64,000 nucleotides of DNA from Blepharisma japonicum. Taxonomy: Eukaryota > Ciliophora > Heterotrichea > Heterotrichida > Blepharismidae. The stretch lies in assembly GCA_949751835.1 (NCBI GenBank), contig CATKHK010000115.1, forward strand, positions 56,008 through 120,007. Direction: 5' to 3'. Under the pieces are notes generated by a model. That model was given only the letters and a program-made list of their open reading frames with translations, searched no databases and had not been told where the DNA came from. The position numbers were made by a program, and so were the translations under genes. Positions within the stretch are counted from its first letter, which is position 1. Each line of letters opens with the position of its first letter. This document shows positions 1 to 64,000 of this stretch, one piece after another.

Positions 1-3000
1 CACAAGTTTCATCATTAATATTATCCTTTTCTTTCTCCGAAAAATCAATAAGCTTCTGCAAGAATCTTGGGTCAGTGATCATGCTTTTAGCTGACTCGTC
101 AAAAGAGTCTTGTATAAATTCATAAAGGACGTTCTTAACTTTGATCTGTTTATATGTAACTGGGATGAGGGGAAGACTCAAAATGACCAATACACCATCA
201 AAAATAAGCCGGATCATATCGACTGGAGCTTTATTAGTTTTGACTTCATTGATATCTTTAGATGTAATAGAGTCAACAGCCCTCATAGCACTATGCAAGA
301 AAGGCAAGGCTTCTTGGAGCTCTCTGTCAGCTTCTTCTTTCTGTACACGGATTTCGGCAGCTTGCTGCTCACATTGGTCTTTTCTTTCAGCGACTTGGTC
401 ACTTTGCTTTTGGGCTTTTGATTTTTCGACATCAAGAGTTTTGACGAGCTGGTCTGTCTTTTGTTCAGCCTCGTGGATTTTTTGTTTTTCCTGTTCCAGC
501 TTGATTTGCATTTCTTTGACGTCAGCTTCTGCTTGTTTCAGTTTGTTTAAGCCTAAGGCGACTCTTTTTTCTTGGCCTTCGAGGACCTCGACTTTCATTT
601 GGTAGACTGTTTTGTAGGAGGAAATGAAGGAAAGATAGGATTTTGGAGTCACGTAGACGTACCTTCTCATTTTGTTATAATAAAGAGTGCAGACGTCAGT
701 AACCATGTTGTGGACTTTACCCATGTGGGCTTCTAGGTTTGACTTAACTTCTGGGGTAGCATGAATCGTGAAGTTTGATATGAAGCTTTTAGAGACACTT
801 ATAAGGGCTTCTTTTGGCCATGGCAAGAACCAGTTGATTGTGGAGCCATTAAAGATGGCTGGGAACTTTCTGAATCTTTCTCTGAACTTGTCACCTACTG
901 GACTGAAACATAGCACGATATGCAAATTGGCTCTGACTCTGTCGATAAAGTAATTATAAAGGTCAAGATTAGTAGGGTCAGGAGCTTGAGGCTTTTCTTT
1001 GCCGTAAAATGTTCTCATATCTGCTAGAATGATTTCTCTGTCTTCTTTAGGCAAAAGACCAGCAACTTCTCCAGTGGATAGAATTGAGTTGATGAACTCT
1101 AAGAATGTTTCCTGCTTAATTTCAGAATCAGTCATAATAAATGTAGTCCTCTTCCCTTCATGGCCTGACCATTTATAAAGCTGCAATAAATCAGCGAAAA
1201 GTGCGTTTTGGTTATAGGTCTTGGTCAGCTGAATCTGATGGGTTATATGTTTTCCAATAAACGCAGCCAGTCTTGTCAAAGACTGTTTTCCAGACCCACC
1301 GACACCGACTAGAAGCATATTTCCTCTATCCATCTGTATAGTACGTGAAATTCTCAACAAATGTCTTATAGCGTCTTCGAAAAGGACCAAATTCATAGTT
1401 TTTCCTCTTGAGTTTTCATTATAAGATTCTAAGAACTGCGCGATCTTTTTCTCAATCACAGCAATGCTCTTAATGGCTTCATATACTTTTGGTGCTTCTT
1501 CCTCTAGTTCTCCATCATCGTTATACTTGTCTTTCCTTTGGAAATCACAGAAAAGTAGTCCTTCTCCAAGCTGGTCTTCAGTTTCGGCTCCAAAGTGCTG
1601 CTCAGTGACATCTTTAAGCATAGCTTTAAGCTCTTCTTTATTGTCATGGGTCGTCAGCTTATCTTCAAATACTCTTTGACACTCATGCTTCCACAGTCCT
1701 ACAAGGAAAACGCCAGGCTTAATGTTCCCGATATTTTTGGCGGATTTAATAACTTCACGGCCTTCTCTAGTTTTTATACATTCAAAGACACCTTGGAATA
1801 CTCTTGAAAGTTCTCTCATATTGAACAAGTAATGGAATTGTGAAGGAGTTGGCAAGAACCTCTTTTTGACTCTTTCCCATAAGGTGATGGTGCTTCCAGT
1901 AAGTTTATTAGCAATAGTGACCACGTCTTCTCCAAAGTTTTTAGTAGTAAAAGCGCTTCTGATGATAGTTCCATAGATGTTATCAACTGATTCTTTAGAT
2001 GGCAGAACCATATTGAAGCTGAAGAAGTGACGTTTAAGCCTGCTTGGAATATCATTTCTACCTCCTCCAGGATGGTTCATTGCAGCTATAAAGATCAAGT
2101 TCTCGATCTTTTTAAGTTCTCCAATCTTATCTTTTTCTAAGAAATAATACCCACCTTGTTCAATCAGCTGTCTTACAATTTCTAGCGTAATCTGGTCACC
2201 CCATTCATTGACAAATGGCATGCTGATATCGTCAATAAACACAAGCAGAGTTTTGTTGTTAGGTGGACAATAGTTTCTACCTGTTTTCTTTTCTAAATCA
2301 GAGTCAATGGAGTCTTGGAACATCTTAGGCAGCGTTGCTGAAGAAAAGTTCATCTTCTTCATGACAGTGTTTTCTGGGAGTTTTTGGGTGTACATAAAGA
2401 TGGTAGAAGTTTTGGCTGTCCCTGCACCTCCGACTAGTAAGACTTCTTTTCTTAGCTCATGGGTCTTTGACAGAGACATGATAAGCTTGATTAAATATTC
2501 AGACCTGGTCGAGTCCATAGTAGGGATTAACAGCTGGGCAAAGGTTTGGCCTGGCTGTCGTTCCCAAGAGTCTGCAACCCATTTAACCCAGTTCTTGGTG
2601 TTTGGATCAAACTTGTACTCGTATAAGGTTTCTCCAGCTTCTACATTAGGTAATGGAGCACCCATGCCTGACAAGTAGTGATGGAACTTGTGCCTGTCTT
2701 CTGGCTCAAACATACCGCCAAGAGTCCAAGTCATTGCATATAAGAAAAGCCTTTCGTATTGGACTGGCTGCAATTCACCATCAGAAAACTGGTTTAGTAA
2801 AACGGTCAGTAAGGTAATTAAGCTGGAAACTTGTACTGCGTAATTTTGAGGCATGACTGGAACTAGCTTGTTGCCTGTCTTGTAGAGGTTTACCATGATG
2901 TTATTGTCCTTGAGGTATTTATCGACAAGTCTTTTAATGTGCTGCATTTCTTGGACTCTTCCAGTTGTGGTCGCTTTTTGTGAAGACTCTCTATTGTTGC

Positions 3001-6000
3001 ACCAGGCTGTAACTATAGGCTCCCAGCCTAAATCAGATTCAGACAGATAAATGATACCGCAGCGGGACACAGTAGCAGGGGAGGCGTTTTTTAAGTTTTC
3101 GACCTCAAACACAAGTTTTACGTTATCAGTCATAGGGATTCTATCATTATTTGCAAGGGTCAAAATCTTGGAATCGTCAAGGACACTATTTAGAGACTCA
3201 ATCCACAAGGTATCGACAGGCCCATCACAGACAATCCAGGTGTTGTATTTGTTAGCTCTGTTATTGTACCTTTGCCAAAGTTTACTGAAAACTCCGGATA
3301 CCCATTCGTCAGTGACTTCAATCTTTCTGCCATACAGCTCTTCAGCAGTCATAGCTTTCGGGTTCAATTTTTGTAGACGATGCGAGGTGCCTTCATTGGT
3401 AAGGACAGTAGTCAATACATTTATAATGGTACTTTTGCCAGATCCAGTAGGTCCGACGATCATGAACCCATGTCTGACTAGTGAAGTTTCATAGACCTGG
3501 ATGATCTTTAAGAACCAGTCTTCATTTTTGATGATTTCGCACTCTTGGATGGTTTTTATTAAGCCTTTTTCGACATTTCCATGGTGAAGTTTAGGTGGCT
3601 CTGGTTGGTCTGGGAAGATATCTCTTAATAGCTGTAAGAATAGTGGCACATCATCAGCTACAAGTTTGGATAAGTTCATATCTCTGAGAGTTCTCATCAG
3701 CAACATTTCTTCATCTGCAGTCATTTCGTTACGTTTAATGTTACCTGCACTTCTTAAAACTGAGTTAATGTTTCTAAGACCGAAATCATAGTGTTTTTGT
3801 TTAGAAAGCTGTTCTTCACATAAAGCATAAAGAACTGTGAATTTTTTGGAGAGAGGGTCGTATTTGTCGTAACCTTGGGCGGCGAGTTTGACTCTAATAA
3901 TAACTCTTCTGTTAGGAACCATCATAGCCACACCTCTAAATAAGACTTTCATATTTTCTGGAAGTTCTTGACGACCTGCATAACCAGGATTCATAGTGAT
4001 AAAGTAAGCTACAGAAGGTATTAAACTGATTGGCAAGCTTTCTCCAGGGAAAAGACAGGTCTTTTCTCTGTATTTTTTAGCTTTATTGATAGCAGCTACT
4101 TGCATGGCAACGACAGATAAGACTTCTAGGTAAATTCTGTTAAACTCGTCGAAGCATCCCCATAGGCCAGACTGACAAAGTCCTTTAAAGATAGTGGCCA
4201 TATCTTTGTATTTGTGCTGGTTTGAGCAGTTAGTGACGACCACAAAGACACCAAGTGTCCTTCCCATATCTTTGACAGTCTCTGTTTTGCCAGTTCCTGC
4301 AGGTCCAGCAGGTGCTCCTCCATAGTTCATGCCTAAAGCTTGTGCCAAAGTAATATAGCACCTATCAGTGAGTGGGGTAATGCAGAGTCTTTCTTTAGTT
4401 CCTAAGTACTCATAAAGATATTCAAAGTCTTGATCAGTAATAGAAACTGTCAGGGTGTCATTTCTCCAGGTTTGCCTTGTTCTCTTAAGCCACTCAAAGT
4501 TGTTTTGAGAGTTTCCTTTAGAGCTTGCATCTTTTCCTAGATTGCTAATGAGCTCATCAAGGACATCTCTTTGATACACATGTACAGTGACGATAGTCGT
4601 GATTTTAGTTCTTATCATATCATTTGGCAAGTCTCCTAAAATCATATCTCTGATTTGATCCCAAATTTCAGTCATTTTGTCTCTTTTAGAGTCTGCTACT
4701 TTTCTGTCCTTCGCTTTTGACAAGCAATCTTCTACGTGATAAGTCCACAGAAGCTGCAGTCCAACAAGTGAAGCTTGTGCACAGTATCTTTGAGCGAAGT
4801 CTTTATACTGCATCTGCATACAGTCGCGTGAGGCGTTTCTTAGAATATCTTTTACAGTTTTTCTCATTTCGTCTTCAAGCTTCTTCAGCCAATCTTCTAT
4901 ATTTCCTTCTGCTTTGACTGGGTCTGAAAGTTCGATTAATTCGTAATTTTTGCCAATTGAGCTCATCATATGTGTAATAAGTTTTCTGTCTTTGGCGTCA
5001 AATTGCACCCTGGTGATAGCGTCAAAAAGGTTTTCTAAGAAAGTTTGGATTGAGGTAGGCTCTGAGCCCTGACTAAGGATACTCAAAAGTACTGGATCAG
5101 ACACGAAGAAGAATCTGGCGAACTTGTTTCTTTTCGCTTCTAAATAGTTATCTAGGGACTTCTGGCATGTTTCCAGTTTCTCTTTTAAGCTTGGCAGCAA
5201 GTTTTTAAGCATATCATTCTGACAAGCTGGGATAACCACTTGTGTTTCGACAGCTTTTTCCATGATTTTTACCCACATCTTGTCAGTGTTCTGGAACAGT
5301 CTGGCCTCAGTTGGCATTTGTCGAGAAATATCACCGCCCATGAAGACAGGCTCTAAACTTTGCCACATAATTTGGACTCTTTGCCACAAGTCAATGGTTT
5401 CGCTTACATCAGAATAAAGATTGAGGCAGCTGACGACTTCAGTTTTGAATGGTGCTACATGTTTCATAGCATTCATGGTCGTTAAGTCAGCTTGGGCTTC
5501 ATCAAGGGCTTCCATGATTTCTGATACTTTTCCTCCTAGCCTACAGAGATAATCTCTTCCTCTAAAGGTGTCGAAATCAAAGGTTTCTACGGTCCATTTC
5601 GCTTTGATTTCTCCTAGTTTTATTTCAATTTTCAGCTGCTTGTCAGCTGACTCTATGATTTCTTCAATTTCTTCTTTGGATTTTAGAAGGTCTACTTCTA
5701 GTAGTTTTGATAAATAGAAAACTTCATCGTTTTTCTGTGTTAAATCGTGCCCAGTTACCTGAGACAGTTGATCCCAATGTCTTGGTTTAATTGATGGCTT
5801 GCTTAAGTCTTCTAGCAAAGGTAAAACTTGGATAAAGGTATCGATTTCAGTCCTGAGTTCATTGTAAGCATCCCATTCTTTAAGCTGTCTAGGAAGCTTC
5901 TTGCACATATTGTCGAAGTTAGTGACTTGATCTGTCATATCAGCTAATTTATCAACGGCGTCACTCCATATCATTTCTTTCCAAGAGTTGACAGTATTGA

Positions 6001-9000
6001 TAACTTGTACATACAAATCATATAGCTGAGTAAGTAGTCCCAGCTCTTTTTTAGTTTGCTCTAGTTCTGGGTATGGCTGATGTGGGAGACCGAATAGTTC
6101 TTCTCCTGCGTAGTAGATTTCATAGTTTCTTTCTCTGACTGAATATTCTTCTTTAAATCTTCTAAGTCTTTCGACTGCATCTCCTGGATTAATTCCTTTG
6201 ACCATTGGCCCATTTCTTTCATAGTCTTTTCGGAAATCCCTTACGTCAGACACCAAAGCACTGACATTTCTAATGAGTTCTTTTTTAAAGCTGTTTTGGG
6301 TCTCTTGTAGCTGATTTTGTCTTTGTTCTCCTAGTTCTACTAGTGATTTCCATTTGGATTTTAGTATATGTCTATGATCTTGCTCATCTTTTTCCATGCC
6401 TGTGGCAAGGTACATGTCTAAGATGTTGTACATTTCTATGATAGGCTTAAATTCGAGCTCAATTTCACCTTCTTTTTGTCTGACTTCTTTTAAGGTGTGC
6501 ATGACGTAACGTAAAGTGTCGATTCCAGTCACGTCTTTTTGGAGTTTTGCCTTGGTTTGGTTGATGTATTCTAAGATGTTTTCCAGTCTGCTTTTAGCAC
6601 GCTTGTGGAGGTCTTTGGAAAATACAGCTTTCCAGTGGTGGACGTATTCTTTGAGGCCGTCTGCAATGGCTTTAGTTTTGAGAGCCATAGCGCCAATTTG
6701 GAAAACGTCTTCAACAGTCTCAATATCATGCTCTACTGAGGTGAAATATTTAAGTTTTTCTTCAAAGTCGTCCAATGTAGGGTCTTTTTTATTGAACTCA
6801 GACAGTTTTTTCTCTGGATCTTGGGTCCATAGCCATGAAAATCTCTGGAAAGATTCTAAATACTGGGTGACTGTATTTTTAGTCCCATGAATAGACCCAG
6901 TTAGTAGCAAAATGACTTTGACGATTTCTTTATCCTGAGCAATCATATCATAAAAGCTGTCCTTTTTCTCATTTTCTGCCTTATCCTGTTGGAACCAATT
7001 CACTACACTTTTCGAGCATTTCAATACAGCAATGGCAGCTCTATTAATATGTTCCTGGACATCTTCAATAGAAGGTGTTATTTTTACCTTAACGTCATCA
7101 GATCTCGACTCCAGATGTACGGTGACTTCAAAGAAAGGTGACTGCTGTGTAGGGATTGCAGTTCCTCTGGCTTTTTTCCCACACACTCTTTCTTTCATCG
7201 CATTTAGCGAGTTTTTAGTGCAATGTAACAGTGCTTGGTACATAGTCCAGTTATAGTATTTCTTAAGCTTGACGACTTCGTCTTGATTTATAGGCTCTAC
7301 ATGCTGGTCAAGTGGGTAAGATTTGATAGTCTGTAATAGGTCGTCGACAGCTCTTTCTACTTCTATGTTTTTGCTCATTAAGAATTCAGTTTGGGTCTTT
7401 GCTGAGTTTCCTTGGAGTTCTACGAATTCATCCTGGGTATATGTTTTGCCGTTTTCTGGCATTTCGACTAGTATAACTTTGCTGATAGCTTTTAGGTTGT
7501 TTTCGACTCTGTTTTCTATGATGTCGTTAATACTTATAATAAGCTGTTCTAATTTTTGAAGACCAGAGTGGACGTGGTGGAGGTATCCGTCAATATTCAT
7601 AGAAGTCCATGTCAAGGTGACGATTCCAGGCCTAAGCTTGTACTCTAAATCTTCGAGGTGAGGACCTAGCAATGTTTTCGTGATTGGTCTGATTTTCCCT
7701 AAGACTCTTTCGTATTCTTTAAGCAAGTAGTCAAGCTCACTGTAGTAATGCTTGATTTTTTCTTCTTGAAGCAGCACAATTCTAGCACTTTCAGGAATTT
7801 CGACACCCATTCTGTCTAAGCATTTAGCTTCTCTGATAAGCTGGAAAATTTCGTCATCAAGGTTTACATACAGTTTTTTGTCTTCGCTTGGCCATAGTAA
7901 TAGAGCATGGAGGCCTGTTTTGCTTCTTTCTATTTCGTCGCACCAGGCTCTCAAGTACATGTACTCGAATAGTGTCAAAGTTTGTCCGATTCTGTTATAA
8001 AGAGTTATATATGACCTGTGTTCTTTTCCTGTCTTGATCATATTGGGGAATTTCTCCATTGGAGCTTGGATTCTGTGGAAGAGGTGTCTGGCCCAAAGAA
8101 TGTTCCCAGCAACTGTTGGCATGTTTCTGACAAGTGGAGGGGCTGATTTGAACTGGTTGTATTGGGTCTTGATTTCGTTCATTTCCATTCCATAGTTGTG
8201 GAAAATGATGTTGTACTTATTATTAAGCTCAGTCTGCAGACTTCCTCTTTTCAGAATCGTCTCAAACTTTTTCAACAAATTAAGTGCATGATCAATGCTA
8301 GCGATTTTTTCAAAGCTTTTATTAATATAGCCCTGCAAATCTTGTTCTAGCTTGCTAACTCCTACGTTAAATTCAACGAATCTCCTATCAAAATGATTGT
8401 GTGAGTAATCCAGTAAGTCATATCTGTGGTTTTTAAACTCTTCAATTAAGTTATTGAAGTCTTGAAGAAGCTTGTCCATGTCTTCAAACTTATGTTTTGC
8501 TAAAGACCTGAATTGGCGTACAATGGTGAATAGGTCAATAAGCTTGGAAAGCCTTCTGCAGAATAAGTCGAATTTTCCAAAAATTTGGTTTTTGCTGAAG
8601 TCAAATTGTTTCCCTTTCGGCATCGCCTGGAGCTTTTCTTTAGTAAGCTCATATTGAGCTTGATAAGCTTCTTTCAGCTTAATGCAGTTTTGCATGGTTT
8701 CTATTAGTTCGTCAGGGTCTCTAAGCCAAAGTTTGTCGACTGGCTTTCCTTGTAAAATAGTTTTCTTGCAAGTGTTTATCATCTGGTTTGTAATTTTCAT
8801 GAAAAGTTGAGTCATTTTTTCAGTGGTGTTATAATATCTTGCAATGGTATGAATCATTTTGACTGAGTTCATGAGTGCTGGCAAGCTGTCAATAATAGTC
8901 TGTGGAGTTCCTGTATAGAGTGGCTCAATGAATTTTTCAAGTGTTGTCAAATATTTCACGTTATCTTTAGCTTCATTTAAAGCTTCAGTGATCTTTATAT

Positions 9001-9907
9001 CTACGTTTTTCCACCTACTAAGCAACATTGGAATATTTTCTTTAGATCTGCTTTGGTGCTCTCCAGAAGTCTTATTAGCCATATGCAGCACTGACTGCAC
9101 ATTTTTCACTTCTTTGGTCCTGGTCTGTTCATTAATGCTGGTTAATTTCTGATTTCTGCTTCTCCAGTACTCTAATTCTGTGTGCGGTCCTGCATCATTG
9201 CTATCCCACCTGCTTTCTGTGCTTTCTTCTACATATGCTTCTATCTGTTGTATCCATTCATCCAATAGTTTTTCATAATAAGACACAAGGGGTTCATTAT
9301 CAGCAGCCTCCCTCAATTTTTCACTGATATTTTCAACTTCATATTCTTTGTCTGGTTTTCTTAGCCTTACTCCTCCTGACATGCTTTTGATGGCTTCTCC
9401 TAGCTCACTGGCAAATTTGGCTAATCCTGAGGTCAGTTCTATTCGTTGTTCCTTATCACAATCTCCCCAGTCTGCCTCATCCATGGCATTGACCATGGGC
9501 ACAAACGCTCCTGATATGATGGTATCAAGAGAAGAGATCGGATTGGCGCCAATTTCGCCGAACATGACTTCAGTGTCGTTGTAAGCATTGGTATTGACTG
9601 CTTTGCCTTCTGGAAGAGTGCGATAGAAAAAGGCGCCTTTTGATTTAATTCTGACTGTGTCGCCATAAGTGAGGAAAAGGTGAAGTTCTTCTGAGGACTC
9701 TACGTACTCGTCTTGGCCTGTAGGGATGTCATTGGTCTGACGGTAGAAAAGTAGCTTAGGAGGGCCGGCCCCTTTAAGGAAGTTGTTGATGACTTGGTAT
9801 CTTTCACGGTCTCGGAACCAGTCTTCCATAATGAGGTCGCTCATCTCAAAGCAATCAGCCAGGCATTGAATCATCCATTGGTGACGCTGATGCAGAGGAT
9901 TGGACAT
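1..9907 (-). CDS. DNAH5/8-like: Outer-arm axonemal dynein heavy chain, gamma type (5' partial; C-terminus off the left edge)
   Basis: Motor subunit of the ciliary outer dynein arm. One uninterrupted frame of 3302 codons runs from ATG at 9907 off the left edge, with no intron. The N-terminal tail (DHC_N1, then linker DHC_N2) carries the segments EAKDNVKY and YYNTTEKMTQLF, which match the DNAH5/DNAH8 (gamma) class. AAA1 Walker A GPAGTGKTET lies near residue 1870, AAA2 GPTGSGKST near 2152, AAA3 GGAGTAKTS near 2492 and AAA4 GVGGSGKQS near 2867. The first stalk coil starts near 3080 and the frame leaves the window in the microtubule-binding region. AAA5, AAA6 and the C-terminal domain are therefore missing here. 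All of its roughly fifty Trp codons are TGG; no in-frame TGA occurs. The promoter must lie in the 226 bp up to the next gene. Family call is firm; the gamma assignment is by remembered similarity of the tail. Confidence 0.95.
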   Translation of the reverse strand, partial: MSNPLHQRHQWMIQCLADCFEMSDLIMEDWFRDRERYQVINNFLKGAGPPKLLFYRQTNDIPTGQDEYVESSEELHLFLTYGDTVRIKSKGAFFYRTLPEGKAVNTNAYNDTEVMFGEIGANPISSLDTIISGAFVPMVNAMDEADWGDCDKEQRIELTSGLAKFASELGEAIKSMSGGVRLRKPDKEYEVENISEKLREAADNEPLVSYYEKLLDEWIQQIEAYVEESTESRWDSNDAGPHTELEYWRSRNQKLTSINEQTRTKEVKNVQSVLHMANKTSGEHQSRSKENIPMLLSRWKNVDIKITEALNEAKDNVKYLTTLEKFIEPLYTGTPQTIIDSLPALMNSVKMIHTIARYYNTTEKMTQLFMKITNQMINTCKKTILQGKPVDKLWLRDPDELIETMQNCIKLKEAYQAQYELTKEKLQAMPKGKQFDFSKNQIFGKFDLFCRRLSKLIDLFTIVRQFRSLAKHKFEDMDKLLQDFNNLIEEFKNHRYDLLDYSHNHFDRRFVEFNVGVSKLEQDLQGYINKSFEKIASIDHALNLLKKFETILKRGSLQTELNNKYNIIFHNYGMEMNEIKTQYNQFKSAPPLVRNMPTVAGNILWARHLFHRIQAPMEKFPNMIKTGKEHRSYITLYNRIGQTLTLFEYMYLRAWCDEIERSKTGLHALLLWPSEDKKLYVNLDDEIFQLIREAKCLDRMGVEIPESARIVLLQEEKIKHYYSELDYLLKEYERVLGKIRPITKTLLGPHLEDLEYKLRPGIVTLTWTSMNIDGYLHHVHSGLQKLEQLIISINDIIENRVENNLKAISKVILVEMPENGKTYTQDEFVELQGNSAKTQTEFLMSKNIEVERAVDDLLQTIKSYPLDQHVEPINQDEVVKLKKYYNWTMYQALLHCTKNSLNAMKERVCGKKARGTAIPTQQSPFFEVTVHLESRSDDVKVKITPSIEDVQEHINRAAIAVLKCSKSVVNWFQQDKAENEKKDSFYDMIAQDKEIVKVILLLTGSIHGTKNTVTQYLESFQRFSWLWTQDPEKKLSEFNKKDPTLDDFEEKLKYFTSVEHDIETVEDVFQIGAMALKTKAIADGLKEYVHHWKAVFSKDLHKRAKSRLENILEYINQTKAKLQKDVTGIDTLRYVMHTLKEVRQKEGEIELEFKPIIEMYNILDMYLATGMEKDEQDHRHILKSKWKSLVELGEQRQNQLQETQNSFKKELIRNVSALVSDVRDFRKDYERNGPMVKGINPGDAVERLRRFKEEYSVRERNYEIYYAGEELFGLPHQPYPELEQTKKELGLLTQLYDLYVQVINTVNSWKEMIWSDAVDKLADMTDQVTNFDNMCKKLPRQLKEWDAYNELRTEIDTFIQVLPLLEDLSKPSIKPRHWDQLSQVTGHDLTQKNDEVFYLSKLLEVDLLKSKEEIEEIIESADKQLKIEIKLGEIKAKWTVETFDFDTFRGRDYLCRLGGKVSEIMEALDEAQADLTTMNAMKHVAPFKTEVVSCLNLYSDVSETIDLWQRVQIMWQSLEPVFMGGDISRQMPTEARLFQNTDKMWVKIMEKAVETQVVIPACQNDMLKNLLPSLKEKLETCQKSLDNYLEAKRNKFARFFFVSDPVLLSILSQGSEPTSIQTFLENLFDAITRVQFDAKDRKLITHMMSSIGKNYELIELSDPVKAEGNIEDWLKKLEDEMRKTVKDILRNASRDCMQMQYKDFAQRYCAQASLVGLQLLWTYHVEDCLSKAKDRKVADSKRDKMTEIWDQIRDMILGDLPNDMIRTKITTIVTVHVYQRDVLDELISNLGKDASSKGNSQNNFEWLKRTRQTWRNDTLTVSITDQDFEYLYEYLGTKERLCITPLTDRCYITLAQALGMNYGGAPAGPAGTGKTETVKDMGRTLGVFVVVTNCSNQHKYKDMATIFKGLCQSGLWGCFDEFNRIYLEVLSVVAMQVAAINKAKKYREKTCLFPGESLPISLIPSVAYFITMNPGYAGRQELPENMKVLFRGVAMMVPNRRVIIRVKLAAQGYDKYDPLSKKFTVLYALCEEQLSKQKHYDFGLRNINSVLRSAGNIKRNEMTADEEMLLMRTLRDMNLSKLVADDVPLFLQLLRDIFPDQPEPPKLHHGNVEKGLIKTIQECEIIKNEDWFLKIIQVYETSLVRHGFMIVGPTGSGKSTIINVLTTVLTNEGTSHRLQKLNPKAMTAEELYGRKIEVTDEWVSGVFSKLWQRYNNRANKYNTWIVCDGPVDTLWIESLNSVLDDSKILTLANNDRIPMTDNVKLVFEVENLKNASPATVSRCGIIYLSESDLGWEPIVTAWCNNRESSQKATTTGRVQEMQHIKRLVDKYLKDNNIMVNLYKTGNKLVPVMPQNYAVQVSSLITLLTVLLNQFSDGELQPVQYERLFLYAMTWTLGGMFEPEDRHKFHHYLSGMGAPLPNVEAGETLYEYKFDPNTKNWVKWVADSWERQPGQTFAQLLIPTMDSTRSEYLIKLIMSLSKTHELRKEVLLVGGAGTAKTSTIFMYTQKLPENTVMKKMNFSSATLPKMFQDSIDSDLEKKTGRNYCPPNNKTLLVFIDDISMPFVNEWGDQITLEIVRQLIEQGGYYFLEKDKIGELKKIENLIFIAAMNHPGGGRNDIPSRLKRHFFSFNMVLPSKESVDNIYGTIIRSAFTTKNFGEDVVTIANKLTGSTITLWERVKKRFLPTPSQFHYLFNMRELSRVFQGVFECIKTREGREVIKSAKNIGNIKPGVFLVGLWKHECQRVFEDKLTTHDNKEELKAMLKDVTEQHFGAETEDQLGEGLLFCDFQRKDKYNDDGELEEEAPKVYEAIKSIAVIEKKIAQFLESYNENSRGKTMNLVLFEDAIRHLLRISRTIQMDRGNMLLVGVGGSGKQSLTRLAAFIGKHITHQIQLTKTYNQNALFADLLQLYKWSGHEGKRTTFIMTDSEIKQETFLEFINSILSTGEVAGLLPKEDREIILADMRTFYGKEKPQAPDPTNLDLYNYFIDRVRANLHIVLCFSPVGDKFRERFRKFPAIFNGSTINWFLPWPKEALISVSKSFISNFTIHATPEVKSNLEAHMGKVHNMVTDVCTLYYNKMRRYVYVTPKSYLSFISSYKTVYQMKVEVLEGQEKRVALGLNKLKQAEADVKEMQIKLEQEKQKIHEAEQKTDQLVKTLDVEKSKAQKQSDQVAERKDQCEQQAAEIRVQKEEADRELQEALPFLHSAMRAVDSITSKDINEVKTNKAPVDMIRLIFDGVLVILSLPLIPVTYKQIKVKNVLYEFIQDSFDESAKSMITDPRFLQKLIDFSEKEKDNINDETC

Positions 9908-10133
9908 TTATTATTATTAACTGCCATTCATTTGCACGAGATGTCGAGAATGTGCATAACCGTCACGGGAAAATTAAGGAATTTCATGGGGTTTAGATGG
10001 TAGCGTAAACATATGTGTATAAGTTTGATAGAGAATTTATATAAATTATGATAAGAAAAGCCCATTATAATTATGAATTAAATCAGATAAAAGGAATTGA
10101 TTTATTCAAAAGATTATAGAAACTCATTAAATT

Positions 10134-11339
10134 TTAGTTAATTTCTTCCAAACTGTTAATTCTCATATTGAGGTGTCTTAAATAAAAGAACAGCAAAACC
10201 AAACAAATCGCATTCAGCAACAGCAAACTATTCACAGAATCAGGCGACCCTTTCATCAATTTACTCTTTTTTCTATACTCTTTCAAGTCTACTTCTTCAT
10301 ATTTCGCAATTTGATGTATCTGCCTCTCAACTGTAGGCTTTTCAGCTGGGCTTTGCATATCTGAAAAGCACTTTTCTTTAGCCCTTTTTCACCAGCCTTC
10401 TACATCTTTAGTCGAATCTGCTTTGGTTCTGGTTTCAATCGTCCCTCTAAACATCGTAGACTTCAAGAAATTCAGAGCCAAAGTGCATCTCAGCCTTGAT
10501 TTTTCAGGAGAAACTGGAGTTACTACTCAATCTTGCTCAATCACAAAATAGCTCGAAAATGGAACATCAAGAGCTTTTGTGGATATTTTTATGATTAAAG
10601 CACCTTCTTGGTACTTATAAATCTGAGCAGACTGGATACGGGTTGTTTTTGGCCCAACTGAAGGTCCGTTGATCTTTGTGCGGAATTTCAGTTCTCTGGA
10701 GCAGGCCCCAATTTCTTCGTTATCTCCCCATGGGGTAATTTCTATTTCTGTGTCTCCACGCTCTTTAAAATAGTCCCCATACGAAAAAGCTGCGTTATCA
10801 GCAAAAAAGAGCTCCAAAAACTTCTGAGGAGTACAAGGCACAATCACCTTGAGTGTCTCAAATCCTTCTGAATACTCTTCCTGCGGAATATCCATCAGCC
10901 CTTCATTCTGTTCTTCTTCAAGAGGTGGCGGATCTTCCCCATCACTCCAATAGCCTTTATCTTGGCCCTCATCACAGTATCCAGAATTCCTCCACAAGCT
11001 GTAGATAAACTGAAATGCCTCATTTCTACGTAAAAAGGAGCCGAAAAAGTATGATTTTTTATTAGCACAAGCGATTTCTATTGAGCTCGTTATAGTCCCT
11101 TTTACTCTTTTGATAGCGACAATGTCTCGGAAAGGGATGACTTGCTTGGTTTTGAAGCCGAGGATGTTGGCATAAAAACATAAATAGTTGTCGGTACAAA
11201 ACAAACGGCCGTGGATAAAAATTTTCTTACGGAGACCACAGCTGAAATCATCAAGAACGTCTTCTTCGTCAGAAAGAGAGAAAAGATTCCTAACAACCTG
11301 CTGGGAACTTAATCTGGGCTGGGATTGAGACTTTGACAT
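10134..11339 (-). CDS. GRAM-VASt domain protein with C-terminal membrane anchor (GRAMD1/Aster/Lam-like)
   Basis: 401 residues with two in-frame TGA read as Trp (10527-10529 and 10389-10391, the second inside a GWW). Residues about 14-115 form a GRAM domain (DDFSCGLRKKIFIHGRLF, then FCTDNYLCFYAN). An acidic linker follows. Residues about 150-310 read as a VASt/StART-like domain (EITPWGD, a tract of basic and beta-strand-like sequence, VPFSSYFVIEQDW, TMFRGTIE). A single hydrophobic segment lies near residues 371-391. This order (GRAM, VASt, one C-terminal TM helix) is that of the Aster/Lam proteins, which move sterol at contacts between ER and plasma membrane; sterol transfer here is inferred from architecture. 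The stop is TAA at 10134-10136. It is divergent from the hypothetical gene at 11662. Confidence 0.82.
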
Positions 11340-11661
11340 AATAGGGAGAATAAATAATGAAATTAAACATAAAATTTAATGCGACTCAATTTTATTTCTC
11401 ATTTTTCTCCTGTTATTGAGAGAATTTTAAATAATTTTAGGAGAATATTTTTATTTAAAAATTTTATAAGAAAGTAGAGTAAAGTCAAAAAGAGAACTTC
11501 ATTTTGATGAATAATATTGACATTTTGGTAATTATTCTTCCAAATAGCTACAGAGCCTTTATAGAATGTTTGAAAACCAATTATTTATTCTAAATGAAAA
11601 AATAATTGTTATTTGTGAATATCCAATTTTTATAAAGAATCAAATCTCTATTAATTTTAAA
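11340..11661. promoter_or_regulatory. Divergent intergenic region
   Basis: AT-rich 322-bp gap between the GRAM-VASt gene (leftward) and the hypothetical gene (rightward). It should hold both promoters. An in-frame ATG at 11566 would extend the rightward protein by 32 residues rich in Ile, Asn and Phe; I prefer the ATG at 11662 because the extension looks like noncoding AT-rich sequence. No clear motif was seen. Confidence 0.5.
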
Positions 11662-12619
11662 ATGGAGCCTGCAAAGCCAAGATATCGATATTTTAAACAA
11701 ATTACCCCTGATAAAATCATGCGCCAATTGTCCAAATTAGAACCAATCGGTGCTGCCCAAAGAAGAATATTTGCTTCAAGCAGAGATTATGATAAGGCTC
11801 AAAATGAGATCTTAGAAACGCAAAGAATGTACAATGACCAAAGGGAAAAAATAATTTCTAAATTAAACACAAAATTCACCCTTCCTTCTTTAACTCCAGA
11901 CCATAAGTACCAAAATAAAAATGAATTCGCAAAACAAAAACTTGATAAGAGCTTTACAGGTATTGAAACGAGGCCAGATATTTGTGTCACGACTCCACTA
12001 GGCGATCAAAAACTATTTAGTTTCTCTGAGTCTCCTACAGAGTCTCCTAAAGGATCAGAAAAATTCAGTACAAATGGGAAATTAGAAAGACCACCAATAA
12101 GTATACAGCATATCAATAGAATAAAACGGTCTGGTAGGGAAAATCTTACTTTTCTTTCAAAAACTCCAACAAAAAGATCAGTCTCTCCAATAGAAATTGC
12201 ACCTTTGTCGCCAAAATTGAAACCAATAAACGAAGTGATATCTGTATGTGATAGTTTGGTAAATGAGAAAAAATCTACAGAAAAGATGCTCCCTATGATA
12301 AAAGATTATTTTAACAAACCTTTGATGAAGCTTAAACACATGGTTGATGCTATTGACAGCTGTAAAGCAGATCCAAGTGAAGAAAAGTAACATGTTATAT
12401 AGTGTAAAAGAATATAGAAGTTTTCAGAGAAAAGTAAAAAATGCCAATAACAGAATCATTTATGATAATGAATTCTGGGAAAAAGTCAACGAAGAAAACA
12501 ATAAATTTCAAGCCAAAATCCTCAAAAACAAAAGAAAATTTTGGAAGCAAACCTCAGAAGTACTACCAAAAGAACTGGACAACCCAATTTTAAACTGGCT
12601 TTATGATAGATATATTTAG
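11662..12619 (+). CDS. Hypothetical basic protein, one 16-nt intron
   Basis: I do not recognise this protein. Exon 1 (11662-12386) begins MEPAKPRYRYFKQ and reads through a basic, Ser/Pro-rich region (SFSESPTESPKGSEKF; SPIEIAPLSPKLKP) that looks disordered and phosphorylatable. Without splicing the frame ends in TAA at 12388. Removing 12387-12402 (GTAACATGTTATATAG) joins it to a second open frame (VKEYRSFQRKVKNAN to NPILNWLYDRYI) ending in TAG at 12619. The joined product has 313 residues. The short C-terminal exon is rich in Lys, Asn and Trp. The gene is convergent with the TBC1D23-like gene, with only 17 bp between the two stops. Confidence 0.7.
12387..12402 (+). other. Predicted 16-nt spliceosomal intron
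   Basis: GTAACATGTTATATAG starts with GTA, ends with AG, and has an A six bases from its 3' end, as in the three 15-nt introns of this window. Removal restores the frame across an in-frame TAA. No transcript data were available. Confidence 0.75.
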
Positions 12620-12636
12620 CTGTATAATATTGAACC

Positions 12637-14490
12637 TTAATTATTACACCTAGCATCATTCCCAATATAGCTAATATATTTCATAATTAATTCAACACAT
12701 TCATTTGGGGAATTTTCATTGGAAATTGCCAAACGCAAAGGCTGTTTGTCTTTTGCAAAGAAAAATGTTACCCTGTTTTTTTGCTTCGTTTTTGAGGTCA
12801 CTCTGATTAAATCTGTAATTTTTATGCGTGTTTGGACGTTTCTTTCTGATTTCCTTTCAGAATTTTTAAATAAAATAAGCTCGTCTCTAGCGACGAGAAA
12901 TGAAAAAGTTTCTTCTGAAAAAGATTTGGAAGGCTTATCATAATTTTTGCAGGAAAAATACCGAATTTCGTCTCATTTTTGGGAATTTTGCTCTATTGCG
13001 ATTGTCCGCCTTTTATTTATGTCATCACTGCTTGCGGCAAAGGAATTCTTGATGGTTTTTACTGCTGTTGATAAAAAATGGGCTTTATTTCTGACTGCTT
13101 TTTTGATTTTTTTAATTTTTTCTTTAATTTTTGATGGAGATCTTGTATAGACACAATAAGAACAGTTAGAATTCTTATGGTTTTCGATCTTTAGGCTGTA
13201 TTTCATACAAAGATTATGGCATTCTTTGAAGCCTCCCTCTATTATGCTAACGTGAGGGAAGCCTTTGGATATAAACATTTCTAATAGGTTTTCCATCATT
13301 ATCTGACATTGGTCATTAGATATTGATGCTCCGTGCTCCATTTCAAAGCCTGAGCCTTGGAATTCCTTATCTCCTAGTAAAAAAATATGGTAAATTCCTC
13401 TAAGCTCAACATAATTGTCAGGGATTTCATTCAAAATTTCTTCATTTTCATATATTTCTGTATCAATCAAGGCCGAATTAGGGAAAATCCCATGTTTTTG
13501 CTGAAGTTTTGGTCTGCAATCTAATAAAAGAATAGGTGTTTTATATGTTTCTTCTTTACAAAAACATTGAAATTCAGCACAACTGCAAGTCTTTTTTTCT
13601 GGAAAAATTACTTCTAATACATCTCTAGGGTTAACAGTAAGGCAGTATTGATTTGACAACACATCAAGGGTGTTATCAATGGTTTCCAAGTTAAAAATAT
13701 CAATTGCCGCTAATTTCTGCCTTATGGAAAACGGCATATTATTTTTGAGTTTCTTAGCAATTGTAATTATTTTTTCATAGTCTTCAATATTCTCTAGCAT
13801 AATTATTGAAATGCTTTGCTGGATGATATTGTCCTTGTTAACCATTATCTGTGCTTTAAAGTGAATCAAGAACGCTATCCCTATATAACAAGAGAAAAGC
13901 CTATCATTCTCAACAATCATCTCTTCCCATAATTTATAAATAATCCCAAAATTCGAAATCTTGCCTGCAAAAGCAGTCAGAAATCAAGACGTCGCAAAAA
14001 ACTCAGGAGAAACTGAATTAGTCTGGAAAAAAGTACTGATCCAAGGCTCATGGTACCTTAAAAGCAGCTTAAATAATACAAAAAATGCTTGTAAAGGCCG
14101 AAAACTCTAAATAAAAAATACTTTATCTACAAACATCGTAGGTAGAAATAAATTGATAAATTTTTTGAAATAAGTATAAACCATATATAAAGGTATCCCC
14201 TGTCTGTGCAATATTAAGAAAGGTGCCATAATTTCATTCATCCCTTGCTTATATGATGTTTTTTCCTCTTTACAGAACTTAGTTAGCAGGATTTCTAAGG
14301 TCGTTTTTTCTTGATTAGTCAAAATCTTTGATCTTGTTCGTTCTGAATCCGTTTTTATTATACGCTGATTAGGCAAATCAAGCTCTGTTTCAATTTTAAA
14401 CTCTTCAATAGATTCTGGGCAGAGTAATAGCTAAATATTGCCTACCAGAAAATTTTCAACATTAAACTGGGGAGAATTCTCTTCTTCCAT
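12637..14490 (-). CDS. TBC1D23: TBC1D23-like protein: TBC domain, rhodanese-like domain, C-terminal PH-like domain; two 15-nt introns
   Basis: 607 residues after removing two 15-nt introns and reading TGA as Trp (13984-13986 and 12973-12975). The TBC domain covers about residues 35-230. IKTDSERT fits the IxxDxxR arginine-finger motif, YKQGMNEI carries the glutamine finger, and ATSWFLTAFA is the conserved late TBC motif with its W encoded by TGA. A rhodanese-like segment starts near residue 305 (ILLLDCRP, later IIEGGFKECHNL) with no obvious catalytic Cys. The last about 100 residues (FFFAKDKQPLRLAIS to VELIMKYISYIG) fit the C-terminal domain of TBC1D23, which in animals links endosome-derived vesicles to trans-Golgi golgins. 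The stop is TAA at 12637-12639; a standard-code reading would end about 112 codons early. Start ATG is at 14490, 35 bp from the upstream gene. Confidence 0.85.
14107..14121 (-). other. Predicted 15-nt intron 2 of the TBC1D23-like gene
   Basis: On the minus strand GTATTTTTTATTTAG. It carries an in-frame TAG, so the unspliced frame ends at VFFI. Removal joins VDK to SFRPLQAFFVLF inside the TBC domain and keeps the frame. A is at position 10, six from the 3' end. Confidence 0.88.
14431..14445 (-). other. Predicted 15-nt intron 1 of the TBC1D23-like gene
   Basis: On the minus strand GTAGGCAATATTTAG, with an in-frame TAG. Removal joins the start exon (MEEENSPQFNVENFL) to LLLCPESIEEFK and the TBC frame. 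A is at position 10. Confidence 0.85.
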
Positions 14491-14525
14491 TTATAACTTA
14501 TACAGCTTATAAAAGTCTATCAAAT

Positions 14526-15419
14526 TTATTGGGCTTCTTCAGGGATTTCTTCATATTCTCTCCACAATTTTTTGAATTCTTCACTTATTCTTGTTAATTC
14601 TTCATCATTATGCTTTCTATTCCTAAACATAGGATCGACCCTCAATATTTCACCAATGATCTGTTTCGAAAAATTTCCACGAAAATAATTAGAATCTTCA
14701 ACCACATGTGCAAACCCTCCATTTCCATCAAAATCAATATGAATATACGGAAATCCTTTGGGTACTGATTTTCTGATCCCTTTTGCATTTGTTAGGATAA
14801 TTTTTTTATTTTGTGTCCATTCTTCGTCGCCTTCACTTAATTCTCTATAAATAATCATTTCTGCGTCTTCTCTAACTTGAGGGTCAAGCGGGAAACATTC
14901 AATGTAGGTATGAAGGCACCTTCTTAAGTCAATGACATTTTCCACAAAAATTGCGGTTTTGCCGAGCTCGTCTCTATACATTTTTGATATATCTTTTTGG
15001 AGATCTTGAAGCTCTTGGTATTCGTTGGATTCCAGCTCGGTTATAGATAATGTGTGAGCATTTGGGACGAGTAAGCAGTGACCTTTTGATAAATAGCCTG
15101 ATGAAGGAATTTCGATATGAAAAGAGCCTCTGATAGAAACAAGTAATTTACTATTAAAATTTTGACTGTCTATGCAATGGTCACAGTTTTGGTTTGTCTT
15201 TTTGGTTGGGCGCTTATAGGTGTCAAGTCTTTCGGCTTTAATTTGAGATTCTGTAATTTCGTATTCTTCGTCTTTATTTTTCTTTATGTTTCTTATGAGG
15301 TGCTCATTATAATCTTCACTTGTAGCTATTTTCTCATTTTTTCTGATTTCGTTTATCCCGATTTGGCTTTTCTTTTCCTCTTCTTTTGGCTTTTTCTTAT
15401 ATTTTATCCCTGCTAACAT
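14526..15419 (-). CDS. CWF19L: CWF19-like protein (CwfJ C-terminal domains; Drn1/CWF19L type), short form
   Basis: 297 residues, no TGA codon. The first about 90 residues are charged. CDHC near residue 80 followed by SGYLSKGHCLLVPNAHTLSI is the HIT-like first CwfJ domain; the second domain is seen in KGFPYIHIDFDGNGGFAHVVED and FSKQIIGEILRVDP. Proteins of this family join the late spliceosome and, as Drn1 in yeast, help the debranching enzyme Dbr1 open intron lariats. This copy is essentially only the C-terminal two-domain part; longer family members carry an extra N-terminal metallophosphatase-like region. It lies head to tail with the TBC gene, 35 bp apart, so terminator and next promoter must share that gap. 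Confidence 0.85.
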   Translation of the reverse strand: MLAGIKYKKKPKEEEKKSQIGINEIRKNEKIATSEDYNEHLIRNIKKNKDEEYEITESQIKAERLDTYKRPTKKTNQNCDHCIDSQNFNSKLLVSIRGSFHIEIPSSGYLSKGHCLLVPNAHTLSITELESNEYQELQDLQKDISKMYRDELGKTAIFVENVIDLRRCLHTYIECFPLDPQVREDAEMIIYRELSEGDEEWTQNKKIILTNAKGIRKSVPKGFPYIHIDFDGNGGFAHVVEDSNYFRGNFSKQIIGEILRVDPMFRNRKHNDEELTRISEEFKKLWREYEEIPEEAQ

Positions 15420-15511
15420 TTATTTAATATCTAAATTTACTATACCTTATGTGATTCATTGAGAAGCCTTTTATTTAATAAATTTTATAGTAATCTTTAT
15501 AGTTTTAAGGC

Positions 15512-16525
15512 TTAAAATGGTTCAGCATCAATAACTTCTTCTAAATTCTTCAAAAACCCACGATTATAAATATTTGGTTGATTCAATAAATGTGCTTTTT
15601 TGTCATCAATCTGCAAGTCGAGCCTTTTCATTCTTTCATTTGATGTAGTATTATTCTTCACCAGCAGCAAGTGGTATAAAAAAAAGCCTCCTAGCAAAAT
15701 TCCTACAACCAGGCACAAACTTTCAGCAAAAAATAATTTTTGATGCTCTTGTATCAAATATTGGAAAACCACAATCCAGCTGCCTGACACCCTATTTCCT
15801 TCTCTATCTGTAAAAACTGTAGTAAATAGCCTTTCTGAAAGAGTTATATATGCAAATATCATAAATCCAATCATAGAAGCATATAAACAAATAACACTAT
15901 GCGACAATAAAAAGGCTAGGAAAAATTTGTAATTACCATAGCCTACGCATTGATTTATCCATACACAATGATGGTCCATTTTTGGGACACAGCCTTCACA
16001 TACTGAGCAATGTTTAGATCTGGCTGGCTTTTGAAGTTTACAAGTAGTGCAAGAGCTCTCTTTAAATAAAATGTTGTCATATGGGAATAAGCTTAAATAT
16101 TTATTGCAGTTTTGTTGGGTGATTTTTCCTGGAGATTTCAAACAGGCTGCAAAAAAGGTGCATAAAGCCAATAAATACATTATAGTGCCAAGATACATGT
16201 GGATAGCAGGAACGAGAGGATTTGGAATAAATGGGAAAGCTTGAGCGTAGAAAATGTAATAGCCACCTAAGCTTAATGATAAATAAGTTAGCTGGAAAAA
16301 GGGATTTGGACGATTAAATATGTAAAGAGCGTAGTATGAAATTTTTGATTTCCCCATAGGTCCTAAAATTTTGAGGGAGATTCTTTCAAAAAATGCAGGA
16401 AGTTTAATGTAAAAAAACCTGCTTAAATATGAGAGAGGGCCAGTTCCATGAGGGTTTACACACAGAAGGACAAATAAGAATGATACTGAAATGACCATGT
16501 AGATTGAAAATAGTCAGAAGCCCAT
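15512..16525 (-). CDS. DHHC-type S-palmitoyltransferase (ZDHHC4-like)
   Basis: 337 residues. The start at 16523-16525 uses a TGA Trp as codon 4 (MGFWLFSIYMV), which completes the first membrane helix; the later ATG at 16498 would truncate it. About four to six membrane segments flank a Cys-rich DHHC domain: CTTCKLQKPARSKHCSVC, then PKMDHHCVWINQCVG, whose DHHC cysteine is the acyl carrier, then NYKFFLAFLLSH. The layout and the KPARSKHCSVC pattern resemble ZDHHC4. It palmitoylates proteins on ER/Golgi membranes; the specific substrates are unknown. It is divergent from the Rap1-like gene across 89 bp. Confidence 0.9.
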
Positions 16526-16614
16526 ATTAATTTATCATTCTCTTAGATTAGGGATTTCAGCCATTTTAATCTTAAATTAAGTTGAAGAGGAAACAAATTT
16601 TGGGGGTGTTATAA

Positions 16615-17520
16615 ATGTCTAAATTATTCAATGAACTGAAATTCTTTATGCTCCAAGGTCCAGAAATTGAAGCAACTTCGAAAATTATCCTTGCTTATGG
16701 AGGTCAAATGTCGTCAACTGTAAATAAAGACTCCATCGTCCTTGTGACTTGTAGAAGAACTCATATAATTAAGGTTACCAAAGCTCTTGGGTTTAACGTG
16801 TTTTCTGCGAGCTTTATATATGACTCAGTAAAGCAAGGAAGCCGCCAGCAGTTAATTGATTATCAAATTGTGGTCGAGGCATCAAAAGATTTTCACTTTA
16901 AAGATTTTAAATTTTCACAGAAAGATATTCAAAATATCAATAATTATATAAGGCTGAACCCAGGCAATCCAGACTCTGATAGCTATTGATTTGTAGCACT
17001 ATATAATGGACTTGATGTTCCTTATAGCTCTGAAGTTATATATGACTACTATTGTTCCAGCATCGCTTTAAATTTAGAGACATACGCAACTAGTGATGAA
17101 TCAACAAGTTCAGAAAGAAATGAGGATGCTGACGTTTATTATATAGGCCGAAAAAGACGCTGCTTAGAAGATTTATCTCAAAACTCCATTACAACCTGCT
17201 TACAAATTTCTATTTTAAATCAAAATCCTATTAAAAATCAAAATCCCATTAAAAATCAAAATATCCAGTCAGCTTTTAACAGTTCTCCAAGGCATTTAGT
17301 TATAGCAGTCAATTCCTCTGAAAGAAGTGTATATGATTTAAAAGACATTGAGGAAAAATCAAAGGAAATCAATATTACTGAAGAGTTTGAGGAATTTTAC
17401 AGCAAATGCAAGTCAATAGTCAATGAACATTTATCAAAAAGTGAAGTGTTAGGCATTTTAACAAAATTTAATGGTGATATTGAGAAAGCCCTAAATTATT
17501 ATCAAACAGATGTTGTATAA
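16615..17520 (+). CDS. TERF2IP-like: Candidate Rap1/TERF2IP telomere protein (BRCT, Myb-like, C-terminal RCT-like)
   Basis: 301 residues with one TGA Trp (16987-16989). Residues about 3-95 read as a BRCT-like domain: LFNELKFFMLQGPE, ILAYGGQMSS, VLVTCRRTH, then ASFIYDSVKQG, resembling the Rap1 BRCT pattern (loss of charge, GGG turn, ILDCVERNERL). Residues about 100-155 (FKFSQKDIQNINNYIRLNPG, then YWFVALYNG, YDYYCSSI) fit the Rap1 Myb-like helix pattern, with W from TGA. A low-complexity middle holds a short NQNPIK repeat. The last about 45 residues (HLSKSEVLGILTKFNGDIEK, then ALNYY) resemble the Rap1 C-terminal (RCT) bundle. Rap1 binds TRF2 or telomeric DNA. Each domain alone is weak; the order of all three carries the call. 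Alternative: an unrelated BRCT protein. Confidence 0.6.
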
Positions 17521-17556
17521 TTTAAATTAAAATCGCTTCAATTGTTAAACTTTTAA

Positions 17557-18756
17557 ATGGGAAATGTATGTTGCATGGGAAGAACAGGTCACACTCCGCA
17601 AAACAATGAAAATCACATCATAAAAGAGAGCGAGTTTTACAACAAAAAGAAGATCGACCATCACAAATCATTTGAAGAAATCGACTCTCGTCGGCAATCT
17701 AAACGAAATTCATCCCCAAAAAGCTCAAAACCTTCTGTGCAGTGGCAAAATTTATTTAGCCAGCATTCAGAAAACCAAAAAACAGAAGAAAACACAGCAA
17801 AAATCCAGAAGCCAATCCTCGCAAGTAAATTAGAGAAAATTGAAGAAGAAAGAAAATCAATAGAAGATAACTACAAAAGTGACCTTTACGACACACAAGG
17901 ATTTTTAATTGATTATGACCTAGAAGAAGCCACAAATTTCACAAAAAGTGACCAGAGAAAAATAATCCAAATTTTAGACAATTATCAAGAAGAGTTAGAA
18001 GATGGAGATGTAGAAGAATTGGATGGATTAATAGAAGATGCTAATATGAATGGAGTATTAATCACTATGATGTTTACAACACATGCAATATATATTCTAA
18101 ATTCTGATGAATGGTCAAGTGTTACTAGAAGAGTACCATTTGAATCAATAAAAGCTATGAGTCTTGCGGCAAAAGGACTTTCTGTACTCTTTCATATAGA
18201 ACCAGAAGACGGTAAATATAATGATATTTTGATAAGCAGCGAAAGGTATAATGATATCATTAAAGCTACAGAGCAGCTTTATTATGAATGTACAGGAGAT
18301 TATATTCAATGAAATGTAGCCGAATCAAAAAATGCTTTATTTCCATTTTTGAATAAACCAATTAATAAAGATTTTACAAGTGAAGATAAAAATTTGACAA
18401 AAGTTTTTGTGAGATATGGAGAAATTGGAGAGAAAAAAATAAAACTTCAACTGTGTTCGACATCGTCTGAATCTTTTGAATTCGATAAATATTTTTTATT
18501 GACAAATAAAGGTGTTTATATATTAAAAAAAGATTTTGGGATGGTTGACAAAGTGTTTTTAGAAAATATACGAAAAATTGGCAAAGATTCAGTACAAAGA
18601 GCAATTATTGTATATGATGTAGATAAATCATTCTATTTTAAACTTCCGTTGGTAATAGCTGATGATATACGAGAAGCTGCGATTTCAGCAGGAAATTCGA
18701 AGATAAAAGAAATTGACCTTGACTCGGAGTCTTATTTAAGTGTTACTAATAATTAA
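17557..18756 (+). CDS. Dually acylated membrane-associated protein with two PH/TH1-like segments
   Basis: 399 residues, one TGA Trp (18310-18312) joining two open frames. It begins MGNVCC: Gly2 suits N-myristoylation and the adjacent Cys pair suits palmitoylation, so membrane attachment is likely. Residues about 30-110 are charged and disordered. The segment near residues 165-250 (AIYILNSDEWSSVTRRVPFE, then SIKAMSLAAKGLSVLFHIEP and ILISSERYNDIIKATEQLY) has the pattern of a PH-like fold as in the myosin-I TH1 tail; a second similar segment follows (KYFLLTNKGVYILKKDF, then KVFLENIRKIG). No motor is present. Function is unknown; lipid binding is an inference. It starts 36 bp after the Rap1-like gene. 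Confidence 0.78.
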
Positions 18757-18812
18757 ATTTTAAGCCTATTGATAATTTTGTAGTTTTAGAAATCCGTAGA
18801 GGGAATAAATAA

Positions 18813-20879
18813 ATGGAGCGTACTCAGGTAATTAAAGAAATGCTAGGAATTTCTCAAAATCACGACTCAATTGACACAACAGTTCACAAAGTTGACGAAG
18901 ATACACCATTCCACGAAATTTTGTCTCAAAATCTGCACAAGCTTCAAGGCGAAAGCATAATAGAAAATATCTCTGGGATTATTCAGTCCAAATCTCAGCT
19001 CTCAGCTTTTACAAGGGATAACCAATTATTTTTATTAAAAAGCAGAAATAGAGATAAAGAAGAAATCCCTTGCAAGTCCCATTCATCAACAATTATCTCA
19101 ATGTCATTATCTAGTACCAATAAGCTTGCAACACTAAGCAGCAATTTTGAACTGTTTATAGGAGTAATTGAAGACGATGAATATACTTATTTACAAAATT
19201 GTGAAGGTCTTGACTGTCAGCCTAAAAGGATAGTTTGGGATCCTATAGATGACAATTTGCTGTACATTATTTCAGAAAGTAGCGTGCATACTTTAGAGAT
19301 CTTATCAGGGGAAATAAAAGTTTTGTATACTACAGAGGAAAAAATTGTAAATTTTCATATAAATCCAAGTGGTGGGGATTACACAGCTGTCCTTTCATCC
19401 AAAAAAGCGATTTTGGTGTCTTTTGATGGCTACACAGAAATTCCATATGAAAATATTGATGAAGTTTGCTATATAAAAACTGAAAGTTTAGCTATTTACT
19501 GTCTTAAAGAAAATAAGCTTGTTATCTGGAATATTTCGCAGCAAAAAGAGCTATGCTCCGCACACTGCACATTACCAGGCCCAATCCTTAAGTATTGTGA
19601 GGACTCTGACCAATTATTCGCATTAAGCCAAAAAAGGCAAAAATTGATTATTTTTACTTTTGACGAAGAAGATAATATAATATCCAGCCTCCAATTTAAA
19701 CTGCAAAATCCTGTCCAAGATATCAATATTGTCTTCCATTATAATACAATTGTGGGCAAGCCTCCAGCAAAAGGAAATAGCCGAATTGAAATTATTGCTT
19801 TAGGGAATAATAAAGTTTCCAGCTATATAATTTGGTCAGAACAATCCAAAAAAATTGGGGAAAAATACATTTTACTTTCAGACGAAAACACTTTTGTTGA
19901 AGAAAATAAAGAAGATGAAAAATTCCATACCCCAGTGAAATATGTAAAAAGTGAAGAAGTTAAATGGGCAAGAAAACAAATACTGGAAAATCAATATGAA
20001 GTAAAACATATAGAAAAAAGTGATAAAAACGATGAAAATATAGCGAAGATTGATAATAAGAAAAAACTTGAAATCTACCAAGAAATTATTTTTGAAAAAC
20101 TTCCTTCAAAACCTATAAAAGACTCCTGCGGAGAAGTAAAAAATTTTGGGATGATGACAGAAATCAATTCACAGGAGCTTACAGAAAGCTTAGAAAAAAA
20201 TTATCAATCAATGCTTAAAAACATGCACGATTTAGTCTCAGAAAACCGCATAAAAAGCATAATTTCTTCTGCAGTCGATGCTAGTATCCCTACACTTATA
20301 GAAAAATACATAACAAGGGTTGTCACCAAAGTCATGGACGAAATCGCCCCGCTTGCTACAGAGCTAATCAAGCAAGAAATGGCTGCTATTCGGCAATATG
20401 CAGAAAACTCTTTTATTGAAATACTAGAAGAACAGAGAACTCATGAAATGAAGCTGCAGTCCATAGAAAAACACCTATATGAAGAATACAAAAAACGAGA
20501 GAAAATTTTTAAAGAAAAAAAATTAGTAAAAAATATTCCGAAGTATGAGGAGGAATTTGAGAAAAAAAATTATGAAAAAGGTATAATTGAGCTACTGGGG
20601 ACTAAAAATCCACAATTAATTTCTAGCAAGCTTGCAACTTTAAATCCTGAAGCAGTTTTTAGCATCCCGTTTGCTTATGATACTTATTTTGACTTGTGCT
20701 TTATGCTGATTGATTTAGTAAAAGCAGGGATGTTTGATTGTAGCAATTTAATGGAAAAATTATGCCAAATAATCCCTCTCAATGCTACACAAAGACGAAA
20801 GCAGCTTTTCAGAGCTTTTCTTGACCGAAATAACCATTTAGAAAGATTTGAAGAAATCATCCACAATCGAATGCTATAA
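18813..20879 (+). CDS. EDC4-like: EDC4/Varicose-like decapping scaffold (WD40-like N-terminus, helical C-terminus)
   Basis: 688 residues, no TGA; all Trp codons are TGG. Residues about 30-360 read as WD40-like blades (IISMSLSSTNKLATLSS, IVWDPIDDNLLYII, LVIWNISQQKELCS). A charged linker follows. Residues about 460-570 are amphipathic helix (IISSAVDASIPTLIEKYITR to EQRTHE), and the final 90 residues (YEKGIIELLGTKNPQLISSK, then FDLCFMLIDLVKAG) fit the C-terminal helical repeat of EDC4, which binds decapping factors in P-bodies. Assignment rests on domain order and the C-terminal pattern; another WD40-coiled-coil protein remains possible. It is convergent with the MORN gene, 18 bp between stops. 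Confidence 0.55.
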   Translation: MERTQVIKEMLGISQNHDSIDTTVHKVDEDTPFHEILSQNLHKLQGESIIENISGIIQSKSQLSAFTRDNQLFLLKSRNRDKEEIPCKSHSSTIISMSLSSTNKLATLSSNFELFIGVIEDDEYTYLQNCEGLDCQPKRIVWDPIDDNLLYIISESSVHTLEILSGEIKVLYTTEEKIVNFHINPSGGDYTAVLSSKKAILVSFDGYTEIPYENIDEVCYIKTESLAIYCLKENKLVIWNISQQKELCSAHCTLPGPILKYCEDSDQLFALSQKRQKLIIFTFDEEDNIISSLQFKLQNPVQDINIVFHYNTIVGKPPAKGNSRIEIIALGNNKVSSYIIWSEQSKKIGEKYILLSDENTFVEENKEDEKFHTPVKYVKSEEVKWARKQILENQYEVKHIEKSDKNDENIAKIDNKKKLEIYQEIIFEKLPSKPIKDSCGEVKNFGMMTEINSQELTESLEKNYQSMLKNMHDLVSENRIKSIISSAVDASIPTLIEKYITRVVTKVMDEIAPLATELIKQEMAAIRQYAENSFIEILEEQRTHEMKLQSIEKHLYEEYKKREKIFKEKKLVKNIPKYEEEFEKKNYEKGIIELLGTKNPQLISSKLATLNPEAVFSIPFAYDTYFDLCFMLIDLVKAGMFDCSNLMEKLCQIIPLNATQRRKQLFRAFLDRNNHLERFEEIIHNRML

Positions 20880-20897
20880 ATTCTTATAATTAATTTC

Positions 20898-21932
20898 TTA
20901 TTCAATTAGAACATTTTTCTCGAATTTTCCTTCTTTGACGCCTCTTTTGTCAGGGAATGAAATTTTTCCCATTCCCTGTTGGACACCTTCTTCCCATTCT
21001 CCTTCATAAACAGTCCCATCATTCCACTTCATCATTCCTTTTCCATGTCTTAAATCATTTAAAAACTCCCCACGATATTCATTTCCAGATGCCCAAATAA
21101 AGCACCCTGTTCCAGATTTTTGGTCATTTTTGAAATTTCCTATATATTTATGGCCTTCTTTCAAAAAAATTATTCCAACTCCATCCTTTTGCCCATCTAC
21201 AAAATTTCCTTGATAAAAGGTGTTTTTACTATAAACGTATTTTCCATACCCATTTGGCTTACCGTCTACAAAATTTCCTTTATATTTGCCTCCAGTTTCA
21301 GCATAATGAGCAATCCCTTTACCATTTGGGATAAAATCTATCCATTCTCCTTCATATGAGTTTCCATTGGAATACACATGTTTTCCCCATCCATTTGCTT
21401 TGGAGTTTACCCAATCGCCAATATAAATTTCATTATTAAGCCCAACCCACATTCCTTTGCCTTCTTGCTGGCCTTCTACCCAATCTCCTTCATAAGTTTC
21501 TCCGGTACTTCAAAATAATTTTCCTTTTCCATTAGCTTTCCCATCGAAAAATTCTCCTACGTATTTATTTCCATTTAAATAATACTCAATTCCATTGCCT
21601 TGGCGTTTATCATTTCTCCATTCTCCGAAGTACCATCTTCCAGAGTGATAGAGCATTCTTCCTAATCCATGCCTTTTTTCATTAAAAATGCTTCCCTCGT
21701 ATATGCTGTCATTATATTTTATGCTGGCTTCCAGATCGATTTGACTTCTTTCTTCTTCAGTTAAATTTAGCTTATATTCGCTTTTAATTTTGTCTTCAAA
21801 ATAATCACAGTCAAAAATAATTTCTTCAAGTTTTTGTGACTTAATTTTTATTAATGATTTTTCATTCTTTTCCACAAATTTCTTGATTTCCTGCAGTTTT
21901 TCATCTGGCATAAACTCTTCCCACTCAGCCAT
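20898..21932 (-). CDS. MORN-repeat protein
   Basis: 344 residues, one TGA Trp (21507-21509) within a MORN unit (LFWSTGETYEGDW). After a charged N-terminal helix (about 75 residues), some eleven MORN units of about 23 residues follow: YEGSIFNEKRHGLGRMLYHS, YVGEFFDGKANGKG, YEGEWIDFIPNGKGIAHY, YKGNFVDGKPNGYGKYVYSK and others, to YEGEWEEGVQQGMG. MORN arrays lie on membranes or the ciliate cortex, basal bodies and axoneme radial spokes; which of these applies cannot be told. Start is MAEWEEFMPDE at 21932, 37 bp from the CCT gene. Confidence 0.9.
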
Positions 21933-21969
21933 ATTTTAATCTATTTTTCTAATAATCTTTAATATATAT

Positions 21970-22605
21970 TTAATTTCGCTTCTCATAGTTGAGAGGCAAA
22001 GAAACATTATTTTTGTCGTTTTCAAGGCCTTTAAGTGCATCTGCTTGAACTTTGGTAACAAATCTTCCTTTAATTCTGATTCTGCTGTCAGCAACCCTTT
22101 TTCTGCATGCATATGCAATTCTCTTCGAAAAAGTTCTCCTCTTTCTTTTTTCTAAGTACTTTTCAATTTTTAATTTTCTTTCTTCTAGTGTTAACGTTCC
22201 AATCTTTTTGGTGTTATCATATATAATTTGCGGTTTTGGTAAAAACTGGTTTTCGCTCTCGACCTTTTCCTTCTGATTTCTGAACTGCAGGTCGATATTT
22301 TCTGGGTTCATCATCGGGTAATAATCAAACGGCTGAGACATCAGACGTCTCATTTCTTGTGAGTCTTTCGGCATAAAGTTCGGATCTAGCATAAAAAGAA
22401 AATTCGGGTCCCATCCTTCCATGTCCGGCACTGGCATCATGAAATTGTCGGCCATGTCTTCGCGTTTCGGCATTTCAGGGTTTTCTGGGTCAAAAAAGAC
22501 ACTAGGAAAAAACAATTGGGCCATTTCAGGAGTCACAAACGGGGGTTCTTGTCCATCTGTTTCAAAAGTGTCGCGATCACCTGCAAATGAATTGGGATCA
22601 AACAT
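21970..22605 (-). CDS. CCT-motif protein (CONSTANS/TOC1-type motif)
   Basis: 211 residues, no TGA. The first about 120 residues are acidic and rich in Met, Pro, Phe and Asp (activation-domain-like). Near residue 145 comes RKLKIEKYLEKRKRRTFSKR, followed by IAYACRKRVADSRIRIKGRF and VTK, a full match by eye to the CCT motif that binds NF-Y-type partners and DNA in plant CONSTANS, TOC1 and GATA/ZIM proteins. The likely role is nuclear transcription control. There is no B-box or response-regulator domain. Confidence 0.85.
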   Translation of the reverse strand: MFDPNSFAGDRDTFETDGQEPPFVTPEMAQLFFPSVFFDPENPEMPKREDMADNFMMPVPDMEGWDPNFLFMLDPNFMPKDSQEMRRLMSQPFDYYPMMNPENIDLQFRNQKEKVESENQFLPKPQIIYDNTKKIGTLTLEERKLKIEKYLEKRKRRTFSKRIAYACRKRVADSRIRIKGRFVTKVQADALKGLENDKNNVSLPLNYEKRN

Positions 22606-23250
22606 TATAAGAATTTATTATAAGAATTCTTTTTTTATAAGCACTTTGGCTATTTAAAGGCCTTAATTAGCTTAATTTGGATTAAAGTGGAGAAAAGGGT
22701 TATTGTTTGTGGTGTTTGTTGCAAGTTGTATGATTGGCTATAAACTTTTAAATATGAGATTTTTTGAAAATCCCATTTATTAGTGGAGTTTGAGGGAAAA
22801 TTTTAAGAACTAGAAATAATGAAATTCTAAGGAGTTTGTAAACTGGGTGCTTAATTATTGAAAATTAATTATTTAGGCTTTTCATTTAGTAGAAATATAC
22901 TTTATTGAAGAGTTTAAATATTTTATGAAATAGTAAAATTATAATATAAATTTTTTGTAATATTGAAAAATAGTAATATGAGCCTGCTTTGTAATAGAAA
23001 ACACATTTTTAGTCAGAGCTTCTTTGAAATTATCATTTTAATAATTCGAAATAGTTAATAATTTTTTAGTGCTGTTGAAACTGGCAATTAATAGCTGTTT
23101 AATATGTCGAAATTTCTAGAAATTTAATGGATCTTCTTTATATCATATAATAAAGCATTCAGAATTAGCAATCCTGAATTTCTATTTCAAGCCACCAACA
23201 ACAGCTAGTTACGCTATAAATAATTTATAATCAGTTAACCTTAACACTTC
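22606..23250. other. Intergenic, AT-rich, nothing recognised
   Basis: 645 bp between two leftward genes. Both strands are full of TAA/TAG; no RNA gene, repeat or coding-like stretch was seen. It must contain the CCT gene's promoter near its left end. Confidence 0.6.
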
Positions 23251-24036
23251 TTAAAATACAACACATACACAATTGGTTTTATTAAGGGTTGGTTTCGCAT
23301 CTTCCAGCTTAATGTAGCTCTGTGCAACATTTTCCAAGGATTTCAGTTGTGTTTTCAACATCAAGTTTTCTTCCTCTTTGTATTCTATTTCCTTTTCACT
23401 ACTTACAAGCTGTGCTGAAATTTCGTGCATTTCTTTTTGCAAATCATTAATTCTGTCGATAATGTGTGCCAAATCATAATTTTCTCTGTGACAGTCTGGG
23501 ATTGGGCTTTCGTCGAACTCAGGATATGAAATCCTTGATTGGCATTTTTTGGAAACTGATGAATCCTCGATTAATTCAAAAATTGTCTTCTTCATGTTGT
23601 CAAGTTCAGAAAAAAGGATTGAAATTTTAGCAGAATCCACATTTGCAAAATCAGCCAAGCTTTGAGAAGCTGTTCGAAAGGCTGATAATTTTTCATTAAT
23701 TGCTTTGTACATCTCTTTGGTTTGCTTTTTAATTGACTTAGCCATATCTACAGGTGACTGATGAAAATCAGTCGAGTCTAAGCTCACAGACAACAAGCTG
23801 TCATCGATGGGAGATTTAGCGTCTCCTATTTCTTGTACGGGAGCTACAACTGGTGACTCTATGATTGATCCGAATTGATCGTTTTCTTCTTTATGCTGAG
23901 AGAGCTCAAGGTTTGTGAGATTTTGAAACAGGAGATGAGTTACATCTTCTCCTGTCACTTTGGAATATTCTTTAATCTTATAGATCCTCTGAGTCACGTC
24001 GTCAATGAATTCTTGATTAACCCCTTTATTGTTCAT
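23251..24036 (-). CDS. Coiled-coil protein with C-terminal CaaX box
   Basis: 261 residues, no TGA. I do not recognise a family. The N-terminal half is acidic with likely helix; residues about 190-245 form a coiled coil (DRINDLQKEMHEISAQLVSS, EKEIEYKEEENLMLKTQLKS). The protein ends CVCVVF before TAA: Cys-Val-Val-Phe is a CaaX box, and terminal Phe suits geranylgeranylation; the second Cys two residues upstream could be modified too. Membrane anchoring of a coiled-coil tether or adaptor is an inference. Confidence 0.75.
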   Translation of the reverse strand: MNNKGVNQEFIDDVTQRIYKIKEYSKVTGEDVTHLLFQNLTNLELSQHKEENDQFGSIIESPVVAPVQEIGDAKSPIDDSLLSVSLDSTDFHQSPVDMAKSIKKQTKEMYKAINEKLSAFRTASQSLADFANVDSAKISILFSELDNMKKTIFELIEDSSVSKKCQSRISYPEFDESPIPDCHRENYDLAHIIDRINDLQKEMHEISAQLVSSEKEIEYKEEENLMLKTQLKSLENVAQSYIKLEDAKPTLNKTNCVCVVF

Positions 24037-25155
24037 AATATATTCTATTCAATCAATGAATATGGAAAATTAAATAAATAAAAATCCATGGCTGCATAAT
24101 TGTTTATCTAATATAAAAAGTCTAAGAATAATAAGCAAATAGACTTTTCATTAGCGGGAAAATCATAGTAATTCTTGTAGGCTCAAATTTGATAAAATGG
24201 CTTTGCTCCTTATAAGTTTAATCAAAGAGTGTAGACACAAAAATGCAAATTATGCTATTACTATAAATAAATTAGATAAAAGAAATGAAAAGATTGTAAA
24301 TTTATCCTTAATCTTAACTTAAGGTTATAAATAAAACTATTTTTGGCTAGAAGTCTTTATATCAAGCTTGTTTAAATTTTCTGATTATTATCTCTCATAT
24401 GCTATAATTCATATACATTCTTTTGTATTTTCTGCTAGCAGGAGGCATAGATTTATTACTAGGATGTGCTTCAACGCCTTTTAAAAATGCAAATTAAGCA
24501 GAACAGATATTCTATAATGAAAGACATTAATCATTAGCTATTATAATTCTTTGGCAATATCTTTATTTACTCCGTCAGTTGCACTTATAATGCATACATA
24601 TCTTTCTTAAGAGTTTCCAACAAAGTCAATTCAATATCACAAAAGGAATTTAAAAGCTCCAAAGAGAGCGAAAATTAGACAAATCATTTATAAACCGTCT
24701 ATTTATTATTCGTTTATCACCAGACTAGGCTAATATAGCTCATACAAACATGGAGAAAAGTTTAGGGATAACAATCTCAATAGACTTTGATATATTCATT
24801 AAATTAGACAGAAAAAAATTCTTATTTTGCCAGACAAAATTTGCAACAAACCTTGACGAAGTGTTATTGAATGAAACCCTTGAAGTCTCTGATGATTTGA
24901 TTCTTTGATAATTTCTCTGATAAATCATGAATTTGATAGGGATATTGTTTGGTTGGGTTGTCGTTTCCTATGGAGTTATTGAACAATGAGCAATGGAAAG
25001 AAGAATAAGGTTTAGAGTCAGACTGATTGACCCAATAACTATGCAGGATTTGAGGGAAGAAGACAATAAACTGACTAGCATAAATAACCATATCCAATGT
25101 TTTTATAATTAAAATGTTGAGAATATTACAATTTCTCCAAATTTTTATAATTAAA

Positions 25156-25905
25156 ATGGTTGAATATGGAGTTGTAATAGGAGCTAGTAGAGGAATTGGA
25201 AAGGCCTTAACTCAGAGATTAGCAATCCAATACCCTAATCTCCCTATAATAGCTATTTCAAGCTCAATCACTTCTACTCCAACCGCTGCCGAATTCTCTC
25301 AATCTCATCCCAATATTTCATGCTTTGATGCTGATATGGGTACAATAGCAGGAGTCGCATCAGTGATTAACTATATTCAAGGCAAAATTCGATTTCTTGT
25401 CTATGTATCAGGAGTTCTAGGTCCATCATGGTCAGAAAATCCTACTCCTGAAGATTACGACGCTGTTATTAATGTTAATGCTAAGGCAATTTTTTTCTTA
25501 GCCAGAGGGCTTGCTGATAAATTTGCTCAAGGCTCAAAATTATTAATAATAGGAACGACATTGGCTCATAAATATTTGATTCCTTTCCCTCTTTATTCAA
25601 TTTCAAAAGCAGCATTATACATGACATATCAAGTTTTAAAGCAGGAACTCAAAACTACAGCAGTAGGTTCTACACATCCAGGAGTAGTGAGAACTCTATC
25701 GCAGGATGCAAGTAAAAAAAAACTTGGGATAGAGATTAATATTCCAGTAATTGAGCCAGAGGTTTGTGCAAAATTTTTAGCATTTTTAATAAGCGATAGA
25801 GTCAGCAGTGAAAGATTTTCTCAAGCAGAGTGGAATATTTATACGCCAGATCATCAATCTGAGTGGCTTGAAGAAGGAGATGAGCCACCTGTATCGCTTT
25901 TTTAA
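25156..25905 (+). CDS. Short-chain dehydrogenase/reductase, copy 1
   Basis: 249 residues, no TGA. VIGASRGIGKAL is the glycine-rich NAD(P)-binding turn of classical SDRs; FDADMG, YVSGVLGP (NNAG-equivalent), INVNAKA and the catalytic YSISK follow, with the Ser partner likely in IGTT. An oxidoreductase of the C-factor/carbonyl-reductase type; the substrate is unknown. The ATG at 25156 is chosen because TTTATAATTAAAATGG precedes it in both copies and in the relic; the in-frame ATG at 25114 is not kept in copy 2. Confidence 0.88.
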   Translation: MVEYGVVIGASRGIGKALTQRLAIQYPNLPIIAISSSITSTPTAAEFSQSHPNISCFDADMGTIAGVASVINYIQGKIRFLVYVSGVLGPSWSENPTPEDYDAVINVNAKAIFFLARGLADKFAQGSKLLIIGTTLAHKYLIPFPLYSISKAALYMTYQVLKQELKTTAVGSTHPGVVRTLSQDASKKKLGIEINIPVIEPEVCAKFLAFLISDRVSSERFSQAEWNIYTPDHQSEWLEEGDEPPVSLF

Positions 25906-26133
25906 TATCGTAATTTCTTAGACTTAATATTATTTATAGAGTAAATTTCCAAACAACTGTTATATAATAAATGAGCATTTTTTTAGAAATTTTCAATAAA
26001 CAGTATACTCATAATTTAATTAATTAAAAATATGTGTTCCGAATGATACTTTATAGAAGCCGCAATCTCTAAATTATCTGATCCGTTTGAATTATTATTT
26101 TCTTTTACAATATTCAATGCATTTATAATTAAA

Positions 26134-26690
26134 ATGGCTAAGTGTGGTATTTTAATTGGAGCAAGCCGAGGAATGAAAATTAACCATATCCAAAGCAAAA
26201 GATTTCTTTCCTCTAATTAATAAATTCTAGGCCTAATTTTCTAAAAATCCAATTCCTAAAGATTTTGATGCTGTTATGAATATTAACACTAGATAGTATC
26301 TTCTAAGCTAGAGAACTTTGAGATAAATTTGCTAAAGGCTCAAAAACTATGATAGCCAGCACGTGCTCCTCACTTGGATATTATATACCTTTTCCTCTTT
26401 ATTCAATTTCAAAAAACGCATTATACATAACTTATCAAATCTTGAAGCAAGAAATAAAAGCAAAAGATACAGGATCTGCTCTGTAGTAAAGACTCATGTT
26501 TCTGATACAGTTCTTGAAAATTCATGCTAATTTAATATAAATAGACTCCTTTCAGAATTTGCTGCGAAATTTTAACTTATTTGATAAGCAGTAAAGATAC
26601 TCAGAAGCTGAGTGGGAATTTATAAGTCTAATCACCATTCTGAATGGTTGAAGAAGGAAATAAGCCTACTATTTATCTTCACTTAATGAT
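26134..26690 (+). pseudogene. Decayed SDR copy
   Basis: After the same start context (TTTATAATTAAAATGG) it reads MAKCGILIGASRGM, then loses frame. Recognisable later pieces are the DFDAVMNIN stretch, FPLYSISKNALYITYQ and the C-terminal NAEW-like end. Several TAA/TAG, frameshifts and an internal deletion make it non-functional. It is more diverged from copies 1 and 2 than they are from each other, so it is the older duplicate. Confidence 0.85.
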
Positions 26691-27015
26691 AATTTTTAAT
26701 CAAGTCTTCTATATCAGCACAGGATGATTAAGCAGCAAACCTCCCAATCTTTCCAATGACAAACTATTTGAAATAATACATTATAAAATTATTTTACTCA
26801 TATTTAAGGCATATATATTTTAAGTTTAGCTAAATAGCTATCTTATTATAAATCAAATTAGAATTATTGTGATGGTAAAACTGATTAAAATAAAAGCATT
26901 AAAATTTAATTGACTCAAAGCTAGCAAAGCATTTTCTTGTCCTTAAGCCCCAAGCAATTATCAGAATATGATGTTTTTGATGGCCTAAAGGCCAAATTAA
27001 ATTTTTATTAATATA

Positions 27016-28707
27016 TGCTTCAATGCCTTTTAAAAATGCAAATTAAGAAAATATCTTTTTTTATCCGTCAGTTGCACCTATAATGCATACATATCCTTCC
27101 TTAAAATCGCTTTAAATCGATACAGCAGAAGAGTTTCCAATAAAGTCAATTCAATATCACAAAAGGATTTTAAAAGCTCCGAAGAGTGCGAAAATTAGAA
27201 AATCATTTATGAACCGTCTATTTATTATTCGTTTATCACCAGACTAGGCTAATATAGCTCATACAAACATGGAGAAAAATTTAGGGATAACAATCTCAAT
27301 ATACTTTGATATATTCATTAAATCAGACAGAAACAAATTCTATTTTTACCTGATAAAATCTGCAACAAACTTTTGGAGGCGGATTTGATTTTTTGATAAT
27401 TTCTCTGATAAATCATGAATTTGATAGGGATATTCTTTTGGTTGTCGTTTCCTACGGAGTTACTGAACAATGGAAAGAAGAATAAGGTCTGAGAATCAGA
27501 CTGATTGACCTAATAACTATACAGGATTTGACGGAAGAAGACTATAGACTGACTAGCATAAATAACCATATCCAATGTTTTTATAATTAAAAATGTTGAG
27601 AATTGTTACAATTTCTCTATATATTTATAATTAAAATGGTTGAATATGGAGTTGTAATAGGAGCTAGTAGAGGAATTGGTAAGGCCTTAACTCTGAGATT
27701 AGCAATCCAATACCCTAATCTCCCTATAATAGCTATTTCTAGCTCAATCACTTCTACTCCAACCGTTACAGAATTTTCTCAATCTCATCCCAATATTTCA
27801 TGCTTTGATGCTGATATGGGTACAATAGCAGGAGTCACATCAGTGATTAACTATATTCAAGGCAAAATTCGATTTCTTGTCTACGTATCAGGAGTTCTAG
27901 GTCCTTCATGGTCAGAAAATACTACCTCTGAAGATTACGACGCTGCTATTAATGTTAATGCTAAGGCAATTTTTTTCTTAGCGAGAGGGCTTGCTGATAA
28001 ATTTGCTGAAGGCTCAAAATTATTAATAATAGGAACAAGTTTGGCTCATAAATATTTGTTTCCTTTCCCTCTTTATTCAATTTCAAAAGCAGCATTATAC
28101 ATGACATATCAAGTTTTAAAGCAGGAACTCAAAACTACAGCAGTAGGCTCTACACATCCAGGAATAGTGAGAACTCTAATGCAGGATGTAAGTAAACAAA
28201 AACTTGGGGTAGAAATTAATATTCGAGTAATCGAGCCAGAGGTTTGTGCGAAATTTTTAGCGTTTTTAATAAGCGATAGAGTAAGTAGTGAAAGATTTTC
28301 TCAAGCAGAGTGGGATATTTATACGCCAGATCATCATTCTGAATGGCTTGAAGAAGGAGATGAACCACCTGTATTGCTTCTTTAATATCATAATTTCTCA
28401 GACTTAATATTATTTATAGAGTAAATTTCCAAACAACTGTTATATAATAAATGAGCATTTCTTTAGAAATTTTCAATAAACAATATACTCATAATTTGAT
28501 TAATTAAAAATATGTGTTTCGAATGATACTTTATTGAAGCTGCAAGCTCTATTTTACGCATATTTAAAGGCATATATCTTTTAAGTTTAGCTAAATAGCT
28601 ATCTTTATTATAAATCAAATTAGAATTATTGTGATGGCAAAACTGATTAAAATAAAAGCATTAAAATTTATTTGACTCAAAGCTAGCAAAGCATTTTCTT
28701 GTCTTTA
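27016..28707. repeat. Segmental duplication, unit 2 (SDR copy 2)
   Basis: Direct repeat of 24467-26947 with the relic region deleted: the sequence after TGAAGCTGCAAGCTCT joins straight to the part matching 26790 onward. It ends near 28707, just before the UCH gene's stop. Confidence 0.85.
27636..28385 (+). CDS. Short-chain dehydrogenase/reductase, copy 2
   Basis: 249 residues, no TGA, differing from copy 1 at roughly twenty positions, many of them conservative. The GASRGIG turn, NVNAKA and YSISK are intact, so it is probably active with the same cofactor class. A single extra base in the leader (AAAAATGTTG) puts the upstream ATG out of frame, which supports 27636 as the start of both copies. 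Confidence 0.88.
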   Translation: MVEYGVVIGASRGIGKALTLRLAIQYPNLPIIAISSSITSTPTVTEFSQSHPNISCFDADMGTIAGVTSVINYIQGKIRFLVYVSGVLGPSWSENTTSEDYDAAINVNAKAIFFLARGLADKFAEGSKLLIIGTSLAHKYLFPFPLYSISKAALYMTYQVLKQELKTTAVGSTHPGIVRTLMQDVSKQKLGVEINIRVIEPEVCAKFLAFLISDRVSSERFSQAEWDIYTPDHHSEWLEEGDEPPVLLL

Positions 28708-28714
28708 GAAAATA

Positions 28715-29329
28715 TTAATCAACAATTTTAAGCACCATTAAATTCATATCATCCGATATTAGGCCTTCAGCAATTTTTGATTTTACTAAGTCAAAAAATC
28801 CTACACAAAATTCTCCTTGAATATCTAGCTGGATTGGGCCTTGGTTTCCCCCATCAAAAAGGATAAACCCAGGAAGAACAGCAACAAAATGATGTGTAAC
28901 TGGAGTAGTTGTTGGATTCGTTTGTCCCTCCGCTGCAAATGCTTGGTGTGATTCTTTTATTTCTTGGCTTCCTGCCATTATATTAGCGGCCTCAAGTGGA
29001 GATTTCTCATAAATGCTCGCTTTTAATTGCTGAATAAGGCTTCCTTCTATTATATCGGCCCCTGCATTAAAAATTGCATGAATTGCTGCCAAAATTCCAC
29101 ACGCAGCGTCTAGTTCGCTAATCTGTTTTATAAAATAAGGAGCAGAAACTTCAGTCCCAGTAAAAATAGGTCCAGGCAGTTGAGTTCTATAAGCCAAAAC
29201 TATTGCAGCAGCAGGCATTTCAAAATCCATGCTATAAATTTCAGAAAATTCCCAAAACTCAGCTAGTCCTATTGTTCGTAAATAATTTGTAAAAATTGTA
29301 GGATCGCTTTCCAAAGCTGGCCAATTCAT
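28715..29329 (-). CDS. UCHL: Ubiquitin C-terminal hydrolase, UCH-L1/L3 type (peptidase C12)
   Basis: 204 residues, no TGA. MNWPALESDP to the GLAEFWEF stretch aligns with the UCHL3 N-terminus. FIKQISELDAACGILAAIHA carries the oxyanion Gln69 and catalytic Cys77; THHFVAV gives the catalytic His146 or 147 and LFDGGNQG the Asp159. It cleaves small adducts from the ubiquitin C-terminus. The start at 29329 is preferred over 29383 because it matches the family's length; the extra 18 residues look like AT-rich leader. The second family motif has one extra residue between Gln and Cys compared with human UCHL3. Confidence 0.92.
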   Translation of the reverse strand: MNWPALESDPTIFTNYLRTIGLAEFWEFSEIYSMDFEMPAAAIVLAYRTQLPGPIFTGTEVSAPYFIKQISELDAACGILAAIHAIFNAGADIIEGSLIQQLKASIYEKSPLEAANIMAGSQEIKESHQAFAAEGQTNPTTTPVTHHFVAVLPGFILFDGGNQGPIQLDIQGEFCVGFFDLVKSKIAEGLISDDMNLMVLKIVD

Positions 29330-29595
29330 TTTTAAATTAAATTTATATGAGAAAATGAAATAGATGGCATCAGATTTTTGCATTAATTATATATAGAAAA
29401 TAATTTCAGCTTTGATAAGTATGCCATTTAAGGTAAATCAGATCATTTATTATATTAGTTACTCTTAATTCAAGTAGCTAATTAATATTAATTTTTAGTT
29501 ATTAATTATAGATCCTATCTCCTAAATTTTAGTTCAATATTCTTCTATTTTATTTTAAGTTTTACAATTTCTATATATTCCTAACATTAATAAAT

Positions 29596-31341
29596 ATGAA
29601 TCCTTCGATTTCGACACTAAGTTTTTCTGCATTAGAAAGGAAATACTATGTGGCTGAATTCGATAGATTAACAGAAAAGCAAGAAATTTCTATAGTTGAC
29701 AGAACGTTATTAAAGGAAGAATGCATGAATTTCTTGAAAAGATTAAAAATTTCAAGAACAGATTGTGATGATATCTGAAATTTGGTAAGTGAAGGCCAAA
29801 ATGTATTAAAATTGCCAAATTTTATGGCAGCTATGAGAATGTGTAGTGTTTTGAAACAAGGATTACGAGTTGGAAAGGAAAATTTAATTAAAGAACAAAG
29901 CGTTTTAGCAAGAAAATCGAAAGATAAAGATTTAAAAAATACTGAAGATTCAAAGCCAGGGGTAATTTCAAATAAAAGGACTGAGAATGGGAAGGGTAAA
30001 GACACTAATGATAGGCCGAACAATGTCCCAGCTATGCAGGAAACTGTTCAGAATATTTTACCAAAAGTGCCAGCATTGTCGGATGATAAGAAATTTCCTG
30101 CGTTTGAAAAACCAATCGAAAATGTTTTTACTGGGAATAAGTCACCATTAAAAAATTTCGAAGAAAATAAAACTCCAGTGCCGCCGACAGAAATAAAAAC
30201 CTTAAACCCTGCTTTAACTGAAAAATCGATATTCCAGGCACCTTTAAACCTAATTAATGCTTCAGAGCCTACAGAATTGAATAAGCGAGAAATCTCAGTA
30301 GAAACTCCTACACTGGTGAGCTGCGGATGGTTTGGGAGTTCATCATATCACACTTATCCAATCATTACACAAATAAATGACCAAATCTATAGAGTCACAA
30401 GAAGATTTAGCGACTTAGATTGAATGCATAACTTATTAGTCAAAAATTATTGCGGATTCCTTATACCTCCACGGCCTGACAAAAGAATTATTAACAATAA
30501 CAATGACAAATTTATTGAAGAACGAAGATTACAGATAGAAAAATACTTAAATATTATTTTAAATAACCCAGTATTAGGTATGTCACTACCATTTAAAGTT
30601 TTTACACAAACCAGAGATGAAAATTTCGAAATTGAAAAAAAATCAGCAGAAGACAGCCAAGAAAATCTCCAAGCTAAAAGTTTTGAAGATTTAATTGACA
30701 ACGTCTATGCAAAATTCCAAACAAATTATCAAAAATTATTTACTGATATTCCTATAAAAGAAGATATTGAAAATATAGTGGAAAATATAATAAAGCTGGA
30801 TTCTCCTACACAGTTATGTATTAATTCTTATCAAAATTGGACTAATCAGCAGAAATTGACGATAGAGGCATTTAGTGAATTCGAAATCCCAGAAGAGCCA
30901 GATATTTCTGATATTTTTCAGCAGCATTCAAGGAATTGCCAGCGGAATTTCGAAGAGCTTGACCAATTTCATTCAGAATTTTCGAATGAGCATTTGCGAT
31001 TGGAAGGTTTAAAACAAGCAATAAATTCATATAAAGGGTCAATTAATAAATATCATGAACAAGAAGCTTTAATTTCAAGAAAATATGCAAAGCATAAGAA
31101 TTCCTATGATGAAGAGACAGCCTCAAGATATTTACAAGAACTGGAATCTGCTGAGCAAGATTTGGAGAAATTAACTAAGTCATTGAGTAAAATAGAAAGC
31201 AATTTAATCCAAGAAAACATGAGATTTGAAGCAACGAGGAGCGAAGAAATTATGAAAACTGTTGTTGGGATTACTAAAATGCAAAGAGAATTTTATGAAA
31301 AAGAATGTGTATTTTGGCAAAATGCTCTTGAAAAATTTTAA
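29596..31341 (+). CDS. SNX8-like: SNX8/Mvp1-like sorting nexin (EH-like, PX, BAR)
   Basis: 581 residues with two TGA Trp (29776-29778, 30421-30423). The N-terminus (DIWNLVSEGQ, LPNFMAAMRMCSV) resembles a degenerate EH hand. A long disordered linker follows. The PX domain (about 240-345) has YRVTRRFSDLDW, whose W is TGA, and GFLIPPRPDK, the basic PI3P-binding turn. The rest, about 380-581, is helical and coiled-coil (LRLEGLKQAINSYKGSINKY, FWQNALEKF), fitting a BAR domain. Mvp1/SNX8 tubulate endosomes and return cargo to the Golgi. The order EH-like, PX, BAR is specific to this group. Confidence 0.8.
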
Positions 31342-31534
31342 AATAAATATCCGCGTCAAGAAATTAATTTATACTGTCAATATCGTTTTAAGATTTCTTA
31401 TATAGATAATAAAATGGGCTTATCATTATTCATGCTTTAGATGCTCAAAAAATAGATAATAAATTACACAAATATATTATGTTCTATAAAATTTGCTTAT
31501 GATCTGTATAACTCTCACTAAATAAATCCTAGTT

Positions 31535-31700
31535 TTGTTGATGCAATCAGAAAATTATAAAAATGACTCAATTGAAGATCTTTGATCTTTTTCTTGTCCA
31601 AATGTCAAAGCATAATGGATATACAAGCTTTAAATGAGTTTTCTAAAGTCAACCCTTTCATAAATCACTGGAAAATTTGAAGATTTAAAGAATTCATAGT
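31535..31700 (-). pseudogene. Relic of a second indoleamine 2,3-dioxygenase (C-terminal part)
   Basis: This stretch aligns by eye with the 3' end of the neighbouring IDO gene (about 31960-32075): GATATACAAGCTTTAAATGAGT against GATATGCAAGCTTCATGTGAGC, and CTTTTTCTTGTCC against a CTGTCTCGTCC region, in the same orientation. It has lost its frame. The rest of 31342-31943 shows nothing else I can name. Confidence 0.5.
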
Positions 31701-31943
31701 TAGGATAAAGACTTGGGAAGGCAAGGAACACTTGAGGCTCTTGCTTGATTATAAATTCATGTGTTTGACTTAATTCAAAAGAACTCCAAGGTTTATATGA
31801 TAACCGACTTATAATTTTTTATTTAATTTTAACTGGAAATAAATACTCTATCATTAATGCTAAACATTGAATATTTAAATCAAAATTAATGTAATATTAA
31901 TTAAATTTCTAATTTAATTATTAGTATCATGGATCAATTTATA

Positions 31944-33074
31944 TTATAATGCAGATCTTCTGGTAGACGCAATTAAAGTATTCAAAAATTGTTCAAGAGA
32001 GGAGCCACCTGTGCCTTTGCTGTCTCGTCCTTGACTAGGAGCAATAATATAATGATATGCAAGCTTCATGTGAGCTTCTCTAAACTTGCAAATTTCTTCA
32101 ATTGTCTCATTTCATTCATGTTTTATTCCTAATTCCTCCATATTTTCTCTCAAAAATGATGGTCTTCTTTCATTTACAAGAAAAATAAAATCCCTATGCT
32201 CTTTTTTTAAATATTGATATATTTTTGATACAAATCTATTTTCTTGATTTAAATTGAAAATAATATCAATAAGTCTAACTATTGGACTTTGTGCTGCTGA
32301 TGCCCCAGAATATATTTCACAATCTTCTGAAATTCCGTCAAAAATAACCCCTTTTTCATAAGATTTTAACTTATTTCTGAATCCGAAATAAAAAACTGCA
32401 GGATCGCACCTTTCATACATGAGGTTTAAAGCAGCTGCCATTCTCTGGATAGTAGTTTTAAATGTTTTTAGGGTTTTTATTATTTCTGCTTTATTTCTTT
32501 CTTCAGTAGCTGAGAAAAGTTCAAATGCTGCTTGTAAGAGTGGAGTTCCTAAATATTCTATATATAAAGGAATTAAATAAAAATATTTTTCATCTGAGGT
32601 TCCTGAAAAAGTAAATAAGCAGTTAAGGTTATCAGGATGAAAACTATGGGCATGGTTGTTAAAAGAAAAATTGTGGAATTCTAAGGAAGTGATATTTAAG
32701 ATAGGAGGGCGATTTAGATACTGACAGATTTTTCAAAAAGGGACGCCAATATTGGAAGGAATTCTAACTGACGGAATAGGAGATGCTCAGTAGTAGGAAG
32801 AAACAAGCATCCCGTAGATTAAAGCACAAAGTTCTAATTGTGCAGGATCATCAAAAAGCATAGAGACTTCAATTTGAGGAAGATTTTTTATTCTGCTGAG
32901 TATAGTGGAGGTTTCTGACGCAAGTGATTTTACAAGTTCATAGTGTGGAAATAATTCTGGATATTTTGGGATGCTTGGTGGAGGGTTTGGGTTGATAAAT
33001 CCATGAGTACTACTGAGTTTAAAAGAAGATAAAGGATATAAGGCAACAGATTTTGGGAAAAGTTTTGTAGCCAT
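31944..33074 (-). CDS. IDO: Indoleamine 2,3-dioxygenase family protein
   Basis: 376 residues; its three internal TGA (32787-32789, in PFWKI near 32736, and 32109-32111) are all Trp, and I saw no TGG. The N-terminus has GFINPNPPP and then PSNIGVPFWKICQYLNRPP, the IDO pattern of proline-rich substrate-side loops. YSGASAAQSPI corresponds to the GGSAGQS haem-side loop; HRDFI matches AHRNFL, REAHMKLAYHYIIAPSQ gives the proximal haem His, and SKGTGGSSLEQFL matches the GTGGT substrate loop. The enzyme opens the indole ring of tryptophan to start the kynurenine route. No intron. Stop TAA at 31944-31946. Confidence 0.92.
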
Positions 33075-33340
33075 TTTTATTTTCTATCTTTATTATAGCT
33101 GATTAACTTGGGAATAAAAGCACAATGAAATAAATTAGAGCTTTTATGCAAGGGCTGACCTTAATGCTAATTTAAATAAAGATTTTTTCAGAATTTATGC
33201 TTAATATTTTTTGTTTATAAATATTATGACTATTTAAAAAATTAAATTACTGGGTAGATTTATATTAATAAAAATCCAGATTTCAAAATTAAAACATTCA
33301 ATAGATATTTAGCGATTTATTAATAAAATATTATTTTATT

Positions 33341-33345
33341 AAAAA
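33341..33345 (-). terminator. RNA polymerase III terminator of tRNA-Val
   Basis: TTTTT on the minus strand, one base after the discriminator base of the tRNA. Confidence 0.8.
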
Positions 33346-33346
33346 G

Positions 33347-33419
33347 TACAATCGGTGGGAATTGAACCCACGACCTTCTGCGTGTTAGGCAGATGTGATA
33401 ACCACTACACTACGATTGC
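33347..33419 (-). tRNA. tRNA-Val (anticodon AAC)
   Basis: 73 nt. Acceptor GCAATCG pairs with CGATTGT (G1 with U72 is a wobble pair; the rest are Watson-Crick). Anticodon stem TCTGC/GCAGA encloses CTAACAC, anticodon AAC; T stem GTGGG/CCCAC encloses TTCAATT. Box A TAGTGTAGTGG and box B GGTTCAATTCC fit their consensuses. Discriminator A is at 33347, followed on the minus strand by C and five T. Confidence 0.95.
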
Positions 33420-33776
33420 TGTTGAACATTGCCATCATCTAATTATTAAATACTCTTCGATAACGATATCTGCAATCAAATATTTTAAAACTTCATATCA
33501 GTCCATATATCAAAAAATAACTCCCTATAACAATATTGATAATATTATCCTTTTCTCTAATTAAATATTACAAATTAAAATTTACATAGTGAGGATTTCA
33601 TACAATTTACTCAAGATTTACCATCTCTTAATGCAATTTTTATTTTAAAATTTATTTATTATGATAATCTATTTTTTTTGAATTAAAGCATTAGTCACCA
33701 ACCCTATTTCACCTATCTCCAAAATCCCAAAATTTTAAATAACAGCTGAGCATTATAGATCATGTCTAATTCATAA
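33420..33776. other. Intergenic, AT-rich
   Basis: 357 bp between the tRNA and the two-TM protein. No coding-like frame survives reading TGA as Trp. It should hold the promoter of the rightward gene. Confidence 0.5.
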
Positions 33777-34838
33777 ATGGACTTTGACCCACTTAAATTG
33801 AAGAGGTTCGGGGATAAAAACTACAAGACTCTTATGGGTTTAGCAGCAGCTGCGATCGGTTTTCTTGCTTTAGCGATCGTGTTTTTAATTATTTCCTCAG
33901 TATCAGGCAGCGCGCAAGGCTCAGCTAACAGAGAAATATCTGTAAGTATCATATAGAACTGGAATAAACAAAACTATGCAGAGGCTTTGCATAATATTAC
34001 ACTAAAGCTTAAAGTTATTCCAAGCCAAGGCCATGGAGTTGTTGAGTTCATGAATTGGACAAATACTGAAGAGGAGGACTACCAAAAAGAGATAGGCAAA
34101 TCCATAACCAAATATGACGTCTCATATCACGAATATACAGCCGATACCTCGATGAAGTTTTCTACACTTGCTTTTAACGAAGATGTAGTCCCAGTAGGAG
34201 ATGCTCAGTCTAAATGCGTCTATGTTGAGTGGGCTCCATCTTTCGATAAGGATAAAATCATTGCATTCAAGCCACTTGAAAATATGCCAAACTGTTCTCA
34301 TGCCGGTAAAGGAGGGATGTGGAATGACAATGATCCAAAAGTTGGCATTGACGTATCAAATTGGTGGCAAAATGAAATCGAGTTAAGCTGCTCAGGAAAA
34401 GGATGCCAAGAAAACTGCAAGAAAAAGAACGGAGTCTGGGTTTGGAAAAATGACGAAGGAAGTGGTCTTTGCTTTACTTATGACATCTTAGATTCAATCT
34501 GTTTAAAGGTGAAAAATAACGTCGATATTTTTGGAAAATCCCATTGGGCTTATATAGGCGGCTGCTATCAAGATAATCAGCCAGGAAAATACGAACCTGG
34601 GAAACCTGGAGAAACTTATCATTTTGCGGACGTAGCTATTGAGGTTAGAGGAGAAAATGACCCTTATATCGCACTGTTAGATTCCTCAGGAAATGAAGCT
34701 AAAATTTCTCATTCATCTGGAATTACATCTAGCTTAGCATGGATTATGCTAATTGGCTTCATTGGCAGTGTAGGAGCATTTGGATTTTTATTCTTCAAAC
34801 TAAAGAAAGAAGAAGCGCCATACGCAGAATCAGCTTAA
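33777..34838 (+). CDS. Two-TM surface or secretory-pathway protein, one 15-nt intron
   Basis: 348 residues after removing 33942-33956. Not recognised. A short basic head (MDFDPLKLKRFGDKNYKTL) precedes a TM helix (residues about 20-43), then a luminal or extracellular region of about 265 residues with paired cysteines (LSCSGKGCQENCKKKNGVWV, GSGLCFTYDILDSICL, IGGCYQDNQPGKYEPG) and N-glycosylation sites (NIT, NWT, NCS), then a second TM (WIMLIGFIGSVGAFGFLFF) and a short charged tail. Both ends should face the cytosol. It could be a ciliary or cell-surface protein; there is no known domain to decide. Confidence 0.8.
33942..33956 (+). other. Predicted 15-nt intron
   Basis: GTAAGTATCATATAG: full GTAAGT donor, A at position 10, TAG acceptor. 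It contains an in-frame TAG; removal joins REIS to NWNKQNYAEALHN. Confidence 0.88.
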
Positions 34839-34864
34839 TCTAATCATTATTTAGTCTAAATAAA

Positions 34865-36118
34865 ATGAAAAATTTGATAGTTGGCCATTCTTCAAATTTC
34901 CCATTCAACCCTGCAGATTCATCAGACAGTTCAGTCTTTTTTAGATTATACCAAGATTCCTCTATTCGCCAAAAAAATCACGATATCCTCTCCTATTCAA
35001 ATGCCAATAAACCAAAAAAACCATCACGAAAAACTGACATGAAAGTTGAAGATCTACTGCTACAAAAATACAAACAGCACCAAATAAAAGTCCATCAACA
35101 AAAGCTTAAGGCAAAATCTGATGAGTTGAAAGAACTTAAGTCCGTCCCTGACATAAATCCTGTATCTAAAGAGCTAGCCAAATTAAGAGAAATAAATGAG
35201 GAAAAAAATAACCCACCGAAGGTAGACACCAGGAAAAGCATACAAGAAATCTTGCTAGGGTCAAGATATTATAGAAAACAGCCAAACCAAGAAGAAATAA
35301 AAAGCAGCGAAATACTTCAAGGGATTTCTACACCAAAATTGACGGAAATTTCGTTAAAACAGCTAGAAGAAGAAATTAAAGCTTCAGAACAAGCTTTAAA
35401 AGAGGACTCATCCAAGCCAAAAGTAGACCTTCATTTAAAATTCCAAGAAAAAGACGCCAAAAATAAGCCAAAGCCACGGTCCTTAATAAAATCAAAATCA
35501 AGCTACATTTCTTCACATGAAAAAATCCAAGCCAAAGAAATCGAGGATTTTAAAAACGCCGTAATTCCTCTAGAAGATTTAAAAAAAGTGGTAAAAAACA
35601 GACCAATAAATAAAGAGGAAGAAGAAGAAAAGCCAAGTGAACCTCTCCTTGCTATGAGCGTAATACAAAGAAGTGAATATTGGCTTCACAGAAGAGAGAA
35701 AAAAGTCCGCAGAAATAAACAAATTGAATATGAAAATGAGCTTTCTAACTGCACATTTAGCCCTCAGTTTAGTCCAAGACGAGAATTATTTTTCAAAAAA
35801 AATCCAGCCTTAAAATATAGATGCAAATCACAGCAAAGCCAAAGCTATACTGTGCTCAATGTGACGAAAAAGCAATATAAATCCAGCAGCGCTCAGAACA
35901 GTTTTAGGATGCATAGGAATTTTTCTTGCCAAAATTCAAAAATTTATGAAAAATCAGAAATTTCAAGAGCTAGCTGGCTGTCAAGTCCGAGAAATATGGG
36001 GCAAAGTTTGACACCTTTGAATAGGACTATTGGATATAGATCAGGTCTTGATTTTGACTCGTTTAAAGCAAAGGCACAAGTGATGGTTGATTATAAGACG
36101 CTAGGGATCAAAAAATAA
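34865..36118 (+). CDS. Hypothetical basic, largely disordered/coiled-coil protein
   Basis: 417 residues, no TGA. Not recognised. It is rich in Lys, Glu, Gln and Ser with helical stretches (LLLQKYKQHQIKVHQQKLK; TEISLKQLEEEIKASEQAL). A conserved-looking block near residue 265-300 (QRSEYWLHRREKKVRRNKQI, then CTFSPQFSPRRE) has the TFxPxF motif seen in ciliate cytoskeletal and basal-body proteins, so a structural role is possible. It starts 26 bp after the two-TM gene. Confidence 0.75.
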   Translation: MKNLIVGHSSNFPFNPADSSDSSVFFRLYQDSSIRQKNHDILSYSNANKPKKPSRKTDMKVEDLLLQKYKQHQIKVHQQKLKAKSDELKELKSVPDINPVSKELAKLREINEEKNNPPKVDTRKSIQEILLGSRYYRKQPNQEEIKSSEILQGISTPKLTEISLKQLEEEIKASEQALKEDSSKPKVDLHLKFQEKDAKNKPKPRSLIKSKSSYISSHEKIQAKEIEDFKNAVIPLEDLKKVVKNRPINKEEEEEKPSEPLLAMSVIQRSEYWLHRREKKVRRNKQIEYENELSNCTFSPQFSPRRELFFKKNPALKYRCKSQQSQSYTVLNVTKKQYKSSSAQNSFRMHRNFSCQNSKIYEKSEISRASWLSSPRNMGQSLTPLNRTIGYRSGLDFDSFKAKAQVMVDYKTLGIKK

Positions 36119-36178
36119 TATAATAACTTAATATTTCAAAAAAATAATCAAGGTTATAGTAATAATTTTAAGGAATTT

Positions 36179-36694
36179 TTAGATGCGCCTAACTACGTTT
36201 CTATTGATTTTTCTTATTTCTTCATCTTCAGGGAATATTTTTGAATCACTTGACAATAAAGTAATTAGAGGCTCAAAGTATAAAGGAGATGGCTGAATTT
36301 CGCGAAGAAAGTTGATAAAAATTGAGACCAAAGCTCGGGGGTTGGATTCGTTTTGCAGCTGATGTAGATGTGTCGCTGTGCTGATAGTCAAGAGATTTTG
36401 AGTCAATGCGAGATCGATTCTTTCATTGTCGCTTAGACGATGGAAGTTATGAAATCCAGCCGCATCAAGCTTTTCATTGACAATCCTTTGAGTATGGGTT
36501 ATCATATAATTCTTTAAGCTTGTGGAAGATCGTCGAAAATATAAATCTTTGACTGTATTATACGCAATTGCTAGATGGTCTCTTTTAGAAGTGCCTGAAA
36601 TATGCTCAAAATCTCGCGAAATATTTTTTGCTTTAGGAAGAGAGGTAGGATTTTGATGGTTTACTCCTGGAACATACCAATGAACTTCACTCAT
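36179..36694 (-). CDS. Hypothetical 171-residue protein
   Basis: Not recognised. It begins MSEVHWYVPGVNHQNPTSLP and continues as predicted helix (KNYMITHTQRIVNEKLDAAG, NERIDLALTQNLLTISTATH, ALVSIFINFLREIQPS). No TM segment, no Cys, no TGA. It is convergent with the basic hypothetical gene at 34865. Balanced codon composition and a full start-to-stop frame in AT-rich DNA support a real gene. Confidence 0.65.
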   Translation of the reverse strand: MSEVHWYVPGVNHQNPTSLPKAKNISRDFEHISGTSKRDHLAIAYNTVKDLYFRRSSTSLKNYMITHTQRIVNEKLDAAGFHNFHRLSDNERIDLALTQNLLTISTATHLHQLQNESNPRALVSIFINFLREIQPSPLYFEPLITLLSSDSKIFPEDEEIRKINRNVVRRI

Positions 36695-37087
36695 GGCGGT
36701 TAGCTTAATTTTAATAGAATTAAATAAGAATTTGGCATAAGTATGGACTTTTGATATTTTTGGGTAAAATTTGAAAGAGTCGAGTTTTGTTTTTTATTAT
36801 ATTTAAAATGACAAAATAAATGATGAGATTTCGATAATTTTAAATTGCCGCAAATGCTTATGAATTGCTTATAGGCTCTTTATTTGAGAAATTCCCTAAT
36901 TTTTCCTATCCCGAAAATATGAATTCATAGAAAAATTGACAAAGAGCATTCAACCAACAAAGCCGTTAGCCCTCATCATCCCTCTTCAAGACAATTTCAT
37001 AAAAATCCCTTTTTATCAAGCTAACTGCATCTTCTACCCTTTATCCTTTCCTTCTTACACCTATTTTAAACCTTCCTATGCACAAAA
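36695..37087. other. Intergenic
   Basis: 393 bp between two leftward genes. Open frames here on the plus strand are antisense or run into the cyclin's 3' end; nothing is supported. Confidence 0.5.
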
Positions 37088-38101
37088 CTATCTATTATTT
37101 CTTATTATTGCCTTAATAAAAGGCATTATTTCAGAGTTATGGATCTGAAAGCCCAAGAAATCTTCATAGCTCTTTGCTATTGAATCTCTCGGGAAATCTT
37201 CATAAATTTTTGGTAAGTCATACCCTATAGGTAGTCCCAAAAACTGCTGAAGGTACTCTTTTGCTTTCAGAAGCGATACGGTTGATGCTACTTCTAGAGT
37301 AGCCCCTAATCAATACTCGAAATGTTTCTCAAAACTCGCTGAATGATCGCCTGTACAAATTTCTCTTTGTAATACTAAATAAATACATGCCGCGACTAGC
37401 TTTGGTTGTGAATAGTTTAAATGTGAAGAATCAAGGATGGCTCCGTCTAAAATCCCTATTACCTCTCTATACAGTTTGTATGAATTTTTGTCAGCCTTTT
37501 TGAATCTTATATCGAATTCCTTAATTGTGTGAACTACAAAATCGTCCCATTGGACCATTAGTCAGTTACATCAATGGTTTAATGTGGCTGGAAGAATTCT
37601 CCAGCCGAGGTTTTTGAGGATTCTTTTTTCCATTAAGTAAATTTCTTTTTGTGAAAAAGCGCCTACATATAATACAAAATCACTGATTGTGGGAGGATGA
37701 AGTTCTTCTAATTTAGAAGAAATTATTAGAGATGCGATTCCGAGTAGTTGAAATGTGCCTTTGGAAACTTTGAAATTAGAAAGGGTTTTATCGACAATGC
37801 TAAGTGCAATCTGAAAAGTTTCCCGGTTCAATGAAAAATCATGTGCAGCTTTTATCATCCAGTCAGCCAGCATAAGGCGCATTGAAGGTGTTATCTCTGT
37901 TTGAATAGTTTCAAAATAAAAAGGATTAATTCCAAAAGATGCTTCCCTTTCTTGCAGTAACTTAAGAGTGTCCATATCAGAAGGCTTAAATCCAGTGACA
38001 GAATCTTGAATATCAATCGTTTCTGAACAATATAAATCAAGATGGACTCTTTTGCGAGGTAGGCTCAAATCGATGTTTACATCAAGTTCAGCGAGACTCA
38101 T
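37088..38101 (-). CDS. A/B-type mitotic-like cyclin
   Basis: 337 residues with three TGA Trp: two near 37562-37573 (HWCNWLMVQWDD) and one at 37310-37312. MRLMLADWMIKAA (about residues 73-85) is the cyclin-box MRAILVDWL motif that contacts the kinase; LLGIASLIISSKLEELHPP is box helix 3, and ILKNLGWRILPAT the end of the first fold. The second cyclin fold follows, with YSQPKLVAACIYLVLQREI. There is no D-box in the 60-residue N-terminus that I can see. It should activate a CDK. In the standard code it would break into three pieces. Confidence 0.88.
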
Positions 38102-38122
38102 TTTTCTTTAAATGTGAAAATT

Positions 38123-38341
38123 ATGAATTTCCCTCCAGATATGAAGAAAAAGGGATACTTTAGATATTTAAAGGAATTTGAAGATTTGGAGGGATTGAGA
38201 TGAAAAGTTAGGGATTCATATGAAATTTGTGGGCTGAAGTGACTTTGGATGTGATTTGTGAATTTGGTGAAGAGAAAAAGCTTAGAAATGGCTTTCATAA
38301 AAAGTTTCATACTGTGCAATCTTATAGTATTTAAGGGTTAA
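38123..38341 (+). CDS. Doubtful small Trp-rich open frame
   Basis: 72 residues if three TGA are Trp: MNFPPDMKKKGYFRYLKEF to a Trp-rich GLKWLWMWFVNLV stretch, ending in TAA. It begins only 21 bp from the start codon of the divergent cyclin, which leaves little room for promoters, so it may be 5' UTR or antisense sequence. Not recognised. Confidence 0.22.
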
Positions 38342-38918
38342 GGACTTAATCTTTATACAGGTTATAAGACTGTACTGAGAAAAATTATTAGTTGATAACT
38401 AATTCATTATGTAGCTAAAGAAGAAAGAAATAATCTGTCAGATTTTTTCATATTTTAATATATATAAGGCATCTTTTCTGCTTCTTAATATAAATAGATT
38501 AAGAATATTATCCAATTTCTTGTATTCCACTTCCTTAAAGCTGCTTGTCTCAAACTTCAGATATTATACAAATTTGATTGAAACCATGAGCTCTATTTTT
38601 ACTTGATATACATCTATATCCTCAATCATATGCTAAAATTCTTTAATGGCTCCTATCAAAAGACTTGAAACTCCTTCTGATGAGCCTAATAAACACCCTA
38701 TATTTTTTGATTTTTGACTTTACAAATGTGCAAGCTGCATTAAAACAATTTAATGCAATTTTTATCAAAATCTTCGTAAAATGCATTTTCAATTCTTCGC
38801 TTGTAGAAAATAAAGACAATTTTGTAAAATTAGGAAAAATTAGCTTTCCATATATATTTATTAGAAATCTGACATAGGATTTTTTCAGAGTAAGCTGATA
38901 GAAATTAAAACAACATAC
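38342..38918. other. Intergenic with a short coding-like relic
   Basis: 577 bp. A 35-codon frame from 38647 (MAPIKRLETPSDEPNKHPIF, then FDFWLYKCASCIKTI, TAA) looks coding-like with a CxxC but is too short to call; it may be a gene fragment. Nothing else seen. Confidence 0.3.
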
Positions 38919-39098
38919 TTATCGTATTATTTCTTTTTTGGTGCTTGTTTCGCTTTCATAAAAGCTAGGCAAAGGAAGGGCTGAAGGGTCTGGGGATTGC
39001 AACCATTTTGAATTAAAGAAGCAGTTGCGTTTATCATTTTCGCTTTCACTTGTAGAGGCTGACCAAGTCCCACTGCGTCGTATTTGATTCTTGAACAT
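38919..39098 (-). CDS. PNRC/Edc1-like small decapping activator
   Basis: 59 residues, ATG at 39098, TAA at 38919. The core CFFNSKWLQSPDPSALPLPS followed by F matches the short linear motif of metazoan PNRC and yeast Edc1/Edc2 (aromatic-rich FAG.sF, then P.....LP.PSF), which binds the Dcp1 EVH1 pocket and stimulates Dcp2 decapping. The N-terminal half is basic and Ser-rich, also typical. Being below usual ORF length limits, it would be missed by a standard annotation. Its function is inferred from the motif alone. Confidence 0.6.
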   Translation of the reverse strand: MFKNQIRRSGTWSASTSESENDKRNCFFNSKWLQSPDPSALPLPSFYESETSTKKEIIR

Positions 39099-39900
39099 AT
39101 AATCACCTTACTCTAGCTTAATTTTTATATTATGATTTAATCCATTAAAATTTATAAAGGCCTATAATATTAAAATTCTTATACATAATTTACATAAAAG
39201 AATAGACAAAATCAAAAGCAAACTGAAAATATCAAGTCAGAAATAAATTAAATAAATTGCATAATTTCTCCAGAATAAAGCTTTTTGAGTCTGCCTGAAA
39301 AATATTTATTGGTTTAAGTTAAAATTAAAATAAACTCTGGAAAAAAAGAATTGTAATTAAAATTTCTTTTTAATAAAATATCATTATAAGCTTATGATAT
39401 GAGATGATTTAAAAAATATTTTTGTTTAATCAAAAAATCCTTTAATTTTAGTTTTACATCAAAAGTAAAACTAAAATGAATAAAATTTTAAGAGTAATAA
39501 CTACCAACGTTTAAAATATTAATAAATTAAACTGCTTAGTAATAAATACTCCAAATATAGCATCACTCAAGCATTTAAACTTTTATAAAGATTATTAATA
39601 TTCAACCGTTTTTTATCTTTAAAATTAATTTTTAGAATTCTTTAGTTTAAGAATAAAAAAATATAAGGTTGGTTAAATGTAGATAAAGTTTTATTTAACT
39701 ATGAGATAATCTTTTTGAAAATAAAAATGAATAAAATTGACTAAAAAATTTCATGGCTTAATTTCCAATCAATTATTAATTGTAAATTATAAATAAAAAT
39801 TGACGTATTTTAAATTGGGGTTTTAAAAAGGATTCGTTTATTGTATCCATTTTCTGATACGCAAATTTTTTAGATACTAATTAGGTGTAATAATCTTCGG
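39099..39900. other. Intergenic, very AT-rich
   Basis: 802 bp with long A/T runs and stops in all frames. It holds the promoter of the receptor gene at its right end. No RNA gene or repeat was recognised. Confidence 0.55.
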
Positions 39901-42900
39901 ATGAAGAAATTCTTGATACGTTCAGTAATTATGATACTTGCATTAGCTATCGATGTCACCATCATTACTTCCCAATTTTCTCTACCCTTTTTACAGTCAT
40001 ATACGTTTATAAGCCCCTATAATTCAGTCCACTTAAACTTTTACAATGTAAGCTCTCCTTCAAGTTTGGCTGAGTACTTAAGCTTTTTTCAAGATCAGGC
40101 AGTTTTAGACATCACAAATTCATTGATTTTTTCTGAAATTATTTCTGATTTTTCAGAAAGGCAAAACCTGTTACATATCGAACTAAGTGCTTTATATTTA
40201 TTATCAGGGAAAAACTCATTTTCATTAGCAATTCCAGTAAAAAATGAAATTTTATCAGTCTATCAGCTTTTAAGGAGCTTAAATTTATCCTCCTATGGGA
40301 TAATTTATTTGCAAGAATATAACGACCAATACATAGACCTTATAGATTCTGCAACTGTCGCACTAATTCTACCCCACAAATATTCAGATGATTATTTGAA
40401 AATTCTGCTAAACAGGTATATAAGATATTCATCCGTTAATACAATAATTCTCCTTTTGCCAGGAAAATTATCAGCTCAAGTTTTACAAGTAGCAGGGACT
40501 GATTTTGAAGATTTAGGCTTTGTTTGGATTTTAATGCCTATTGCAGACTATTTCCTATACTCAGAATCTACTACTCTTGAAAATAACGGTCCAATACTTA
40601 TGTATTCTTCTATAACTTCTCTTGAGTCTAAACTAAACCTTTTTTATGAAATTTTAAACTTCTGCTCAGAAAGAAGCATTGGTTTAATCCAATGCTTTGA
40701 AAAATTGCTTGATTTCGACGAAAATCACGATTTATTAGCAAATTATGATATTTTAAATACCCAAAATTCTACTTATATAAACGTAGGGAGCGCCACAAAA
40801 AATTCCTGCAAAATAAATGATGCCTTAAAGTGGTCACATGGTTCAAAAATAGAAAAAACAATTACAATTTCTCAAGATGCAGGGCTTTATTCAGCAGCAG
40901 GTGCTTATTTATCATTTTTAGTGCCATCTTATAATGGGAACGAGCTAGGTGTAAACTATGTCAATAATAATTCCACAATATTGAAAGGGTTCAAGCTAAA
41001 GCGAAATTCCTATAATTTTGGCAGCTTATATTACAACAAAACATTTATGGATGCAGAATTCGAGAGGTCTAAATCTCAATTAAAAACCCTTATGATTGCT
41101 CCAGCTTTGTCTGATGTCGCTATACACTTATATCAAACTATGCAAAATAATTCACTTTCTTTGCCAATGATTGGATATTCAACTACAGTAGATAAATTAT
41201 CGTCACCTAGTACTTTTCCTATGTTTTCTCGGGTTAATATGGCTTCAGGCTATATAGGATACGTATTAGGGATTATTTTAAAATATTTCGGCTGGTCAAA
41301 AGTCGGAGTTTTATACTTAAATAACGTTTTTGCCCAAAATGTTTTCAGCGCTTTTAAAAGTCAATGCAAACAAGTTAATCTCGAAATCACTAATGAAGGC
41401 AACGAAATGTTGCCTGACAACTCTCCATCCTGGACGTATGAAGAAATTGACCCAGTCTTCTCATATCTTGGGAAAAGCGACGCAAGGATTATTTTGATGA
41501 TTTGTTATACCCAAGATGCGACAAGTATATTGACAAGAATGTGGGAACTGGGGTATCATGGGGATAATAGAGTTTATATAGCAGTTGGGTGGCTTGCGAG
41601 CAGTATGGTGATGCAGAATAAATCGTCAGCATCTTATAATGCAACACTATTGTATATATTGAGGGAGTCACTGAGAGGATCATTAATGTTTTTCCCAGTT
41701 TCTTATGCTGGTGCGTTTGGGCAGAAAGTTTATAATGATTATTTGTATAATTATAAGAGCGATCCTATTGGATATACAGGTTTTGCATTTGATTCTATCC
41801 TTGCCTCTGCCTATGCTATAGAACAAGTGATTACCCAAGGAAAAGACTACAATAACCCCTCCATTTTAATGAGTGCTATAAGAAATATCAGGTTCACTGG
41901 AGCTACAGGACTTGTAAAAATTGAACAAAATACAAATGACAGAGCAATCATGGACCACTCCATCTACAACTGTCAAGAAATATCTCTGGATTCCTGAGAA
42001 ATTAAAATTGTTGGCGTGTATTCCCCAACTGGCTCACAAGTTTTCACCTACTACGAAAGCATCATATGGCCAGATGGCACCACAAACACTCCATCAGACA
42101 GTCCTAAGCCTAGAAGCTGCCCATTTGACGATTCAGAAGTAAAATCCTCAATATCTGGGCACGTAATGGTCTGTATTATAGGAACAATCATTTTACTTGT
42201 AGCAATACTTTCCAGCTTATTTACATGAAAATATTGGAAAAGCGTAACATACTCAGAAATTGACAAAAGAACAGAAATGACGTTTTATGACATGATGGCT
42301 ATAAGTAGGATTTTTATAGAATTTTTCCAATTAGTGGGAATTGCTCCTGAAATTCCTGCAATTTTTCATTTGATAAAATTTGTAGGAAATGTGTTTTCTT
42401 TAAATTTAGATAAAATGTATAGAATGGATAAGACGTATTTCTGGATTTCTATACAGGCAGTTTTTGCAGCGATTGGGGTGGCTTTTATTATAAGAGTAGC
42501 TTATATAGCCAGAATATATGTGCCGTTTTTAAAAGTTATTATGTCAGTTATATGGGATCTATTTTACGTCGCTATTTTATCAACACTTATGAATATTTTT
42601 GTATGCAAAAACGGAATTGGCAAAGAGCTAGATGAAACTTATCTGTATTTTGACTGCTATGCAACTTGCTGGGAAGGGAAACATTTAGTTTATGCTATCA
42701 TTGCTTTTGTTATCTCAGTTATTTATGTGCTATTAGCAGTTATAGAAAGGCCAAGGTGGCAAACTTCTAATTCAAATGAACAAAATGTTCAGCTGCTTCC
42801 AAGCTTTTTGACCATAAAATCCCTTGTGTTTACATTGCTAATTGTGGTTAAAAAAATGGTGAATACTGATATACCTCAGCTTTACTTAGCATTTTTTATA

Positions 42901-43335
42901 TTTATATGTGTCTGCTATCTTGTGATAATTATATATGAAAAGCCTTATAACTTGAAGATTTTAAATCTTTGATACATATTAAGCATGATAGCCCTTTGCT
43001 GGCTGAATTTTATAGGAATACTTTATTATATTATGGATGAAGAAAATGTAGCTCTTTGGGTATCTTTAGTTGCAGTTGGGTGGAGTTGCGTATGTTGCGC
43101 AGGTCTGGCTTATCAAAAATCAAAAAAACTGTATTGACCTTTTAATAGTGGATTTGGAAAAAATGCAAACTTATTTAAATTTGCCTTTAAGCATAGCAGT
43201 ATTATGGATGCCAAAAAGATTAAACATCAGTTAAGAATTCTTAAGCTTGAGAACTCTCCAACCTTCAATGAAATTACTTTTGGAAATAGGAAAGATATTG
43301 CCGACAAAGCACCAAAAATATCTGTAGCTACTTAA
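39901..43335 (+). CDS. Large receptor-like membrane protein: periplasmic-binding-like ectodomain plus about eight TM helices
   Basis: 1144 residues with at least four TGA Trp (41995, 42226, 42970, 43135). An N-terminal signal segment (FLIRSVIMILALAIDVTIIT) leads into about 725 residues of ectodomain. Its second half (GYIGYVLGIILKYFGWSKVG, VLYLNNVFAQNVFSAFKSQC, ARIILMICYTQDATSILTRM, FDSILASAYAIEQVI) has the type-I periplasmic-binding (ANF/class C receptor) pattern; the FGWSKVGVLY stretch is typical. From residue about 750 come some eight hydrophobic segments (VMVCIIGTIILLVAILSSLF first). They do not look like the class C GPCR 7TM domain; the IIYEKPYNLKIL loop suggests another family. Probably a ligand-sensing surface receptor; ligand and signalling mode unknown. 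Confidence 0.78.
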
Positions 43336-44000
43336 TTAAATAAATAAAATTAAACTAATATAAGGCTAAAAAAATTTAATATAAAAGCCAGATATCTTTC
43401 ACAACTTAAAGTATTAATTTAATTAGCTCAGGTATTTAATATGCCAGTTTACTTTTGTTAATTATATAAAGAATTATATACTTTGAAATAGGGAAAGCCA
43501 ATTTTTTATGTTTTGACTTCACATGCAATTAATTTGTGCTATTAATTTGAAAAAAAAATATTTGGGTTTGAATTTTTACTAACTTTCCTTTTCTTTTCTG
43601 CAGTATTTATTCTTAGTATTAATTTAGCAATTATGATCATTATAAAAGTATTTATGGCGAAGATATATCTTGCATTCTGAACGAATATAAGAAGTGATTT
43701 TGATTTCTTTCCTTTTTTGATATAACAGAAGAAGTATTCTTTTTTCAATTTTTATAACAAATACAGACTGGAATTTCTTAATGTTTTTACAAATTATTTC
43801 CCCATCTAAACTGCAATTTCAATATGAAATAGATAATATGATAAAATATTTATTCAATGAAATCAAGCGGTTTATATAGAGTTTGAGTTTAGTAGATCAA
43901 GAATGCGGGGGAAGTTCGAGCTTTTCTTCTATGCTTTTTTCCTTCTAATTCTCACTTCGTTTTTTGTGCGACTTCCTTTGTTGCTTAACATGACATATCT
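43336..44000. other. Intergenic, AT-rich
   Basis: No supported gene. A 68-residue leftward frame (43542-43748) with one hydrophobic stretch is possible but has no support. Confidence 0.4.
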
Positions 44001-44034
44001 TTTGGTGCTACCTTTGCTTCGTCATTTCCATTCT

Positions 44035-44290
44035 TACTACAATGTGCTATGTCATGCGCTTCTTAATATACTGAGCCATGCAATTTCCCATATGCCATGC
44101 AGTGTGCTATGGTATGTGCTATTTCATATGCTACATCATGTGCTATCATCGTGTGCTAAGTAATCATGTATTATGCCATCAAATGCTATGCCATCATGTG
44201 CTAACTATTCTCCATATCATATTATATGTCATGCGCAATATTATATGCTTCGTTATGAGCTATGCTTTGTGCTATATCATTTGTCCTGTA
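44035..44290. repeat. Degenerate short tandem repeat based on CATGTGCTAT-like units
   Basis: About 250 bp of loosely repeated 8-12-bp words (TGCTATGTCATGCGC, TGTGCTATGGTATGTGCTAT, CATGTGCTATCATCGTGTGC, ATGCTATGCCATCATGTGCT). The open frames across it (Cys/His/Leu-rich) are by-products of the repeat. Confidence 0.7.
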
Positions 44291-44689
44291 GGCTATTTCC
44301 ATCTTCCCACTTTTAAGATTTTTGCCAAAATTTCTGTCATCTCTTTCTGCTAGCAAAAGTCTTAGAGCATACTTCACATTACCAGACTTCTCCAGCAACT
44401 TCCCTAATGTAGCCCAGCTCTTCCAGCATCTCCGTATTTATTTCCTATTCTTATCCATCTCATCAATATCTTTACTCTTAGATTTTTTTCAAATTTACAT
44501 GAAATTCTTCAGAATTGTCACTATTTGTGCAATACTAATCCCAAAAATCTTCACTACCCTATTCAAAATACGCCATATTCATAGCTAAATAAAAAATGCA
44601 GCTTTATATAGAATATATGAATTATAATTTTATCTCGAGAAAGATAAAATTGCTCTATAAGGATATGAATAATAAGTAATATTTTGATC

Positions 44690-45125
44690 GAACATATATG
44701 CCTCTCATAAGTGCCTGTAGCATCAACAAAGCCAAAAATGCTGAAAAAAATGAAAAATCCAATAGAGAAGAAAATAGAAAGCAAAAGACAAAAGGAAGGA
44801 GAAAGTGAAGAAGATCCAAGAAAACTACGGACTTGATAAGCATGGGGAGTATATACTGGAAAGAAGCTGGATAAAATAAATAAGAAGGACTGAAATAGAA
44901 TCTTGAGAATTTTGATGAAGTTATGGCGCAACTTAATATGGTTGATGCTTTAATGAGAATAAGAGATGAAGCATGAAAAACGACCAAGCTAGAGGAAAGA
45001 AAAAGAAACATAAATTTAAGAATTAGTGTAATCTGATTATCATTTATAGTTTTTAACAAAAATTCACAATTTGCACAGGATGATTTATTAATTGAAAACC
45101 AGAATTTTATAAGCAGTAAATTAGG
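44690..45125 (+). pseudogene. Probable decayed coding region, family unknown
   Basis: The plus strand is purine-rich and coding-like but in pieces: MLKKMKNPIEKKIESKRQKE ends in TGA-TAA; after it the same frame reads AWGVYTGKKLDKINKKDWNR; another frame reads ENFDEVMAQLNMVDALMRIR, DEAWKTTKLEERKRN. No 15-16-nt intron joins them. The hydrophobic leftward frames here are mirror images of this purine bias. Unrecognised. Confidence 0.3.
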
Positions 45126-45279
45126 TATATAATATCTCCTAGCAATTAGTATTAGTTTAGAAGTTTTTATATTAAGCTATATATAGAAATAATTTTATAT
45201 CAATAACATTTTAAGATATTAATTTAAATAATTAATAATTAAACTCCTATACATTCAATTTGATAGAGTTTCTTGCGGC

Positions 45280-47064
45280 TTAAATAAAACTTATATATAC
45301 TGATTGAGTGATTTTTATTGATGCAGTTATAAACTGAATTTTCACAACTAAATTAACTCCTTCTGCATAATAGTGTTTTTCATATATGCTAATTTTATTT
45401 CAAATATACTCATTATCAATTTCACTTTCATAAATTCAATCCTGAGTATCAATTAGATAAGCTCTCATATTTCATGTGTACAATATTTTAAGAGAAAATG
45501 GATTTATCTCACTTAGCAATAATATCTTTGAGTAGCTTTCTATTGCGAAATCAAATTTAAATAATCTAGAACTATTTTCTGCACAAAATAAAATAGAATT
45601 GCGATATATAGCACTACAAAAGTTGCATGATGCATCTATAGGAAGTTCGGGAAGCATCATTTTCCTATATGAGATTAGATCATATTTTTCCAAAAAATTT
45701 GAATTGAAAATATAAACACAATTTCCATAATATAAAAATGAGAATTTATTGTTTTCTTTGCACATAGGAAGTATTTTGCTTATGTTCATAGTTTTTAGAT
45801 CAATTATGCATGCATGATTGCTTATGAGTAAGCAAAATAGTTTGCAATTTGGAATCTCAATTGCATTTGGGGCATATTCATGAAATCACGCGCTTTTAAC
45901 ATGGAACTCTGCCTTTTTTCAAGTTTCTGCCCCAAATATTTTAATGAGACTCCCACGGACTCTGAATAAATGCTTGGCTTCAAAACCACTTTGAATTAAT
46001 TTAGAAATTCGTCTAAGTCCATTTCTAAGGTTTACAATTTTTGTGTCTCCTTTATTTTTACAATGAAAACTCCAATTTAGTGCATTCTTTATTTTCCTAT
46101 TAAATTCATATTTTAATTCATTAATAACTTCTTGACTTTGAGTTATCTTTACGAGTCAATTACTTTTAACTTCGCATTCTAATCGTAAAACTTCGTTTAA
46201 TTTTTCAAGAAATTTAATTTCACTTTCAATATTGTCTATAATAATCATAATCTCCATTATCGATAAAGAAAAATCATTTATTGAAAAATCATATTCCATC
46301 GCAGTTTTAAGCTGAATAAGAGTATCTTCGTGCTCATGAATATTAGCTATTCCATCTTTTATCAATCCTGCACAATAGCTTGAGCGATAGTCTGCTGAGA
46401 GTAATTTATTTTCAATGATTTGGAGCGCAGATATTTGGGTGTTAATTTGGGTAAGAATTGCTTCAGCAATCTTAATTGGTTTCTTACTAGATACTTCGAA
46501 AAGATGCTCAAAAAGAAATCTAATGTCTTCAATTGGATTCCCACTCTTCCAAATAAAACGAGCTGAAATTTATTTCACAACTGAATTATTTTAAAATATT
46601 TATTCTTAAATATCTGAATAATTTTTAGGAACTTTAAAACTTTAAATAAACTGAAACAAATTTATTAAATTGAGATTTTAGATTGGCAAGGATAAAAGAA
46701 TTAATAGAATGAGCTGAAGTTTAATTAAAATGTTATTAATATACCACGGGAGTTTGGTATGCCAAAAAGGAATTTGGATTGCCATAGCCCTCCAGGAATG
46801 CTGTTTCCCGTGAGGGAAATAATGTATATATAGAAATAAATTAAAACATTATTTCTTTCTCAGATACTAAGATTTTGTATTCTTCACTATAGTTATCATT
46901 AATGGAAAATTAGGGTTAGAGATTTTGCTAATAGGATACTCATTATCTAGAAAATGCACATGATCTTTAACATGGTTTCGACAAAAGGCTTGATTAAATA
47001 AGCATCTACACTTCTTCTCTGCTACTTTATAGCAAAAAGGTTGAAAGCAAATTTGATTGATCAT
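45280..47064 (-). pseudogene. Cys/His-rich + propeller protein, copy E (interrupted)
   Basis: The 5' part (47064-46867) reads MINQICFQPFCYKVAEKKCR, CLFNQAFCRNHVKDHVHFLD, a C..C, C.C, C..H...H pattern like a small zinc-binding (B-box-type) head, and ends in TAG. About 300 bp of unrelated DNA follows. From about 46560 the frame is open for about 425 codons with TGA as Trp: a helical region (HLFEVSSKKPIKIAEAILTQ; SIMEIMIIIDNIESEIKFLE) and then propeller-like blades (YGNCVYIFNSNFLEKYDLIS, SRLFKFDFAIESYSK, WIYESEIDNEYIWNKIS). Comparison with copy F shows that the last blade (IYKF..SRKKLYQIE) continues in another frame, so a frameshift near 45370 truncates it to TAA at 45280. Confidence 0.65.
46725..46860. 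mobile_element. Candidate small palindromic element (MITE- or IES-like) inside copy E
   Basis: Within the about 300-bp interruption of copy E. TTTAATTAAAATGTTATTAA near 46722 is roughly inverted in TAAATTAAAACATTATTTC near 46834; inside them CACGGGA (about 46745) faces TCCCGTG (about 46806). No coding. The ends are imperfect, so the extent is approximate. Confidence 0.4.
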
Positions 47065-48039
47065 TTTAAAATTTATAGATGGTTTGCAAAATTGATATTA
47101 ATTAATTAAAATAAGTAAGTCTTTTGGCATATGTCTACTAGAGCAGTTGAAATTTAGCATATCTTCATTATAGTCAGGCCTAATCAGCCATTATTGGTTA
47201 AATATCATCTCCATTAGTAATTATTGCATATAAATTGTACTATTGGCTAGATTTTATAGATTAAATCAACTGGAAGTTGTTTGCCTATCCCAGTGGTGCC
47301 TGATCAAGAAATTTCTGCCGAATTTTCGCATATTTATCCAGGTATTAAAAAAAATATGAAATAAATTTAAACAAGATTTCAAATTAAAATAATATTCATA
47401 TGCGGAACGGTTTAAAAGAATAACTAAGTTAACTTTAGCATTTGAGAAGCCCTGATACGCATTCTTGTGGTATGCATTGCTATTATAAATAATAATATAG
47501 GATTTAAAATAGATTGAGTTTCATTATAGAGTTAAAATCTTTTAATTCAAAATGCTAATTAAAATTAAAATGTGCAGCCTTATAATGCTATTGAGATAGT
47601 GATTTCAGCTTTGTTTAAATATTAGTCTTTTTACATTTCTAATAAATTTCTAGTTTACACATAGCTTTCTCAAATCTGATAAAATCTATTATGAAATAAG
47701 AACATTTTCTAAGTAAATATAAATTCACGAAGTTCATAAAAGAAGCATTAGAGAAGAAAATATGATTGTAAAGCTTTTGAAGCGGCTGCATTGATTCCAA
47801 GTCTACATGATTCTAGCTACAGTCTGTTGAGGTGACAAACAAAAAGCTGAAGATCTTGAAACGATATTGGTATTTTATTTTTAAAATTTATTATTTTGAC
47901 AGCGAGATGAAAGAGAAAAAATATTTAATTCAGATTCTAATAAATTTTATAGGAATTTTGATTTAATTCAGAGCTTATAATCGTGCTCTGAAATAATGAG
48001 ATAAAGCAATTAATTCTAAGGAGAAAATAATATAAAATC
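47065..48039. promoter_or_regulatory. 5' flank of TPR gene A with two coding-like relics
   Basis: From 47119 it is repeat arm 1. Near 47279-47350 a frame reads SCLPIPVVPDQEISAEFSHI, which weakly recalls SDR sequence (PTAAEFSQSHPNI). Near 47768-47845 a frame reads KAFEAAALIPSLHDSSYSLL. The last about 60 bp (GAGATAAAGCAATTAATTC, then a purine-rich leader) are shared by A, B, C and D and probably hold the core promoter. Confidence 0.45.
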
Positions 48040-50853
48040 ATGGCAGATTCAGATCAGCTTAGAAGCACTAAGCTTTTGTGTAAATTGAACGAGCTGGGAG
48101 CTCAAATGGCTTGCATATCAGCTAGGCCTGATAATTCAAAAACAGAACAAGATTTTAGGGAAGCTTTTTCATTGTATCAAAATGAGAATCATGTTTCTGA
48201 TCCATTCATCAGCCAAACCGACCAGGAATTGGTGGAGAAGTATCATCAAATCACCTCTCTTTATCTTTTTGGCGAACTTGATGGAAAAGCGAATTTATTC
48301 ACTTATAACACTGAAAATGAGAGGGAAGAAGCAAAATTGATAGAAACTCCAAATAGATTGGATATTACTGGTGCATCAATTGTTCAGCTTCCCAATGGTG
48401 AGCTATTCTGCAGTTGTAAAGAATATCAAAGCTCTTTTATTACTTTTATTATTAATAAAAACTATGAGGTTCGAATGTTGCCATCTCAAAAGTCTTATGA
48501 ATCATTAGCAACTATCTATTCTAGAGGAAATGTCTATTGCTTTGGAAAAGATGAAGATTCTGAAACTCTATCTTATAGATTCGATTTGTACAGGAATCTA
48601 TGATTTAAACTGACTCCTATCCCATATGGTTCCTCTTGCAATAGTGCAGTATTCAATAAAAATATTTTCATTTCCGAATATAATTGTGAAAATCTTATGC
48701 AATATTCAATTGATATAGACTCTTTCTCAATAATTCCTCATGATTTTCAAAGGGACTGTAGAAAGGTCTTAATAAATGGAGAGGAGAGATTATATTTGAT
48801 TGAATGAGCTGATAATAGATTAATTTATGAAAGTGAAGTGGGAGATGAGTATAATTGGAAACAAATAGCAAGAGCAACAATAAATGAAGATTGCGACCAA
48901 TTATATTGAATATATAATAAAAGAGGAATATATATCTCAACTCTTATTAATGAATGCTTAAGGGAATATTATAAGTTTGATTTAGACCAAAATGCTTTTA
49001 TTGGTATTGCTTATTATGATAAGCATATAGCTATTCGAAAATTAGGCGGAAAGGTTGAAGCGATAAAATGCTATAACCAAACTTTTAATCTCAATCCTCA
49101 AGCTGCTTTAAGTTTTGGAAAATTCACTATTAATGATTTAGGGAGAAAACTTGAGAAAATTGAATCCTACAATGAAGCAATTAAGCTTAATCCTGCCGAT
49201 GCGGATGCCTACATGGAGAAAGGAAACACTCTTAACGATTTCGAAAGATATCTTGAAGCAATAGAATGTTTTGATGAGGCAATCAAAATCGATCCCAGCA
49301 AATTTTATGCTTACCATAATAAAGGATTTTCTCTTAATGCTTTGAAAAGGTATAGCGAAGCAATAGAATGCTATAATAAGTCATTAGAAATAAATTCAAA
49401 TTTCCCAGAAGCTTATATATATAAAGGAAGGGTTCTTTATAATTTAAACAGATGCATTGAAGCAGTTGAATGCCTTGAAGAGGGTATCAAAATCAATCCT
49501 AGCAAAAAATATGCACACTATTTAAAAGGATGTGCTTATTTTCGTTTATACAGAAATCAAGAAGCACTTGAATGTTTTGACGAGGCACTTAAGCTTGATC
49601 CGCATTACGCTATTATTTATGATATAAAAGGAATGACTCACTATCGCTTGGAAAATTATCTTGAAGCAATTGATTGTTATAATGAAAGTATCAAATTTTA
49701 CCCTAATGAAGCTTCTCAATATAAGAATAAAGGAAATGCTCTTTATGATTTACAAAGATATCTTGAAGCAATTGAATGCTATAATCAATCAATCAAGCTT
49801 GACCCTAAAGATGCTACTGTTTACACTAAGAAAGGACATAGCCTTTTCCAATTGGAAAGGTTTTTGGAAGCAATAGAATGCTATAATGAAGTCATCAAAA
49901 TAGATCCAAGTGATGTTGATGTTTACGAGTTCAAAGCATCTGCTTTTTCTTATTTGGGAAGGTATTTGGAAGCAATAGAATGTTTCGACGAAGCAATCAA
50001 AATAAATCCTAACAATTATAATAACTATATGTGCAAAGCAAATATTCTTGACATTTTGGGTAGAAGTCTCGAAGCAGTAGAATGTTATGACGAGGCAATC
50101 AAAATCGATCCTGAATGGGCTTCTGCATATCATAATAAAGGAGATATTCTTCTCTATGCACTTGATAGAGCACTTGAAGCAATAATATGTTATAATGAAG
50201 CAACCAAACTAGATCCTGATAATCCTCTAAATTTCTTTAATAAAGTGCTGGCACTCAATAGTATAGGTCAAGAAGCAGAAGCATTCCAGGACTTTTACCG
50301 AGGATATTATTTAATAAAAGAAAGCCAAGCAAGTGATAATCCCAAATTCAACCTTTCTGAAATAAATAGGAATTTTACTAATGAAGCATTAAAAAACGAT
50401 TTCATAGAAATGCTTCAAAAGATTGCTCAACTGGGAGAAAGCGCAAATGGCTTTAAAGAGGAATTTAATAGCCTCAAAAGATACCAAAAATCCAAACTAA
50501 TAAAGGAGATTGAGGAGCAAGAAGAAACAATTAATGAAGAGCGTTCTCAACTTTTAATGAATGCAGCTGGCTTCTTTAGTCCAAATAATGATACACTAGA
50601 AGAGATGCAGGAAAAAGTTTATCAGGTTAATAGAGAAGCTGATGAATACCTAAAAAGGGTTATTTCAACAATCTCGGATCTCTGATCGTCTCTGCAGCAT
50701 AAAGTGAATGAAGATGAATAATCATTATCTTTTGGGTAGGCTCTTATATAAGAAATAGTTAACTAAATTCATATAAACTTATTTAGTAGCTTTATTGGGG
50801 CAATGAATAGTTTATTTTGATATATTTTAGGCAAATAGACTTGGTGAACATTT
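47119..50853. repeat. Inverted repeat, arm 1 (contains TPR gene A)
   Basis: From TCTTTTGGCATATGTC to GGTGAACATTT this block is matched in reverse complement by 56280-60016, over both flanks and the whole TPR gene. The arms are about 3.7 kb each and about 5.4 kb apart. Confidence 0.85.
48040..50721 (+). CDS. Propeller-TPR family protein A
   Basis: 893 residues, one frame with TGA as Trp (first at 48601). N-terminus MADSDQLRSTKLLCKLNELG, then about 260 residues of beta-rich, kelch-like blades (ITSLYLFGELDGKANLFTYN; GELFCSCKEYQSSFITFII; YNKRGIYISTLINECLREYY), then about 12-13 TPRs of 34 residues (consensus YLEAIECYNEAIKIDP), then a C-terminal helix/coil (KEIEEQEETINEERSQLLMN; YQVNREADEYLKRVIST). 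Likely a protein-protein scaffold; no enzyme motif. Neither signal peptide nor TM. TAA at 50719. It lies in inverted repeat arm 1; the nearest relative by layout is C. Confidence 0.9.
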
Positions 50854-51360
50854 CATGGTCAACACTCAAATAAGGACTATAATTCAATTGAGTGTGAAGC
50901 CGGAAATACATATAAATTTGATCTACGAAGCAAAGAAGTTTATGATACAGTTCTTAATTATTTTCGTAGTTTTGATATACAGAAATATCCTATCTGCCTT
51001 TACTTTGAGTAAATTTAATATTAATAGCGTTAATAAATAAAAAGATGGTTATATAGACTCAATAATTATTAATAAAGAGTTAAAATTTAATAAAGACCTT
51101 ACTTAATAAATCTAATTTGTTTATCTGTAATTTGTAATAGATCTTGCTTTAAGATTTAATAAGGATGAAATGCAAAGTCTTTGTTTAGATAAATTTTATT
51201 ATTTAATCAAAGTTCCTTTTTTACTTTTAAATAATTCTTCGATTTATTAAAAAATTTGCAATACTTGTTTATTTTTAACTTGGGAGAACTTTTTAAGCAA
51301 ATAATTTACTCATTTTAAATATAGATTTAAACCATTTTTATAGTTCTATAAATTTAAAAA
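50722..51360. other. Intergenic with a relic of the last propeller blade
   Basis: The first 130 bp belong to repeat arm 1. At about 50904-51020 a short frame reads TYKFDLRSKEVYDTVLN, like YKFDLGSKRLYEI at the end of copy F, so it is a fragment of the propeller family. The rest is AT-rich with nothing seen. Confidence 0.45.
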
Positions 51361-52788
51361 TGACTAATCAAACTTGTTTTCGTCGTTTTTGCAATGAATT
51401 AGCAGAGATCAATTGCAGCTGTTTAATCAGCCTAGCATTTTGTAGCTTGCACTCTAAAGATCATATGCATTCCTTAGATAGTGATCATCCTATTGAAGAA
51501 ATCTCTAACACACTCTAAGTAACTAATAATTGAATCGAAGCCACTGAACTTCAAGAACATCCTTTTGAGGCATTCAATAAGAATCCAGGTAGAGCTATTG
51601 AAGCAATTCTTTTACAAATTTACAAACAATTATTAGCGCTCCAAAAAAAAAAATAAAATTGCTCACAGCAGATTATCGTTCAATTTGCTGTGCAGGGTTA
51701 CTTAAAAATGGGCTATTAAAAATTGAAGAGTACAAAGAAGTTCTTGATCAGCATAAAACTGCTGTAGAATACGCAACTTCAATAGAAGATTTTTGCTTAT
51801 CACTAATGGAAATTATTATGATAATAGAAAATGTAGAAATGGATGTTGAATTCTTTGAAAAATTAAATAAAGTTTTATTGTTGGAAAAGGAAGTTAAAAG
51901 CCACTGACTCGCAAAATTTAATGAAAGCCCAAAAGTGCTCGACTGAAAATAATAGAAAAATAAGGATGCAAAAAATTGATGTTTTCGGAATAAAAGTAAT
52001 GGAGATAAAAATTGCATAAGTTTGAGGAATAAACTAGGTTGAATTTCTAAGTTAATTCGAAACGATTTTGAAGCCAAACATTTTTTCTTAATCCATAAAG
52101 ATCATCTCACAATATATGGCGCAGAAATCTGAAAAAAGTGAGAGTTCCCTATAATACCTAAAGATATAATACCTTATGATGCTATTTAAATTCCTAATTC
52201 CAAGATTTTTTGTTTGGATATTTACAAAAATTCATATATTATTGATTTAAAAAAGATGGAAGTAAGCAAAATTTTGCCAAATTCCAGCGGAGGTAACCAG
52301 CTTGTTCTTTTATTTTTTGAGAATTGTATTTACTCATTCAGTTCTACATTTGCTAATGCATCTTTGAATTATTTGGAAAAATATGATATAATTTCATATA
52401 ATAAAACAAATCTAGCTAGGTCTCCTATATACGCATCCTGCAACTTCCAATGCACTGCATATTGCAATTCAATATTATTTTGTGCAAAGAATAGTTTTGA
52501 TTTATATAAGTTTGATTCTATAAAAGAAAGCTATTCAAAGCTTCCAATTTTGGGAATAGGTGGATTTTCTCTAAAAATGTTGTTTACTGCAAATATGAGA
52601 GCATATGCAATTGATACTAGTAATGGGATTTTTGTAAAATTGGTGAATGTCAAAAATACTATTATGCAGAAGGCTTTAATATAAGCCCAGAAAAATTATT
52701 TTATTTTCCTATAATTAAAAATAGCTTAATGACTATATATAAATTTGATTTAGGAAGCAAGAGGCTCTATGAAATTAGATTTGCTTAG
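51361..52788 (+). pseudogene. Cys/His-rich + propeller protein, copy F (broken)
   Basis: It starts MTNQTCFRRFCNELAEINCS, CLISLAFCSLHSKDHMH, the same Cys/His head as copy E, then meets a TAA after ISNTL. Homology goes on (NWIEATELQEHPFEAFNKNP; AIEAILLQIYKQLLALQ) through a frameshift at an A-run near 51650, further stops near 51950, an open stretch (ENCIYSFSSTF, DLYKFDSIKESYSKLPI, ANMRAYAID) and another frameshift near 52665, to YKFDLGSKRLYEIRFA and TAG at 52786. At least three disabling changes: a pseudogene. Confidence 0.8.
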
Positions 52789-52983
52789 CTTATTTTCCTT
52801 TCTATATGAGTGGACAATAAGCGAATTTATCCTATTAATTAGTTATATAATTTCAGGCAAGGCCAAATCTTATCACCTAAAATATATCAAAAAAACTATT
52901 TATTGCCATAATAAAGCTACTAGATAAGTTTATATAAATTTAATTTACTATTCTTTATTTAAGAGTCTGCCCAAGAGATAATT

Positions 52984-55770
52984 TTATTCATCTACACTCA
53001 CTTTTTGCTTCAGAGATGAAATTGTCGAAGTAATCCTTTTTAGGTGTTCATCAGCTTCTCTAGCTATTTGATAAATATTTTGCTGCATCTCTTCTAGTGT
53101 ATCATTATTTGGACTAAAGAAACCAGCTGCTTTCATTAAAAGTTGAGAACGCTCTTCTTTAATTGTTTCTTCTTGTTCCTCAATCTCTTTTATTAATTTT
53201 TGATTTTCGGTATCTTTGAGGCTATTAAATTCCTCTTTAAAGTCAATGGCACTTTGTCCCAGTTGAGCAAGTTTTCGAAATAATTCTATGAAATCGTTTT
53301 CCAATGCTAGATTAGTAAAATTGCGATTTATTTGAGAAAGGCTGAATTTGGGATTATCACTTGTTTGGCTTTCTTTTATTAAATAATAGCCTCGGTAAAA
53401 GTCCTGGACTGCTTCTGTTTCTTGTCCTAGACTATTGAGTGCAAGCGCTCTATTAAATAAATTCAAAGGATTATCAGGATCTAATTTGCTTGCTTCATTA
53501 TAACATACTATTGCTTCAAGTTTTCTATCTACTCCACAGAGAATATTTCCTTTCTTATAATAAGCAGAAGCACAGTTAGGATCAATTTTGATTGCCTCGT
53601 CATAACATTCTATTGCTTCAAGATTTCTATCCAGACGAGCAAGAGCATTTCCTTTTGTTTCATAAACAACAGCACTGAAAGGATTAATCCTAATTGCCTC
53701 TTCATAGCACTCAATTGCTTCGAGATCTCTATTCAAGTTATAAAGAGCATTTCCTTTATAATGATATGTATTAGAATTTTTGGGATTGATTTTGATTGCC
53801 TCGTCACAACATTCTATTTCTTCAAGATACCTTTTCAAATCATAAAAGGCATAACTTTTATACTCATAAGCCTCAGGATCTCTAGGATCAATTTTGATAG
53901 CTTCATTAAAGCATTCTATTGCTTCCAAATACCTTTTCAATTGGCAAAGGCTATTTCCTTTCTTAGTGTAAATATCAGCATCTCTAGGGTCAAGCTTGAT
54001 TGATTCATTATAGCATTCAAATGCTTCAAGATATCTTTTCAAACCATAAAGAGCATTTCCTTTATCGCTATATGTCCAAGCATTATTAGGGTCGATTTTG
54101 ATGCTTTCATTATAGCAATCAATTGCTTCAAGATATTTTTCTAAACGATAGTATGCATTTCCTTTTATATTATGATAATTAGCATTATAAGGATCAAGCC
54201 TATGTGCCTTGTCAAAACATTCAATCGCTTCTAGATTTCTATCTAAACAATAATAAGAGCATCCTTTTAAATCATGTGCTTCTTTTATTCTAGGAAAGAT
54301 TTTGATACTCTCTTCAAAACATTCAATTGCTTCAACGTTTCTATTTAAATAAAAAAGAGCAATTCCTTTATTTATGTTAACTTGTGGGATAGTAGAATGG
54401 ATTTTTAATGTCTCATTATAACATTCGATTGCTTCATTGTATCTTAACAAAGCACTAAGAGAGCGTCCTTTATTATAGTAAGCATAAAATTCTCTCGAAT
54501 TGATTTTGATTACCTCATTATAACATTCTATAGCTTCAAGATATCTTTCTAAATAGAAAAGAGTATTTCCTTTATCAAGGTAGACCTTCGCATTGCCAAG
54601 ACTAAACTTGATTGCTTCATTACAGCGTTCAATTTTCTCAAGATTTTCCCCTAATTCATTAATAGTGAATCTTCCACGTTTGTAACTTAAAGCAGTTTGA
54701 AGATTGAGATTAAAAGTTTGGTTATAGCCTTCTACCGCTTCAAGCTTTCTCTCTAATCCTCGAATAGCTATATGCTCATCATAATAGCCAATACCAATAA
54801 AAGCATTTTGGTCTAAATCAAACTTATAATATTCTCTTAAACATTTCTTGCTAAGAGTTGAGATATATATTCCTCTTTTATTATATATTCAATATACTTG
54901 TCGGAAATCTGAATTTATTATTGCTGATTTTGCTATTTGTTTTCAATTATATTCATCTCCTACTCCACTTTCATAAATAAATCCATCTTGATCTCATTCA
55001 ATCAAATATAGTCTCTCCTCTCCTTTTGTTAAGACTTTTACACAATCGCTTCGAAAATCATAAAGAATTATTGAGAAAGAGTTTATATCAATTGAATATT
55101 GCACAAGATTTCCCTGTTTAGATTGGGAAATTAAAATGGTTTTATTGAATACTGCACTATTGAAGTCGAAATGATGATATGGAATAGGAGCCAATTTAAA
55201 TCACATATTGTTGCCCAAATCGAATCTATAAGTTAGAGTTTGAGCTCCTTTATCTTTTCCAAAGCAATAGACATTTCCTCTCAAATAGACAGCTGTTAGG
55301 CATTCATAAGGTTTTCCAAGTGGCAACATTCGAAGCTTATAGTTTTTACTAATAATAAAAGTAATGAAAGTGCTTCGATAATTTTTACACATGCAAAATA
55401 GCTCACCATTGGGAAGGAGAACAATTGATGAATTACTAGTATTCAAATTTTTTGGAATTTCTATCAATTTTGCTTCTTCCCTCTCATTTTCAGTGTTATA
55501 AGTGAAAAAATTAGCTTTCCCATTCTCATCAACTTCACCACAAAGATAAAGAAAGGTGGTTTGATAATACTTTTCCTCCAATTTCTGGTCAGTTTGGCTG
55601 ATGAATGGATCAGAAGCATGGTTTTCATTTTGATACAATGAACAAGCTTCCCTAAAATCTTGTTCTGCTTTAGGATTATCAGGCCTATCTGATATGCAAG
55701 TCATTTGAGTTCTTAGCTCTTTCAATTTATTCAAAAGCTTAGTGCTACTAAGCTGATCTGAATCCACCAT
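52984..55770 (-). CDS. Propeller-TPR family protein B (one extra TPR)
   Basis: 928 residues, one frame with TGA as Trp (first at 55201-55203). Same plan as A: MVDSDQLSSTKLLNKLKELR head, propeller-like region (LYLCGEVDENGKANFFTYNT; GELFCMCKNYRSTFITFII), TPRs, and the EEQEETIKEERSQLLMKAAG coil. It is 35 residues longer than A, which equals one TPR unit; thirteen to fourteen TPRs are countable. It is the most diverged of the four. TAA at 52984. Its 5' flank to about 56240 resembles the flanks of A, C and D. Confidence 0.9.
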
Positions 55771-56412
55771 GAATATATTATAATATTTTATTCTCTTTCG
55801 GAATTAATTGCTTTATCTCATTATTTCAGAGGATGATTATAGGCTTTTATTTAAATCCAAATTACTATAAAATTGGTCAGAATCTGAAATAAATCATTTT
55901 TCTATGCCATCTCGTTCTGAAAGTAATAAATTTTTAAAATAAAATCCCAAGATTGCCTTAAATTTTCAAACTTTATTTGTCGCCCCAAAGACTGTAGCTT
56001 GCATCATTTCGACTTGGCACCGATGCAGCTGCTTCGAAAGCCTTACAATTAAATTTTCTTCTATTATGCTTCTTTTATCAGATTCTGTGAATTCTCTATT
56101 TGATAAGAAAATATTTCTTATTTTATAATAGTATTAGTATGATTTAAGCATGTGCACTGAAAATTGATTAGAAATGTAAAAAAAGACTAATATTAAAAAA
56201 AAAATGAAATCACTCTCTCAATAACATTTTTAGGCTAAACATTTAAATTTTAATACTGAAGAAAAGCCCTATAAATGCTAAATGTTCACCAAATCTATTT
56301 GCCTAAAATATATCAAAATAAACTATTCATTGCCCCAATAAAGCTACTAAATAAGTTTATATAAATTTAGTTAACTATTCCTTATATAAGAGCCTTCCCA
56401 AAAGATATTTCT
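55771..56412. promoter_or_regulatory. 5' flank of gene B and 3' end of repeat arm 2
   Basis: About 55771-56240 is related to the 5' flanks of A, C and D, including TTCGAAGC-GCTGC and the ATTAATTGCTTTATCTCATT stretch just before the start codon. From 56280 begins repeat arm 2. No separate gene. Confidence 0.6.
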
Positions 56413-59400
56413 TTATTCATCTTCACTCACTTTTGGCTGCAGAGACGATCTGAGATCCGAGATCGTTGAAATAACCCTTTTTAGGTATTCATCAGCTTCT
56501 CTATTAACTTGATAAATTTTTTGCTGCATCTCTTCTAGTGTATCATTATTATTTGGTCTAAAGAAGACAGCTGCTTTCATTAAAAGTTGAGAACGCTCTT
56601 CTTTTATTGTTTCTTCTTGTTTCTCAATCTCTTTCATTAGTTTGGATTTTTGGTAACTTTTGAGGCTATTAAATTCCTCTTTAAAGCCAATTGAGCTTTC
56701 TCCCAGTTGAGCAAACTTTTGAAGTAATTCTATGAAATCGTTTTTCAATGCTTCATTAGTAAAATTACTATTTATTTCAGAAAGGTTGAATTCGGGATTA
56801 TCACTTGTTTGGCTTTCTTTTATTAAATAATAGCCTCGGTAAAAGTCCTGGAGTGCTTCTGCTTCTTGACCTAGACTATTGAATATCAGCGCTTTATTAA
56901 AGAAATTCAGAGGATTATCAGGATCTAGTTTGGTTGCTTCATTATAGCATACTATTGCTTCAAGTTTCCTATCCAATTCACAGAGAATTTTTCCTTTCCT
57001 ATGATAAGCAGAAGCTCATTTAGGATCGATTTTGATTGTCTCGTCATAACATTCTAATGCTTCGAGTTTTCTATCAATCATGTCAAGAGTAAGTCCTTTT
57101 CAATGATATGTATTAGAATTGTTGGGATTTATTTTGATTGCTTCGTCGAAACATTCTATTGCTTCCAAATATCTTTTCAAAAAAGAAAAAGCAATTCCTT
57201 TATACTCGTAAGCAGCAGCATTTCTTGGATTAATTTTGATGACTTCATCATAGCATTCTATTGCTTCCAAAAACCTTTTCAAGTTATAAAGGCTACGTCC
57301 TTTATTAGTGTAAACAGTAGCATCTTTAGGGTCAAGCTTGATTGATTGATTATAGCATTCAACTGCTTCAAGATATCTTTTTAAATCATAAAGAGCATCT
57401 CCTTTATTCCTATAATTGCAAGCTTCATTAGGGTTAAATTTGATGATTTCATTATAACAATCTATTGCTTCAAGATAATTTTGCAAACTATAGTGAGCAT
57501 TTCCTTTCATTTTATAAATACCAGCAAAATAAGAATCAAGCTTAAGTTCCTCGTCAAAGCATTCAATCGCTTCTAGATTTCTGCCTAAATGATAATAAGC
57601 ACATCCTTTGTAATACTGTGCATATTTTAATCTAGGATTGATTTTGATACTCTCTTCAAGGCATTCAACTGCTTCAATGTATCTGTTTAAATTATAAAGA
57701 ATCCTTCCTTTATTCATATAAGCTTCTGGGATATTTGAATTTATTTCTAATTCCTCATTATAACATTCTAGTGCTTCGCTATATCTTCTTAAAGCATTAA
57801 GAGAAAATCCTTTATTATGGTAAGCAGAATAATTGCTAGGATCGATTTTGATTGCCTCATCAAAACATTCTATTGCTTCAAGATATCTTTTTAAATCGGA
57901 AAGAGCATTTCCTTTATCAATGTAAGCACTCGCATCGGCAGGATTAAGCTTGATTGCTTGATTAGAGGATTCAATTTTTTCAAGTTTTCTCCCTAAATCA
58001 TTAATAGTGAATTTTCCAAAACTCAAAGCAGCTTGAGGATTGAGATTAAATGTTTGATTATAGCCTTCTATCGCTTCAAACCTTCCGCCTAATTTTCGAA
58101 AAGCTATATGCTTATCATAATAAGCAATACAAATAAAAACATTTTGGTCCAAATCAAACTTATAATATTCTCTTAAGTATTCATTAGTAAGAGTTGAGAT
58201 ATATATTCCTCTTTTATTATATATTCAATATACCTGGTCGCAATTTTGATTTATTGTTGATTTTGCTATTTGTTTCCAATTATACTCATCTTCCACTTCA
58301 CTTTCATAAATAAATCCATTTTTCGCTCATTCAATCAAATACAATCTCTCCTCCCCATTTATTAAGACCTTTCTACAGTCCCTTTGAAAATCATAAGGAA
58401 TTATTGAGAAAGAGTCTATATCAGTTGAATATTGCATAAGATTTTCACAATTATATTCGGAAATGAAAATATTTTTATTGAATACTGCACTTTTGCAAGA
58501 GGAACCATATGGGATAGGAGTCAGTTTAAATCATAGATTTCTGTACAAATCGAATCTATAAGATAGAGTTTCAGAATCTCTATCTTTTCCAAAGCAATAG
58601 ACATTTCCTCTAAAATAGATAGCTGCTAATGATTCATAAGACTTTTGAGATGGCAGCATTCGAAGCTCATAGTTTTTATTAATTATAAAAGTAATAAAAG
58701 AGCTTCGATGTTCTTTACAACTGCAGAATAGCTCACCATTGGGAAGCTGAACAATTGATGCACCATTAGTATGCAATTTATTTGGAGTTTCTATCAATTT
58801 TGCTTCTTCCCTCTCATTTTCAGTGTTATAAGTGAACAAATTCGCTTTCCCATCAAGTTCACCAAAAAGATAAAGAGAGGTAATTTGATGCTTCTCCTCC
58901 AATTCCTGATAAGTTCGGCTGATGAATGGATCAGAAATATGATTCTCATTTTGATACAATTGGCAAGCTTCCCTAAAATCTTGTTCTGTTTTTGGATTAT
59001 CAGGCCTAGCTGATATGCAAGCCATTTGAGCTCCTAACTCGTTCAATTTACACAAAAGCTTATTGCTTCTAAGCTGATCTGGATCCGCCATGAATTTATA
59101 TTATTTTCTCCTTAGAATTAATTGCTTTATCTCATTATTTCAGAGCACGATTATAAGCTCTGAATTAAATCAAAATTCCTTAAAAATTTATTAGAATCTG
59201 AATTAAATCATTTTTCTCTTCCATCTCGCTCTGAAAATAATAAATTTTAAAAATAAAATTCCAATATCGTTTCAAGATCTTCAGCTTTTTGTTTGTCACC
59301 TCAACAGACTGCAAATAGAATCATTTAGACTTGGAATCAGTGCAGCCGCTTCAAAAGCTTTATAATTATATTATCTTCTCTAATGCTTCTTTTATGAACT

Positions 59401-60016
59401 TTGTGAATTTATATTTGCTTAGAAAATATTCTTATTTAATAATAGATTTTATCAGATTTGAGAAAGCTATGTGTAAACTAGAAATTTATTAGAAATGTAA
59501 AAAGACTAATATTTAAAAACAGCTGAAATCACTCAATAGCATTATAAGGCTGCATATTTTAATATTAATGAGCATACTCTTTGAATAAAAAGATTTTAAG
59601 TCTATAGATGAAGCTCAATCTATTTTAAATCCTATATTTATTATTTATAATAGCAATGCATGCCACAAGAATGCGTATCAGGGCTTCTCAAATGCTAAAG
59701 TTAACTTAATTTTACTTTTAAACTCTTTCCACATATGAATATTATTTTTATTTGAAATCTTGTTTAAATTTATTTCATATTTTTGTTTAATACCTGGACA
59801 AATATGTCAAAAATTCGGCAGAAATATCTGTATCAGGCACCACTGGGATAGGCAAACAACTTCCAGCTAATTTAATCTATAAAATTTAGCCAATGGTGCA
59901 ATTTATATGCAATAATTACTAATGGAGATGATATTTAACCAATAGTAGTTGATTAGACCTGACTATAATGAAGATCTGCTACATTTCATCTGCCCTAATG
60001 GACATATGCCAAAAGA
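56280..60016. repeat. Inverted repeat, arm 2 (contains TPR gene C)
   Basis: Reverse-complement counterpart of 47119-50853. The match includes gene C, about 130 bp after its stop and about 925 bp before its start. Confidence 0.85.
56413..59091 (-). CDS. Propeller-TPR family protein C
   Basis: 892 residues, one frame with TGA as Trp, including 57100-57102 (TYHWKG) and the W of DPKWASAYH, which is TGG in gene A (DPEWASAYH): direct paralogue evidence for UGA = Trp. Head MADPDQLRSNKLLCKLNELG; propeller-like region nearly identical to A; about 12-13 TPRs; coil KEIEKQEETIKEERSQLLMK ending SEDE, TAA at 56413. Probably intact. It is the inverted copy of A. Confidence 0.9.
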
Positions 60017-60300
60017 ATTATAATAGAAAAAATATGATTGTAAGGCTTTCGAAGCAGCTGCACAGATGTGAAATCTAAAATGATGCTAGCTACAGTCTGC
60101 TGAGGTGACAAACAAAAAGTTATATTTTGAAAACAATCTTGGAATTTTATTTTTAAAATTTATTACTTTCAGAGTGAGATAGTATAGAAAAATGATTTAG
60201 TTTAATTATATAGGATAGGAATTTGGATTTAATAAGAATTTATAAGTTTGCTCTGAAATAATGGATTAACGAATTAATTCTAAAAGAAATAATTTAATTC
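59092..60300. promoter_or_regulatory. Divergent region between TPR genes C and D
   Basis: 1.2 kb, shared by C (leftward) and D (rightward). 59092-60016 is the 5' flank of C (arm 2); about 60027-60300 is D's own copy of the same flank, in opposite orientation. Both hold the coding-like relic (KAFEAAA-type) 190-280 bp before the start. No intact gene. Confidence 0.6.
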
Positions 60301-63006
60301 ATGGCGGATTCAGATCAGCTTAGAAGCCCTTGGCTTTTATGTAAATTGAGCGATCTAAGAACTCAAATGGCTTGCATATCAGCTAGACCTGATAATTCAA
60401 AAACAGAACAAGATTTTAGGGCAACTTGCCCATTGTATCAAAATGAGAATCATACTTCTGATCCACTCATCAGCCAAACTTACCAGGAATTGGAGGAGAA
60501 GCATCAAATCACCTCTCTTTATCTTTTTGGTAAACTTGATGGAAAAGCTCATTTGTTTATTTATAACACTGAAAATGAGAGGGAAGAAGCAAAATTGATA
60601 GAAATTCCAAATAAATTGGATACTAATGGTGCATCAATTGTTCAGCTTCCCGATGGTGAGCTATTCTGCAATTGTAAAGAATATCAAAGCTCTTTTATTA
60701 CTTTTATTATTAATAAAAATTATGAGCTTCGAATGCTGCCATCTCAAAAGTCTTATGGATGAATAGAAGCTATCTATTATAGATGAAATGTCTATTGTTT
60801 TGGAGAAGACGAAAATTCTGAAACTCTATCTTATAGATTCGATTTGTACAGAAATCTATGATTTAAACTGACTCCTATGCCATATCATTGTCCCTATTGC
60901 AACAGTGCTATATTCAATAAAAATATTTTTATCTCCGAACCTAGTAGTAAAAATATTTTGCACTACTCAATTGATATAGACTCTTTCTCAATAATTCCTT
61001 ATGATTTTCAAAGGGACTGTAGAAAGGTCTTAATAAATGGAGAGGAGAGATTGTATTTGATTGAATGAGCTGAAAATGGATTTATTTATGAAAGTGGAGT
61101 GGGAGATGAGTATAATTGGAAACAAATAGCAAAATCAACAATAAATCAAGATTGCGGCCAAGTATATTGAATATATAATAAAAGAGGAATATATATCTCA
61201 ACTCTTACTAATGAATGCGTAAGAGAATATTATAAGTTTGATTTAGACAAAAATGCTTTTATTTGTATTGCTTATTATGATAAGCATATAGCTATTCGAA
61301 AATTAGGCGGAAAGGTTGAAGCGATAAAATGCTATGACCAAACTTTCAATCTCAATCCTCAAACTGCTTTGAGTTTTGGAAAATTCACTATTAATGATTT
61401 AGGGAGAAAACTTGAAAAAATTGAATACTGTAATGAAGCAATCAAGCTTAATCCTGCCGATGTGGAAGCTTACATTGCTAAAGGAAACACTTTTCACTAT
61501 TTAGAAAGAGATCTTGAAGCAATAGAATGTTTTGATGAGGCAATCAAAATCGATCCTATGAAATTTTATGCTTACTATAATAAAGGATTTTCTCTTAATG
61601 CTTTGGAAAGATATAGCGAAGCACTAGAATGCTATAATGAGGTATTAAAAATAAATTCAAATATCCCAGAAGCTTATATAAGCAAAGGATTCGCTCTTTA
61701 TAGTTTAAACAGAAATGCTGAAGCAGTTGAATGCTATGAAGAATGTATCAAACTCAATCCTAAATTAGAAATTGCACATTATTGAAAAGGATGTGCTTAT
61801 TATTGTTTAGGCAGATATTTAGAAGCGATTGAATGCTTTGATAAACCACTTAAGCTTGATCCTTATGAAGCTAAATATTATTATATGAAAGGAAATACTC
61901 ACTATAATTTGGAAAATTATCTTGAAGCAATTGATTATTATAATGAAAGCATAAAATTCAACCCTAATTATGCTAATACATATAAGAATAAAGGAGATGC
62001 TCTTTGTGATTTGAAAAGATATCTTGAAGCACTTGAATGCTATAATGAATCAATCAAGATTGACCCTAGAGATGCTATTGTTTACACTAAGAAAGGAAAT
62101 ATCTTTTTCGAATTTGAAAGGTATTTGGAAGCAATAGAATGCTATAATGAAGCTATCAAAATCGATTCTAAATTTATCAATACTTATGAGAATAAAGGAT
62201 GTGCTTTTTTTGTTCTGAAAAGGTATCTTGAAGCAATAGAATGCTACGACGAGGCGATCAAAATTAATCCCAATAATACTGATGCATATTATTATAAAGG
62301 AATTGCTCTTTGTTATTTAAATAGATATCTTGAAGCAATAAAATGCTGTGATGAGGCAATTAAAATTAATCCTGGCAATGCTGCTGTTTACGGATTAAAA
62401 GGAAATGTTCTTGTTTGTTTGGATAGAAAACTTGAAGCAATAGTATGCTATAATGAAGCAGCCAAACTAGATCCTGATAATCCTCTGAGTTTCTTTAATA
62501 GAGCTCTAGCACTCAATAGTCTAGGACAAGAAGCAGAAGCACTCCAGGACTTTTACCGATGCTATTATTCAATAAAGGAAAGCCAAACAAGTAATAGTGC
62601 CAAATTCAACCTTTCTCAAATAAATAGTAATATTACTATTAAAGCATTGAAAAACGATTTCATAGAATTCCTTCAAAAGCTTGCACAACTGCATGAAAGC
62701 ACCATTGGCTTTAAAGAGCAATTTAACAGCCTCAAAGAGACCAAAAATCAAAAACTAATAAAGAAGGTTGAGGAGCAAGAAGAAACAATTAAAAAGCAGC
62801 ATTCTCAATTTTTAATGAAAGCAGCTGATTTCTTTAGTTCAAATAATGATACGCTAGAAGAGATGCAGAAAAAATTTTATCAAATAGATAGAGAAATTGA
62901 TGAACACCTAAAAAGGGTTATCGCAAAAATTTCTAATCTCAAATTGTCTTTGTTAGCAAAACATAGGCATGGATGAATAAAACATTATCTTTTGGGCAAA
63001 GAATAG
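60301..63006 (+). CDS. Propeller-TPR family protein D (with non-canonical TGA positions and an altered C-terminus)
   Basis: 901 residues if all TGA are Trp. Same plan as A (MADSDQLRSPWLLCKLSDLR head, propeller-like region, about 12 TPRs, coil KKVEEQEETIKKQHSQFLMK). Odd: TGA stands at 60760 and 60784 where A and C have Ser and Gly codons, and at 61783 where A has Leu. At the 3' end the GATGAATAA that ends A and C is present but out of frame, so D reads on into the flank to TAG at 63004 (ending IKHYLLGKE). It may still be translated, but it looks less constrained than A and C. Confidence 0.75.
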
Positions 63007-63399
63007 CTAACTAAATTCATATATATTTATTTAGTAGATTTATTATGGCAATAGTTTATTTTTGATATATATTTTAATTGAAAATATTGAATAATAAAAG
63101 TTTTATTTTGTAGCCAAGGACGACTATGTTGGTTTTTAATGAAGACTTAGCACTTCGGAAGTATACAATGATTTTTTTTGATCTTCAAGTATGTTTCTCT
63201 ATGCGAACCAGCTTCAAACTAACAAAAATTTTTTTAATAAAATGAATATAAAAATAGCAATTGGTAAATGCATTATTTATCTATTTATTTGACAAGAAGT
63301 TTACCCATTAAATAGCAATGTTGCATGGAATAGTGATAGAAAAAAAATATGAAAATTACCCTAATATTGCTAACTTTTGGAGAAAAAAGTCACTCAGCA

Positions 63400-63735
63400 C
63401 TCATACTATTATAAAGATTGTGCTACTTATCGAGAATCAATTTTATTTTTAGAAAAAATAATAAAGCATTATATAAATTTGGCCTTTTAATAGAAAGCTA
63501 TTATGAAGTTCTGCTTACCTGAATGGATAAACGCTATTTACTGGAAATATGAAGTCCTATGTGGTTGCTGCTAAATATGGAATATTTGAAAGTTGGGTTT
63601 GTGATGAGTATAACTGAATTAAAATTGATCATATAACTATAATCCTTTAAGTCAAGGTTGATGCTGATTAAAATTATTGATAAACTGTCTATTGTATAAT
63701 GAAAGTCTTTATGTCTCCTGTTAAGCTCCACAGCC
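63400..63735 (+). pseudogene. Fragment of a propeller protein, copy G
   Basis: Pieces in several frames align with copies E and F: YRESILFLEKI (YCNSILFCAKN in F), YKFGLLIESYYEVLL (YKFDSIKESYSKLPI in F), GNMKSYVVAAKYGIFESWVC then DEYNWIKI (ESEIDNEYIWNKI in E), and LLYNESLYVS. Frameshifts near 63535 and 63655 and several stops: a fragmentary pseudogene. It follows TPR gene D in the same orientation, as copy F follows A. Confidence 0.6.
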
Positions 63736-64000
63736 TGCTTACCAGTTCGCGAGCTACTTTGTTTGCCTTAATCCTATAATAAGGACTTGTGCATTTTTCT
63801 CTGAAATAAAAAATTCTGGGCATCGTGCTGAGAATTGATAATTGCAATATAAAAATTTGAAAAATATATTTATGTCCTTTATAGATTAAAAGTAAAGCAC
63901 TGTATTAAGACTCACGCTCAATACCGAGCTAGATATTGTCCAGGGCACCTATTTGGTGTCCTCTGCATCACTAGACTTACTCTTTCTAATTTCATATAAA
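63736..64000. other. Right edge, nothing recognised
   Basis: AT-rich. One short inverted repeat, GGGCACC-TATT-TGGTGTCC, near 63940. No coding frame supported. Confidence 0.4.

Follow-up and report, generated by a model that had tools for sequence, protein, structure and literature searches.

The window, a 64,000-nucleotide stretch of Blepharisma japonicum DNA, ends in an array of four genes (A to D) from the TPR-bearing branch of a very large kelch-propeller family, whose members in this array probably serve as variable protein-recognition receptors or adaptors. Judged from codon changes among paralogues, both presumed ligand faces of these proteins, the face formed by the BC and DA loops of the propeller and the concave groove of the TPR array, exceed a dN/dS of 1, while conservation is stronger at the structural positions and in the strands, head and tail. 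The search was made in one genome, of 45.2 Mb in 224 contigs.

The four genes lie in the order + - - +, as initially annotated: A (48040..50721, +), B (52984..55770, -), C (56413..59091, -) and D (60301..63006, +), encoding 893, 928, 892 and 901 aa, respectively. Note that they are open only under translation table 4 (TGA=Trp), on which the claim of four genes of ~900 residues is therefore conditional. Blepharisma reads TGA as Trp. In the window, this reading is backed outside the family by the TGA codon at 30421-30423, which falls in a PX domain of 70.2 bits. In-frame TGA codons number 4, 4, 5 and 7 in genes A to D, whose stop codons are TAA (A, B and C) and TAG (D); genome-wide, an in-frame TGA is present in 115 of 119 family matches, and TAA or TAG in 6 of the 119. 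The G+C content of the window is 0.26-0.41 in 2-kb blocks. As given in the accessible part of its description, the B. stoltei genome measures 41 Mb, with 66 % AT and introns of 15-16 bp (PMC9942806), and the word kelch is absent from that part.

Relative to A, amino acid identity is 70 % for B, 83 % for C and 75 % for D. In the common layout, a head is followed by a kelch-type propeller, an array of TPR units and a tail; for these parts, we set the boundaries in A at residues 1-70, 71-325 (48250..49014, +), 326-735 and 736-893, respectively. In the alignment, B has one TPR unit more than A, C and D, and the C-terminal residues of D extend beyond the position where the others stop. The specific head that had been annotated is found in all four genes, mutually alike, and is helical only in a low-confidence AlphaFold2 model.

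Genes A and C, the latter an inverted near-copy of the former, were borne out as lying inside inverted arms of ~3.6 kb, each made of the gene and ~0.9 kb upstream (left arm, 47116..50721; right arm, 56413..60020; inverted-repeat pairs I17, I5, I1, I9 and I23), with collinear pieces of 91-94 % identity. A large part of the 1.2-kb stretch between the divergent partners C and D (59092..60300) is found again in front of A and other copies; eight places, including A and C, match the 1182-base segment 47119-48300 over 862-1182 bases, with 88-100 % identity. To the left, the array borders a neighbour gene of finger-coil-propeller type (45283..47097, -; finger frame 47097-46870, main frame 46569-45283). 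It had no match in the Pfam search and matches weakly a family place on contig C154 (1.6e-9); places related to it sit in the same arrays on contigs C10, C181 and C202. A relative of this type lies broken between A and B (51297..52924, +), with one TAG and three TAA in the matched stretch. The decay proposed in the initial annotation is thus seen in this relative and in some copies elsewhere, and not in A to D. Upstream of A to D we found nothing convincing as a finger relic, the best match (E 0.06) lying directly upstream of B. The end of the window is the exact end of contig C115, so the array is probably cut. No doubled CCCTAACA telomere repeat is present in the window, and six doubled telomere-like units were searched for without success in loci L001-L038.

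The TPR part consists of tandem 34-residue helix pairs matching TPR_1 at E values of 4.7e-77 to 7e-66 in A to D, with little else among their Pfam matches. Of the 12-14 units annotated, 10-12 are clear with our scoring matrix and at the cut-off chosen (12 in A, 11 in B, 10 in C and 12 in D); counting degenerate end units could bring the number to 12-14. AlphaFold2 predicts a confident helical solenoid at about residues 380-710 of A, and the site analysis below uses nine 34-residue units of this gene (residues 388-693; 49201..50118, +). NACHT and NB-ARC domains do not appear among the Pfam matches listed for the four proteins (all of those of D; for A, B and C, which have 39, 28 and 26 matches, the best 25 each). 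The same holds for BTB among those matches and those of the N-terminal parts of A, B and six relatives, and for RING and F-box among the matches listed for A to D or for the N-terminal parts tested; neither RING nor B-box was seen in A to D.

The identity of the N-terminal third emerges from the family. This part matched no Pfam family in A and gave two weak, unrelated matches in B. Among relatives, however, the curated Kelch cut-off is passed by two of six proteins in one set (Kelch_6, cut-off 25.3: 35.8 bits for L040 and 31.9 bits for L042, the other four falling below) and by three of four in a second (Kelch_1 at 32.8 bits for L075, two L076 frames above the Kelch_6 cut-off, and none for the fourth protein). 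Twenty-two family members align along their whole length, and the profile built from them retrieves Kelch chains of the PDB, the best at 2.6e-15, and then designed propellers, KLHL20 and others. As assigned by relatives and family profile and not from A alone, the N-terminal third of A to D is a degenerate kelch-type propeller, in line with the kelch-like propeller first proposed. AlphaFold2 was run twice with the four window proteins and was poor for this part both times: the head and propeller modeled alone have a mean pLDDT of 37, and residues 1-369 of the full-length model are all below 50. The blades, five in number, were set from the motif alone, and self-comparison at the blade period gave weak offsets only.

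The family is greatly expanded, as the genome-wide count proposed with the initial annotation makes clear. The N-terminal part of A has at least 119 matches (117 of 1022 candidates scored) and a short relative, used as query, at least 117 (116 of 1081), every listed match of both protein searches having E <= 5.1e-4. A degenerate DNA word for PNG[EK][LF]FC occurs 221 times, and its reversed control 0 times. The union of the searches, formed from 118 of the 119 matches of A, the 117 of the short relative and the 100 listed among the 221 word occurrences, amounts to at least 231 distinct places on 99 contigs. A prokaryotic or viral origin was rejected, as we confirmed no relatives in viral_contigs (query A) or genome_contigs (query A3), collections from which records close to the window's own genome were possibly left out.

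These places crowd toward contig ends. On the 140 largest contigs, 96 of 168 lie within 20 kb of an end, in zones that make up 13 % of the sequence, compared with 16 of 89 places for other kelch genes (the first 100 matches, merged), and the small contigs, 6 % of the genome, carry 63 of the 231 family places versus none of the 89 controls; the distances use known sizes for 36 of the 224 contigs and interpolated sizes for the others. Some contigs stop inside a family gene, so that array size is a lower bound and part of the crowding is assembly breakage in repeats; the counts thus mix such breakage with a possible subtelomeric position, two contributions that are inseparable here.

Several architectures are built on the same parts. 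Many relatives stop after the propeller (about 350 aa). Others start with a Cys/His finger and a coil, a module with at least 140 matches (138 of 579 candidates scored). The finger, which we take to be B-box-like, has in L079 the 8-Cys/His pattern C-x4-C-x7-C-x-C-x7-C-x2-H-x3-H-x7-H and no Pfam match above cut-off, a single DUF7041 match reaching 20 bits for a cut-off of 28. Two tandem relatives have a WW domain, above cut-off in one of them. Finally, the tail (the last 159 residues of A) has 69 matches, with all 87 candidates scored, which puts the genes bearing it, with or without kelch, at roughly 60-70; they include TPR arrays followed by the same tail with no kelch part (833-1134 residues read). 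Since the TPR-tail and kelch modules also occur apart, A to D join two separable modules.

We compared the TPR codons of the 23 copies of at least 700 residues. The concave groove was represented by unit positions 2, 5, 9, 12, 13, 33 and 34, chosen beforehand and later found to match the variable concave ligand face in the part of PMC1261162 available to us. Over the 155 of 253 pairs with pS below 0.22, groove pN is 0.298 versus a pS of 0.185. This mean groove pN was reached by none of 20,000 random draws of seven positions and by a fraction of 0.0001 of draws from non-signature positions, and the true TPR register ranks first of 34 shifts. For eight close pairs without overlap, from whose 72 unit-pairs 8 were dropped for gaps or identity under 75 % and 64 used, dN/dS is 1.97 in the groove (bootstrap CI 1.39-3.00), 0.55 at the TPR signature positions and 0.74 at the remaining TPR positions; by region, it is 0.43 in the head, 0.75 in the propeller and 0.59 in the tail. 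Taken singly and against TPR dS, the groove values range from 0.63 to 4.38 and exceed 1 in seven of the eight pairs, the dissenting pair being L028/L029 (0.63). A codon model on the 23 copies gives omega estimates, without a test against 1, of 1.127 for the groove, 0.273 for the signature and 0.644 for the rest. In other branches, units compared within one protein yield 2.00 (C107) and 3.66 (C46), these comparisons being non-independent, and pairs yield 1.57 (C134/C203, 4 units) and 1.01 (C138/C206, 11 units). Note that the selection figures are pairwise counts, with gene conversion outside the model. The proposed check of dN/dS along the TPR surface thus places values above 1 in the groove and conservation at the signature positions.

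A similar picture holds for the propeller surface, the other proposed check. The hot spots coincide with the loops that follow strands b and d, and kelch ligands bind at the BC and DA loops according to the accessible part of PMC6720452. When the blade elements are assigned from the kelch motif, with loop boundaries drawn after the hot spots had been seen, the window clade has dN/dS values, relative to propeller dS, of 1.95 (1.56-2.37) for the BC loops (in A, residues 125-132, 170-176, 213-218, 256-260 and 301-307), 1.21 (0.86-1.62) for the DA loops, which is above 1 without confidence, 0.53 for the AB and CD turns and 0.39 for the strands. Because the hot spots were already known, we carried these boundaries over unchanged to six pairs taken from other branches of the family. 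There, we obtained 2.12 (1.62-2.79) for BC, 1.52 (1.14-1.95) for DA, 0.47 for the AB and CD turns and 0.46 for the strands. One pair of the six disagrees, from the kelch-only tandem group of L075 (BC 0.53, and 0.75 for a further overlapping pair there). Overall, the ligand-face loops lie above 1 and the strands are conserved.

Controls from the same genome have values of 0.14-0.35. A duplicated SDR pair inside the window has a dN/dS of 0.35, and ten ordinary tandem kelch genes (seven comparisons above 55 % identity) have values of 0.14-0.24, at a higher dS of 0.45-1.19. The upstream flanks, compared up to 1.1 kb, differ by 0.03-0.08 for C/L017 and D/L018; being homologous throughout in these two pairs, they indicate that dS is not too low. 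Flanks of L028/L029 differ by 0.06-0.07 over 600 bases and by 0.18 over 1.1 kb, and those of L021/L022 by 0.13 over 300 bases, beyond which they are unrelated. For L012/L013, L015/L016 and A/L010, the flanks show no relationship at all, which points to loci having exchanged sequence, and L031/L034 has no flank for comparison. An assembly artefact is unlikely, since the closest copies compared differ at a dS of 0.06-0.14 and several have unrelated flanks.

Without selection, the 1612 differences in the eight pairs would be expected to include ~59.5 nonsense changes. Their observed number, zero, is partly built in, as copies were cut at the first stop and had to retain at least 700 residues. A broader count covers 28 copies including A to D, of which two are cut by contig ends. 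Among the 26 informative copies, 21 either remain open throughout the part read or reach their stop behind a complete tail, and five end early (L014, L020, L024, L025 and L035), which points to both maintenance and loss.

The family thus combines the general marks of diversifying recognition families, namely many paralogues, a ligand surface with dN/dS above 1 and a conserved scaffold. The initial proposal of a variable recognition family is in this way supported at the level of sequence, by the expansion and by the excess of replacement changes on both ligand faces. In such a family, copies would be born and lost through exchange inside contig-end arrays. The targets may be fast-changing proteins, most likely foreign or non-self, related to a pathogen, symbiont, prey or mating type. 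The head and tail could oligomerise the protein or link it to a common downstream step, the head of longer relatives being the Cys/His finger and coil or a WW domain; with such a common output, new copies could switch target and leave the output unchanged. The existence of TPR-tail proteins with no kelch part suggests that they share a complex with the kelch proteins. In its most specific form, which we put forward tentatively and at less than even odds, the reading would be that of a repertoire for innate recognition in a ciliate, directed at a pathogen, a symbiont or self/non-self. It would comprise kelch proteins by the several hundred, part of them carrying TPR arrays, in which two separate ligand surfaces of the molecule are diversified at once; recombination in the contig-end arrays would feed it, and finger-coil or WW modules would provide shared outputs.

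What that output might be is addressed by the rather unlikely possibility that these are substrate adaptors of ubiquitin ligases, either TRIM-like finger-coil-propeller or kelch proteins, in which propeller and groove pick degradation targets; it is a special case of the output step just described. In the longer members, the kelch part is indeed preceded by an 8-Cys/His finger and a coil, and kelch faces are known as ligase substrate readers, as far as the accessible part of PMC6720452 goes; against this, the Pfam matches listed for A to D and the N-terminal parts tested lack RING, BTB and F-box, the finger is itself without a match above cut-off, and A to D have no finger. We consider it improbable that the diversification reflects insulation of paralogues, i.e. 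parallel intracellular complexes of kelch and TPR-tail partners whose interfaces diverge against cross-reaction, with nothing foreign recognised. Such insulation would fit the occurrence of the two halves both apart and fused, the diversification of both surfaces and the very high copy number, but it should slow down after copies separate, while the groove value still exceeds 1 in all of the eight pairs but L028/L029, and it leaves the crowding at contig ends unexplained; neither objection is strong, the crowding being partly assembly breakage. It is very improbable that the family consists of scaffold proteins of the cytoskeleton or cilia whose copy number rose for dosage. TPR and coil layouts are common in cilia and the WW domain of the two tandem relatives resembles that of centriolar WW proteins, but dosage or scaffold families are expected to be under purifying selection at their binding faces, as the ordinary kelch duplicates here are overall (0.14-0.24). 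Least probable of all is relaxed constraint on surplus, functionless copies, consistent as it is with the high regional values in head, tail and propeller, the five early-ending copies and the broken relative between A and B, since drift cannot yield ~2 at one face of a protein whose core stays at 0.4-0.6, nor does it agree with 21 of 26 informative copies being open as far as read when some 60 nonsense changes (~59.5) would be expected in eight pairs.

To our knowledge, the intracellular discrimination of friend and foe in ciliates is largely an open question. The array offers a concrete and testable set of genes with the sequence signature that immune and allorecognition receptors bear elsewhere, a signature that maps to two surfaces and comes with ready controls in the same genome. 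In the literature searched, we found nothing on this kelch-TPR family, nor on the combination that the array displays, a variable kelch face together with a variable TPR groove.

Four known systems invite comparison. TRIM proteins consist of a finger and a coil followed by a variable recognition domain. The longer relatives share this order, their finger being of Cys/His type, but no RING was seen, the finger is unrecognised by Pfam, and A to D have neither finger nor long coil. With BTB-kelch/KLHL adaptors, such as KLHL20 (accessible part of PMC6720452) and KEAP1, the family has in common a kelch propeller with a ligand face built from its BC and DA loops; it differs in that no BTB was seen, the kelch sequence is degenerate and a TPR array follows. 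The young leucine-rich-repeat genes of Tetrahymena, for which lineage-specific mass expansion, fast evolution and subtelomeric (and pericentromeric) enrichment are described (PMC6564038, in the part accessible), are likewise a mass-expanded recognition repeat in a ciliate and provide the closest analogue in setting. Those are LRR genes with 90-bp exons, whereas here kelch/TPR genes in a single frame have dN/dS above 1 on mapped ligand faces; the words kelch and positive selection are absent from the main text of that paper as far as it was accessible. The TPR-type NLRs of fungi, in which positive selection on the concave TPR face and changes in unit number are reported (PMC4986451, accessible part), share alike TPR units, variable number, concave-face positive selection and large families; unlike them, no NACHT or NB-ARC was seen here, and a kelch propeller that is also diversifying occupies the N-terminal side. 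The A to D family is a member of neither the fungal TPR-type NLRs nor the Tetrahymena LRR genes, the former being its closest analogue in action.

The TPR-kelch array is adjoined by a gene of the finger-coil-propeller type (45283-47097, minus strand), the longer kelch relatives that carry an N-terminal Cys/His finger and a coil, and related places at 36-56 % identity are found interleaved among TPR-kelch genes on three other contigs of the same genome (C10, C181 and C202). A Pfam search with this gene returned no match. Since about 300 bases separate its finger piece from the main frame, introns or damage are possible. A broken copy of the same type lies between TPR-kelch genes A and B (51297-52924, plus strand), and a further remnant, seen by eye, may lie to the right of gene D, at ~63.4-63.7 kb. 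Two other kelch relatives, arranged in tandem (L076:1-1317 and L076:2242-3540), have a WW domain at the N-terminus, scoring 30.0 and 23.7 bits, respectively (cut-off, 26.9).

Tandem arrays of other kelch families on contigs C53, C117 and C33 gave dN/dS values of 0.14-0.24, and these families are under strong purifying selection. Within the window, two tandem genes named by eye as short-chain-dehydrogenase-like (25114-25905 and 27603-28385, in 24681-28707) gave a dN/dS of 0.35; a third, more distant member of this tandem lies at ~26.4 kb.

At the left end of the window (1-10000), G+C is 0.39-0.41, as against ~0.30 in the last third, and no ORF of at least 180 aa under the standard code is among those listed. 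This segment may be a long gene in which TGA is translated as Trp, or one with tiny introns.

Long TPR proteins that have no kelch part (L072, L073 and L074; 833-1134 residues read) share the C-terminal tail of A-D. TPR arrays also occur on C107 (L048/L068, 9 units) and C46 (L050/L069, 11 units), with units closely similar to one another outside the groove positions of the concave ligand face (2, 5, 9, 12, 13, 33 and 34); they resemble the repeats of high internal conservation of fungal NLRs, as described in PMC4986451.
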